Assembly: GCA_016234625.1 (NCBI GenBank) | Contig: JACRBD010000281.1 | Location: 1 to 45,368, forward strand | Direction: 5' to 3' | Length of the DNA: 45,368 nucleotides | Source of the DNA: Caulobacterales bacterium | GTDB taxonomy: Bacteria; Pseudomonadota; Alphaproteobacteria; Caulobacterales; Caulobacteraceae | Shown here: positions 1 to 45,368 of the stretch, one piece after another | Position numbering within the stretch: the first letter of the stretch is position 1 | Layout of the letters: every line of letters begins with the position of its first letter | Notes under the pieces: model-generated | Told to the model about the DNA's origin: nothing | The model's database searches: none | Seen by the model: only the letters and a program-made list of their open reading frames with translations | Made by a program: the position numbers and the translations under genes

Positions 1-18
1 CAGATTAAATACAGCAAT

Positions 19-78
19 GCATTAAATGGGGACAGCCACTCATTTGCGAGCAAATGAGTGGCTGTCCCCATTTAATGC
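19..78. repeat. Perfect 29-bp inverted repeat with 2-nt loop (GCATTAAATGGGGACAGCCACTCATTTGC-GA-GCAAATGAGTGGCTGTCCCCATTTAATGC)
   Basis: Arms 19-47 and 50-78 are exact reverse complements; overlaps the tetR stop codon. Confidence 0.95.
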
Positions 79-686
79 CCCGCCAGCGCCGCGAAGGCCG
101 CGTAGAAGGCCTCGTCCGGGACCAGCTCCGGCGTCAGGAAGCGCTGGAACAGCAGGCCTTCGGTGACCGCGTGGATCAGCAGCACCAGGGTCTCGGCCGG
201 CATCGGCAGGCCGTCCTCGTCGGCGACGCTGCGCAGCCAGGCCGCGCCGGTGGCGAAGCTGGCTTCGGTGACGGCCTGGACTTCGGCGCGAAGGGCGTCG
301 TGCGACAGGGCGTGGGCCATGCCGGTCAGCCGGCCGAACGCCGCGGCCTCCCGCACGGGAATGGCGGCCACATAGGCCTCGGCCAGGGCGCGCATCTTTT
401 CGGCGAAGGTCGAGTCCGGACGGATCTTCGGCCGGACCGGCGCCCAGTAGGCCTGGCCCAGGGCGATGAACAGGTCGTCGCGGTTGCGGAAGTTGCCGTA
501 GATCGCCCCGCTGGTCATGCCGGCCCGTTCGGCCACCGCCTGCAGGGTGGCGCCATCATAGCCGCGCTCGCGGATCAACTGGCGGGCGGCCTCCAGCAGG
601 GCCGCACGAGTGCGGGCGCGCTTGTCGCCCTTGGGGCGGCGTCTGGCATCGGCGTTCGGGGGGGCGAGGGCAGGGGCGGCGGACAT
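72..686 (-). CDS. TetR/AcrR family transcriptional regulator
   Basis: 204 aa; N-terminal HTH ARTRAALLEAARQLIRERGYDGATLQAVAERAGMTSGAIYGNFRNRDDLF. Confidence 0.9.
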   Translation of the reverse strand: MSAAPALAPPNADARRRPKGDKRARTRAALLEAARQLIRERGYDGATLQAVAERAGMTSGAIYGNFRNRDDLFIALGQAYWAPVRPKIRPDSTFAEKMRALAEAYVAAIPVREAAAFGRLTGMAHALSHDALRAEVQAVTEASFATGAAWLRSVADEDGLPMPAETLVLLIHAVTEGLLFQRFLTPELVPDEAFYAAFAALAGH

Positions 687-777
687 GTCGCGGACTCGAT
701 GGGCTTGCCAATTTATAGGAAGTATATTTTATAAGGCTAGTACATTTTATGAGCGCTCCGGCGCGGCAGGGCCCTCC

Positions 778-2001
778 ATGACCACCCCCGACCCCATCGC
801 CGCCACGCTCGGCCGCTACGTCGACGCCGACGAGATCGCCGGCGCCGCGACCCTTGTCTGGAAGGACGGCCGGGTCGTCCAGACCTGCGCAACCGGTTGG
901 CGGGACAGGGAATCGCTGGACCTGCTCGAGCGCGACGCCATCTTTCGCATCGCCTCGATGACCAAGCCGGTGACCTCGGTGGCGGCCCTGATGCTGGTGG
1001 ATGAGGGGAAGATCGCCCTGACCGACCCGATCAGCCGCTGGGCCCCCGAGTTCGCCCAGATGCGGGTGCTGCGCTCGCCCACCGGTCCGCTGGACCAGAC
1101 CGATCCGGCGGTCCGCGAGATCACCTTCGACGACCTGCTGACCCATCGGTCGGGCCTGACCTACAGCTCGTTCCACGACGGTCCGATCCAGAACGCCTAT
1201 GACGCGGTGCTCGGCAACCAGATCGACAGCCATGTCGCGCCCGACGACTGGATCGCCGCGCTCGCCGGCCTGCCGCTGATCGACCAGCCGGGCGGCGGCT
1301 TTCACTACGGCAATTCCACCGACCTGCTGGGCTTCCTGGTCGCCCGCATCGAGGGCGAACCCCTCGGCGCGGTGTTGCAACGCAGGATCTTCGACCCGCT
1401 GGGCATGAAGGACACGGGCTTCTTCGTTCCGGCGGGCAAGGCCGACCGCAAGGCGCAGATGTACGGTTTCAACGCCGACGGCGTCCTGACGCCCAGGCCG
1501 ACCGGGGCGGGCGGCGCCGGCAGGGTGCTGCCTGACCGGACCACGGCGACGCCTTACGAGGCCGGCAGCGGCGGCCTGTGGTCGACGCTCGACGACTACC
1601 TGGCCTTCGCACGGCTGTTCGTCGAGGACGGGGCGGTGGACGGCGTACGGCTGCTGCGGCCGGAAACGCTGAAGGCCATGATGACCAACCAGCTGAGCGA
1701 GGACCAGCGCGCCCGCGGCGAGACCCTCGGCATGCCGATCTTCACCGCCCACGGGTTCGGCTACGGCCTGGCGGTGGTCATGGACCCCGCCAACGCCGCC
1801 GTGACCCGCTGCAAGGGCGGTGTCGGCACGGTCGGCTGGCCCGGCGCCTACGGCGGCTGGTGGCAGGCCGACCCGACCACCGGCACGGTGATGATCTTCC
1901 TCGCCCACAACGTCATGGAGCCGGAACTGATGGCCATGGGCATCGGCCTGAACGTCTACGGCGCCATCACCGAGTTTCATGGGCTGGCGAGCGCGTTATA
2001 A
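778..2001 (+). CDS. Serine hydrolase, beta-lactamase/esterase family
   Basis: SMTK (SxxK) motif, LMLVDEGKIALTDPISRWAPEF, GLWSTLDDYLAFARL; ATG at 778 inside longer ORF. Confidence 0.9.
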   Translation: MTTPDPIAATLGRYVDADEIAGAATLVWKDGRVVQTCATGWRDRESLDLLERDAIFRIASMTKPVTSVAALMLVDEGKIALTDPISRWAPEFAQMRVLRSPTGPLDQTDPAVREITFDDLLTHRSGLTYSSFHDGPIQNAYDAVLGNQIDSHVAPDDWIAALAGLPLIDQPGGGFHYGNSTDLLGFLVARIEGEPLGAVLQRRIFDPLGMKDTGFFVPAGKADRKAQMYGFNADGVLTPRPTGAGGAGRVLPDRTTATPYEAGSGGLWSTLDDYLAFARLFVEDGAVDGVRLLRPETLKAMMTNQLSEDQRARGETLGMPIFTAHGFGYGLAVVMDPANAAVTRCKGGVGTVGWPGAYGGWWQADPTTGTVMIFLAHNVMEPELMAMGIGLNVYGAITEFHGLASAL

Positions 2002-2082
2002 CCCCCCTTTCTGGGCAATAGCATCCCGCCCGTCGTCTGGCAGAAGCACGCCGACGACCTGGCGAGCCGAAAGGGCGATGAC

Positions 2083-2604
2083 GTGCATACAAAGCGAGCA
2101 ATTGGCATTCTGGCGGCGACAGCCCTGACCATCGCCGCCGGATCGGCGCAGGCCTATCCGCCCAGGGAGAGCGATTGGGTCGCCCTGTCGACCAATGTCG
2201 GCGCGGCGATCGCCGCCTGGGACAAGGCTGACTTCATCGGCGCGATCAACAGCGCCCCCGCCGGCGACTCCGGCGCCGCGCGCGCGATCCTGCGTCAACG
2301 CATGGCCGGCTTCGACGCCGCCTGCGGGGCGATCCGCGAGCAGATCGGCTCGGGCGGTCTGTTCGGTCCCGATCTGTGGACCCAGGGCTTCCGTCAGACC
2401 TGCTGGGCGATGGCCACCCTGGAAAAGGACTTCACCCCCAGCAACCAGGCCAAGGTCTGCGGCGAAGCCAAGGACGCGATCAACTTCTTCAAGCAGTACA
2501 AGCCCGCCCGGTCGCCGGCGGCCTATCCCCTGGCCGCCGAGCACGTGGCCCGGTTCGTGGCCATCAACGAGACGCTCAAACAAGCGGTCCAGCGCTGCAG
2601 GTGA
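2083..2604 (+). CDS. Hypothetical secreted protein
   Basis: 173 aa ORF, GTG start, N-terminal signal peptide (GILAATALTIAAGSAQA). Confidence 0.6.
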   Translation: MHTKRAIGILAATALTIAAGSAQAYPPRESDWVALSTNVGAAIAAWDKADFIGAINSAPAGDSGAARAILRQRMAGFDAACGAIREQIGSGGLFGPDLWTQGFRQTCWAMATLEKDFTPSNQAKVCGEAKDAINFFKQYKPARSPAAYPLAAEHVARFVAINETLKQAVQRCR

Positions 2605-2763
2605 TGTCGCGGCGCGGCAATCGCCAGTGTCAGTCCGATCTGTTCGCGCGATGGGGGATAAAGCCGGCGGCGTATTAAAAACGCCAACGAATTTAACGCC
2701 TTACGGGAGAGCGGCGCTCGCCTGTCGCGGGTGCGCGACGCCGGCGCCGGTCCGGGCGGACCG

Positions 2764-3303
2764 CTACTGCGGCCTGAGGCTGTTGACGGTCGCCTCGAAG
2801 ATCGGCCGGGAGGCGGCCAGATCCTCCGGCACGGCGTAGCAGCCCGCCAGGACGATACGGCCGGGCAACAGGTAAAGCCCGATCAACGCATCCACCTCGA
2901 CCTGCTGTTCCGGGAAGGCGCCGGGCAGCAGCCGCACCAGGCCGGTGCGGAAATACAGGCCGCCGTACGGCTTGACTGCGGTCTCGACCATCTCGAGCTT
3001 TGCGGCCTCCACGCCCAACAGGTTGGCCCAGTCGGCCACGGTCCAGGCGCCGGAGGCGTAGACGTTCAGGTCGGCCTGGCTGATGCCGTCCATGCTGGCC
3101 ATGCGGTTCAGCTGGCTGTTGCAGGAAACAGGGCCGGTGATGGTTGGGGAGTCGGGCATCGTGGCCGAGACGATGTCGCCATGGGTCTCCTGGGGCCAGC
3201 CCGCCGGGAAGGTGACGGTATAGCCCTCGGCGGCCGTGGCCGCGGCCGGAACCAGCAATGCGGCGATCGCCGCCGTGGCGAGTGCAAGACGCCTGAGTGG
3301 CAT
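2764..3303 (-). CDS. Hypothetical secreted protein
   Basis: 179 aa with signal peptide MPLRRLALATAAIAALLVPAAATAAEG. Confidence 0.65.
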   Translation of the reverse strand: MPLRRLALATAAIAALLVPAAATAAEGYTVTFPAGWPQETHGDIVSATMPDSPTITGPVSCNSQLNRMASMDGISQADLNVYASGAWTVADWANLLGVEAAKLEMVETAVKPYGGLYFRTGLVRLLPGAFPEQQVEVDALIGLYLLPGRIVLAGCYAVPEDLAASRPIFEATVNSLRPQ

Positions 3304-3388
3304 GGAGAATCCCCGATTATGGTCGCGACGCTAGGGGGGCGAATCCGCCCGGTCAATCATGTCGCCGCCAAGGGGCCGGGTCGGGCGC

Positions 3389-4168
3389 TCAGCTCGCCGT
3401 CATGCCGCCGTCGACCACCACCTCCGACCCCGTCATGAAGGCCGCCGCGTCCGAGGCGAGGAACTTGATGGCGTTGGCGATATCGATGTCGCGGCCCAAC
3501 CGGCCCATGGGATGGGCCTGGGCGAACCGCTCGCGGGTCGAGTTCGCGCCCTCGCCGGTGACCGCCATCGAGGCGGCGGCGGCCTGGGCCATCATCGGTG
3601 TGTCGATGATCCCCGGATGGACTGAATTGACCCGGATTTTCAGCCCGCCCCGGGCGCATTCCAGCGCCGCCGACTTGGTCATCAGCCGCACCGCGCCCTT
3701 GGAGGCGTTGTAGGCCAGCCCCCCGGCCTGACCCACCAGCCCGGCCACCGACGACAGGTTGATGATCGACCCGCCGCCGTCCCAGCGCTGGGCCCGCTCG
3801 GCGATGGCCGGAATGGCGTGCTTGAGGCCCAGGAACACCCCCTCGACATTGACCTGCTGCATGCGCCGGAAGTCCTCCAGGGCCGTCTCGACGATCGGCT
3901 TCATCCAGAAGATGCCGGCGTTGTTCACCAGAATGTCCAGCCCGCCGAAGGTCTCCCGGGCGAAGGCCACGGCGGCGACCCAGTCGGCCTCGACGGTGAC
4001 GTCATGCTTCACCCAGGCGCCGCCGACCGCCTCGGCCGTGGCCGTCCCGTCGCCGACGTCGCTGACCACCACCCTGGCTCCCGCCGCCGCCAGCGCTTTG
4101 GCCGTGGCCGCGCCGATGCCGCGCGCCCCGCCGGTGACCAGCGCCACCCGTCCTTCGAGATCGTTCAT
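3389..4168 (-). CDS. SDR family NAD(P)-dependent oxidoreductase
   Basis: TGGARGIG, NNAG, S...YNASK, C-terminal DGG. Confidence 0.95.
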   Translation of the reverse strand: MNDLEGRVALVTGGARGIGAATAKALAAAGARVVVSDVGDGTATAEAVGGAWVKHDVTVEADWVAAVAFARETFGGLDILVNNAGIFWMKPIVETALEDFRRMQQVNVEGVFLGLKHAIPAIAERAQRWDGGGSIINLSSVAGLVGQAGGLAYNASKGAVRLMTKSAALECARGGLKIRVNSVHPGIIDTPMMAQAAAASMAVTGEGANSTRERFAQAHPMGRLGRDIDIANAIKFLASDAAAFMTGSEVVVDGGMTAS

Positions 4169-4230
4169 GCCGTCCTCCCCTGTTTGTTGACTCGGGCTAT
4201 AGCTGGAACTTCGGCTTTCAGGGGAAGGCG

Positions 4231-5286
4231 ATGCCGCTCAACAAGACCAGCATGCAGATCATCCATCTGCTTAAGGCCAACGATCTTGGTGGGTTGAAGA
4301 GGGCATTCGCGGATCATCCGGAAGAGGTCAATGTGCACAACGGCATCGCAGGAGGCACCCTGCTGCACCACGCCGCCAGTGAGAGCAGTCCCGAGGTGGT
4401 CAGGCTGCTTGTGGGCCTTGGGTTCGACGTGAATCTCACCGGCGCGACGCGGGGAGACCTGCCGATCGATTCCGCCGCGGCTTATGCCAACGTCGAAAAC
4501 GTCCGGCTCCTCATCGCCCTCGGTTCACGCCTCGACGTCAGCGAGCCGCAAATCAATCCGTTGCTTGCGGCGATCACAGCGGGCAGGGGGTGTTCGGAGG
4601 ATGACGTTATCATCCGCGCTCCCGAGGTCGCCGAGGTACTGCTGAGGGCCGGTCTGGACTATCGGAAGCACTACGCCAAGCAGGGCAGCAAGGGCGCCAA
4701 TGCCAAGGAAAAGGCCGAGAACTGGGGCGCGCTCACGATCAGGGATATCATCGTGGCCTGGGAGCGCGCTGAGGGGGCTGGCGGCTTGCCCCAATTGCCG
4801 CTCGAGGCCCTTTTCTACAAGGCCGCGCGAGCTCATGACCTGGCGGCCGTGCGTTCCCTTTGTGAGGCCCATCCACAGCGGTTTCTGGATGGATCACACC
4901 CGGACCGACCCACGCCGTGGGAGTTCGACACCTGGCTGCATTGCGTCGCAGTCAGCAGCTCGCCGGAAATCGCGGACTACCTGCTAGGCAAGGGCGAGGA
5001 TATCGAAGCGCGGCCGCGAGAGTTCAGTCCGCTGTGGACCGCCGCGCGAAACGGCAATCTTGCCATGGTCCGCCTTCTTCTCGATGCCGGGGCGAAGATC
5101 AAAGCCAGAGAGAAGTGGTCCCCCCTCTTTGCCGCGGTCAGCAATGACCACATCGATGTCATAAGGGCGCTATTAGACGCTGGCGCAAACCCTCACGCCC
5201 GCAGCGGGCGTAGTCCATCGACGCTCGATTGGGCGCGCCAGAATGGACACGCGGAGGCCGCCGAACTGATGGCGGAGTACTGCTAG
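4231..5286 (+). CDS. Ankyrin repeat domain protein
   Basis: Multiple repeats, e.g. GGTLLHHAASESSPEVVRLLVGLGFDVN, SPLWTAARNGNLAMVRLLLDAGAKI. Confidence 0.9.
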   Translation: MPLNKTSMQIIHLLKANDLGGLKRAFADHPEEVNVHNGIAGGTLLHHAASESSPEVVRLLVGLGFDVNLTGATRGDLPIDSAAAYANVENVRLLIALGSRLDVSEPQINPLLAAITAGRGCSEDDVIIRAPEVAEVLLRAGLDYRKHYAKQGSKGANAKEKAENWGALTIRDIIVAWERAEGAGGLPQLPLEALFYKAARAHDLAAVRSLCEAHPQRFLDGSHPDRPTPWEFDTWLHCVAVSSSPEIADYLLGKGEDIEARPREFSPLWTAARNGNLAMVRLLLDAGAKIKAREKWSPLFAAVSNDHIDVIRALLDAGANPHARSGRSPSTLDWARQNGHAEAAELMAEYC

Positions 5287-5295
5287 AGAGAGCGG

Positions 5296-5754
5296 ATGAT
5301 CGATCCCAACGGCATCGCCCACATTCAGCTGACCGTGCGCGACGTGGCGCGCAGCCGGCCGTTCTACCACCGGCTGCTGCACGAGACGTTCGGGATGCCG
5401 ATCCAGTACGACATCCCGGGCGTGGTCTTCTACTGCATCGGCGGGCGCACCGGGATCGTCATTCGGCCGGCGGCGCCGGGGCAGGCCGACACGGCCTTCG
5501 ACCAGTGGCGCACGGGCCTGCACCACTTCTGTTTCCGCCTGAGGTCGGAAGCGGACATCGACACCCTGCATGCGGTGCTGGTCGAGATGGACGCGACCAT
5601 CGTCCGGGCGCCCGAGACGGGGCCCTGGGCGGAGGGCTACTACTCGGTCCTGTTCGAGGACCCCGACGGCATCCGCATCGAGGCGGTGTTCATCCCGGGG
5701 GTGGGGAATCTGCCGGCAGCGCGCCAGGGGCCGCTGACGCCGCCGGTCAGTTGA
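5296..5754 (+). CDS. VOC (glyoxalase/bleomycin resistance) family protein
   Basis: HIQLTVRDVARSRPFYHRLLHETFG, ending FEDPDGIRIE. Confidence 0.88.
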   Translation: MIDPNGIAHIQLTVRDVARSRPFYHRLLHETFGMPIQYDIPGVVFYCIGGRTGIVIRPAAPGQADTAFDQWRTGLHHFCFRLRSEADIDTLHAVLVEMDATIVRAPETGPWAEGYYSVLFEDPDGIRIEAVFIPGVGNLPAARQGPLTPPVS

Positions 5755-5759
5755 GGACC

Positions 5760-6086
5760 CTAGGCGATGGCCTTGAGACCCTTTGCCCGCACCAGATTCA
5801 ACAGTTTCAGAGACGGGCCGTCCGGCCGTTTCTCGCCGCGCTCCCACTTGCTGACCGCGTCCTTGCGGACATTCAGATAGCGCGCGAACACCGGCTGGGA
5901 GACCTGTTCCCGCTCCCGCAGGGCGCGGATCTCAGCGGGGGACAGGCTTTCCACGGTGGTCAGGCACATGACGTCAAAGCTGCGCATCGTCGCCTGATCG
6001 ACCAGGCCGATACGGTGCAGTCCCGAGACGGTTTCATGCATCGCGGCGAGGATATCGGACTCGGGCTTTCGGGCATTCGTCGTCAT
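5760..6086 (-). CDS. XRE-family HTH antitoxin of a HigBA/RelE-type module
   Basis: MTTNARKPESDILAAMHETVSG...LREREQVSQPVFARYLNVRKDAVSKWERGEKRPDGPSLKLLNLV; overlaps the toxin 3' end. Confidence 0.85.
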   Translation of the reverse strand: MTTNARKPESDILAAMHETVSGLHRIGLVDQATMRSFDVMCLTTVESLSPAEIRALREREQVSQPVFARYLNVRKDAVSKWERGEKRPDGPSLKLLNLVRAKGLKAIA

Positions 6087-6459
6087 TGATCTCCAGCTCC
6101 AGTTCCACCAACTCACCTTGCGCGACGGCTCGGGCGAGATCGCCGGCACAATGGTTCAGCAAGACGGCGGCAGTCGCCTGCACCACCTCAAGTTCCTTCT
6201 TCGTCACATTCGCCCTGGCACTCTTGGCGAACCCATAGACGAAGAAGCCCGATCCGCCGGTGCAAAAGGCCAGGAGCGTCCGGAACTCGCCGGATTTTCC
6301 CGCGCCCGCCCGCGCCACGCGCTGTTTGAAGACCCCGCCGCCGAGATCGGCGTCCCAATGGCCGGACATCACGGCACGAGCCGCTTCAAGCAACGCTTCA
6401 TCTTCCAAGCGGGCCTTGCGGGCGAACCGCGAGAACGCCTTGGTCTTGTAGACGCTCAT
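6034..6459 (-). CDS. RelE/HigB-type toxin (phage-derived RelE-like family)
   Basis: MSVYKTKAFSRFARKARLEDEALLEAA...GVFKQRVARAGAGKSGEFRTLLAFCTGGSGFFVYGFAKSARANV; toxin-first order. Confidence 0.82.
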   Translation of the reverse strand: MSVYKTKAFSRFARKARLEDEALLEAARAVMSGHWDADLGGGVFKQRVARAGAGKSGEFRTLLAFCTGGSGFFVYGFAKSARANVTKKELEVVQATAAVLLNHCAGDLARAVAQGELVELELEINDDECPKARVRYPRRDA

Positions 6460-6477
6460 CTGTTTGCGCCTGTCTAT

Positions 6478-6506
6478 TATGTAGCTCTTAGAGCTATAGA
6501 AATCAA
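6478..6506 (-). promoter_or_regulatory. Predicted promoter/operator of the RelE/XRE module
   Basis: Minus strand: TTGATT (6501-6506), 17-bp spacer, TACATA (6478-6483), with 15-bp palindrome TAGCTCT-T-AGAGCTA (6482-6496) overlapping spacer and -10. Confidence 0.55.
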
Positions 6507-6617
6507 GGACCTCATTCGTCCGGGGTTTCGTCAGGCTGCAATGTTAAATTATGCCATCTAAGGAAGAGTGATGGGGGAAAAATTGCAGCAGGCGGGCCGC
6601 TCGTGGTTGAGGAACCT

Positions 6618-6674
6618 GTGCAAGCTCTACCCGCCCACCGTCTCTCCGTCGCACCTATGATGGACTGGACGTAG
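6618..6674 (+). pseudogene. dusA: Displaced 5' end of dusA (VQALPAHRLSVAPMMDWT-stop), putative attL
   Basis: In-frame LSVAPMMDWT as in intact dusA (23104-23133) then TAG; GTG start with GAGGAA upstream. Confidence 0.75.
6657..6670 (+). repeat. Left 14-bp direct repeat (ATGATGGACTGGAC) of putative dusA island
   Basis: Exact match to 23119-23132. Confidence 0.8.
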
Positions 6675-6910
6675 TTTTTAATAAATTCAAGTAGTTACGT
6701 GGAATGGTGTGCGCGGACTGCACACGGATGTTCGCGTTCTCTCTCGCTTTCGTTCTCACGACGTGCGCCGCTCTGCTCCGAACTTCCACGCAATTGTTCG
6801 TGGCAGACCGCTGTGTCCCTCACCCTTGGCCGGAGATGCGACGCGAGCTGGGCAGTCAGAAAATGCACCGCTCGGTAAATTTTCCGATCAGATCCCGCTT
6901 AAGCTGGATA

Positions 6911-6980
6911 GTTGTCCCGTTCGGGATAACTTTTGACTTCGGAAAGACATTAGTCGATAAATGCCCCGAACGGGATAATT
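6911..6980 (+). promoter_or_regulatory. hipBA promoter flanked by two palindromic operators
   Basis: GTTGTCCCGTTCGGGATAAC (6911-6930); TTGACT (6933-6938), 17 bp, GATAAA (6956-6961); ATGCCCCGAACGGGATAATT (6961-6980). Confidence 0.65.
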
Positions 6981-6985
6981 GGGCT

Positions 6986-7216
6986 ATGGATCCTTCTATC
7001 ATCGGCGACGCCGTCCGGCGCGCCCGCAAGGGCATGGGCTTGCGGCAGGACGAACTGGCCGCCGCGGCGGGCGTCGGCCTGAGATTTCTCGTGGAACTGG
7101 AGCGGGGGAAGCCGACCATTCAGCTGGGTCGTACCCTCGCGGTTCTGGCCGCGGTCGGCCTCGACCTGAGTGTCGTCCCGCGTCAGGCGCCGCCCGGTGC
7201 GGCGCTGCCGTCATGA
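6986..7216 (+). CDS. hipB: HipB-like XRE antitoxin
   Basis: MDPSIIGDAVRRARKGMGLRQDELAAAAGVGLRFLVELERGKPTIQLGRTLAVLAAVGLDL. Confidence 0.88.
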   Translation: MDPSIIGDAVRRARKGMGLRQDELAAAAGVGLRFLVELERGKPTIQLGRTLAVLAAVGLDLSVVPRQAPPGAALPS

Positions 7217-8466
7217 CCAAGTCACTTTCCGTATGGTGGGACGGCAGCCAGGTCGGTCTCCTGCGGATCGACGAGCATGGCGATCTGGCCTTCACCTATG
7301 GAGCCGACTGGCTCGCCGATCCGCGAAGACCCGCCGTATCCTTTTCGCTGCCTCGACGCGCCGAGCCGTTCAATCGCCGGGAGACGCGACCCTTCTTCGC
7401 CGGGTTGCTTCCCGAGGAAGGTCAGCGCGAGGCGGCGGCGCGGGCGCTCGGGGTTTCCAAGGCCAACGATTTTCGCCTGCTCGAGCGACTCGGCGGAGAC
7501 GTCGCCGGCGCCTTGACCCTGTGGCCGGAGGGGGAGGCGCCGCCCGCACCGCGTGATCTGGCGGTCGCCCAGCCGCTGGACGACGACGGGCTGCTGAAGA
7601 TCATCGACACCCTGCCGACCCGGCCCTTCCTGGCTGGCGACGAGGGGGTGCGTCTGTCGCTTGCCGGCGCTCAGCAGAAGCTTCCGGTCGTGATGGTCAA
7701 CGGCCGCATCGCCTTGCCCGTGCCCGGACAGCCGAGCACCCACATTCTCAAGCCTCCGATCACCGGCCTGCCATCGACCACAGAGAATGAGGCGCTTGTC
7801 CTGCGCCTCGCGGCGGCGATCGGTCTGCCGACCGCGCCGGCGGAGCCACGTCGAACGGGAGATCGGCCCTATCTTCTGATCGAACGATACGACCGGACCG
7901 TCGGCGCCGACGGCGCGATTCGAAGGTTGCATCAGGAGGACTTCTGCCAAGCGCTCGGCATAGCGCCCGAACGGAAATACGCATCGGAGGGCGGTCCGAC
8001 GTTCGCGCCATGCTTCGACCTGCTTCGCCGCGCTTGCGCCCAGCCCGCGCCGGCCATCTTGCGCCTCCTCGACGCGGCCATCTTCAATGTCGCTGTCGGC
8101 AACGCCGATGCGCACGGGAAGAACTATAGCCTGCTCTATCGCCCGGAAGGGATAGGCTTCGCGCCACTGTACGATCTGCTTTGCACGGCGGCCTATCCTG
8201 AAGTTCACGCGAAGCTGGCGATGAAGATTGGCAAGCGGGCGAGCTTGGAAGAGTTCACGCCCGATACCTGGAGCGATTTCGGGCGCGAGATCGGCATGAG
8301 CGCGCCGTTCGTGCGTCGCCGCGTGGCCGCCCTGGCGGAGTTGATTCTGGCGCGCGTCGAAGGCGTGGCCGGAGAGATATCGGCGGCCGGCTTTGAGGGG
8401 GCTGAACTGCGCCGGTTCGTGACCATCGTCCGCAGGCGGGCCCAGACACTTCTCGACAAGACCTAG
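7213..8466 (+). CDS. hipA: HipA-type kinase toxin
   Basis: 417 aa; FAGLLPEEGQREAAARALGVSKANDFRLLERLGGDVAGAL, SLAGAQQKLPV, GNADAHGKNYSLLY; ATGA overlap with hipB. Confidence 0.93.
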   Translation: MTKSLSVWWDGSQVGLLRIDEHGDLAFTYGADWLADPRRPAVSFSLPRRAEPFNRRETRPFFAGLLPEEGQREAAARALGVSKANDFRLLERLGGDVAGALTLWPEGEAPPAPRDLAVAQPLDDDGLLKIIDTLPTRPFLAGDEGVRLSLAGAQQKLPVVMVNGRIALPVPGQPSTHILKPPITGLPSTTENEALVLRLAAAIGLPTAPAEPRRTGDRPYLLIERYDRTVGADGAIRRLHQEDFCQALGIAPERKYASEGGPTFAPCFDLLRRACAQPAPAILRLLDAAIFNVAVGNADAHGKNYSLLYRPEGIGFAPLYDLLCTAAYPEVHAKLAMKIGKRASLEEFTPDTWSDFGREIGMSAPFVRRRVAALAELILARVEGVAGEISAAGFEGAELRRFVTIVRRRAQTLLDKT

Positions 8467-8472
8467 AGCCGC

Positions 8473-9395
8473 GTGCCGCCCAAGCGTTGCGAAAAGCATT
8501 CACCGAGCGAGGGGCCGGCTTCAGGAATGGCCACCGTAACCGCCACCTCTCCCGCTGCCACGAAGGTGGGTCTATTCAGAAGCTTGTTCCGAGGGCGAGA
8601 AGACGTGTTTCCCAGCCGGTGGGAGAACTCAAAGACCGGCAAGGCCGGATACGCACCGGTTTGCCGGAACGAGTGGGTTCGAGGCGTTTGCGCGAAGCCC
8701 GCGGTCAAATGTGGTGAATGCGCCAATCAGGCCTTCGTCCCGATAACGGACGATATCGTGGCCGCTCACCTGAAGGGCAAGAGATCCAACGGAGCGACCA
8801 ACTTCACCATCGGGGTCCACAGAGACCCGCCATTCAAGCGCTCTACGCCGAGCTCGCCGCTGACCCCGCCCGGAACGACCTGATCTTCGAGGACATCCTC
8901 GCCGCGCTGGAGGCGGGGCGTTCGCCCCTCGTGATCACCGAGCGCAAGGACCATCTGGATCTGTTGTCCGAACGCCTGTCGAAATTCGCCAGGAATGTCG
9001 TCGTCCTGCGAGGCGGGATGGGCGCGCGGGAGACGCGGGCCGCCGCCGATCGGCTGTCGGCGATCCCCGACGAAGACGAAAGGGTGATCATCGCCACCGG
9101 CCGCTATCTCGGCGAAGGTTTCGACGATGCCCGGCTGGACACGCTGTTCCTGACCCTGCCGATCTCCTGGCGGGGGACATTGGCCCAGTACGCCGGCCGC
9201 CTTCATCGGATGCATGCTGCAAAGCGCGATGTTGTCATCTACGACTATTTCGACGCGGACGAGCCCATGCTGGCTAAAATGGCCGCCAAGCGTGAGGCTG
9301 GCTACAGGAGCCTGGGCTACATGGTGGCGGTGGGCCGCGAGGCCGGCGATCAGGCTGTCAGAGCCGCCCGAGCGACCGCAGGCTCCGGAGCATGA
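8473..9395 (+). pseudogene. Decayed TOTE-type primase-helicase: N-terminal fragment joined out of frame to helicase C-terminus
   Basis: Frame 1: LFRSLFRGREDVFPSRWENSKTGKAGYAPVCRNEWVRGVCAKPAVKCGECANQAFVPITDDIVAAHLKG; frame 3: ALYAELAADPARNDLIFEDILAALEAGRSPLVITERKDHLDLL...ATGRYLGEGFDDARLDTLFL...YAGRLHR. Confidence 0.8.
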
Positions 9396-12223
9396 TCCGT
9401 CGCCAGGGCGGCGACCAGCCGCATGGTTAACCGGGCTAGTTCGGCGGCTTCGGCGGGTGTTGGCGCCGCGGCGCCCGGCCGCAAGATCGCCAGGACCTGC
9501 TCGGCCTCCACGGACAAGCCGCTCTGCTTCAAGAGGTCGAGCACCTGTTCGGCGATGGTCGATGAAGGGGCCGCCGCCTCTCCAGCCGCCCTCAGGCGCG
9601 CGGCGACGGCGTAGCGTAGCGCCTTGGCGAGCAACGGGGGCGCCTCCTCCGGAAACCCGCCGGCGGCGAGCACGCGGGCCATCCTGATTGCTCGTTCCGC
9701 TTCCTCGCGCCAGGCATCGTCATGTTCCGTGGCGTTGTTCGCCGCGTCCGGCTCGCCGAACTCGGGCGAGACATGCAAGATCCGGCGCCCCCCGCCAGTC
9801 AGGTCAAGCACACCCGACCGCGCCAGCCGGCGAAGCGTCAGCCACGTCGCGCGGTCGAGAACCTCCACGGGCAAGCTGGCTGCGTCCTGACGCCGGCTCA
9901 GACGTTCGGTCTCGCCGGCGAGACCATCGGCATCGAGGTCCAACACCGCAAGCACCCGTCGAGCGCCGCCGGGGCCGGTCTGGACTTCGATCCGCAATGC
10001 CCGCTCGCCATGGCGCAGGCGCAGGTCCACGGCGAGGGCGTCCTCGGGCGAGACGATTTTGGGCCCGAGGCCGTCGGCGGCCTCCAGCATGGAGCGCATG
10101 CGATCGACCAGTGCGCCCCTGCCGGAGGGCATCTTCAACGCGCCGATATCGCCATGGCCGTCCAGCAGGCCATCGGCCAGCACCTGCTTGACGTTCAGGA
10201 GGTGCAGGATCGCGTGCTCGATGCTGCCTTCGGTGACCAGATTGATCACCGCCACCGGGCGGGTCTGATGCTTGCGCCACGCCCTGGCGATGCGCTGTTC
10301 TAGCTTGGCCGGGTTCCACGGCAGGTCGATATTGATCACGGCGCTGGCGGCCTGCAGATTCAGGCCGACGCTGCCGCTGTCGGTGGACAGGAACAGCCGG
10401 CAATTGGGGTCGTTCTTGAAACGATTGATCTCTTCTCGGCGGCGAACCTGCGGGACCGAGCCCGTATGCCAGGCCGCCTCGACGCCCAGTTCTCCGGCCA
10501 ATTCCCGCACCAGCCCCAGCATCCGCTCCCATTCGGAGAAGATGATGATCTTGCGGTCGGGCTCCTGCAGGAGGTCGCCAAGAATACCCTCCAGCTCCTC
10601 CAGCTTGGGGCAGACGCGGCAGTCGGGGTCGAGGATGGCGGGCGTGTCGCAGATCATCCGCATGCAGGCCATGAGCATCTGCATCTTGTCGAACTCGGCC
10701 GGGGACAGCGGCCGGCGCTGAGCGATGGCGGCAAGCCTGGCCAGCGGAGTCCGATACTCCTCGTAGCGGTCCGCCTGCTCGGGGGCCATCGGCACGAAGT
10801 AGTTGGTCACCGTGCGTCCGGGCAGCTCGGTTTCCACATCCGATTTGCGGCGGCGTAGCAGCACCGGCGCGACCCGGCGGCGCAGTTCGGCGAGGTTGCG
10901 GTACTCCACCGGCCGTCCGCGCTCGTCCAGTTCATAGAAGCTGCGGTTGAACTGGAACAACGGCCCGACCAGTTCCGGATCGAGATATTGGATGATGGAA
11001 TAGAGTTCGTCGATGCGGTTCTCCACCGGCGTGCCGGTGAGCACGAAGGCGTATGGCGAGCGCAGCGACTTGACCTTGCTGGCCGTCTTGGTGCGCCAGT
11101 TCTTGATCCGCTGGGCCTCGTCGAGAACGACGATGTCCGGCGTCAGCAAGTCGTTGATCGCCTCGGCGTCGCTGACCACCTGTTCGTAGTTGACGATGGT
11201 GAAGAACGGCGGGTCGCGGTAGGCCAAGAGCCGCGCCGGGCGAGGGCCGAACACTGATCGGGTCGGCCGTTCGGTGAAGCGGGCGATCTGCTCCTCCCAC
11301 TCCGCCTTCAGGGACGCGGGACAGACCACCAGCACCCGCTCCACACCCTTGCGGCGGGCCAGCAGTTCACAGGCGGCGATCGCCTGGACGGTCTTGCCCA
11401 ACCCCATCTCGTCGGCCAGCAGGGCGCGCTCGCCAAAGGCCAGGTGCGCCATGCCTTCCCGCTGATAGGGCAGCAGGGGATGGCGCAGCATGTCCAGAAC
11501 CGCGGGATCGCGTTCGACCTCGGTGGCGAAGGCGGCGCGCGCCTCCAGTCGCGACCGTTCCCGCCGATGGCGGTCCAGCCAGGGGCCGAAGTGGCGCGAT
11601 AGACGCAGCAGGTCCCGCACTGGCGGCGGAGCGTCCGCATAGGCGGCGAGGAGGCTCTCGATGTCGCCTGGCTCGAGGCTGAGCTGGCCGCCGGGGGTCA
11701 GCCAGGGCGACAGCCAGGCGCGGACCATGCTGGACTCGCCGCCGCCCACGCGCGGGCAGGTAACCACCGGCGTCGGCGCTCCCGTCCGGCGAAGGAAGAC
11801 CTCGACCCGCCCTGAGCCCTTGGCGACCGCCTGGCGGAAGGCGCGAACGCCACGACGGCGCAGGCCTGCCAGCACGCCCTCGATGTGCTTGCACGTCCCT
11901 AGCCCGTTCACCCGGTGGTCGATGCAGCCGCAACCGTTCTCAAGGCCGTCCAGGGACCGGATTTCGACCTCATAAACGGTCCCGCTCTCCGACCGCGTCC
12001 GGAACGTCCCGAAGAAGGGATGCTCCATCTCCATGGCCTCGACGGTGGTGATCTCAGTGCGCCCGCGCCAGCGCCGCAACTCGATCTCGTGCTCGTCGCT
12101 GGTGTCCCAGCCCAGGGGCGCGGCCGGCCGCTCGAGGACGGTTCGCGCCCGCCCGCCTTTCCGCGAGCTCTTGCCCGGAGAGCGCGTCGATGGGGAGGGT
12201 TTGATCACCCGATCTGCTTGCAT
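9350..12223 (-). CDS. SNF2-family DEAD/DEAH helicase with SWIM-type zinc finger
   Basis: 957 aa; CGCIDHRVNGLGTCKH (SWIM), LLADEMGLGKTVQAIAA (Walker A), VVLDEAQRIKN, STDSGSVGLNLQAAS, QRIARAWR. Confidence 0.93.
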   Translation of the reverse strand: MQADRVIKPSPSTRSPGKSSRKGGRARTVLERPAAPLGWDTSDEHEIELRRWRGRTEITTVEAMEMEHPFFGTFRTRSESGTVYEVEIRSLDGLENGCGCIDHRVNGLGTCKHIEGVLAGLRRRGVRAFRQAVAKGSGRVEVFLRRTGAPTPVVTCPRVGGGESSMVRAWLSPWLTPGGQLSLEPGDIESLLAAYADAPPPVRDLLRLSRHFGPWLDRHRRERSRLEARAAFATEVERDPAVLDMLRHPLLPYQREGMAHLAFGERALLADEMGLGKTVQAIAACELLARRKGVERVLVVCPASLKAEWEEQIARFTERPTRSVFGPRPARLLAYRDPPFFTIVNYEQVVSDAEAINDLLTPDIVVLDEAQRIKNWRTKTASKVKSLRSPYAFVLTGTPVENRIDELYSIIQYLDPELVGPLFQFNRSFYELDERGRPVEYRNLAELRRRVAPVLLRRRKSDVETELPGRTVTNYFVPMAPEQADRYEEYRTPLARLAAIAQRRPLSPAEFDKMQMLMACMRMICDTPAILDPDCRVCPKLEELEGILGDLLQEPDRKIIIFSEWERMLGLVRELAGELGVEAAWHTGSVPQVRRREEINRFKNDPNCRLFLSTDSGSVGLNLQAASAVINIDLPWNPAKLEQRIARAWRKHQTRPVAVINLVTEGSIEHAILHLLNVKQVLADGLLDGHGDIGALKMPSGRGALVDRMRSMLEAADGLGPKIVSPEDALAVDLRLRHGERALRIEVQTGPGGARRVLAVLDLDADGLAGETERLSRRQDAASLPVEVLDRATWLTLRRLARSGVLDLTGGGRRILHVSPEFGEPDAANNATEHDDAWREEAERAIRMARVLAAGGFPEEAPPLLAKALRYAVAARLRAAGEAAAPSSTIAEQVLDLLKQSGLSVEAEQVLAILRPGAAAPTPAEAAELARLTMRLVAALATDHAPEPAVARAALTA

Positions 12224-12330
12224 GACGGGATGCTAGCGGTGAGGGCCGAGTCCCTCAACGACCGTCTGGGGGTTGAGGGGCGCCGCGCGTCTCGTCATGT
12301 TGGGAAGGCGAACGGGAAGGAGATGCGAGC

Positions 12331-12576
12331 ATGGCCAAGGACAAGCTGGTCCCCGACACGGACAGGATCGACGACGCCGTTCTGGCGCTGCTCCATCTGG
12401 GCCTTCACGACGGATTTCGGGCCTGGAAGGGCTTCGACTGGGAGACGATGAACCGGCTCCACGAGAAGGGTATGATCCGCGATCCCGTCGGTAAGCCGAA
12501 GTCCGTGGTCTTCACGGAGGAAGGCCAGCAGCGGGCCGAAGAGCTGTTCGCGGCGATGTTCACCAAACAGTCCTGA
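12331..12576 (+). CDS. DUF6429 family protein
   Basis: DTDRIDDAVLALLHLGLHDGFRAWKGFDWETMNRLHEKGMIRDPVGKPKSVVFTEEG. Confidence 0.85.
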   Translation: MAKDKLVPDTDRIDDAVLALLHLGLHDGFRAWKGFDWETMNRLHEKGMIRDPVGKPKSVVFTEEGQQRAEELFAAMFTKQS

Positions 12577-12599
12577 TCGTTCCCTCGACCTTGGGCTTT

Positions 12600-12866
12600 G
12601 GTCCCTGCGCCGTCGTCCTCCACGTCGTTCAAGGTCGCATCGCTCAGTTCGTTCACAAGGGTGATCCGGCGGCGAGTGATCTCGTACTTGTTCAGCGCCG
12701 CCCGGTCCTCCTTGAAGGCCCCTTCCACCGCGAACATCATCGTCGGCGTCATGCTGGCGCCGCGGAAAAAAAGCAGCGTGTCCTTCTTGGACCTGCAGAG
12801 CAGGGGAATTGTATCGACAAGCTGAGAGAGCAACTCGGGCGGATAGTGGAAGCGACCGTGCAGCAC
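12600..12866 (-). pseudogene. N-terminal remnant of a predicted restriction-endonuclease-family protein
   Basis: FHYPPELLSQLVDTIPLLCRSKKDTLLFFRGASMTPTMMFAVEGAFKEDRAALNKYEITRRRITLVNELSDATLN; ORF then runs antisense into DUF6429. Family assignment from memory. Confidence 0.45.
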
Positions 12867-12926
12867 AAATCCCTAGATGCCAGGCGGCATAATACCCGAG
12901 AAAATGAACGACATAAAAACCTAGAA

Positions 12927-14507
12927 ATGATACAGCGGAAAAGCCGAAAAATCATCCATGCTCTCTTGGACTCCATGCCCACCCCGTCTGAACGGCTCGC
13001 CCTGGCGCTCGAGGCGCTTGACGCCCTGCAGACGCAGGGACGCCACGCTATTCGGTCCAGGGATCTCAGCCGCGCCCATCGCGAGCTGTTGCTGAAGCAG
13101 GGCTTTCTCCAGGAGGTGATGAAGGGCTGGTACGTCGTTGCCCGGCCAGACGTGGAGGCGGGCGAAAGCACGGCCTGGTACGCATCCTACTGGGATTTCT
13201 GTCGCGACTATCTCACCGAACGATTCGACGCGGACTGGTCCCTGTCGCCAGAACAATCTCTCCTCCTCCACGCCGGCAATTGGAACGTCCCGCAACAGCT
13301 GTTGGTCCGCGCGCGACGCGGCGGCAACCAACTCATGGGGCTGCCGCACGGGACGTCGCTGCTGGACGTCAAACTCAAGCCGCCGAGCGGCGCGGATATG
13401 GCCGAAGTGGCGGGCTTGCGGCTCTACGCGCCGGCCGCCGCCCTGATCCATGCCTCGCCACAGGTCTTTCTGAACCATCCCACCGAGGCGCGTACTGCGC
13501 TGGCGACCCAGCGCGACGCCTCCGACCTCCTGGCGCGCCTCCTGGAAGGTGGACGCAGTGTCGTAGCGGGACGATTGGCAGGGGCCTTCCGCAATATTGG
13601 CCGGGATCGCGAGGCCGACGATATCCTCCACGCCATGCGGGCGGCCGGTTATAACGTCCGCGAGAAGGATCCGTTCGATCGTGAGCTTCCGCGGATCGAA
13701 TACCAGCGCGAGCCCTCGCCCTATGTCCACCGCATCCGGCTACTCTGGCAGAAGATGCGCGCCGACATCGAGGGTCGCTTTCCGCCGCCGGCGCCGGCCA
13801 ACGACATCGACGCCTATCTACGGGCTGTCGATGACGTTTATGTCACCGACGCCTACCACTCGCTCTCAATCGAGGGCTATCGCGTCAATCGCGACCTCAT
13901 CGAACGGGTGCGCGGCGGCGTCTGGGACCCGGATGCCGACGACCGGGACCGCGCCCATCGGGATGCCCTGGCGGCGCGGGGGTACTGGCAGGCGTTCAAC
14001 GCGGTGAAGGCCAGCGTGCGGCAAGTGCTGGAGGACGCCAATCCGGGAGCCGTCGCCGACCGCGACCACGGCGTCTGGTACCGCGAACTGTTCGCTCCGA
14101 GCGTTACGGCCGGTTTGCTGAAGCCCGCCGACCTGGCCGGCTATCGCAACGGCCCTGTCTACATTCGCCGCTCGCGCCATGTCCCGCTCAACGCCGACGC
14201 GGTGCGGGATGCCATGCCTGTCTTCTTTGAATTGCTGGCGGCCGAGCCGGATCCTGCCGTGAGGGTGGTGCTCGGCCACTTCATCTTCGTCTACATCCAT
14301 CCTTACTTCGACGGGAACGGCCGCACGGGGCGGTTCCTGATGAATGTCATGATGGCGGCGGGGGGCTATCCCTGGACCGTTATCCCGGTCCAGTCACGGA
14401 CCCGCTATATGGCTGCATTGGAGGCCGCCAGCACCGAACAGGACATCGGCCCATTCACGGGTTTCATCGCGGAGCTGATCGGCCAGCCGACCGCGCCGGC
14501 GCTCTGA
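12927..14507 (+). CDS. Fic family protein with N-terminal AbiEi-like winged-helix region
   Basis: HPYFDGNGRTGR (14298-14333); SLSIEG inhibitory-type motif (13860-13877); N-term LEALDALQTQGRHAIRSRDLSRAHRELLLKQGFLQEVMKGWYVVARPD. Alternative start 12975. Confidence 0.9.
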   Translation: MIQRKSRKIIHALLDSMPTPSERLALALEALDALQTQGRHAIRSRDLSRAHRELLLKQGFLQEVMKGWYVVARPDVEAGESTAWYASYWDFCRDYLTERFDADWSLSPEQSLLLHAGNWNVPQQLLVRARRGGNQLMGLPHGTSLLDVKLKPPSGADMAEVAGLRLYAPAAALIHASPQVFLNHPTEARTALATQRDASDLLARLLEGGRSVVAGRLAGAFRNIGRDREADDILHAMRAAGYNVREKDPFDRELPRIEYQREPSPYVHRIRLLWQKMRADIEGRFPPPAPANDIDAYLRAVDDVYVTDAYHSLSIEGYRVNRDLIERVRGGVWDPDADDRDRAHRDALAARGYWQAFNAVKASVRQVLEDANPGAVADRDHGVWYRELFAPSVTAGLLKPADLAGYRNGPVYIRRSRHVPLNADAVRDAMPVFFELLAAEPDPAVRVVLGHFIFVYIHPYFDGNGRTGRFLMNVMMAAGGYPWTVIPVQSRTRYMAALEAASTEQDIGPFTGFIAELIGQPTAPAL

Positions 14508-14747
14508 TATCCAGGATTTCATTGCGGCAGGGACAGGGCGTGCGACGTTTGGCGGCGGCGCTCCGGCGAACCGCGCCTGCGTCTCCCGGTGGTCGTCGCG
14601 GAAGCTGACAGTCGGCGCTCGCCAATGCGCCCAATGAAGAGGCGCGCTTCGCGAGCGGCGCCGCTACCGCCCAGCTACACCACGTCCGGGGGCACGATCT
14701 CCGAACGCGACTGGCCGCTTGCCCTTCGATGGCCGGCGCTCGCCCAA

Positions 14748-15626
14748 CTAGGACGCAAGGGGAAGGCCCGCGATCCGGCAGAACATACCCTCTGGATGGA
14801 ACGCGACCCGCACCTGGGTTCCATCGCCCGACAAGGCCCGTTCGATGAGCTGTGATCCAAAGCCGCGGTGGGTCGGCGCGCCTACGGCGGGGCCGCCATG
14901 TTCGCGCCACTCGAGCTGCAGGCTGCTGTCGCTTCGCCGCCGCCAGCAGACCGCGACGCGGCCTTCGCCGTTGGAAAGGGCGCCATGCTTCAGCGCATTG
15001 GTGGCCAGCTCATGCAGGACCAGGCTCAGCGCCGGCGCGGCGCGGCCCTGGATCACCACGGAGGGGCCCCACGCGTCACAACGGTCCTGTTGACCGATCG
15101 CGGCGAAGGTTCGACCGAGGATCGCCTGGACGTCATTGTCCACCCCATCGACGTCATCGCCGAACCGCCAGCCCTCGGCCATGGCCGACAGGCGGGCGGC
15201 CAGGATCGTGCGGGCGTGGGTGAGAGATTGGGCGGTCCGCAGGGTGCGTGAGGCGATGGCCTGGGCCACGGCGATGATGTTGCAGGCCCGGTGGTTCAAT
15301 TCCCCGATGATCAGCCCGGCCATGTCTTCGCGCCGCCTACGCTCGCTGATGTCGATCATGACGCCGCAGACCCGGCTGCACCGACCCGCGTCGAAGAGGC
15401 CTCGGCCGTAGACGGCCACCCAGCGCCGGCCGCCGGCTTCGGCGCCGACCTGGCACTCCTCCGAGACCGGCGACCTCAACGCCGGATCGGCGGCCGCGGC
15501 TACCGCGTCGCGCAGCCGGGCCTGGTCGCGTTCATCCAGCGCATCGAATGTAACATCGCCCGGAAGGCGCCACGGCATCCGGCCGCCCGTGGGCTGATAG
15601 TCCCAAAAGCCCAGATCGGCGATCAT
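14748..15626 (-). CDS. PAS-domain HWE-family sensor histidine kinase
   Basis: GLIIGELNHRACNIIAVAQAIASRTL, LSLVLHELATNALKHGALS, GFGSQLIERAL; start overlaps upstream stop (ATGA). Confidence 0.88.
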   Translation of the reverse strand: MIADLGFWDYQPTGGRMPWRLPGDVTFDALDERDQARLRDAVAAAADPALRSPVSEECQVGAEAGGRRWVAVYGRGLFDAGRCSRVCGVMIDISERRRREDMAGLIIGELNHRACNIIAVAQAIASRTLRTAQSLTHARTILAARLSAMAEGWRFGDDVDGVDNDVQAILGRTFAAIGQQDRCDAWGPSVVIQGRAAPALSLVLHELATNALKHGALSNGEGRVAVCWRRRSDSSLQLEWREHGGPAVGAPTHRGFGSQLIERALSGDGTQVRVAFHPEGMFCRIAGLPLAS

Positions 15627-16405
15627 TTCACGTCTCCCGTCAGATTGTGGAGGGGTTGCTGGCTGACCGTGATCAGGCCTCTGCGCGGGCGGTCGAAGTC
15701 CTGGATCTGCAGAATGACGGCGGCCAGCAGCAGGCTGGCGACGATCGAGGCGGTCGCCGGTCGCCCGCCGCCCAGGCCGGCCTTGTAGCCGTTGAGGCCC
15801 AGGGCCGCGGCGGCCAGCAGGTAGAGCAGCAGGAAGACGGCCTCCGGCACGTGACTGCGGTCGGCGGTCAGTCGCTTCTCGACCATGTCTTCGAGATCGT
15901 TCACCGCCTGGATGAACAAGCCGTTGGGGATCGAGCGGGAATCCAGAGCGGCGACGGCCACCGCCTGGTCCCATAGCCGCCGTTGCAGTTCCATCGATTG
16001 GGCCGCGATCTGGCGCTGGGCGCCGGGGCCGCGGTCCTCGACGGTGAGGCGCACCTTCAGATAGTCGTCCAGGATGCCGGCAGCCACGTCGGCCTGAGGC
16101 CGGGGCAGCATTTCGGCGCGGTTTCGCGCCGTGCCGAGGGCCAGGGCCTCCTCCAGCACGAAGGCCTTGCGTGTGTCGTAGCGACTGACCGCCACGGAGA
16201 AGGTGAAGCTGATCATCAGGGTGACCAGGCCGAGCGCCGTCCCCTGCAGTGTCCCGATGGCGCCGGACCTGTCGTCTCGGCCGCGCGCGGCGGAATGCAG
16301 CCCGGCCCGCTGGCCCAGCCAGGCGCTGGTCAGCAGCGCCGCGACGCTGACCGGGAACACGATCCACTGGCTGACGCCATACAGCCACTCGGTCGCGGCG
16401 ATCAT
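15623..16405 (-). CDS. DUF4239/bestrophin-like integral membrane protein
   Basis: 260 aa with N- and C-terminal TM pairs; GTLQGTALGLVTLMISFTFSVAVSRYDTRKAFVLEEALALGTARNRAEML. Confidence 0.72.
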   Translation of the reverse strand: MIAATEWLYGVSQWIVFPVSVAALLTSAWLGQRAGLHSAARGRDDRSGAIGTLQGTALGLVTLMISFTFSVAVSRYDTRKAFVLEEALALGTARNRAEMLPRPQADVAAGILDDYLKVRLTVEDRGPGAQRQIAAQSMELQRRLWDQAVAVAALDSRSIPNGLFIQAVNDLEDMVEKRLTADRSHVPEAVFLLLYLLAAAALGLNGYKAGLGGGRPATASIVASLLLAAVILQIQDFDRPRRGLITVSQQPLHNLTGDVK

Positions 16406-16845
16406 GGCCGGACCGCCGTTTGCGTCGCGGTGGAAGCGGAGGCGGCGGCGCCGACCTCGACCAGCCCGCCGGTCGCCGTGACCGAGGTGGCGTTGGCGCT
16501 GAGCGCGCCGGTGTTTTGCTGTTCAGCCTCGACGGCCACGTCGACGACGCTGTTGTCGCCGACGACAACGGTGATGAGGTTCATGTTGGCCACCGAGCCG
16601 ACGCTGGGCAGGCCCCCGAAACCGCCGCCGGATGCGGTGGGTCCGCCCGGGAAGCCGCCGGGCCGGCCGGCCTGCTCGGCCTGCCACATCGTCACGGCGC
16701 GGCCGGTCGCGGCGACATTGCCGTGAACCCCGTAGTCCCAGGGGTGGCTGTTGAGACGGTCGTCGGCGCGGGCGGCGGAACCGCCCAGCAGCGCGCAGCC
16801 GATGACGAACGCCAGCGGCGCTCGGGTGAAATCAGTCATGGACAT
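16402..16845 (-). CDS. Small secreted protein, putative surface/holdfast-like substrate
   Basis: 147 aa, signal peptide ending GGSAARA; Gly-rich then NLITVVVGDNSVVDVAVEAEQQNTGALSANATSVTATG; ATGA overlap with next gene. Confidence 0.6.
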   Translation of the reverse strand: MSMTDFTRAPLAFVIGCALLGGSAARADDRLNSHPWDYGVHGNVAATGRAVTMWQAEQAGRPGGFPGGPTASGGGFGGLPSVGSVANMNLITVVVGDNSVVDVAVEAEQQNTGALSANATSVTATGGLVEVGAAASASTATQTAVRP

Positions 16846-16902
16846 CGCTTTCCAGATTGAGGGGACCCGGAGACAGCGCCGCCGCCTCCGGGTCCAACGA
16901 GG

Positions 16903-17739
16903 CTAGAGACCCGGAACCAGCGTTCCGACGCGGGTGGTCACGCCGGCCAGGTTGCCGATGGCGGTCGCCGTGGCGCTGGCGATCGGCCGGTCCAGGGCGC
17001 CCATGTTGCTGGCGCTGTTCAGGGTGACGCTGGTGGCGGCCGTCGCGTCGGTAGCGCCGATGCTCAGCTGGGCCAGGTCGGCCGCCATCAGGGCGTTGGT
17101 GACATAGCCGCCGGTGGGGTCGGCGCCCGCCAGCTCGGCCGGCGGCGCCGCCAGTTCGAGGCTGGTGGTGTTGCTGACCGCGCGGGCGTCGGACGAAGCG
17201 GTGGCGTCGATGACCCCGACGGCGCTGGCCGTGGCCGAGGTCTGGTGCGGCGTCAGAAAGCCGGTCCCGGCGTCCGCGATCATGCCGTCGGCGTAGGCGT
17301 AGTTGGGATTGGCGGCCAGGGGATCGGCCACCGAGGGAACCGCGCCGGAAGTGGGTTCGACAGCGCCGGCATGGAACTGCCCGACATCGACCGAAAGCGG
17401 AACCTCCGAGCCGGCGCTATAGACGTTGGCGTAGGCTGAGGCGCTGGACACCATGTGACCAAGGTCGGTTCCGCCGTCCAGGGGGCTGGTCGCGGGAAGC
17501 ACGATGGCCTGGCCGTCGGACTGGGCGTTGATGTCGCCCATGTAAATCTGACGGGCCTGTAGCGTCGCCTGGCCGGTAGGCAGGGCCACCAGGCTGGAGG
17601 TGGTGACGTTGGTGCTGGTGTCGGTGCGGGTCAGCACCCAGCTCCAGTTGACGGTGTCGAAGGCCAGGGCCGGGCCGGCCATCAAACCAAGAACGAGGGC
17701 GGCGGAGGCCGCGCCCGCGCGAAGGGATCGGGAGGTCAT
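16903..17739 (-). CDS. Secreted Ala/Ser/Thr/Asn-rich protein, putative surface/holdfast-like substrate
   Basis: 278 aa; signal peptide MTSRSLRAGAASAALVLGLMAGPALA; low-complexity beta-type composition. Confidence 0.62.
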   Translation of the reverse strand: MTSRSLRAGAASAALVLGLMAGPALAFDTVNWSWVLTRTDTSTNVTTSSLVALPTGQATLQARQIYMGDINAQSDGQAIVLPATSPLDGGTDLGHMVSSASAYANVYSAGSEVPLSVDVGQFHAGAVEPTSGAVPSVADPLAANPNYAYADGMIADAGTGFLTPHQTSATASAVGVIDATASSDARAVSNTTSLELAAPPAELAGADPTGGYVTNALMAADLAQLSIGATDATAATSVTLNSASNMGALDRPIASATATAIGNLAGVTTRVGTLVPGL

Positions 17740-17765
17740 GGGAAGGTCTTTCCGTTGGGGAGGGT

Positions 17766-18593
17766 TTATGAAGGACGAGCCGTTGCGCCGTCCTCGGTGA
17801 GGCGACATTCGGGATTTGCGGCCAGGCCGAGGTAGTCCGTCATGATCTGATGGACGGCCATCTCGGCGACTGACCGGACGCCGAGCTGCAACGGCTCGTT
17901 CCGGATACGTCCGGCGTCCAATTCGATGAGGTTGGAGCCAAAGAAGCGGAAGACGTTGGCCTCCACCTCGCGGCCGACGATGCGTTTCTGCAGGCTGGAG
18001 ACGTAGACGACCTCAAGTGTGCGGGCGTCGATCAGGCGAAGGTCGAGGGCGACATTGACCACCACCCGCTTGCCGCCGCCGCCGACGCCCTTGATCCACA
18101 GGCCGACGCCGTCGCTGACGATGTTGTAGTTGAGCTCGGTCAGGGCGCCGGCGACGATGAAGTCCGCGCCGCGTACGGCGCCGGGCCTGATGGGTTCGCC
18201 CGCCAGGCCGCCCTTGCGGAACATCAGCTCCTGGTTGGCCACGCGCAGGTCGGCCCGCTCCAGCAGACGCACCTTGCGGGTCTTGTAGAAGGCGCTGATC
18301 ACCATCTCGGTGGCGCCCTGGCTGAGGGCGTAGCCGTGATCGGCGACGCTGAGCTGACCGGTCTTGTCGACGATCTCGCCGACCGCCAGCGAGGGCAGGT
18401 TGTCCCCGGGCCGGGCGGCGAGGGCGGACAGGCAATGCGAGTAGGGCGTGGCGTTGCTGCTGACCGGATAGGCCGAGGCGTCGTCGCCCGCCGAGGCGGG
18501 GAAAGCCGCGCCGAGGGTGAGGAGCATCGCTGTGGTCGCGAAGGCCGCCACCGGGTTGCGGTCTCGCCATGAAGCTGTTGCTGCGTTTTTCAT
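17766..18593 (-). CDS. CsgG/HfaB-like outer-membrane secretion family protein
   Basis: LAVGEIVDKTGQLSVADHGYALSQGATEMVISAFYKTRKVRLLERADLRVANQEL...GADFIVAGALTELNYNI...VVVNVALDLRLIDARTLEVVYVSSLQKRIVGREVEANVF. Confidence 0.82.
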   Translation of the reverse strand: MKNAATASWRDRNPVAAFATTAMLLTLGAAFPASAGDDASAYPVSSNATPYSHCLSALAARPGDNLPSLAVGEIVDKTGQLSVADHGYALSQGATEMVISAFYKTRKVRLLERADLRVANQELMFRKGGLAGEPIRPGAVRGADFIVAGALTELNYNIVSDGVGLWIKGVGGGGKRVVVNVALDLRLIDARTLEVVYVSSLQKRIVGREVEANVFRFFGSNLIELDAGRIRNEPLQLGVRSVAEMAVHQIMTDYLGLAANPECRLTEDGATARPS

Positions 18594-18753
18594 GACGGCT
18601 ACCTACCGCCACGATTTCCGCCTGAGCGGGCAACCGCCACCGCATCGGCGCCAATGGTCAGGATCGCTCCGAACCGGCGTCACCCGCCGTGAAACCGGCG
18701 CTTGCGGGAGTCTAAGGCATGGAGGCCGATCCCCGGCGCAGGAGCCTTGAGCC

Positions 18754-19938
18754 ATGTCCGCACAGCGCGTTCTTATTGTCGATGACGATCCGGAGTTCGC
18801 CGCCCTCCTGGCCGAGGGGCTGACCGATCGGGGTCATCCCTGCCGCACCGAGAGCGACGCCGCCCATCTTGGCGCGGGCGCCTGGGCCTGGGCGGACCTG
18901 GCGATCGTCGACCTGCAACTGGGCCGAGGGCAGGATGGGCCCCAGGTCCTGCGCCGCATGCGCCTGCTCAAGACGAGGCCGCGGATCATCCTGGTCAGCG
19001 GCTTCGATGTCATGGTGTTGGCGGCGGCGAGCCGGGCGGCGGGCGAAATGGGCTATGAGATGGCAGGGGCCTTCGCCAAGCCCGTCGCCATCGGGGCCCT
19101 GGCCTCGGTCGTGGCGGCCAGGCCTGTCCACGATCCCCAATCGGCCCGCAAGCGCTCGCCGGTGACCGCGGATGACCTGGTCCAGGGGCTGGACCGCCAG
19201 GAGATCAGCGTCGTCTTCCAGCCGAAAGTGGCCCTCGCCGACGGCGCCTGCGCGGGCTTTGAGGCGCTGGCCAGGTGGTCCTCTCCCGTGCTGGGCGAGG
19301 TTTCGCCGGACCGTTTCGTCACCGCCGCTGAAGTCTTTGGCCTGGCCGAGCGCCTGACCATGGCCGTCTACACACAGGTGTTGAAGACCGCCTCGGCCTG
19401 GGCCGCCGTGGGATTCGCGCCACCGATCTCGGTGAATCTTTCAGCCGAACTGCTGCCGGCCGATGGTCTGGTGGAAGCGCTGCTGGACCTGACAGCCCGC
19501 TTCGACGCGCCGCCCACCCAGATCACCTTCGAACTGACCGAGACCGCCGCCATGCCCATGCGTGGACGGGCGCTGGAGGCGGTTACCCGGCTGCGGCTGG
19601 CCGGGTTCGGTCTGTCTCTCGACGATTTCGGCATGGGCGAGAACCGCTTCGAGCGGCTGCTGGGTCTGCCGCTGACCGAGGTCAAACTCGACCAACGCTT
19701 CGCTCAACTGGTCACCAGGCCGCATGGCCGGCGGCTGGTCAGCGGCCTCGCCGCCTTGATCCGTGGCCTGGGGGCCGTCTGTGTCGCCGAAGGCATCGAG
19801 GACGAAGCGCAACTGGAGGCGTTTCGAGACGCCGGCTGCGACATCGGCCAGGGCTGGCGCCTCGGTCGGCCCCTGGCCGCGCCGGAGCGTTGTGTTGAGT
19901 TCGCCCGCGCATCTCACCATGCCGCCGTTAAACACTGA
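18754..19938 (+). CDS. Response regulator with EAL domain (c-di-GMP phosphodiesterase)
   Basis: REC VLIVDDDPEF / AIVDLQL; EAL: GFEALAR, ISVNLSA, FELTE, LDDFG, VKLD, AEGIED, GQGWRLGRPL. Confidence 0.9.
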   Translation: MSAQRVLIVDDDPEFAALLAEGLTDRGHPCRTESDAAHLGAGAWAWADLAIVDLQLGRGQDGPQVLRRMRLLKTRPRIILVSGFDVMVLAAASRAAGEMGYEMAGAFAKPVAIGALASVVAARPVHDPQSARKRSPVTADDLVQGLDRQEISVVFQPKVALADGACAGFEALARWSSPVLGEVSPDRFVTAAEVFGLAERLTMAVYTQVLKTASAWAAVGFAPPISVNLSAELLPADGLVEALLDLTARFDAPPTQITFELTETAAMPMRGRALEAVTRLRLAGFGLSLDDFGMGENRFERLLGLPLTEVKLDQRFAQLVTRPHGRRLVSGLAALIRGLGAVCVAEGIEDEAQLEAFRDAGCDIGQGWRLGRPLAAPERCVEFARASHHAAVKH

Positions 19939-19978
19939 TCTTTCCAACAAGTTCACCTAAGCCCCGTAGACGCGATCG

Positions 19979-20887
19979 ATGACAGCCTTTCAAACCCTGG
20001 TCGTCGAGGACGACCCTGCCTGCGCCGAGGCGCTGGGCGAACTCCTGAACGACGCCGGATATCAGACCCGCCACGCCGCCGATCCCGGACAAGCCATGGT
20101 CGCCATGGCCCGCGACGCCGCCGTCGGCATTGTCGTTCTTGATTTCCATCTGCCGGAAATGGACGGCCTGCGGCTGCTGCGTGAACTGCGCGCGGCCGCC
20201 AGCGAGCGGGGCAGCTCGATCCAGGTTCTGCTCTGCTCCGGCGCGGCGGGCATGGCCGACCTGGACGCCGCCATGCGCCTGGGCGTGGCGGCCTATCTTT
20301 CCAAGCCGATCGAGCGGGCGGCGCTGCTCAACGCCATGGCCGACGCCGCCAGGCGCTACCGCGACCTGGAGGCCGACCGCACGGCCAGAAGCGCGATGAT
20401 CGGTCATTTCCGCACCCTGGAAGACGGTCTCATCCAGGCGTCGCGACAGATGTCACAGCTGCTGGATCTGCCGGCCGCGCCATCATTGGCCGACCCGGAG
20501 TCAGCCCCGGGCTTTGGCGCCGCTCCGGCGCCGGGCGTTGATCGAGCCTGGCAAGCGCTGCAGTGCGACCGTCTGCTAAAGGAGGCGCGGCTGATGGATC
20601 GCCTGCTGGCGCGGGCGGCCATCGACAGCGCGGAATGGCGCGTCCTGCTGGCGCTGCGGGAGGCTGATCTGGGCGGCGGGGCGGCTTCGGCCACCAGCAT
20701 CGCCCTGGCCTGCGGGGCCAGCGCCACGGCAGGCCTCAGGCGGATCGCCGCGCTGGAAGGGCGGGGGCTTGTGGGGCGGGGAGATGACTCCAGTGACGGA
20801 CGGCGGGCCATGCTGACGCTCACCGCCACTGGACGGACCCTGTGCGGCGAGGTGATCGAGGCCATTGTCGCGGCCAGGGCGGCATGA
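19979..20887 (+). CDS. Response regulator: REC fused to MarR-like winged helix
   Basis: REC TLVVEDDPA / VVLDFHLPEMDG / YLSKPIE; C-term EWRVLLALREAD...LRRIAALEGRGLVGRGDDSSDGRRAMLTLTATG. Confidence 0.85.
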   Translation: MTAFQTLVVEDDPACAEALGELLNDAGYQTRHAADPGQAMVAMARDAAVGIVVLDFHLPEMDGLRLLRELRAAASERGSSIQVLLCSGAAGMADLDAAMRLGVAAYLSKPIERAALLNAMADAARRYRDLEADRTARSAMIGHFRTLEDGLIQASRQMSQLLDLPAAPSLADPESAPGFGAAPAPGVDRAWQALQCDRLLKEARLMDRLLARAAIDSAEWRVLLALREADLGGGAASATSIALACGASATAGLRRIAALEGRGLVGRGDDSSDGRRAMLTLTATGRTLCGEVIEAIVAARAA

Positions 20888-21486
20888 CGATCCGCACTCG
20901 CCTGATCGCCTCGATCGCCGCGATCCAGACCCTGTTTCTGATCACCATGGTCATCGCCACCCTGACCATTGGCCGGGAGGCCGCCAGCCGGCGAATTGAG
21001 GTCCAGGCCGGTCAGAAGGCCGATCTGGCGGCCATTCTTCTTCGCAAGGCCGTATGGGGCAGCGACGTCGCGGCGGCCCGCGAGCTCGCCCAAGAACTGG
21101 TCGACGGAGACGCCCTGGTCTCCGCTGTCGTGTTCGACAGGCGCGGCGCGGTCCTGGCCTCGGCGAGCGACGCCGGCCCGGCCCCCCGGCGCGCCGCCCG
21201 GGCCAGCCGGCCGATCCAGGTCGATGGCGTGGCGGCCGGGACAGTGGCGGTGGAGGTGTCGGGCGACTTTCTGGATGGCGTCCTGGCGGGGATCTATTCG
21301 AAACTCGTGCTGATCGCGGCGTGTCTCGTCCTGCTGTCGGCTGGCGCCTCCTGGATGTTCGGCAACCTGATGACGCGGCGCCTAGCGGCCCTGCGCCTCT
21401 CCGCCGAAGCCTTGGCGCAGGGGGATTTCGAGCTGCGGATGAGCGGACGGGACCGCTCGAGGTGGTCGCCGTGGCCAAGGCGATGA
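20884..21486 (+). CDS. N-terminal part (TM, sensor, partial HAMP) of a frameshifted sensor histidine kinase
   Basis: MTIRTRLIASIAAIQTLFLITMVIATLTI...MTRRLAALRLSAEALAQGDFELRMSGR, then out of frame; starts overlapping previous gene (ATGA). Confidence 0.8.
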   Translation: MTIRTRLIASIAAIQTLFLITMVIATLTIGREAASRRIEVQAGQKADLAAILLRKAVWGSDVAAARELAQELVDGDALVSAVVFDRRGAVLASASDAGPAPRRAARASRPIQVDGVAAGTVAVEVSGDFLDGVLAGIYSKLVLIAACLVLLSAGASWMFGNLMTRRLAALRLSAEALAQGDFELRMSGRDRSRWSPWPRR

Positions 21487-22646
21487 ACGGGATGGCCCAG
21501 CGCCTGGGCGGGCTCTATGCCGACATCCGCCACGACCTGGACCGCCGCAATCGCATGCTGGCCTCGACATTCGAGCACATGAACCAGGGCGTCGCCATCT
21601 TCGACGCCGAGGGCCGCCTGGTCGAGGTGAATGAGGCGTTTGCCGGCCTCATCGGCCTGCCGCCGGCCGTGATCGTCGCCGGGATCCATCTCGACGCGCT
21701 TGTGGATTTTCATGCCGAGGCCGGGGCCTACAGGGGTGGGGCCGAGGAGGAGTCTCTCGAAGCTTCGTGCCGAAGCCGGGACTGGCCGGGGCCTTCGTTG
21801 ACCTTCAGGCTGCCGTTTCCCGACGGGCGGGCGATCGCGGTTCAGCGCACCCGTCTCCCGGACGGCGGGTTCATCGCCGTCCACGAGGACATCACCCGCC
21901 AGCTCCAGGACGAACGGCGCCTGCGGCACGCCGCCAAGCTGACCACCCTGGGCCGGCTGGCCACGGCCACCGCGCATGAGCTGAACCAGCCGCTCAACGT
22001 CATCCGCCTGTCGGCCGACAACGCCGCCGCCCGGCTGGCCGCCGACACGGCGAGCCCCGAATACCTGGCGGAAAGGCTGCAACGGATATCGGCCCAGACC
22101 GAGCGCGCGGCCCGGATCATCGATCACATGCGCATATTCGGGCGGATGCCGGCGGAGGAGCCGGCGCCCTTCGACCTTGGCGAAACCGTCAGGTCGGCGG
22201 CCGAATTCTTCGGCGAGACCGCGCGCCTGCGCGGGTTGCGACTGGACCTTTGCCTGGATCCTGGCCTGATGGTCACGGGTCATCCGGCGCTGATCGAACA
22301 GGTGGTCGCCAACATCCTGTCCAACGCATTCGCCGCCCTGGCCGCCGCCGACGTCGCTTCGCCGACGGTGCGGATCGGCGCGGCGCGGCGTGGCGGCCGG
22401 ATCAGGGTCGAGGTCGCCGACAACGCCGGCGGCGTACCGGCCGACGTTCTACCCCGCATCTTCGAACCCTTCTTCACCACCAAGTCGGTCCACGAGGGCA
22501 CGGGGCTGGGGCTGTCCATCAGCTACGGCATCGTCGCCGACATGGGCGGACGGCTGGAGGTGGAAAATCGCGGCGAGGGGGCGGTGTTCTCGTTCGAGCT
22601 TCAAGCGCTGGGCGCACCGGCGCCGGCGGCTGAGGCCGCGGCCTAG
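21483..22646 (+). CDS. C-terminal part (rest of HAMP, PAS, HisKA, HATPase) of the split histidine kinase
   Basis: MNGMAQRLGGLYADIRHDLDRRNRMLASTFEHMNQGVAIFDAEGRLVEVNEAF; GRLATATAHELNQPLNVI; EPFFTTKSVHEGTGLGLSISYG. Confidence 0.85.
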   Translation: MNGMAQRLGGLYADIRHDLDRRNRMLASTFEHMNQGVAIFDAEGRLVEVNEAFAGLIGLPPAVIVAGIHLDALVDFHAEAGAYRGGAEEESLEASCRSRDWPGPSLTFRLPFPDGRAIAVQRTRLPDGGFIAVHEDITRQLQDERRLRHAAKLTTLGRLATATAHELNQPLNVIRLSADNAAARLAADTASPEYLAERLQRISAQTERAARIIDHMRIFGRMPAEEPAPFDLGETVRSAAEFFGETARLRGLRLDLCLDPGLMVTGHPALIEQVVANILSNAFAALAAADVASPTVRIGAARRGGRIRVEVADNAGGVPADVLPRIFEPFFTTKSVHEGTGLGLSISYGIVADMGGRLEVENRGEGAVFSFELQALGAPAPAAEAAA

Positions 22647-23100
22647 GAAGGGGACACGTCAGCTACTGGATGGTGGCCACATCTGATTTGTCGAGCTGAC
22701 GCCCGCCTAGTTGCAGTCACGGATTCCCGCACGTCGACCTGGGTCAGTGGCGGCTGGCGCCGCGTGTCGCGCGGGCTACGCCACCTCTGGCGACATGGCC
22801 ATTGTCTTTTCTTCAGGCTGGCCGGGCAGTCGTTCGCCGGGGTGTTTGTCCGAAACCTGTAGGTATTTTTCGGACGCTACAGACCGACGCCTTGGGTGGC
22901 GCCGGCGGCCGCTCGACGGCGCGTCCCGCCGTGCATCGTCTGTCGCGCAGGCTCCCTGCAACCACCATCAAGCCGACGCGGCGCATCCAGCGCAACTGCG
23001 GCTATTGCACATCAGTTCGCCTAACTTGCTGAAAATGCTAATCAGTCCGTCCAGTCCGACGCAGGGCCTATTTCTACATAAATTGTGTAATAAAATCAAT

Positions 23101-24072
23101 ATGTTATCCGTTGCCCCCATGATGGACTGGACCGACCGCAATTGCCGGGCGTTCCACCGTGTCCTGACGCGGCGGTCGCTGCTGTATACCGAGATGGTCA
23201 CCAGCGGGGCGGTGCTGCATGGGCCGCGGGAGCGGCTGCTGGGCTATGATCCCTCGGAACATCCGGTGGCGCTGCAGCTGGGCGGGTCGGAGCCGGCGGA
23301 TCTGGCGGCCTGCGCGAAGATCGCCGAGGACCTCGGCTACGACGAGATCAACCTCAATGTCGGCTGCCCCTCCGACCGGGTGCAGAGCGGCCGGTTCGGC
23401 GCCTGCCTGATGCGCGAGCCGGAGCTGGTGGCAGACTGCATGGCCGCCATGAAGGCCGCCGTGGCCACGCCGGTGACTGTCAAATGCCGCATCGGCGTCG
23501 ACGACCAGGATCCGGGGGAAGCCCTGTTCCGGCTGGTCGACCTGTCGGCCCGGGCGGGGGTGACGACCTTTGTCGTGCATGCCCGCAAGGCCTGGCTGCA
23601 GGGCCTGTCGCCCAAGGAAAACCGGGACATCCCGCCACTGGACTATCCGCTGGTCTATCGGCTCAAGCGCGAGCGGCCGGACCTGACCATCGTCCTCAAT
23701 GGCGGGGTGGCGAGCCTCGACGAGGCCGTGGCGCATCTGGACCATGTGGACGGGGTGATGCTCGGCCGGGCGGCCTATCACGAACCGGGGATTCTGGGCT
23801 CGGTGGACAGCCGCGTCTTCGGCGAGGGCGAGGTCGTCGATCCGTTCGAGGCGGTCGAACGCTACCGCCCCTACATGGCTGGCCGTCTGGCGGCGGGTGC
23901 TCATCTGGCCGGCATGACCCGCCACATGCTGGGCCTGTTCCACGGTCGCCCGGGCGCGCGCAGCTGGCGGCGGATATTGACCGTCGAGGGCAGCAAGGCG
24001 GGCGCTGGCCTGGAGGTCGTCGATGCGGCGCTGGCGGCGGTGGCCGAGGCGGCGGCGCGGAAGGCGGCGTAG
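23101..24072 (+). CDS. dusA: tRNA-dihydrouridine(20/20a) synthase DusA
   Basis: MLSVAPMMDWTDRNCRAFHRVLTRRSLLYTEMVT, LNVGCPSDRVQSGRFGACLM, VHARKAWLQGLSPKENR. Confidence 0.95.
   Translation: MLSVAPMMDWTDRNCRAFHRVLTRRSLLYTEMVTSGAVLHGPRERLLGYDPSEHPVALQLGGSEPADLAACAKIAEDLGYDEINLNVGCPSDRVQSGRFGACLMREPELVADCMAAMKAAVATPVTVKCRIGVDDQDPGEALFRLVDLSARAGVTTFVVHARKAWLQGLSPKENRDIPPLDYPLVYRLKRERPDLTIVLNGGVASLDEAVAHLDHVDGVMLGRAAYHEPGILGSVDSRVFGEGEVVDPFEAVERYRPYMAGRLAAGAHLAGMTRHMLGLFHGRPGARSWRRILTVEGSKAGAGLEVVDAALAAVAEAAARKAA
23119..23132 (+). repeat. Right 14-bp direct repeat (ATGATGGACTGGAC) inside dusA, putative attR
   Basis: Exact match to 6657-6670. Confidence 0.8.
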
Positions 24073-24107
24073 GGGGCGTATACCGCCTTCGCTACCTGTC
24101 CCCGAAA

Positions 24108-25559
24108 TTATGATCCGCCGCCCTCGAGCCAGGCCTTCAGGGGCGCCAGCTGGCGCTGGTAGTGGCGGGAGCGGCCGGACGAGCGCTGGTACAGCGGCTC
24201 GCGCACCTGCCAGACGCTGGCGGTCTTCACCGCGTTGTCGAGCCGGTGGAAGCTGAGGCAGTTTTCGTCCCAGTCGAGGTCCAGTAAGGCCAGCAGCCGC
24301 TCCAGCGGGCCCCGCGGGTCGGCGACGAAGGCGTCGTAGTCGAAGGCGAAAATGTCGTCCGGATACAGCGCCTTCCAGTGCGTCATCAACCGCTGTTGCT
24401 GGCGCTGGTAGTGGCCGATGTCCAGCAGGTCGAGGGCATAGGCCATGCCGTGGTCGAGGTGCAGGAAATAGACCGACAGGGCGTTGTCGAGCGGGTCGCG
24501 CACCGTGTTGACGATCTTCGCGTCCGGGAACAGCCGCTTGATCAGGCCCACATGCATCAGATTGTCCGGCCGCTTGTCGGTCAGCAGGTCGGCGGCCGGG
24601 AAGAGGGCCGACAGGGTCGCCAGACAGCCGGCGGCGAGGGCGTCGAGGGTGGCGGGCGCGGTGGTTTTCAGGCTGTCCGGCCAGGGCGCCAGCGGGCCGC
24701 GCGTCATGGCCGGGATCAGGTCCAGCTCGCCGCCGGCGGTGACCCTGGCGTGGCTGGCCAGCACCTGCTCCACCAGGGTCGAGCCGGAGCGGAACATGCC
24801 GCAGATGAACACCGGCGGCGGCCGGGTCCTGGCGACCGGCGGGCCGGTCCAGGGCTCCGGAAAGGCGGCGATCAGGGCGTCGACCCGGGCCTCCATGGCC
24901 GCCCGGTCGTAGCGGGCGGTTCCGCTGGCCCGGCTGGCCGCGTTGGCGGCGACGTAGGCGGCGAAGGCCTCGTCGTACGCCCCGGCGGCGTCCAGCATCC
25001 GGCCCAGGGAGAAACCCAGCGCCGCTTCCGCCGCCCGGCGGTGCCGGCCGAGGGCCCCGCGCAGCCGGCCGATCAGGGGATCGTCCGGTCCCGCCGGCGT
25101 CGCCAGTCCGCCGAGCCGGGCCAGGGCGTCGGGGTCGTTCGGATCGAGGGCCAGGATCGCCTCATAGGCCGCCGCCGCGTCGGCCCGCCGACCGCGATCC
25201 TCGTGCAGGTTACCCAGGTTCAGCAGGGCCGGAACATAGGCCGGATTCAGCGCCAGGGCGGCGGCCAGCTCCGCCTCGGCCTCGGCCTCGCGGCGCAGGT
25301 CGTCGGACAGGATGACGGCGCGGTTGAGCCGCACCTCCTCCGGATCGCTGACCCCGCGCCGCAGGGCCTGGTCATAGGACGCCAGCGCCGCCTCCGGCCG
25401 CCCGGCCTTTCGCTGCAGCAGGGCCAGATTGTACCAGCTGTCAGGCAGGTTCGGATGGGCCGCCAGCAGCGTCTCATAAGCCGCCAGCGCCTCAAGCGTC
25501 CGCCCCGCGCGCCGCAGCTGGGCGGCCTGACCGATCAGGGATTCGAGGGACGGCGACAT
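24108..25559 (-). CDS. TPR-repeat sulfotransferase family protein
   Basis: TPR segments followed by FICGMFRSGSTLVEQVLASH and VNTVRDPLDNALSVYFLHL. Confidence 0.9.
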   Translation of the reverse strand: MSPSLESLIGQAAQLRRAGRTLEALAAYETLLAAHPNLPDSWYNLALLQRKAGRPEAALASYDQALRRGVSDPEEVRLNRAVILSDDLRREAEAEAELAAALALNPAYVPALLNLGNLHEDRGRRADAAAAYEAILALDPNDPDALARLGGLATPAGPDDPLIGRLRGALGRHRRAAEAALGFSLGRMLDAAGAYDEAFAAYVAANAASRASGTARYDRAAMEARVDALIAAFPEPWTGPPVARTRPPPVFICGMFRSGSTLVEQVLASHARVTAGGELDLIPAMTRGPLAPWPDSLKTTAPATLDALAAGCLATLSALFPAADLLTDKRPDNLMHVGLIKRLFPDAKIVNTVRDPLDNALSVYFLHLDHGMAYALDLLDIGHYQRQQQRLMTHWKALYPDDIFAFDYDAFVADPRGPLERLLALLDLDWDENCLSFHRLDNAVKTASVWQVREPLYQRSSGRSRHYQRQLAPLKAWLEGGGS

Positions 25560-25591
25560 GGGGCCATTGAAGGCCCTGACGGCGGCGCGAT

Positions 25592-25737
25592 CAACCTTCT
25601 CCCAAGGGGAGAAGGAGGGGCCCGCGCCGCAGGCGTGGGAGGTTGAGGGGGTACAGTGAGAGGGGGCGGCGGCGCAACCCCTCACCCTCCCGCCGCTTCG
25701 CGGCAGGCCCCTCCCTCTCCCCTTGGGAGAGGGGTTA
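25592..25737. repeat. Intergenic inverted repeat (TTCTCCCAAGGGGAGAAGGAGGGGCC / GGCCCCTCCCTCTCCCCTTGGGAGAGG type)
   Basis: Complementary arms read directly between converging sequence elements. Confidence 0.7.
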
Positions 25738-26472
25738 TCCGCCCTTCTTCGGCATCGGGATCAGCATGCCGACCTTCTGGCGGTACTGGCGGTAGGTGTC
25801 GCCGAACACGCCGATCAGGTCGCGCTCCTCCAGCTGTATGGCGATCAGCATGTAGGCGGTGGTCATCACGGCGAACAGCAGATGGCCCTGGCTCATCACC
25901 GGCGCGGCCCAGAAGGCGATGATGAAGCCCAGATAGATCGGGTGACGCACGAAGCCGTACAGCATGGGCGTGCGGAACGACGGCACGGGCGTCGCTTCCT
26001 GCCGCAGGTTCAGCCAGATCTGCCGCAGGCCGAACAGCTCGAAATGGCTGATCATAAAGGTTGAAGCCAGGACAATGCCCCAGCCTATCCAGAACAGGCC
26101 CCGGACGACGTTCACCGTCACCGGTTCAGCCAGCGCCCAGACCGCGTCCGGCATCGGCCGCCATTGCCAGTAGAGAAGGATCAGGGCGGCGTTGGAGAAC
26201 AGCACATAGGTCGAGCGCTCGATCGGTTCGGGCACGATCCTGGTCCAGACCCGCTTGAACTCCGGCCGGGCCATCAGGCTGTGCTGTACGGCGAACACCC
26301 CCAGCAGGACGACGTTGACCAGCAGGGCGGGAACCAGCGGCGCGACCGGTCCGCCGGCATCGATCGTGCGCGGGACCAGGAAGTCACCGACAAAGGCGAT
26401 GGCGTAGAGGAAGGTGGCGAGGAAGATCAGGTAACAGATCACCCCGTACGCGGCGGCAAGGATGCGGCCCAT
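25735..26472 (-). CDS. mddA: Methanethiol S-methyltransferase-like (MddA/NnrU-type) membrane methyltransferase
   Basis: VLLGVFAVQHSLMARPEFKRVWTRIVPEPIERSTYVLFSNAALILLYWQWRPMP; MLYGFVRHPIYLGFIIAFWAAPVMSQGHLLFA; EERDL. Confidence 0.85.
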   Translation of the reverse strand: MGRILAAAYGVICYLIFLATFLYAIAFVGDFLVPRTIDAGGPVAPLVPALLVNVVLLGVFAVQHSLMARPEFKRVWTRIVPEPIERSTYVLFSNAALILLYWQWRPMPDAVWALAEPVTVNVVRGLFWIGWGIVLASTFMISHFELFGLRQIWLNLRQEATPVPSFRTPMLYGFVRHPIYLGFIIAFWAAPVMSQGHLLFAVMTTAYMLIAIQLEERDLIGVFGDTYRQYRQKVGMLIPMPKKGG

Positions 26473-26583
26473 GGCGAAGTCTCCGTCTGCAATGAGGATC
26501 GGGGAGACCACCAACTGGCACGCGCGGACTCGCCAGCTGCCCAAAGTGGGGAGCAGGGAGCGGGTCCTGTTAAGCGACCGGTG

Positions 26584-27108
26584 TTACGGCTTGAGGATCA
26601 GCGCCGTCTGGGTGGCTTCGAAGGCGCGCAGGCGGCCGAGGTAGCTCATGCCCAGCAGGGAGGCGCCCAGGCCCTTCTCGATCACCAGGGCGTCGACGTT
26701 GTCGACCTTCGCCCCGGCGATGGAGATGCTGGCCAGCTTGACCATGGCCGCGCGGGCTTTGCCGTCGGCGGTGATCACGTCGTAGCTGTAGCTGAGCTTG
26801 CCAGTGTCGATGCCCAGGCGCTTGGCGTCGTCGAGGGTCAGGGCGACGGCGGTGGCCCCGGTGTCGACGAGGAAGCGCACGGCCTTGCCGTTCACACTGG
26901 CCTCGGCCCAGTAGTGGCCGTCGGCGGACTTGCGGATCGAGGCCTGGGTCGCCGCGGGGGCCGGGGCGGCGAGGGCCGCCGGCTCCGGACGCAGCGAGGC
27001 GGCGTAGCGGTCGGAATCCAGGCTCGCGACCGCGCGCGCGGCGCCGACCGCCGATAGTGCGCCAATCGCGGCGATCGCCACGAACCTGATCATCAGACAC
27101 CCCGCCAT
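26584..27108 (-). CDS. Retropepsin-like aspartic protease (TIGR02281-type)
   Basis: HYWAEASVNGKAVRFLVDTGATAVALTLDDAKRLGI; GASLLGMSYL. Confidence 0.87.
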   Translation of the reverse strand: MAGCLMIRFVAIAAIGALSAVGAARAVASLDSDRYAASLRPEPAALAAPAPAATQASIRKSADGHYWAEASVNGKAVRFLVDTGATAVALTLDDAKRLGIDTGKLSYSYDVITADGKARAAMVKLASISIAGAKVDNVDALVIEKGLGASLLGMSYLGRLRAFEATQTALILKP

Positions 27109-27209
27109 ACTGGCTTGCCGAGGGCGTTGTTCGCCCCTTCGCCGGGCAATCTAGGGGAGGTGGGTTTGCAATCAGTGAAGGGGTGTAAGGGGTTGGTAAG
27201 GAGCGGGGC

Positions 27210-27295
27210 GGGGACATGTACCGCCTTCGGTACGTGTCCCCCAATCGAGCGGCTGCGGGTTTAGGGGACACGTACCCAAGCAGGTACATGTCCCC
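27210..27295. repeat. Pair of GGGGACAYGTACC...GGTACRTGTCCCC hairpins in mutually inverted orientation
   Basis: Hairpins 27210-27241 and 27264-27295; the second is nearly the reverse complement of the first. Confidence 0.9.
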
Positions 27296-27299
27296 GCAC

Positions 27300-27521
27300 C
27301 TACCCCCCAAACAGCCCCAGCTTCTCCGGCCGGATCGTCGACCGCCGCCCCGGCAGCGCCGCCATCACCGCGTCGCGCTCCGCGTCGGACAACCGGGCCC
27401 AGCCGGCGATTTCCATCAGGGTGCGATGGCAGCCCAGGCACAGGCTGCTCTCGGGGTCGACGATGCAGACCTTCACGCAGGGCGTGGCGATGGCTTTGGG
27501 CGGGGCGTCGGGGGTCATCAC
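27300..27521 (-). CDS. DUF1289 domain protein
   Basis: TPCVKVCIVDPESSLCLGCHRTLMEIAGWARLSDAERDAVMAALPGR. Confidence 0.9.
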   Translation of the reverse strand: MMTPDAPPKAIATPCVKVCIVDPESSLCLGCHRTLMEIAGWARLSDAERDAVMAALPGRRSTIRPEKLGLFGG

Positions 27522-27719
27522 CCCAGCATCGCGGTCGCGGGCGTGTGTTTCAAGGATTCATTGCAGACATGAAGACGGCATGAATTCGCCATCTTTATTT
27601 CAAGTCCGAAAAACATGAACGACATGTAATCATTTGAATCTGTCATGTAATTAATTTGCGAATACATGGAGCCGGCAGCAGTCTTTCCCCGCAACCAACC
27701 AGGGAGAGGGAGCAGCCCC

Positions 27720-28016
27720 ATGCGAATCCTGACCATCGCCGTCGTCGCCTTGACCGCGGCGGCCGCCACGACCGCCGCCTTCGCCGCCGAAGGCCGCCTG
27801 AGCGACAGCCAGTTCATCAAGGCGTCCCATTGCCGGGGCCTGGCCGCCGGCGAGGCCGCCGCGAAGTTCGACGCCCTGCTCAAGGGCCAGAAGCGTGGTC
27901 GCGCCGATCACGTAGTCGAAAAGGCCAACATCGCCCGCGGCGACGGCGCCCGACTGGCCCGCACGGACGCCGCCGCCGCCGAAGCCAGGCTGGCGGGAGA
28001 CTGCGCCCGGTTCTGA
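27720..28016 (+). CDS. Small secreted protein (copy 1 of duplicated module)
   Basis: MRILTIAVVALTAAAATTAAFAAEGRLSDSQFIKASHCRGLAAGE; resembles 28898-29212. Confidence 0.75.
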   Translation: MRILTIAVVALTAAAATTAAFAAEGRLSDSQFIKASHCRGLAAGEAAAKFDALLKGQKRGRADHVVEKANIARGDGARLARTDAAAAEARLAGDCARF

Positions 28017-28055
28017 GGCTGACGCCTCTAACGACTGTACCCAGAGCCCGACTGG

Positions 28056-28086
28056 CGCCCCGTCTTCTTCAGGCGGGGCGTCTCTT
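28056..28086 (+). terminator. Putative intrinsic terminator
   Basis: CGCCCCG...CGGGGCG stem followed by TCTTTT. Confidence 0.6.
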
Positions 28087-28139
28087 TTGGCCCGTGGGCC
28101 TTCCGAGGGTAGGATGGGCGGGGAAGTGGGGAAGCCGCC

Positions 28140-28538
28140 ATGCTCGTCGCCCTGATCGCCCTGATGCTCACGGCCTCCGATCCGCCGCACTGGCCGGCCG
28201 ACCCGACCCGTCCGGTTCACATCAACGAGACCCACTGGATCCGGCGCCCGACCGCGGCCCAGATCGTCGACGCCTGGCCCGCCGCCGCGCGGGCGGCCGG
28301 GACCACCGGCAAGGTGCTGATGGACTGCCTGCTGGCCTACGACGGCACGCTGAAGGACTGCCGGGTGATCAGCGAGACGCCGCCGGGCCTGGGCTTTGGC
28401 GCGGCGGCCCTGGGGCTGGCGCGCCTGTACCAGCTGCAGCCGATGGTCGATGGCCAGTCGGCGACCGACGGCCGGATTGTCATTCCGGTGCGGTTCCAGC
28501 CGCCGGCCGATCCCGCCGCGAAGCAGCCAGCCTGGTAG
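28140..28538 (+). CDS. TonB C-terminal-like protein (copy 1)
   Basis: GKVLMDCLLAYDGTLKDCRVISETPPGLGFGAAALGLARLYQLQPM. Confidence 0.75.
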   Translation: MLVALIALMLTASDPPHWPADPTRPVHINETHWIRRPTAAQIVDAWPAAARAAGTTGKVLMDCLLAYDGTLKDCRVISETPPGLGFGAAALGLARLYQLQPMVDGQSATDGRIVIPVRFQPPADPAAKQPAW

Positions 28539-28567
28539 GGGCGCCGGCCTGGACTTCAAACAACTCC

Positions 28568-28690
28568 GTCATGGCCCGACTCGTTCGGGCCACCCATGCG
28601 CGGCGATGTCTGGGTTCGGCCCGCTGAAGGTCGGCGTCTGACCGTCACACACAGTGTTCTTGGGTGGCCCGGACGAGCCGGGCCATGACG
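28568..28690. repeat. Palindromic intergenic repeat, copy 1 (GTCATGGCCCGACTCGTTCGGGCCACCCA ... inverted arm)
   Basis: Arms 28568-28597 and 28661-28690; two related copies in this window. Confidence 0.9.
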
Positions 28691-28897
28691 GTGAAGGGGG
28701 GGCGAAGGGACGGGTCGCCGGAGCACTGATCGGGCGCGAGGCCTCGAACGGGCCCTACGGATGCAGACCCTCGGATTAAATTTCAGACATGTTAAATCAT
28801 TGTAATTACACATTTATTTCCCCGTTGTAATTTGCTGTCCGCGACGGATGGGCGCATCACCCTCCCCAGTTTCAACTCAGGGAAAGGGAGCCTCCCG

Positions 28898-29212
28898 ATG
28901 CGTATCCTCACCGCCGCCGTCGTCCTCGCCGCCGTTGCCGCCACGGGCACGGCCGCCTCCGCCCAGCACCGCCTCAACGACAGCCAGTTCATCGCCGCCG
29001 CCAGGTGCCGCGGCCTGCTGCAGGGCGCCGACACCGCCAGCATCGACGCCGTCATCAAGGCCAACAAGTCCGGCCGCGTGGGCGTGGTCCTCGACCGCGC
29101 CGCCACCGAGCGCAAGGCCGCCGAACGCAAGGCCCGCAAGGCCACCGGCGCCGGCGGCAAGGCCGAGGTCGCCCGCCTGGCCGCCGACGCCTGCGCCGGC
29201 CTCAACGGCTAG
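28898..29212 (+). CDS. Small secreted protein (copy 2)
   Basis: MRILTAAVVLAAVAATGTAASAQHRLNDSQFIAAARCRGLLQGADTASIDAVIKANKSGRV. Confidence 0.78.
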   Translation: MRILTAAVVLAAVAATGTAASAQHRLNDSQFIAAARCRGLLQGADTASIDAVIKANKSGRVGVVLDRAATERKAAERKARKATGAGGKAEVARLAADACAGLNG

Positions 29213-29277
29213 CACCCCATCGGCCGCGCCCTCGCGCGGTTGATCACCCGATCCAGTCGAGCACCCTGGATTCACCT

Positions 29278-29312
29278 GGCGCCCCGTCTCCCCCGGCGGG
29301 GCGCCCTTTTTT
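29278..29312 (+). terminator. Intrinsic terminator
   Basis: GGCGCCCCG-N10-CGGGGCGCC followed by CTTTTTT. Confidence 0.85.
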
Positions 29313-29353
29313 GTAGTCACGGTCGCCGCGCCGGCGGCTAAGCTCCCAAGCCT

Positions 29354-30121
29354 GTGTCCCGGGGGATAGCCGTGCTTCTCGCCATCTTCGCCGCCGCGGC
29401 CGTCGCCGCCCAGCCGGTTCCGCCAGCCCTTCCGGTCGCGCCGATGCCCAATCGCCCTGCGCCGCAGGCGGCGGATCCGGCGACCGCCGCCAAATCGGCC
29501 GCGCCGTCGCCGACGCTCATCGAAAGGCCCGACTGGGTTCGGAAGCCGAACGGCGACGACCTGGCGAGGTTCTATCCGGATCGGGCCCAACGGCTGGAGA
29601 TGGAGGGCCGGGTCGTCCTGCTCTGCCATGTCCAGAACGATGGCCTGTTGCGCCTGTGCGAAATCATTGAGGAGACTCCGCCGGGGTACGACTTTGGCGC
29701 GGCGGTCCTGAAGATGGTGCCGCTATTCCGGATGAGGCCGCCGGACACGTCGAAGTTTAGTGTCCCGGGCGATTCCGGGTTCACGGTCCGCGTCCGGATC
29801 ATCTTCAAGCCACCCGAGCCTGCGCCACCCGAGCCTGCGCCGCCCGAGCAGCAGGAGGTGATCGCCGAGGTGATGCTCGAAGACTATGTCCAGTGCTATG
29901 GAATCGTCGGGGCCGACCTTGACGCGGACCCGAGGCGGCGGCGCCTGATCCCCGTGCTCGACCTTCTGAAGAAGAGCGCCCTCGGCGTGGCGGTATACGC
30001 AGAGGTGGACGCCGACACGGTGCGCGCTCGGCTCGACGCGGCGCGGGCGAGGCCGACAGCCGACGAGGCGTTCGGCCGCACCTGCCGCGCCCTTGTTGAA
30101 GAGTGGCTGGACAGCCGGTGA
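29354..30121 (+). CDS. TonB C-terminal-like protein with C-terminal extension (copy 2)
   Basis: GRVVLLCHVQNDGLLRLCEIIEETPPGYDFGAAVLKMVPLFRMRPP. Confidence 0.78.
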   Translation: MSRGIAVLLAIFAAAAVAAQPVPPALPVAPMPNRPAPQAADPATAAKSAAPSPTLIERPDWVRKPNGDDLARFYPDRAQRLEMEGRVVLLCHVQNDGLLRLCEIIEETPPGYDFGAAVLKMVPLFRMRPPDTSKFSVPGDSGFTVRVRIIFKPPEPAPPEPAPPEQQEVIAEVMLEDYVQCYGIVGADLDADPRRRRLIPVLDLLKKSALGVAVYAEVDADTVRARLDAARARPTADEAFGRTCRALVEEWLDSR

Positions 30122-30236
30122 CGTTCTCAATCACCTTTACGTTGACGCTCGCGTCATCTTTCCAAACAACTGTTCGACCTCTATACTCCGCCGCGACGCA
30201 CAACGGCCCCATGAGAGGCCGCTCCGGGAGCCACAT

Positions 30237-31439
30237 ATGAACCTCGAATTCTCCCCCGAAGACCTCGCCTTCCGTGACGAGGTCCGCTGCTTTATCGAGC
30301 AGAATTATCCGGAAAGTCTGCGCGGAAAGCAGGACGAAGGGGACGACCTGACCAAGGACGACTTCCTGTCCTGGCACAAGGTTCTGGCCAAGAAGGGCTG
30401 GGTCGCCCCGTCCTGGCCCAAGGAATGGGGCGGCTGCGGCTGGACCTCGACCCAGAAGTACATCTTCTCCGAGGAAACCGCCCGGGCCGACGCCATCGCC
30501 ATCCTGCCGTTCGGCGTGGCGATGGTCGCCCCGGTGATCTACACCTTCGGCACCCAGGCCCAGAAGGAACGCTTCCTGCCCAAGATCTACAACGGCGAGG
30601 AGTGGTGGTGTCAGGGCTATAGCGAGCCGGGCTCGGGCTCGGACCTGGCCAGCCTGAAGACCAAGGCCGAGCGCATCACCGGCGACGACGGCAAGGAGTA
30701 CTACCTGGTCAACGGCCAGAAGACCTGGACCACCCTGGCCCAGCACGCCGACTGGGGCTTCTTCCTGGTCCGCACCGACCCGACCGCCAAGATCCAGTCG
30801 GGCATCAGCTTCCTGCTGATCGACATGAAGACCCCTGGCATCGAGGTGCGCCGCATCACGACGCTGGAAGGCGGCCACGAGGTCAACGAGGTCTGGCTCG
30901 AAAACGTCAAGGTTCCCGTCGAGAACCGCGTGTTCGAGGAGAACCAGGGCTGGACCTGCGCCAAGTTCCTGCTGGCCCACGAGCGCTCCGGCATCGCCGG
31001 CGTCGCCCGCTCCAAGCGGGGCGTCGAACGGGTCCGCGAGATGGCCTCGACGGAGCTCAATGACGACGGCACGCCGCTGATCCAGGACGCCGCCTTCAAG
31101 CGCAAGGTGGCCGAGCTGGAGATCGACCTGACGGCGCTGGAGTTCACCGAGCTGCGCACCCTGGCCAGCGAAAGCGCCGGCAAGGGCCCCGGACCGGAAT
31201 CCTCGCTGCTCAAGGTCAAGGGCACCGAGATCCAGCAGCGGCTGACCGAGCTGGCCCTCGAGGCCGCCGGCCACTACGGCGCGCCCTATCTGCGCGACAT
31301 GGGCGGCAACGCCAAGATCGGCCCCGACTACGCCGTCGGCCGCGCCGGCGCCTACTTCAACACCCGCAAGACCTCGATCTACGGTGGATCCAACGAGATC
31401 CAGCGGAACATCATCGCCAAGATGGTCTTGGGCCTCTGA
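30237..31439 (+). CDS. Acyl-CoA dehydrogenase (pimeloyl-CoA dehydrogenase large-subunit-like)
   Basis: GYSEPGSGSDLASLKTKAER, ALEAAGHYGAPYL, GGSNEIQRNIIAKMVLGL. Confidence 0.92.
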   Translation: MNLEFSPEDLAFRDEVRCFIEQNYPESLRGKQDEGDDLTKDDFLSWHKVLAKKGWVAPSWPKEWGGCGWTSTQKYIFSEETARADAIAILPFGVAMVAPVIYTFGTQAQKERFLPKIYNGEEWWCQGYSEPGSGSDLASLKTKAERITGDDGKEYYLVNGQKTWTTLAQHADWGFFLVRTDPTAKIQSGISFLLIDMKTPGIEVRRITTLEGGHEVNEVWLENVKVPVENRVFEENQGWTCAKFLLAHERSGIAGVARSKRGVERVREMASTELNDDGTPLIQDAAFKRKVAELEIDLTALEFTELRTLASESAGKGPGPESSLLKVKGTEIQQRLTELALEAAGHYGAPYLRDMGGNAKIGPDYAVGRAGAYFNTRKTSIYGGSNEIQRNIIAKMVLGL

Positions 31440-31456
31440 ACTAGCGGCGACCCGCC

Positions 31457-31564
31457 TGCGTCCTTCGACACGCGCCCTTGCGGGCGCTGCTCAGGATGAC
31501 GAAGGTGGGGCGCTGGAATTCGTCATCCTGAGCAGGCCGCGTCGCGGCCGTGTCGAAGGACGCA
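31457..31564. repeat. Intergenic inverted repeat (TGCGTCCTTCGACACG...CTCAGGATGACGA / TCGTCATCCTGAG...CGTGTCGAAGGACGCA)
   Basis: Complementary arms between two cotranscribed acyl-CoA dehydrogenase genes. Confidence 0.9.
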
Positions 31565-31614
31565 CAACAACAGACCGAACCCCGCGAGGGGGCAAGAAAC
31601 GAGGACGCGCAGGG

Positions 31615-32757
31615 ATGGATTTCAACTTCACCGAAGAGCAGTCGATGCTGCGTGACACGGTCACCAGCTTCCTCCAGGACCGCTACGACTTCGACAAGCG
31701 TCGCAAGATGATCACCTCCGACACCGGTCGTGATCCGGCGATCTGGGAGGCGTTCGCCAACGAGCTGGGCATCCTGGGCGCGCCGTTCTCGGAAGAGCTG
31801 GGCGGCCTGGGCGGCGGGGCGATCGAGAACATGATCGTCATGGAGGAGTTCGGCAAAGCCCTGGTGGTCGAGCCCTACCTCGGCACGGTGGTGATCGGCG
31901 GCGGCTTCCTCAAGCACTCGGGCTACGCCGGCGCGGCGGACCTGATCGGCGGCATCATCGAGGGCAAGGTGATCGTCGCCTTCGCCTATGCCGAGCCGCA
32001 GGGTCGCTACACCTGGTCGGATCTGAAGACCACGGCCAGAAAGGACGGCGCCGGCTATGTCCTGAACGGCCACAAGGCTGTGGTCATCGGCGCCCCCTGG
32101 GCGACCCACCTGATCGTCACCGCCCGCACCGGCGGCGGCCAGCGCGACGAGAGCGGCGTCTCGGTGTTCATCGTCGAGAAGGGCGCCAAGGGCGTGGTCA
32201 CCCGTGACTATCCCACGGTCGACGGCCAGCGCGCATCGGAAGTCTATTTCGAGAACGTCTCGGTCGGCGCCGACGCGCTGATCGGCGCGGAAGGCGCGGG
32301 CCTGCCGCTGGTCAACAAGGTCATCGACGAGGCCACGGCCGCGTCCTGCGCCGAGGCCGTGGGCGCCATGCGCCAGCTGCACACGGGCACTCTGGAATAC
32401 GCCCGCCAGCGCAAGCAGTTCGGCGTGCCGATCGCCAGCTTCCAGGTGCTGCAGCACCGGATGGTCGACATGTTCATGAACGTCGAGCAGTCGGTCTCGA
32501 TGACCTACATGGCCACCATCAAGCTGACCGATGACGCCGAGCGCGCCAAGGCGGTCAGCGCCGCCAAGGTGCAGATCGGCAAGGCCTGCAAGTTCGTCGG
32601 CCAGAACGCCATCCAGATCCACGGCGGCATGGGCATGACCGACGAACTGGCCATCGGCCACTACTTCAAGCGCGCCACGATGATCGAAGGCCTCTACGGC
32701 TCGGTCGACCATCACCTGCGCCGCTATGAGGGCCTGAGCTTCGGCAAGGCGGCGTAG
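31615..32757 (+). CDS. Acyl-CoA dehydrogenase (pimeloyl-CoA dehydrogenase small-subunit-like)
   Basis: MDFNFTEEQSMLRDTVTSFLQDRYDFDKRR; IQIHGGMGMTDELAIGHYFKRATMIEGLYG. Confidence 0.92.
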   Translation: MDFNFTEEQSMLRDTVTSFLQDRYDFDKRRKMITSDTGRDPAIWEAFANELGILGAPFSEELGGLGGGAIENMIVMEEFGKALVVEPYLGTVVIGGGFLKHSGYAGAADLIGGIIEGKVIVAFAYAEPQGRYTWSDLKTTARKDGAGYVLNGHKAVVIGAPWATHLIVTARTGGGQRDESGVSVFIVEKGAKGVVTRDYPTVDGQRASEVYFENVSVGADALIGAEGAGLPLVNKVIDEATAASCAEAVGAMRQLHTGTLEYARQRKQFGVPIASFQVLQHRMVDMFMNVEQSVSMTYMATIKLTDDAERAKAVSAAKVQIGKACKFVGQNAIQIHGGMGMTDELAIGHYFKRATMIEGLYGSVDHHLRRYEGLSFGKAA

Positions 32758-32845
32758 TTGGTTTCAGCCGGACGGAATTGAAGGGGCGGGGGCTGAGAAG
32801 CGCCCGCCCTTTTTCTTGTTCCCTGCTCACCACTCCAAACGGTCC

Positions 32846-32972
32846 GTCATGGCCCGGCTTGTCCGGGCCACCCATGCGCACCAAAGGTGGGCGGTTGCCC
32901 GCATGAACAACCTAGGCGATAAATTCCTTATCCCTCGTGTACATGGGTGGCCCGGACAAGCCGGGCCATGAC
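32846..32972. repeat. Palindromic intergenic repeat, copy 2 (GTCATGGCCCGGCTTGTCCGGGCCACCCAT ... inverted arm)
   Basis: Arms 32846-32875 and 32943-32972. Confidence 0.92.
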
Positions 32973-33000
32973 GGCGGGTTTGGGGGACGGGGAGGGCGTG

Positions 33001-34161
33001 ATGCGGCGAAGGACGTTCCTGTCGGGGGCGGCGGCCGGCCTGACGCTGGCGGGCTGCGCGCCGGCGTCGCGGATGTTGGCGGCGCCCGAAGGCGTCACCC
33101 TGACGCCGGTGAAATCCTATTCCCGACTGACCAGCGCCGTCCTCCTGCGGCTCGCCGGGGTAAAGGGCGTGCCGGCCCGTCATGCGGTGGATTGCTGGCG
33201 GGTGGCCTATGGCTCCCACGATAGACAGGGCCGGCCGATCCGGCTCAGCGGCCTGTTGGCGCTGCCCAGGGGCGTGACCGCCCGGGGGCTGGTCAGCTGG
33301 CAACACGGCACCACCACCTCACGCGAAGACGTGCCGTCCAGGCTGTCGTCCGAGGGAGTCGCGGCGGCCGTGGTCTTCGCCGGCAACGGCTTCGCGGCGG
33401 TGGCGCCGGACTATCTGGGCCTGGGGGACTCGCCCCTGACCCACACCTACTACGCCGCTGACGACACCGCGCGGGCGGTGATCGACCTGCTGGACGCCGT
33501 GCGGACCGTGTCCGGCGTGCCCGACACGCCGCCGTTCCTGGCCGGCTTCTCCCAGGGCGGCCACGCCTGCATGGCGGTGCAACAGGCGCTGGAGGCGAGC
33601 GGCCGCGCGGTGCTGGGCAGCGCGCCCTGCGCCGGGGCGTTCAACCTGCGCACCGTCAGCTTCCCGGCGGCGCTGAAGGGCGGGGCGACGCAGAGCTCGT
33701 TGTACCTGAACTACCTCGTCCGGGGGCTCGGCGCCCGCTACGGCCATCCGCTGGAGAGCGCCCTGACCGACCGGGCCTCTGCCCTGACCCGCACCCTCTA
33801 CGACCAGCCGCACAAGCCAGAGGCGATCATCGCCGTTCTGCCCAGGGATCCGCGCGGCCTGTTCAACACCGGGTTCCTCGACGCCTTCGAGCGCGGCGGG
33901 CCGCACTGGTTGCTGGACGCGATGGCGGCCAACGAGGTCAGCCACTTCACGCCGCGCGCGCCGGTCCGCCTCTACTTCGGCGCCGCCGATCTGGATGTGT
34001 CGCCGACCGAAGCGACGACCACGGCGCGGATGTTCCAGGCGCTCGGCGCCGACGCGGCGGCGGTCGACGTGGGGCCGTACGACCACAACGCCTCGATCCT
34101 GCGGGCCGCGCCGAAGGCGCTGGCATGGCTTGAAACCCTGGTCGAGCCGCGCGCCGGGTAA
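33001..34161 (+). CDS. Secretory lipase-like alpha/beta hydrolase with Tat/lipoprotein-type signal
   Basis: MRRRTFLSGAAAGLTLAGC; FLAGFSQGGHACMA (GxSxG). Confidence 0.85.
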   Translation: MRRRTFLSGAAAGLTLAGCAPASRMLAAPEGVTLTPVKSYSRLTSAVLLRLAGVKGVPARHAVDCWRVAYGSHDRQGRPIRLSGLLALPRGVTARGLVSWQHGTTTSREDVPSRLSSEGVAAAVVFAGNGFAAVAPDYLGLGDSPLTHTYYAADDTARAVIDLLDAVRTVSGVPDTPPFLAGFSQGGHACMAVQQALEASGRAVLGSAPCAGAFNLRTVSFPAALKGGATQSSLYLNYLVRGLGARYGHPLESALTDRASALTRTLYDQPHKPEAIIAVLPRDPRGLFNTGFLDAFERGGPHWLLDAMAANEVSHFTPRAPVRLYFGAADLDVSPTEATTTARMFQALGADAAAVDVGPYDHNASILRAAPKALAWLETLVEPRAG

Positions 34162-34204
34162 CCTGGGCGGCCGGTTCACACATCTGAAAGCGCTTTGGCT
34201 TCAG

Positions 34205-36391
34205 ATGCTTGGGCCTGCGCAAACCGGACGGGGGAATTCCGTGTCGACCAAGGCCCATAAGCCCGATCCCCAGGCCAGCCCTGGGACGGCCGTTCGCGAG
34301 TCCGGCGCCGCGGCCCTGACCCGGACGATGACCCTGATCGCGACGGGCGGCTCCCTGCCGGACATCCTCGATGCGATCGCCCGCTGCGTGGAGGCCGAAC
34401 ACCCGGCCGTCCTGTGCAGCATCCTGCTGCTCGACGACACCGGCAAACACCTCCTGAACGGCGCCGGGCCGAGCCTGCCGGACTTCTACAACGACGCCAT
34501 CAACGGGGTCGAAATCGGTCCTGACGTGGGATCCTGCGGCACCGCCGCCTTCGCCAACACCTGCACCATCGTGGCGGACATCCAGACCGATCCCCTGTGG
34601 GTCAACTTCAAGGATCTGGCCGCCCAGGCGGGCCTGGCGTCCTGCTGGTCGGAGCCGATCCGCGGCCGCGCCGGCCAGGTGCTGGGCACCTTCGCCATGT
34701 ACCACCGCGAGATCCGGGTTCCGGACGAGGACGATTTCAGATCGATCGAGGCGGCGGCGCATATCGCCGCCATCGCCATCGAGCGCAAGCAGTCCGAGGA
34801 GGCGCTGGCCGCCAGCGAGGCCCGCCACCGGTTGTTCGCCGACAACGCCAACGACCTGATCATGCTGAGCGGCCTCGATGGCCGGCTGACCTACATCTCG
34901 CCCTCGGTGGCGAGGGTGACCGGCTATCTCCCCGAAATACTGGTGGGTCGGCTGATCAAGGACCTGGTTCATCCCGAGGACTGGCCGACCATGCTGGCCG
35001 TCGGCGACCGGCTCTATGCGGGTGAATTCGCGACGGACGCGCCCAGGGTCGAATACCGGGCCCGTCACAAGGACGGCCGCTGGCTGTGGTTCGAAACCCG
35101 CACCTGCCTGATCCGCGACCCCGAGACGGGTGAGCCGACGGGAACCCTCGACGTGGCCCGAGACGTCACGGCGCGCAAGCTGCTGGAGGCGGAGCTGCGG
35201 GAGCGCACCCGCGAGGCCGAGGCCGCCACCGAGGCCAAATCCAGCTTCCTGGCCAACATGAGTCACGAAATCCGCACGCCCCTGACGGCGATTCTCGGCT
35301 TCTCCGGCGTTTTGAACGGGATGTCCGGACTGCCGGAAGAGGCGCGGCTGCACCTGCAGCGGATCACCACGGCGGGCGAGGCGCTGCTGTCGGTGGTCAA
35401 CGACGTGCTCGACTTCTCAAGGCTTGAAGCCGGCCAGATGGATCTGGATTCCCGGCCGTTCGACCCGGCCGCCGTGGTGCGCGAGACCGTCGACCTCGTG
35501 GCGGGCCAGGCGGCGGCCAAACAGCTGCGGCTGGAGGTGGCCATCGACGGCGACCTTCCAGCTTCCGTCAACGCGGACAGCACGCGCCTGCGCCAGATTC
35601 TGCTCAACCTGCTGGGCAACGCCCTGAAGTTCACCCAGACCGGCGGCGTCCGCGTAACGGTCAGTCACATGGCCGCCGAAGGCGGTCGGCTGCGGATAGA
35701 GGTCGAGGACACAGGCCCCGGCATCCCTGCCGATCGCCTGGACCGGCTGTTCCAGCGGTTCTCGCAGGTCGATGGCTCGATCAGCCGGCGGCATGGCGGG
35801 TCCGGGCTGGGCCTGGCGATCTGTCTGGGCCTGACCGAGCTGATGGGCGGCCGGATCGGCGTCGAAAGCGTCGAGGGCGAGGGATCGCGGTTCTGGTTCA
35901 CCGTCGCGGCCCCGCCGGTCGCGGCGCTCGCGGCGGCTTCGCCCGAGTTGGTCGATCATGCGACCATGCCGACGGCGCGGGTGCTGCTGGTCGATGACGT
36001 GGCGATCAACCGCCAACTGGTCCGGACCATCCTGGCGCCCTTCGGCCATGACATCACCGAGGCCGGCGGCGGCGCGGAAGCGGTCGAGGTCGCTCATCGG
36101 ACGGCCTTCGATCTGATCCTGATGGACGTGCAGATGCCGGGCATGGACGGCCTGACCGCCACCCGCGCGATCCGGGCGACCGCCGAGGTCAACCGAAACA
36201 CCCCGATCCTGGCCTTCAGCGCCAACGTCCTGGCCGACCAGCTGGCCGCCTGCCGGGCCGCCGGGATGAACGACCACATCGTCAAGCCGATCAATCTGAC
36301 CGACCTGGTCGCCAAGGTGGCGCTCTGGACCAGCGACGCGGCGCCGGCCATCCTGGATTGCCGGGACCTGCGCGAGGCTCAGTCCGCGTAG
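34205..36391 (+). CDS. Hybrid sensor histidine kinase/response regulator (GAF, PAS, HisKA, HATPase, REC)
   Basis: FLANMSHEIRTPLTAILGF, GSGLGLAICLGLTELMGG, RVLLVDDVAINRQL, LILMDVQMPGMDGL. Alternative GTG start 34241. Confidence 0.92.
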   Translation: MLGPAQTGRGNSVSTKAHKPDPQASPGTAVRESGAAALTRTMTLIATGGSLPDILDAIARCVEAEHPAVLCSILLLDDTGKHLLNGAGPSLPDFYNDAINGVEIGPDVGSCGTAAFANTCTIVADIQTDPLWVNFKDLAAQAGLASCWSEPIRGRAGQVLGTFAMYHREIRVPDEDDFRSIEAAAHIAAIAIERKQSEEALAASEARHRLFADNANDLIMLSGLDGRLTYISPSVARVTGYLPEILVGRLIKDLVHPEDWPTMLAVGDRLYAGEFATDAPRVEYRARHKDGRWLWFETRTCLIRDPETGEPTGTLDVARDVTARKLLEAELRERTREAEAATEAKSSFLANMSHEIRTPLTAILGFSGVLNGMSGLPEEARLHLQRITTAGEALLSVVNDVLDFSRLEAGQMDLDSRPFDPAAVVRETVDLVAGQAAAKQLRLEVAIDGDLPASVNADSTRLRQILLNLLGNALKFTQTGGVRVTVSHMAAEGGRLRIEVEDTGPGIPADRLDRLFQRFSQVDGSISRRHGGSGLGLAICLGLTELMGGRIGVESVEGEGSRFWFTVAAPPVAALAAASPELVDHATMPTARVLLVDDVAINRQLVRTILAPFGHDITEAGGGAEAVEVAHRTAFDLILMDVQMPGMDGLTATRAIRATAEVNRNTPILAFSANVLADQLAACRAAGMNDHIVKPINLTDLVAKVALWTSDAAPAILDCRDLREAQSA

Positions 36392-36990
36392 ACCCGCCCG
36401 GCGATCGCCGCGACCGCCGCCTCGATCCGCGCCCAGCCGGCGTTGTCCAGGGCCACCCCGGCGAACGGCCGCTCCCGCGCCCGGCGCAGGGCCAGCATCT
36501 GGATGGCCGCGATCAGAATGGCGTTGACCGCCGGGACATCGACGCCAGAGGGGCGGGGGAGGGCGGCTAGGCGCTCGGCCGCCCAGGCCTGCATGGCCGC
36601 CGACCGGCTGGCGTCCAGGGCCCGCAGGACCGGGGCGTCCTCGACCGTCTCCCAGGCGGTCAGGCCCTGCAGCAATGGATCACTCGCGAGCGCCCGGCCG
36701 TAGGCCAGAACGAGGTCGGTCGCCGCCTCGCCGTACGAGCCGGCTGGCGCCACGTTTTCCGCTTCACCCAGGGACCATCTGACCTCCGCGCCCAGCCGCT
36801 CGACCACTCCCTCGACCCCGCCGAAGTAGCGATAGACCAGCTTGCGGTCGACGCCGGCCGCCTCGGCGATGGCCTGCACGTTCAGGGCTGCGAAGCCCTT
36901 GTCGGCCAGCAGGCCGGCGGCCGCCTCGACAATCGCGCGCTCGGTGGCGGCCCGGTCCCGGGCGGGGGCCGGTGCATCGGCGCGGGTCAT
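36379..36990 (-). CDS. TetR/AcrR family transcriptional regulator
   Basis: ATERAIVEAAAGLLADKGFAALNVQAIAEAAGVDRKLVYRYFGG. Confidence 0.9.
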   Translation of the reverse strand: MTRADAPAPARDRAATERAIVEAAAGLLADKGFAALNVQAIAEAAGVDRKLVYRYFGGVEGVVERLGAEVRWSLGEAENVAPAGSYGEAATDLVLAYGRALASDPLLQGLTAWETVEDAPVLRALDASRSAAMQAWAAERLAALPRPSGVDVPAVNAILIAAIQMLALRRARERPFAGVALDNAGWARIEAAVAAIAGRVYAD

Positions 36991-37013
36991 GGCGGCTCCT
37001 CGGTGTTTGACAA

Positions 37014-37056
37014 TGTCTCACATATGGGACATATCGATGTCACACAACTGGGACAT
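37014..37056. promoter_or_regulatory. Tandem operator-like boxes between divergent genes
   Basis: TGTCTCACATATGGGACAT (37014-37032) and TGTCACACAACTGGGACAT (37038-37056), TGTC-N10-GACA; TTGACA at 37007-37012. Confidence 0.6.
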
Positions 37057-37063
37057 AGAACGA

Positions 37064-37783
37064 ATGACCGCCTCCAATCCTGTTTCGGCCCGCCGCCTGG
37101 CCGGCGCCGCCATGACCGTGTTTCCGCTGGCCGCCACGGTTCCCTACGTCCTGTTGATCGACCGGTTCGGCTATGACGACATCCTGCGCGAGCCGCCGCT
37201 GGTGGTGCTCAGGGCGTTCCAGGACGGCGGGCCGGCGCTGGTGCTGATCTGGCTGGCCTTCGCCCTCTGCGCGGTCAGCTTCCTGTGGGTCGCCGGCTGG
37301 ACGGCCGAGTCGGTCAGGGCCCAGGGCGGCCGCTGGCCCCTGTGGGCGACCCTGGCGGGGGCGGGGTCGGCGCTGGTCCAGGCCATCGGCCTGCTGCGCT
37401 GGCCGTTCGTCGTGCCGGGGCTCGCCGCCACGGCGCTGGACCCGGCGGCGGACCCGGCCGCCCGGTCGGCGGCCGTGGTGGTGTTCGGGGCCCTCAACCA
37501 GTTCGCCGGCGTGGCCCTGGGCGAGCATCTGGGTCAGACCCTGCTGGCCGCCTGGACCTTCGCCCTGGCCGTGGCCGTCCTGCGTGGACGGCTGGCCCCG
37601 GCGCCGTTCGGATGGCTCGGCCTGGCGCTGGTCCCGCTGTGGATCCTCGGCCAGAGCGAACTGCTGGCGACCGTCGTCCCGGGCTTCCTGGTGGTCGAGG
37701 CCACGCCCATCGCCTTCATGGGCTGGCAGGTCTGGCTGCTGACGCTGGGACTGTGGTGGGTGGTGGTGAAGCCGAGGGCCTGA
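37064..37783 (+). CDS. Multi-TM membrane protein, DUF4386-like
   Basis: Several hydrophobic segments; divergent from tetR. Confidence 0.6.
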   Translation: MTASNPVSARRLAGAAMTVFPLAATVPYVLLIDRFGYDDILREPPLVVLRAFQDGGPALVLIWLAFALCAVSFLWVAGWTAESVRAQGGRWPLWATLAGAGSALVQAIGLLRWPFVVPGLAATALDPAADPAARSAAVVVFGALNQFAGVALGEHLGQTLLAAWTFALAVAVLRGRLAPAPFGWLGLALVPLWILGQSELLATVVPGFLVVEATPIAFMGWQVWLLTLGLWWVVVKPRA

Positions 37784-37798
37784 GCCCAACCCACCGCC

Positions 37799-37919
37799 GT
37801 CATGGCCCGACTTGTTCGGGCCACCCAAGAACACACCCGTTGGGGTGACCTGCGGAGCCGTCAGCTCGGACCCGGAAACATCGCCGTGCTTGGGTGGCCC
37901 GAACAAGTCGGGCCATGAC
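37799..37919. repeat. Palindromic intergenic repeat, copy 3 (GTCATGGCCCGACTTGTTCGGGCCACCCA ... inverted arm)
   Basis: Arms 37799-37827 and 37891-37919, exact complements. Confidence 0.95.
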
Positions 37920-38251
37920 GATTTTTCAGGGGATGGGGTGACGGCTAAGCTACGGAAAAAGAAGCATTATCACTAATCATCCGCATACGGATTTGATCCG
38001 AACCCGGATTAATCCTCTTGCGTCATGGAATCGGCGCGGCGCAGCGTCGGGGGACAAAGGAGTTCGCCCATGACGATCTCGAAGATGGACCGCGCGATGC
38101 TGTCTTTCGGCTTCCTCGGAGGCCTGCTGGTGCCGCGGTCCAGGCCCTCGAACGCTCGCCCGTCTCCGCCCAGGCCGGCTCCGCGGCCGCGATGAACGCG
38201 TCGCGTTGATGCCCGCTCCGGCACGGGCTAGGCTCGGGCTGGGGGCGCATC

Positions 38252-38614
38252 ATGCAGGACGATCCGGACGCGCAAGATAAACGGCGCCGCGTGATGGAGG
38301 CGGCCACAGGGGTGTACTTCGTGCCCGCCTATCAGGGGCATTGGGTTGCGGCGGTGCTGTTCGCCGCGACCATGGTCGGGGCGACGATGCTTTGGAGCTG
38401 CCTGCCCGCGGCGATGGCCATCCTGGGCGGCGGGGCGACCGGCGCGGCCAACGGCCAGACGGCCGCGACCTTCCTGACGCTCTACGCGGCGATGGCGGCG
38501 GGCCCGATCGCGGGCTGGACTCTGTGGGGCTTCCGGCGCCGGTGGGCCGCCCTGGCCCTGATGGCGCTGTTCGCCTTCTGCGTGGTCTGGCTGGGCCCGG
38601 CGGCGACGCGGTAG
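38252..38614 (+). CDS. Small membrane protein, unknown function
   Basis: 120 aa with three hydrophobic segments. Confidence 0.6.
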   Translation: MQDDPDAQDKRRRVMEAATGVYFVPAYQGHWVAAVLFAATMVGATMLWSCLPAAMAILGGGATGAANGQTAATFLTLYAAMAAGPIAGWTLWGFRRRWAALALMALFAFCVVWLGPAATR

Positions 38615-38615
38615 G

Positions 38616-40403
38616 TCAGCTTCCCAGCGCCTCGCGCTTCTCCTCCAAGGCCAGCCACTCGTCCTCGGCGGCGCCGAGCGCGGCGCGGGCCGTCTCGCCG
38701 GCCTTCATGATCCGGTCGAAGCCGGCAGGGTCGCGGCTGTAGAGGGTCGGGTCGGCGAGGGCGGCTTCGAGTTTGGCGATCTCGGCGGGAAGCTTGTGGA
38801 TCAGGGCGTCCAGCTCCTCCAGCCGGCGCTGGTCCTTGTAGGTCAGCTTGGCGGCCGCCTTCTTCGGCTCGGCCTTCGCGGCCTGGACGGCCTTGGCGCC
38901 GCCCGGATTGCGGTCCTCGAAGAATCCGGGGTTCTGGCCCATGAAGTCGGTCCAGCCGCCCGGCGTCTCGACCACCCGGCCGCGACCGTCCAGGGCGATG
39001 GTCGAGGTCGCCAGCCTGTCGATGAAGTCGCGGTCGTGGCTGACCAGGATCAGGGTGCCGTCGAAGTCGGCCAGCAGATCCTCGAGCAGGTCCAGGGTCT
39101 CCATGTCCAGGTCGTTGGTCGGCTCGTCCAGCACCAGCAGGTTGGCCGGACGGGCCAGGGCTCTCGCCAGCAGCAGGCGGTTGCGCTCGCCGCCGGACAG
39201 GCTTGAGACCGGCTGGCGCAGTTGCTTGTCCTGGAACAGGAACTCCTTGGCGTAGCCGGCCACATGCCGAGGCGCGCCGCGGACCATGATCTGGTCGCCG
39301 CCGCCGTCGGTCAGCACGTCCCAGAGGGTCTGGCCTTCCTTCAGTTCGCCGCGCGCCTGGTCGATGTAGGCGATCTGCAGGCCGGTCCCCAGCTTGATCT
39401 CGCCGGCGTCGGCGGGCAGTTCGCCCAGCAACAGCTTGACCAGGGTGGTCTTGCCGGCCCCGTTGGGCCCGACGATGGCCACCCGGTCGCCGCGCTGGAT
39501 GCGGGTAGAGAAGCCCTTGACGATGACCCGCTCGCCGAAGGCCTTGGTCAGGCCCCTGGCCTCGGCGACCCGCTTGCCGCTGGCATCCCCGGCGGCCAGG
39601 CCCATGCTGAGGGAGCCCCGGGCCTCCTTGAGCACCGTGGCCTTCTGCTGGCGCATGGCGATCAGCCGGCGGCGGCGGCCTTCGTTGCGGGCGCGGCGGC
39701 CGGTGACGCCGCGCTCCAGCCAGTGCTGTTCGCGCTCCAGCGCCTTGTTCAGGCGACGGAACTCGTCGGCCTCCGTGGCGAGGATCTGTTCGGACCAGTC
39801 GTCGAAGGCGGCGAAGCCCTTGTCCAGCCGGCGGACCTTGCGGCTCTCCAGCCAGAAACAGCGGCGGGTCACGCGCTCCAGAAAGGCCCGGTCGTGGCTG
39901 ACGATCAGGGCGGCGCAGCGGGCCTGGGTCAGGCGATCCTCGAGCACCTGGATGGCGAAGATGTCCAGGTGGTTGGTCGGCTCGTCCAGCAGCAGCACGT
40001 CCGGCGCCTCGGCGAACCCGCGGGACAGGGCCGCACGGCGGATCTCACCGCCGGAAAGCCCTTGCGTGCCCTTGGCCGGGTCGAGGCCGAAGGCCATCAG
40101 CTCGGCCTCCGCCTCGTGCGCCGCAGCGCCGCCGGCGGTGGCGTAGTCCAGCAGGGTCGCGCCGGTGATCAGCGGCTCCTGGGAGACGAACACCATCCGC
40201 GCCCCCGGGCTGGCGAACCGGTCGCCGGCGTCAGGCTGGATCTGGCCAGCGAGCATCTTCAGCAAGGTCGACTTGCCGGCCCCGTTGCGCCCCACCAGCG
40301 AGGCCCGCACCCCCGGTTCGATCGCCAGGTCCACGCCGTCAAACAGCATGGTCGCCCCGTCAGCGAGACGGACGTCTTTCAGGGCAAGGATCGGGGCGGC
40401 CAT
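38616..40403 (-). CDS. ABC-F family ATPase (Uup-like)
   Basis: Two ABC cassettes: GRNGAGKST, LSGGEIRRAALSR, GPNGAGKTT, LSGGERNRLLLARAL; no TM. Confidence 0.93.
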   Translation of the reverse strand: MAAPILALKDVRLADGATMLFDGVDLAIEPGVRASLVGRNGAGKSTLLKMLAGQIQPDAGDRFASPGARMVFVSQEPLITGATLLDYATAGGAAAHEAEAELMAFGLDPAKGTQGLSGGEIRRAALSRGFAEAPDVLLLDEPTNHLDIFAIQVLEDRLTQARCAALIVSHDRAFLERVTRRCFWLESRKVRRLDKGFAAFDDWSEQILATEADEFRRLNKALEREQHWLERGVTGRRARNEGRRRRLIAMRQQKATVLKEARGSLSMGLAAGDASGKRVAEARGLTKAFGERVIVKGFSTRIQRGDRVAIVGPNGAGKTTLVKLLLGELPADAGEIKLGTGLQIAYIDQARGELKEGQTLWDVLTDGGGDQIMVRGAPRHVAGYAKEFLFQDKQLRQPVSSLSGGERNRLLLARALARPANLLVLDEPTNDLDMETLDLLEDLLADFDGTLILVSHDRDFIDRLATSTIALDGRGRVVETPGGWTDFMGQNPGFFEDRNPGGAKAVQAAKAEPKKAAAKLTYKDQRRLEELDALIHKLPAEIAKLEAALADPTLYSRDPAGFDRIMKAGETARAALGAAEDEWLALEEKREALGS

Positions 40404-40464
40404 GGGGGGCGGTGTTTCCCCGCAAACCGCCTTTCAGGCAAGCGCTTTCGGCAAGAGGCAGGCT

Positions 40465-40863
40465 TTATGGCGCGATCAGTTCAAGGGTCGGGAAATAGGT
40501 CCGGTAACGCCTTGGATCGCGGGTCAGCAGGGGCGCGCCGACGACGGCGGCATGGGCGCCGATGAAGAAGTCAGGCAGGATGCCCGTGCGCAGGCCGCCG
40601 CGGCGACGGTATTCGAGGTAAGCCTTCGCGGCCAAGAACAGTCCGGCCTTCGGGCAAGAGGTTATAGAAACGCCGACCGACCCGAGAAACTCGTCAACGT
40701 CCTCGATCGCGGGAGAGCCGACGCAGAGCTCGGCGAATACGATGTCCGTGGCGACGAGCGGGCCTCGCGCCACCGCCCTGTCGAGATTGCGCTCGGACCA
40801 GACCGCCCAGTGGGGATCGGCCTTCAGAAGATCCAGCAGGACGTTGGTATCGACGAAGGTCAA
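40465..40863 (-). CDS. vapC: PIN-domain toxin (VapC-like)
   Basis: (L)TFVDTNVLLDLLKADPHW...DIVFAELCVG...GILPDFFIGAHAAVVGAPLLTRDPRRYRTYFP; TTG start overlaps antitoxin TGA. Confidence 0.9.
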   Translation of the reverse strand: MTFVDTNVLLDLLKADPHWAVWSERNLDRAVARGPLVATDIVFAELCVGSPAIEDVDEFLGSVGVSITSCPKAGLFLAAKAYLEYRRRGGLRTGILPDFFIGAHAAVVGAPLLTRDPRRYRTYFPTLELIAP

Positions 40864-41099
40864 TCCGGCTCGCCGCGGGTCAGGGCCATGATCTCGTCGG
40901 TCGTCATGCCGCCCTTCCAGGCGCCGCGCCAACGCGCGAACCGGCTTTCGACGGGTTTGCCGGCGCCGGCGCGCTCGATCACCATCTCGCCACGGTCGTT
41001 GAGGCGGAAGTCCACGCTTTCGCCGGGACCGACGCCGAGCGTCTCGCGGATGCGCTTGGGAATGGTGACCTGGCCCTTGCTCGTCAGCGCATTGCTCAT
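40860..41099 (-). CDS. vapB: AbrB/SpoVT-type antitoxin (VapB-like)
   Basis: MSNALTSKGQVTIPKRIRETLGVGPGESVDFRLNDRGEMVIERA. Confidence 0.92.
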   Translation of the reverse strand: MSNALTSKGQVTIPKRIRETLGVGPGESVDFRLNDRGEMVIERAGAGKPVESRFARWRGAWKGGMTTDEIMALTRGEPD

Positions 41100-41166
41100 G
41101 GGAAAATCCTTACCTTCCGCAATGAGAGTAATACCATACTCGGAACCTAAGGGAAAGGAGACCCCG

Positions 41167-41646
41167 TCACCCCTCGTAAGGCTCGTCCCCCCGATCCTCG
41201 TTCAGGTCCCACGCCGCGTATTCCAGGGCGTCTTCCGGCTCGGCCAGGTCGTCCTCGTTGATCGTCTGGCCGCGGATCGAGACGCCGGCCTTGTGGACGC
41301 TTTCCGGGTCGCCGGTGACCAGCGGATGCCAGGCCGGCAGGCCCTTGCCCTCGTCCAGGCGGCGATAGGCGCAGCTCTTCGGCATCCACTGCAGCTGCTC
41401 GATATTGCCCGGCGTCAGCTTGATGCAGTCGGGCACATACTGCTTGCGGTTCTCGTAGTCGGTGCAGCGGCAAAGCTGCCCGTCGAACAGGCGGCAGTGC
41501 ACCCGCGTCGGGATGACCTCGTTGATTTCTTCATCCTCGAAGCGAACCAGGCAGCAAAGGCCGCAGCCGTCGCATAGGCTCTCCCACTCGCCCGGAGTCA
41601 TCTCGGCGAGGGACTTGATCTCCCAGAAGGGTTTGCGCGCCATCAT
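41167..41646 (-). CDS. YcgN/UPF0260 family cysteine-cluster protein
   Basis: FWEIKSLAEMTPGEWESLCDGCGLCCLVRFED...HCRLFDGQLCRCTDYENR...CIKLTPGNIEQLQWMPKSCAYRRL. Confidence 0.93.
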   Translation of the reverse strand: MMARKPFWEIKSLAEMTPGEWESLCDGCGLCCLVRFEDEEINEVIPTRVHCRLFDGQLCRCTDYENRKQYVPDCIKLTPGNIEQLQWMPKSCAYRRLDEGKGLPAWHPLVTGDPESVHKAGVSIRGQTINEDDLAEPEDALEYAAWDLNEDRGDEPYEG

Positions 41647-41697
41647 GCTGGCGTCCTAAACCCCTAAACGCAGTAACCCAAGCGCGACGGCATTCCC

Positions 41698-43893
41698 TTG
41701 AGCGACGACTGGTCCCTTCCGCCGTACAGTTTCGATCCGCCGCCGGAGAAGCGGCCGGAGCCTGAACCCGAGCCGGAAGCGGCAAAGCCGGGCAAGAAGG
41801 CCAGGCCGCCGAAGGCCGCCAAACCCCCGAAGCCTCCCAAGCCGCCCAAGGGTTCGGGCAAGCCGGTCTTCGATGGCGACGCCGTCTTCGCCTGGATCCG
41901 GTCGCCCGGCATGCGCTGGGTGTGGATCACCATGCTCACCCGGTTCATCACCGGCCTGCTGGCCGCGACCGGGGGCGGGATCTACATCTGGCGCAAGTAC
42001 CTCACCGACGTGCCGCCGATGCCGGACCGGGCGGCGCTGTTCGCCGTCAACCGGGCGCCGGGCATCCGCTTCCAGGACCGGACGGGTGTGCAGGTCGCTG
42101 TGCGCGGGCCGCGCTATGGCGAGCGGATCACCCTGGACCAGCTGCCGGACTACGTCCCGCGCGCCTTCCTGGCCGCCGAGGACCGGCGGTTCTATCACCA
42201 CGGGGCCCTCGACCTGCAGGGCATCGGCCGCGCCGCCTGGATCAACTGGCGGGCCGGGCGGATCGTGCAGGGCGGCTCGACCATCACCCAGCAGATCGCC
42301 AAGGGCCTGTTCCTGACCCCCGACCAGACGGCCAGGCGCAAGCTGCAGGAGGCGGTCATGGCCCGCCGACTGTACAAGATGCTCAGCCGCGACGAGATCC
42401 TCGAACTGTACCTCAACCGCATCTTCTTCGGGGCCAACACCTACGGAATCGACGGCGCCAGCCGCGCCTATTTCGGCCACCCGGCGGCGAAGATGACCAT
42501 CGCCGAGGCGGCCCTGCTGGCCAGCCTGCCCAAGGCGCCGTCGCGCCTGGCGCTGACCAAGAACATGGCCGGCGCCCTCGAACGGCAACGGCTGATCCTG
42601 GCCAACATGCGCCGCGAGAAGTGGATCACCGAGGCGCAGTACCAGGCCGCCCTGGCCGATACGCCCAGACTGGCCCCCGGCGCGGTGCAGGAGGAGGGCG
42701 ACCTCGGCTACATCCTCGACTACGCCACCGTCGAGGCGGTCAGGATCGCCGGCCAGAACTCCCCCGACCTTGTGGTCAAGCTGACCATCGACAGCCGGCT
42801 GCAGGCGGCGGGCACGAAGATCGTCCGCGAGGTGATGGCGGGCGACGGGGCAAGGGCCGGGGCGACCCAGGCGGCTCTGCTGGCCCTGGGCAACGACGGA
42901 GCCATCCGGGCCATGGTCGGCGGCACCGACTTCGACGAGACCCCGTTCAACCGCGCGGTCCAGGCCAGACGCCAGCCCGGCTCGACCTTCAAGCCGTTCG
43001 TCTACGCCGCGGCGCTGGAGCGGGGCGTGCTGCCCACCGACCAGCGCGAGGACAGTCCGGTCAAGTTCGGCGAATGGGCCCCGGAGAACTACGGCGGCGG
43101 CTACAGCGGCACGGTGACCATCGCCCAGGCCCTGGCCAGATCGATCAACACCGTGGCGGCCAAGCTGGGCCAGGAGGTCGGCGGCTCGGCGATGGGCGAG
43201 CTGGCCCGGCGCTTCGGCCTGAGCACCATCCCGGCCAATCCCGACCTGTCCGTCGCCCTGGGCTCCTATGAGGTGACGCTGCTGCAGCTGGTCAGCGCCT
43301 TCCAGGTCTTCCAGCAAGGCGGCCAGCGGCGCACGCCCTGGATCATCGAGAGCATCACCACTGTCGCCGGCGAGTCGATCTACCTGCGCGCGCCATCGGC
43401 GACCGGAACGCCGGTCTACGACATCGCCAAGGCCTCGATGATGGTCAACATGATGAAGGGGGTCATCGAGCGCGGCACCGGCGCGCGGGCGGCGTTCGGC
43501 CGCCCGGCCGCGGGCAAGACGGGCACCAGCCAGAACTGGCGCGACGCCTGGTTCGTCGGCTTCACCCCGGACCTGACCGCCGGTATCTGGATCGGCAACG
43601 ACGACGACCGGCCGATGAACAAGGTCGCCGGCGGCACCCTGCCGGCGGCCATCTGGCGGCGGTTCATGATCATCGCCCACGAGGGCCTGCCGGCGCGCGA
43701 TTTCGACTGGCTGATGCCCGACCCGATCCCCGAGGAAGAGGCCGACCCGCGCAACCCCTTCTACAGCGACCTGGCCGGCGACTTCGCCCGGACCGCGGAC
43801 GCGCTGGAGCCGGCGATCGAGCCCGAGACCCCGCCCGTTCCCGCCGAGCCGTCCAGGCCGGAACTGCCGGCGGGAGAAGTGATCCCGTACTAA
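41698..43893 (+). CDS. Bifunctional transglycosylase/transpeptidase penicillin-binding protein (PBP1A-type)
   Basis: AAEDRRFYHHGALDLQGI, GGSTITQQIAK, PGSTFKPFVYAAALE, RSINTVA, GKTGTSQNWRDAWFVGF; TTG start. Confidence 0.93.
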   Translation: MSDDWSLPPYSFDPPPEKRPEPEPEPEAAKPGKKARPPKAAKPPKPPKPPKGSGKPVFDGDAVFAWIRSPGMRWVWITMLTRFITGLLAATGGGIYIWRKYLTDVPPMPDRAALFAVNRAPGIRFQDRTGVQVAVRGPRYGERITLDQLPDYVPRAFLAAEDRRFYHHGALDLQGIGRAAWINWRAGRIVQGGSTITQQIAKGLFLTPDQTARRKLQEAVMARRLYKMLSRDEILELYLNRIFFGANTYGIDGASRAYFGHPAAKMTIAEAALLASLPKAPSRLALTKNMAGALERQRLILANMRREKWITEAQYQAALADTPRLAPGAVQEEGDLGYILDYATVEAVRIAGQNSPDLVVKLTIDSRLQAAGTKIVREVMAGDGARAGATQAALLALGNDGAIRAMVGGTDFDETPFNRAVQARRQPGSTFKPFVYAAALERGVLPTDQREDSPVKFGEWAPENYGGGYSGTVTIAQALARSINTVAAKLGQEVGGSAMGELARRFGLSTIPANPDLSVALGSYEVTLLQLVSAFQVFQQGGQRRTPWIIESITTVAGESIYLRAPSATGTPVYDIAKASMMVNMMKGVIERGTGARAAFGRPAAGKTGTSQNWRDAWFVGFTPDLTAGIWIGNDDDRPMNKVAGGTLPAAIWRRFMIIAHEGLPARDFDWLMPDPIPEEEADPRNPFYSDLAGDFARTADALEPAIEPETPPVPAEPSRPELPAGEVIPY

Positions 43894-43896
43894 TCC

Positions 43897-44054
43897 TTCC
43901 TCTCCGCGAAGCGGGGAGGGGGACCATGCGGAGCATGGTGGAGGGGCGGCGGCGGACTTGCCGGAAGGTCCGGAATTCAGGATGGGCCGCTCCCGCCGGC
44001 GCTGACCCCTCCACCGCCCTCCGGGCGGTCCCCCTCCCCGACTTCGCGGGGAGG
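43897..44054. repeat. Intergenic inverted repeat (CTCTCCGCGAAGCGGGGAGGGGGACC / GGTCCCCCTCCCCGACTTCGCGGGGAGGA)
   Basis: Complementary outer arms and GGAGGGGcgGCGG/CCGCCCTCC-type inner arms. Confidence 0.8.
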
Positions 44055-44175
44055 AGTGCGGGGTCGGGGAGGATTGTTCGCGGAGTCATCGCGACAAACC
44101 CCAGCCTTTCCAACGCCTTCCAACTTTATCGCGCTGAATCCGCCGTGGCGCCCGCTGGTCCCGTACCTTTAGCGC

Positions 44176-44595
44176 ATGCCCAGAAAACCAACCGGAGCGG
44201 CGGCGCTGCTCGCCGGCCTCGCTGAAGAGCAGGCCCGCGGGCTGCGCGAGGACGCCGACATGATCAACGACCTTCCCAAACCCGACAGCTACGCCGCGCT
44301 GACCCAGCGCGTGCGGCTGCGCGGGGTGATCGCCCGCTCCGGCGTGGCGCTGCACAAATTGCTGGACCAGGAGGACGACCGTCGCGACGGCGCTTCCGAC
44401 CAAAACGAGGCCGACATGGATGACAGACCCGAAGACCCCGACGCTATCGAACGAAAATACATGGACCTTCAGGACCTCGTCCGTCGATTCCGTGATCGAG
44501 ATGACGCCGGAGCAGATCAGGGCGAGGGTGCCGGAGAACGAAGTGGACATTGTCCGGGCCAACTGGCTCCTCCGGGCGAACAAAGAGCAGCTTAG
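44176..44595 (+). CDS. Small protein upstream of phage/GTA terminase
   Basis: 139 aa ORF; 3' end overlaps terminase start, so true end uncertain. Confidence 0.5.
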   Translation: MPRKPTGAAALLAGLAEEQARGLREDADMINDLPKPDSYAALTQRVRLRGVIARSGVALHKLLDQEDDRRDGASDQNEADMDDRPEDPDAIERKYMDLQDLVRRFRDRDDAGADQGEGAGERSGHCPGQLAPPGEQRAA

Positions 44596-45368
44596 GCGGG
44601 ACCGCCACTGGCGCACCTGGCTGCTGCTGGGCGGGCGCGGCTCGGGCAAGACCTGGGTCGGCGCCGGCTGGATGGTCGAGAAGGCCTGGCATGGCGGCCG
44701 GTTCGCCCTGGTCGGGCCCAGCCTGCATGACGTGCAGGAGGTGATGATCGAGGGCCCCTCGGGCCTGCGGGCCCAGAGCCCGCGCGGCCTGCGGTTCCGG
44801 TACGAAAAAACGCGCCGCCGGGTGGTCTGGAGCGCCACCGGCGCCGAGGCCCACATCTTCTCCGCCGAGGACGCCGACAGCCTGCGCGGGCCGCAGTTTC
44901 ACGCGGCCTGGGCCGACGAATTCTGCGCCTGGCGAAGGCCCGGCGACGTGCTGGCCATGTTGCGCTTCGGCCTGCGGCTGGGTGAGCTGCCCCAGCTGCT
45001 GGTGACCACCACGCCCCGGCCGATCCCGGCCCTGCGCCGCTTGCGGGTCGAGGCCGGGACGGTCGACACGGTGATCCCGACGCGGACCAACGCCCACAAC
45101 CTGGCCCCGGCCTTCGTCGAAACGCTCAACAGCATCTATGGCGGCACCAGCCTGGCCGCCCAGGAGCTGGACGGGCTGATCGTCGAGGGCGAGGGCGCCC
45201 TGTGGACGGCGGCGGGCCTGGCGGCCTGTCGCGGCCCGCGCCCGCCGGACTTCGACCGGGTGGTGGTGGCCGTCGATCCGCCCGCCAGCGCCGCCGGCGA
45301 CGCCTGCGGCATCATCGTGGCCGGTCGGCGGGGCGACCGCGCCTTTGTGCTGGCCGACCTGACCGAGA
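44420..45368 (+). CDS. Terminase large subunit (phage/gene-transfer-agent type), truncated by window edge
   Basis: Open frame from ATG 44420: ...EMTPEQIRARVPENEVDIVRANWLLRANKEQLRRDRHWRTWLLLGGRGSGKTWVGAGWMVEKAWHGGRFALVGPS; no stop before the end. Confidence 0.88.
   Translation, partial: MTDPKTPTLSNENTWTFRTSSVDSVIEMTPEQIRARVPENEVDIVRANWLLRANKEQLRRDRHWRTWLLLGGRGSGKTWVGAGWMVEKAWHGGRFALVGPSLHDVQEVMIEGPSGLRAQSPRGLRFRYEKTRRRVVWSATGAEAHIFSAEDADSLRGPQFHAAWADEFCAWRRPGDVLAMLRFGLRLGELPQLLVTTTPRPIPALRRLRVEAGTVDTVIPTRTNAHNLAPAFVETLNSIYGGTSLAAQELDGLIVEGEGALWTAAGLAACRGPRPPDFDRVVVAVDPPASAAGDACGIIVAGRRGDRAFVLADLTE

Follow-up and report, generated by a model that had tools for sequence, protein, structure and literature searches.

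A CsgG/HfaB-like exporter gene and two genes for secreted proteins form a conserved trio located on a dusA-specific island of a Caulobacterales bacterium

The analyzed stretch of 45,368 nucleotides from a Caulobacterales bacterium (hereafter the window) harbors a minus-strand gene cluster in which three genes represent the conserved unit. They encode a CsgG/HfaB-like pore (P0001), an "HfaD-like" secreted protein (P0002), and an "HfaA-like" secreted protein (P0003). Most likely, this trio is a separate lineage of CsgG-dependent surface-protein export which is related to the holdfast anchor in its parts and plan and moves between genomes. Judged from the sequences, the locus in the window is probably a hitherto undescribed form of CsgG/HfaB-dependent export of surface proteins with an adhesive or anchoring function, borne by an island and controlled by two-component and c-di-GMP signaling. 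No description of the trio system was found in the open-access literature searched.

P0001 would form a CsgG-like outer-membrane pore exporting P0002 and P0003. The latter would act as a pair of surface subunits with repeats and a distant relationship to HfaD and HfaA, and they may build an adhesive or anchoring structure on the cell surface. The adjacent two-component/c-di-GMP module consisting of a histidine kinase, a REC-HTH protein, a REC-EAL protein, and an HWE kinase would control the operon, and the operon presumably arrived at its present position via a dusA-specific genomic island.

Table 1. Features of the trio locus and its island in the window
Feature	Position	Strand	Description
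attL-like repeat	6651..6671	+	GCACCTATGATGGACTGGACG, left over from the former 5' end of dusA; 0.01 chance matches expected
P0005	14748..15626	-	PAS + HWE histidine kinase, 292 aa
P0004	15623..16405	-	DUF4239/"Bestrophin-like" membrane protein, 260 aa
P0003	16402..16845	-	small, secreted, 147 aa; C-terminus resembles HfaA
P0002	16903..17739	-	HfaD-like secreted protein of 278 aa with "GN-box" repeats
P0001	17766..18593	-	CsgG/HfaB-family outer-membrane exporter, 275 aa
Divergent intergenic region	18594..18753	.	160 bp, from gene coordinates; presumed shared promoter region
REC-EAL response regulator	18754..19938	+	predicted c-di-GMP phosphodiesterase; PF00563 1.4e-55, PF00072 3.3e-9
REC response regulator (REC-HTH)	19979..20887	+	MarR-like C-terminus; PF00072 7.8e-22, weak MarR_2
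PAS/HisKA histidine kinase	20884..22646	+	two out-of-frame pieces; PAS_7, HisKA, HATPase_c
attR-like repeat inside dusA	23113..23133	+	right boundary of the island (16.5 kb)

Organization and distribution of the trio

The tight packing of five minus-strand genes (P0001 to P0005) given in a preliminary description was found again, with 57 bp between P0002 and P0003 and ATGA overlaps of P0003/P0004 at 16402-16405 and of P0004/P0005 at 15623-15626; the gap between P0001 and P0002 had to be corrected from 27 to 26 bp. When 85,462 species genomes were scanned with P0001, 51 loci with 47-74% identity were obtained, nearly all of them labeled alphaproteobacterial. Together with a second survey, a csgG-like gene was called in 55 loci; a P0002-type gene was present in 51 of these and a P0003-type gene in 45 (counted by hand as presence in the locus; adjacency within 400 bp was scored separately). 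The trio genes were adjacent in dozens of alphaproteobacterial loci. Cultured species with the trio include Oceanibaculum pacificum and Pelagibius litoralis. As to the order of all five genes, that of the first three recurred in dozens of unrelated genomes and is thus more than chance, but P0004 and P0005 were not conserved along with them.

Among 387 genomes of the class, 10 had P0002-type genes, the window's own included, and no other of 250 genomes of the family scored above marginal values (E about 1e-3); the distribution is therefore patchy, and the locus is alien to the family. One genome (G368) contained five P0002-type genes and had csgG-P0002-P0003 cassettes in tandem, an amplification which fits structural subunits.

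The dusA-specific island

The cluster was previously placed inside a putative island, and this location was confirmed: dusA att repeats flank it at 6651 and 23113, and the trio region is absent from the corresponding site in congeners. The island is dusA-specific and spans about 6657-23118 (16.5 kb). The 5' end of dusA has a copy (CCCGCCCACCGTCTCTCCGTCGCACCTATGATGGACTGGAC) at about 6631-6671, and the bases preceding the left repeat match the dusA 5' ends of congeners; in dusA itself, different bases are followed by GCCCCCATGATGGACTGGACC at 23113, and the first codons are replaced relative to congeners. The att pattern matched nowhere else in the genome. This arrangement corresponds to the signature described for dusA-specific genomic islands (PMC4482086), and the window island shares with these the imperfect direct repeats of 21 bp in the 5' part of dusA and the replacement of the dusA start by island sequence. 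Unlike them, it showed no dusA-associated integrase gene: no integrase domain was detected among ten proteins scanned at 4231-14504, and none was evident among the called genes.

The interval between the SDR gene and dusA is 18.9 kb in the window as compared to 1.0-4.5 kb of unrelated genes in congeners. The region of 4.2-6.6 kb is an additional lineage-specific stretch; an att-repeat search restricted to 4101-6000 found nothing. DusA is 93% identical to the protein of a congener, which places the contig in the genus.

State of the window copy

The lipobox Cys before the conserved TPYxxC motif is missing in P0001, whereas 46 of 47 relatives keep this lipobox (45 by pattern and L123 by eye; the remaining relative, L110, is truncated). 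Furthermore, the frame of the histidine kinase is broken at 21462-21486 into the pieces 20884-21486 and 21462-22646, while the nearest relative of the window, a locus of a Sphingomonas MAG (L076), has a single frame of 589 aa. The missing lipobox and the broken kinase suggest that the window copy may not work. A decaying passenger without present function, to which the integrase gene not seen in the island would also fit, is therefore a real if tentative possibility, and it is compatible with the preferred explanation of the family as a surface-export system. Against it speak the open reading frames of the three core genes, whose codon usage is coding-like, and the tightness of all four junctions. 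The frame break could also be an assembly error in this genome of 365 contigs; the choice lies between a decaying locus and a fault of the assembly.

Exporter and secreted proteins

The resemblance of P0001 to CsgG and HfaB was clearly borne out. P0001 matched the Pfam CsgG profile (PF03783) with E 1.8e-25 over columns 11-208 of 210, which corresponds to the full-length domain, and the NCBIfam HfaB profile (NF037935) with 162-165 bits (2e-48), below its cut-off of 300 bits; it also matched solved CsgG chains (6e-14) and is 74% identical to its counterpart in the Sphingomonas MAG. P0001 and its relatives form a clade of their own separate from HfaB: in a CsgG-family tree of 63 rows, the branch dividing them from 20 HfaB-type proteins had an SH-aLRT of 96 and a length of 1.42. 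This tree came from a quick search and has one outgroup on a very long branch; its rows were collected by patterns from P0001, and intermediates could be missing among them.

Hydrophobic N-terminal signal sequences were recognized by eye in both P0002 and P0003, in agreement with the earlier prediction of signal peptides. Neither protein matched a Pfam or NCBIfam family. For the P0002 family (36 members), one chance-like Pfam match and no NCBIfam match were obtained, and a Pfam scan of the P0003 family (32 members) gave two matches only, both chance-like. Profile comparison by hhalign related P0002 to HfaD (90.5%, E 1.4e-6, 151 columns, repeat-driven and in compositionally biased sequence) and P0003 to HfaA (95.3%, E 2e-8, just 43 C-terminal columns, likewise compositionally biased). 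The similarity appears to be real, but short or repeat-driven, as the aligned sequence is short or repetitive and rich in Ala, Ser, Thr, and Asn. The "GN-box" ("A-x-G-N") was strongly enriched over shuffled sequences in all four substrate families (103 vs 6, 27 vs 4, 11 vs 2, and 44 vs 6) and absent from the CsgG control; a "Q-box" motif was dropped after scoring equally high in this control. A function of the trio as a surface fiber or anchor, as proposed in the preliminary description, remains an inference. The AF2 model of P0002 reached a pLDDT of 68.5 and a pTM of 0.61 and was beta-rich at 58-270, and that of P0003 (pLDDT 55.7) was of too low confidence for use. A tRNA-Pro called by ARAGORN within P0002 was discarded, as it had no Rfam support.

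The trio shares with Caulobacter hfaABD (PMC6707917) a CsgG-like exporter accompanied by a small secreted protein (HfaA in hfaABD) and a larger repetitive one (HfaD), GN-box repeats, and, within the limits of the short or repeat-driven alignments, profile similarity of both substrates. The trio might accordingly be a second HfaABD locus anchoring the same holdfast polysaccharide, the more so as additional hfaB-type loci are frequent in the genus. We consider this unlikely. Besides the long branch separating the exporters, the gene order is B-D-A and not A-B-D, the regulators are different, and the trio coexists with a canonical hfaABD locus, which was found elsewhere in the same host (G000:C191) and encodes the sole host protein above 300 bits in the HfaB search (423 bits). 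This supports the initial view of a cluster other than the canonical hfa locus. Additionally, none of 19 other trio hosts tested contained an HfaB above the cut-off, and trio exporters scored below this equivalog cut-off in every host tested; on the basis of the tree and these scores, canonical hfa orthology was rejected.

Regulatory genes

P0004 and P0005 were correctly assigned in the preliminary description as a DUF4239 membrane protein (PF14023, 2.7e-11) and an HWE kinase (HWE_HK, PF07536, 1.2e-10), and signaling genes are indeed attached to the exporter and substrate genes. The regulators truly accompanying the window copy are, however, the divergent REC-EAL, REC-HTH, and histidine kinase genes, which had been omitted there. 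This block is common to the window and L076: the REC-EAL protein is 51% identical to that encoded at 6567-7736 of L076, the REC-HTH protein 57% identical to that at 5626-6558, and the C-terminal piece of the histidine kinase 60% identical to the intact kinase. The divergent intergenic region comprises 150 bp in L076, and comparison by eye with that of the window revealed no obvious conserved motif. In most other loci a different type of regulator was present: about 40 of the 55 loci (counted by hand, with a general LuxR-type profile) had a LuxR-type gene, often divergent and reminiscent of CsgD, upstream of their csgG-like gene.

The preliminary description regarded all five genes as one sensing system with the DUF4239 protein and the HWE kinase as integral parts. 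The ATGA overlaps do couple P0004 and P0005 to the trio, L076 has a kinase with 38% identity to P0005 downstream of its trio, and a gene encoding an Hpt domain takes the downstream position in Vibrio alginolyticus. Yet at E<1e-5, none of the related loci yielded a P0004 homolog, showing that the DUF4239 protein is not part of the conserved system, and an HWE kinase stands beside the trio in the window and in L076 only. Conservation therefore does not extend to all five genes, and this reading appears improbable, with LuxR-type regulators in place of these genes in most loci.

Plasmids and phages

Genes similar to those for P0001 and P0002 were found on six Vibrionaceae plasmids, five from V. 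alginolyticus and one from Photobacterium ganghwense, all of them non-mobilizable by PLSDB typing. The two plasmid loci which were examined fully (L180 and L181) matched the profiles of the trio with 2e-112/3e-112, 6e-66/3e-49, and 7e-23/2e-27, and their first two trio genes overlap by 4 bp. The Hpt-domain gene follows the trio on the V. alginolyticus plasmid of these two. This plasmid (NZ_CP119337.1) encodes portal and head-processing proteins, ParAB, and a replication initiator and was therefore taken as a phage-plasmid. The trio thus spreads laterally.

Location on such a plasmid and on an island here would also be expected of a mobile-element accessory altering the cell surface for the benefit of the element, for example, by blocking the receptors of other phages; CsgG-like genes do occur in jumbo phages of Caulobacter and Brevundimonas. 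Their identity, however, amounts to only about 35-36%, and phages yielded no P0002 homolog; a single-protein query of IMG/VR confirmed no relatives. Moreover, most copies lie beside dedicated regulators in non-phage contexts, and this explanation is considered improbable.

Comparison with curli and Fap

The trio has a CsgG-family exporter in common with the curli loci csgBAC/csgDEFG (PMC3521004), and the LuxR-type regulators of most relatives resemble the CsgD arrangement. Identity with curli was nevertheless dropped as highly improbable: the two substrate families are not curlins, with no match to the curlin motif (PF07012 repeats) in any of the four substrate families, those of P0002 and P0003 included, or in the host genome, and CsgF (PF10614) is absent from the host and from 15 of 19 hosts; where present, csgF is located at another place than the trio.

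A survey by Dueholm in 2012 regarded many CsgG hits outside curli as likely paralogs in a larger family (PMC3521004), and some hits of this kind would be explained by the trio locus. We consider the chances about even that the trio is a third CsgG-type lineage with two new subunit families, which has passed between proteobacterial classes by way of islands and phage-plasmids while exchanging its regulators (LuxR-type, Hpt, HK/REC-EAL/HWE). If the preferred reading of a surface-export system is correct, two families of many alphaproteobacteria for which Pfam and NCBIfam have no model would gain a testable function as substrates of a CsgG-like pore. CsgG-dependent surface assembly would then be wider than curli and holdfast anchors, and it would be mobile, including on a phage-plasmid of V. 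alginolyticus.

Fold searches with the P0002 model against PDB and viral models gave nothing at E<=0.001. The first rank was occupied by the amyloid FapC (E 0.009, TM 0.19/0.31), a weak and not significant resemblance to the Pseudomonas Fap system, from which the trio differs in its exporter, which is of the CsgG type and not a FapF porin.

Carriers and variants of the locus

The V. alginolyticus plasmid NZ_CP119337.1 (loci L181 and L183) bears the trio of CsgG/HfaB-like exporter (P0001), HfaD-like secreted repeat protein (P0002) and HfaA-like small secreted protein (P0003), together with portal, head-processing, ParAB and replication genes. This gene content suggests a phage-plasmid that carries a putative surface-protein export operon as cargo. 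CsgG-like proteins were also observed in Caulobacter and Brevundimonas jumbo phages (records H20-H28), with about 35-36% identity to the Vibrio exporter; a search for P0002 homologues in phages found none.

Genome G368 (loci L150 and L151) harbors five P0002-type genes, the csgG-P0002-P0003 cassette being repeated in tandem. Loci L052 and L053 each contain two adjacent hfaB-type genes, the second without evident lipobox; possibly, hetero-oligomeric exporters are formed in the genus of the window's host. Many Rhodospirillales-type loci, L155 among them, have another small secreted protein encoded upstream of the trio; it had no Pfam match and belongs to no recognized family.

Other features of the window

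No integrase was seen among the remaining genes of the dusA-specific island. The tRNA called by ARAGORN within P0002 lacked Rfam support and is probably false. The histidine kinase is split into two overlapping frames by either a frame break or an assembly error; its counterpart in L076, the nearest related locus, is intact (589 aa).

Coordinates of features in the window and related loci
Feature	Locus	Position	Remark
RelE-type toxin, HTH antitoxin	window	5760-6459	lineage-specific stretch, left of island
HipB/HipA pair, helicase fragment, SNF2 helicase, DUF6429, Fic protein	window	6672-14507	other island genes
tRNA-Pro(cgg) call	window	17083-17174	antisense
Histidine kinase	window	20884-22646	
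Small secreted protein	L155	10088-10618	counterparts elsewhere
hfaB-type pair	L052	6299-8294	
hfaB-type pair	L053	2588-4547	
Trio-bearing plasmid	L183	NZ_CP119337.1:1-49000

Follow-up and report, generated by a model that had tools for sequence, protein, structure and literature searches.

The cup fimbriae of Pseudomonas aeruginosa are subject to two pairs of regulators with antagonistic effects, RocR/RocA1 and PvrR/RcsB (PMC2696094, PMC3842833). The cupD genes and their regulators are located on PAPI-1 between direct repeats, and probably arrived there together (PMC2696094, PMC3842833). Within the PvrSR/RcsCB system, no interaction was seen between PvrR, an EAL regulator, and the sensors encoded beside it (PMC3842833). 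Curli are described as having spread mostly vertically, with horizontal transfer playing a minor part (PMC3521004). The dusA-specific islands are inserted at the 5′ end of dusA and supply that gene with a replacement 5′ end; an apparent frameshift in one dusA island turned out to be a sequencing error (PMC4482086).

The locus described here lies in a stretch of 45,368 nucleotides (the window) from a Caulobacterales bacterium. It joins a CsgG-type secretion operon to a divergent trio of signalling genes, and we consider it rather probable that the whole block was acquired horizontally as a surface-adhesin cassette with its own regulation. Its features are as follows.

6640–6672, plus strand: displaced original dusA 5′ end, attL side (88–93% to the intact dusA 5′ ends of three congeners)
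6657–23118: dusA-integrated genomic island with the whole block (16,462 bp, one att copy counted)
14748–15626, minus strand: PAS/HWE histidine kinase, last gene of the CsgG operon (HWE_HK 1.3e-10)
15623–16405, minus strand: bestrophin-like/DUF4239 membrane protein (PF14023 2.7e-11)
16402–16845, minus strand: 147-aa secreted protein with a C-terminal HfaA-like repeat, candidate accessory/plug or minor subunit
16903–17808, minus strand: 301-aa repetitive secreted protein, candidate exported subunit
17766–18593, minus strand: CsgG-family outer-membrane exporter gene, 5′ end at 18593
18594–18753: divergent intergenic region, exactly 160 bp
18661–18675: imperfect palindrome GGATCG-CTC-CGAACC (one mismatch), candidate REC-MarR operator
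18754–19938, plus strand: REC-EAL response regulator, predicted c-di-GMP phosphodiesterase (Pfam)
19979–20887, plus strand: REC-MarR response regulator, predicted DNA-binding (Pfam and MarR profile)
20884–21455, plus strand: histidine kinase, N-terminal sensor/TM part, first frame
21456–22646, plus strand: histidine kinase, end of HAMP/PAS_7/HisKA/HATPase, second frame, frameshifted
23101–24072, plus strand: dusA with its 5′ end supplied by the island, attR side

The preliminary description had proposed a 160-bp gap between the secretion operon and the plus-strand genes, and both its coordinates and the gene order are right, the CsgG gene starting at 18593 and REC-EAL at 18754. Its count of two kinases and two receivers round one CsgG-type secretion locus is also borne out, with the HWE kinase closing the opposite operon. 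The REC-EAL, REC-MarR and PAS kinase genes that it placed on the plus strand are all present, though the kinase is not a single frame. It had missed this frameshift, the absent lipobox cysteine of CsgG, the dusA island and the separate hfaABD locus that makes this a second CsgG system. Most genes of the minus-strand operon share a few bases, or a few tens, with their neighbour. In the plus-strand trio the REC-MarR stop and the kinase start overlap as ATGA at 20884, so these genes are probably a single operon.

The closest parallel is PvrSR/RcsCB-cupD, where a mobile island likewise carries an adhesin assembly cluster, a REC-EAL protein, a DNA-binding regulator and two sensor proteins. There the structure consists of chaperone-usher fimbriae, in contrast to the CsgG export found here, and the sensors are multi-domain proteins with receiver or Hpt domains. 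The output of RcsB is of the LuxR type, a helix-turn-helix of another family than the MarR domain at this locus. Although PvrR is the top NCBIfam model for the REC-EAL protein, the match reaches only 210.6 bits, below the equivalog cut-off of 580. RocS1-RocA1-RocR/cupC resembles the locus in having one sensor with EAL and DNA-binding response regulators acting on an adhesin cluster, and its RocR resembles the REC-EAL protein; it differs in the unorthodox sensor RocS1, in its output structure and DNA-binding domain, and in not being described as island-borne. The HfaABD system of the Caulobacter type shares a CsgG-superfamily exporter and small repetitive secreted proteins, but the CsgG protein here falls short of the HfaB cut-off and has another place in the tree, and a true hfaABD is found in the same genome. 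With curli (csg/CsgD) the locus has in common the CsgG domain, a regulator that adjoins the export genes or diverges from them and a c-di-GMP theme, whereas it yields no curlin, CsgE or CsgF match, its regulator is of the MarR type and its block is mobile.

The REC-EAL protein has the architecture of RocR and PvrR, and is predicted to be a phosphodiesterase. Pfam recognises EAL (1.4e-55) and Response_reg (3.3e-9) domains in it, and RocR (PDB 3sy8) aligns with it at 1.2e-50. In that alignment the EAL glutamate and the N, E, DD, K, E and Q positions are retained, which we take to be the catalytic residues of EAL phosphodiesterases. The REC domains of both the REC-EAL and REC-MarR proteins keep the acidic pair, the phospho-Asp and the Lys. 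REC-MarR is predicted to be a DNA-binding, MarR-type response regulator, composed of a receiver and a winged helix with a D-x-x-D-x-R-R wing. Its receiver matches Response_reg at 7.8e-22, with an Asp (D55) invariant in 12 homologues. The Pfam MarR_2 match is only 8e-4, under its cut-off, while in a search of the family profile against the PDB, solved MarR regulators match the C-terminal half at 2.5e-11. The wing motif reads D91-D94-R96-R97 in the numbering of the C-terminal alignment. The predicted structure (mean pLDDT 86) consists of a receiver, a long helix and a winged helix; Foldseek results were flooded by receiver domains, and the MarR half was identified through the profile search.

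The plus-strand kinase contains PAS_7, HisKA and HATPase_c domains (Pfam), spread over two frames by a single-base shift close to 21450. When the intact homologue from Sphingomonas is used as a tblastn query, the second frame is entered at 21420, and codon-position GC changes frame between about 21424 and 21514. As the genome is a 365-contig draft, the frameshift may be an assembly error.

On the secretion side, the CsgG domain is well supported (PF03783 1.8e-25; 89.9 bits against a cut-off of 20.8). The protein reads LGAA where its Sphingomonas relative reads LGAC, and lacks the lipobox cysteine, which is found in all 33 relatives caught by the pattern. The signal peptide of the 301-aa protein starts at the internal Met24. 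This protein belongs to a CsgG-linked family of 42 repetitive secreted proteins with repeats like ATAVxNNxSI; its AF2 model is beta-rich (pLDDT 73), and the predicted fold has no match in the PDB. By hhalign the 147-aa protein is weakly similar to HfaA (prob 89%). Pfam and NCBIfam gave no match to a curlin-repeat subunit, CsgE or CsgF in either secreted protein. A tRNA-Pro prediction at 17083–17174, antisense within the 301-aa gene, is probably spurious.

The block lies within an island with the features of the dusA-specific class. The direct-repeat core ATGATGGACTGGAC occurs at 6657–6670 and at 23119–23132, the right copy being the dusA start, while the left dusA 5′ remnant reads EPVQALPAHRLSVAPMMDWT and then a stop. 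In three congeners (L142, L143, L146) the site is empty and the left flank continues directly into dusA. Together, the core repeats and the empty site indicate that 16,462 bp were inserted at the 5′ end of dusA and that a new 5′ end was supplied. The new 5′ end, the imperfect direct repeats and the mosaic cargo are shared with the described dusA-specific islands, from which this one differs in having no dusA-associated integrase (PMC4482086). No tyrosine integrase was found anywhere on the contig (C219), and five integrases lie elsewhere in the genome. Carriage by a plasmid or phage was considered and rejected: on plasmids, CsgG gave only matches of ≤54% (Photobacterium/Vibrio, Variovorax), and REC-MarR had no match among either plasmids or viral contigs.

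For comparison, about 85,000 species genomes were scanned, which provided 50 other alphaproteobacterial CsgG loci. One of these, in a Sphingomonas MAG (L004), carries the trio; the other 49 do not. In L004 the trio diverges from CsgG, the 301-aa gene, the 147-aa gene and then an HWE kinase, the bestrophin-like gene being missing, and the divergent intergenic region is conserved. The identities are 51% for REC-EAL, 57% for REC-MarR and ~60% for the plus-strand kinase (59% over 394 aa for its second frame), whose homologue there is an intact 602-aa frame; on the other side they are 74% for CsgG, 54% for the 301-aa protein, 45% for the 147-aa protein and 37% for the HWE kinase at the equivalent place. 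That the same order and orientation recur in L004 argues that the divergent arrangement is more than chance. The L004 block adjoins a tRNA-Leu and a P4-like tyrosine integrase. In six congeners of L004 homology stops at the tRNA 3′ end, where two of the six have different integrases of this type, which marks the site as an integration hotspot; no exact duplicate of the tRNA 3′ end, as a second att repeat or far border, was found within ~58 kb downstream. The presence of the same block beside such a hotspot in a second bacterium suggests that the structure and its controls move together.

The preliminary description had treated the two halves as parts of one system, to be judged by their co-occurrence across genomes. 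The outcome is mixed. In one direction, the orthologous trio was found only beside the secretion half, in two copies, and an orthologous REC-MarR was found in one of 199 genomes of the source's family and one of 401 of L004's family, in each case within the block itself. In the other direction, the secretion half stands without the trio at 49 of the 50 other loci. The linkage of trio and CsgG rests on two copies. A LuxR-type response regulator gene (CsgD/NarL-like) lies within 3 kb upstream in 33 of the 42 CsgG loci with enough upstream sequence to test, so this position normally holds a regulator; judged from gene neighbourhoods, the trio seems to replace it.

The intergenic regions of the two copies align locally with a score of 47 over about 73 bp, and neither the 1000 shuffled pairs nor the 297 other stretches of the window that were compared included one scoring as high. 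At the place aligned with the palindrome, L004 has the perfect palindrome GGATCG-CCT-CGATCC. The shared pattern is GGATCG-N3-CGA[A/T]CC, and 18661–18675 is its sole exact match in the window. No sigma-70 promoters were found in the region by consensus, although in a GC-rich genome such a search is little informative. What the sequences show, then, is the gene content and the co-location on an island, with a layout and an intergenic site that are conserved in two lineages.

The conservation of layout and intergenic region in the distant L004 makes it plausible that the trio controls the surface structure, and Roc and PvrSR/RcsCB offer near precedents (PMC2696094, PMC3842833). From the linkage and the repeats, the 301-aa protein would be the cargo of CsgG, and the 147-aa protein would serve as an accessory factor or a minor subunit. 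The membrane PAS kinase would phosphorylate REC-MarR, which would bind the conserved intergenic site and set both divergent promoters. REC-EAL would lower c-di-GMP and so counter the adhesive state, as is the case for RocR and PvrR, while the HWE kinase may serve as a second input from the structural side. Transfer from the kinase to REC-EAL is not assured, given that PvrR was without sensor interaction (PMC3842833).

Alternatively, the two halves could be independent island cargo, neighbours by chance, with the trio controlling other targets such as motility. The absence of the trio from nearly all other CsgG loci fits such a view, as do distant REC-MarR paralogues that adjoin flagellar genes (L096, L098, L099) or Tad-pilus-like genes (L100, L103, L105, L106) without CsgG, these neighbours being named from their ORF sequences and not by family search; L096 even has a REC-EAL/REC-MarR pair beside its flagellar genes. 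Those paralogues, however, are only 22–29% identical to REC-MarR, as are its other relatives in the class, and order, orientation and intergenic region have been kept in two genomes of different families at two different integration sites. Chance neighbourhood is accordingly considered unlikely. Still less probable, to the point of being very doubtful, is that the CsgG operon is a duplicate of the holdfast-anchor (hfa) locus and the trio a holdfast regulator. It would account for the CsgG/HfaB superfamily membership, for HfaB being the top NCBIfam model (NF037935) and for the weak HfaA-like repeat of the 147-aa protein, but the CsgG protein scores 164.8 bits on that model against a cut-off of 300, and contig C191 of the same genome holds a complete hfaABD with HfaA, HfaB (405 bits) and HfaD above their three cut-offs. 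In a CsgG/HfaB tree it also falls outside the HfaB clade of the genus with 100/100 support. Cut-off, tree and separate hfaABD together led us to reject it as the genome's holdfast HfaB or a holdfast paralogue; it is a second CsgG system alongside the true hfaABD locus. The presence of that hfaABD locus would also fit a Caulobacteraceae-like alphaproteobacterium.

Whether the cassette still functions in this bacterium is a separate matter. With its split kinase, its CsgG without the lipobox cysteine and its missing integrase, the cassette may be partly disabled here, and on the first two counts the local copy may not work. A stronger version, in which the island copy is a decaying, non-functional remnant, would also take in the truncated helicase fragment at 8718–9395 on the island. 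Set against this, the frames of REC-EAL, REC-MarR, CsgG and both secreted proteins are otherwise uninterrupted, with key residues kept, and a one-base shift in a draft of this kind may be an assembly error, for which the dusA island mentioned above offers a precedent (PMC4482086). We regard complete decay as a substantial possibility, albeit one that we lean against.

The preferred reading, a mobile and self-regulated adhesin cassette, has several consequences. A mobile block of this type stands in contrast to the idea that curli owe little of their spread to horizontal transfer (PMC3521004). The analysis also defines an uncharacterised family of putatively exported proteins, typified by the 301-aa protein and with linkage to CsgG at 42 loci, as well as a candidate regulator-operator pair in REC-MarR and the palindrome. 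It may be, though this is a tentative and rather unlikely generalisation, that CsgG-type adhesin modules spread among alphaproteobacteria as mobile cassettes with their own c-di-GMP/MarR control, the LuxR regulator having been swapped out, and that receiver-MarR proteins are recurrent controllers of flagella, Tad-like pili and CsgG exporters. The cassette as read here would extend to CsgG-type export the theme set by cupD, that of island adhesins which carry their own EAL and two-component regulators.

The CsgG of the window (17766-18593) lacks the lipobox cysteine, which is present in all 33 of the relatives examined. The PAS histidine kinase is broken in two by a one-base frameshift (window 21420-21460) that could be either genuine or an assembly error. 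Within the 301-aa gene, which encodes the repetitive secreted protein, ARAGORN called an antisense tRNA-Pro (window 17083-17174); this call is probably spurious.

Further cargo of the 16.5-kb dusA island (window 6657-23118) includes a HipA-like kinase, a Fic-domain protein, an SNF2-type helicase and a helicase fragment.

Another, second CsgG-like gene is found in four congeners (loci L054-L057), where small repetitive secreted proteins adjoin it; it stands at 45–46% to the window CsgG and falls in a separate clade. Distant receiver-MarR regulators in other genomes are adjoined by flagellar or Tad-pilus-like genes (loci L096, L098, L099, L100, L103, L105 and L106), and at L096 by a REC-EAL as well. 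In the Sphingomonas relatives, differing P4-type integrases lie at tRNA-Leu (loci L170 and L171), marking this tRNA as an integration hotspot.
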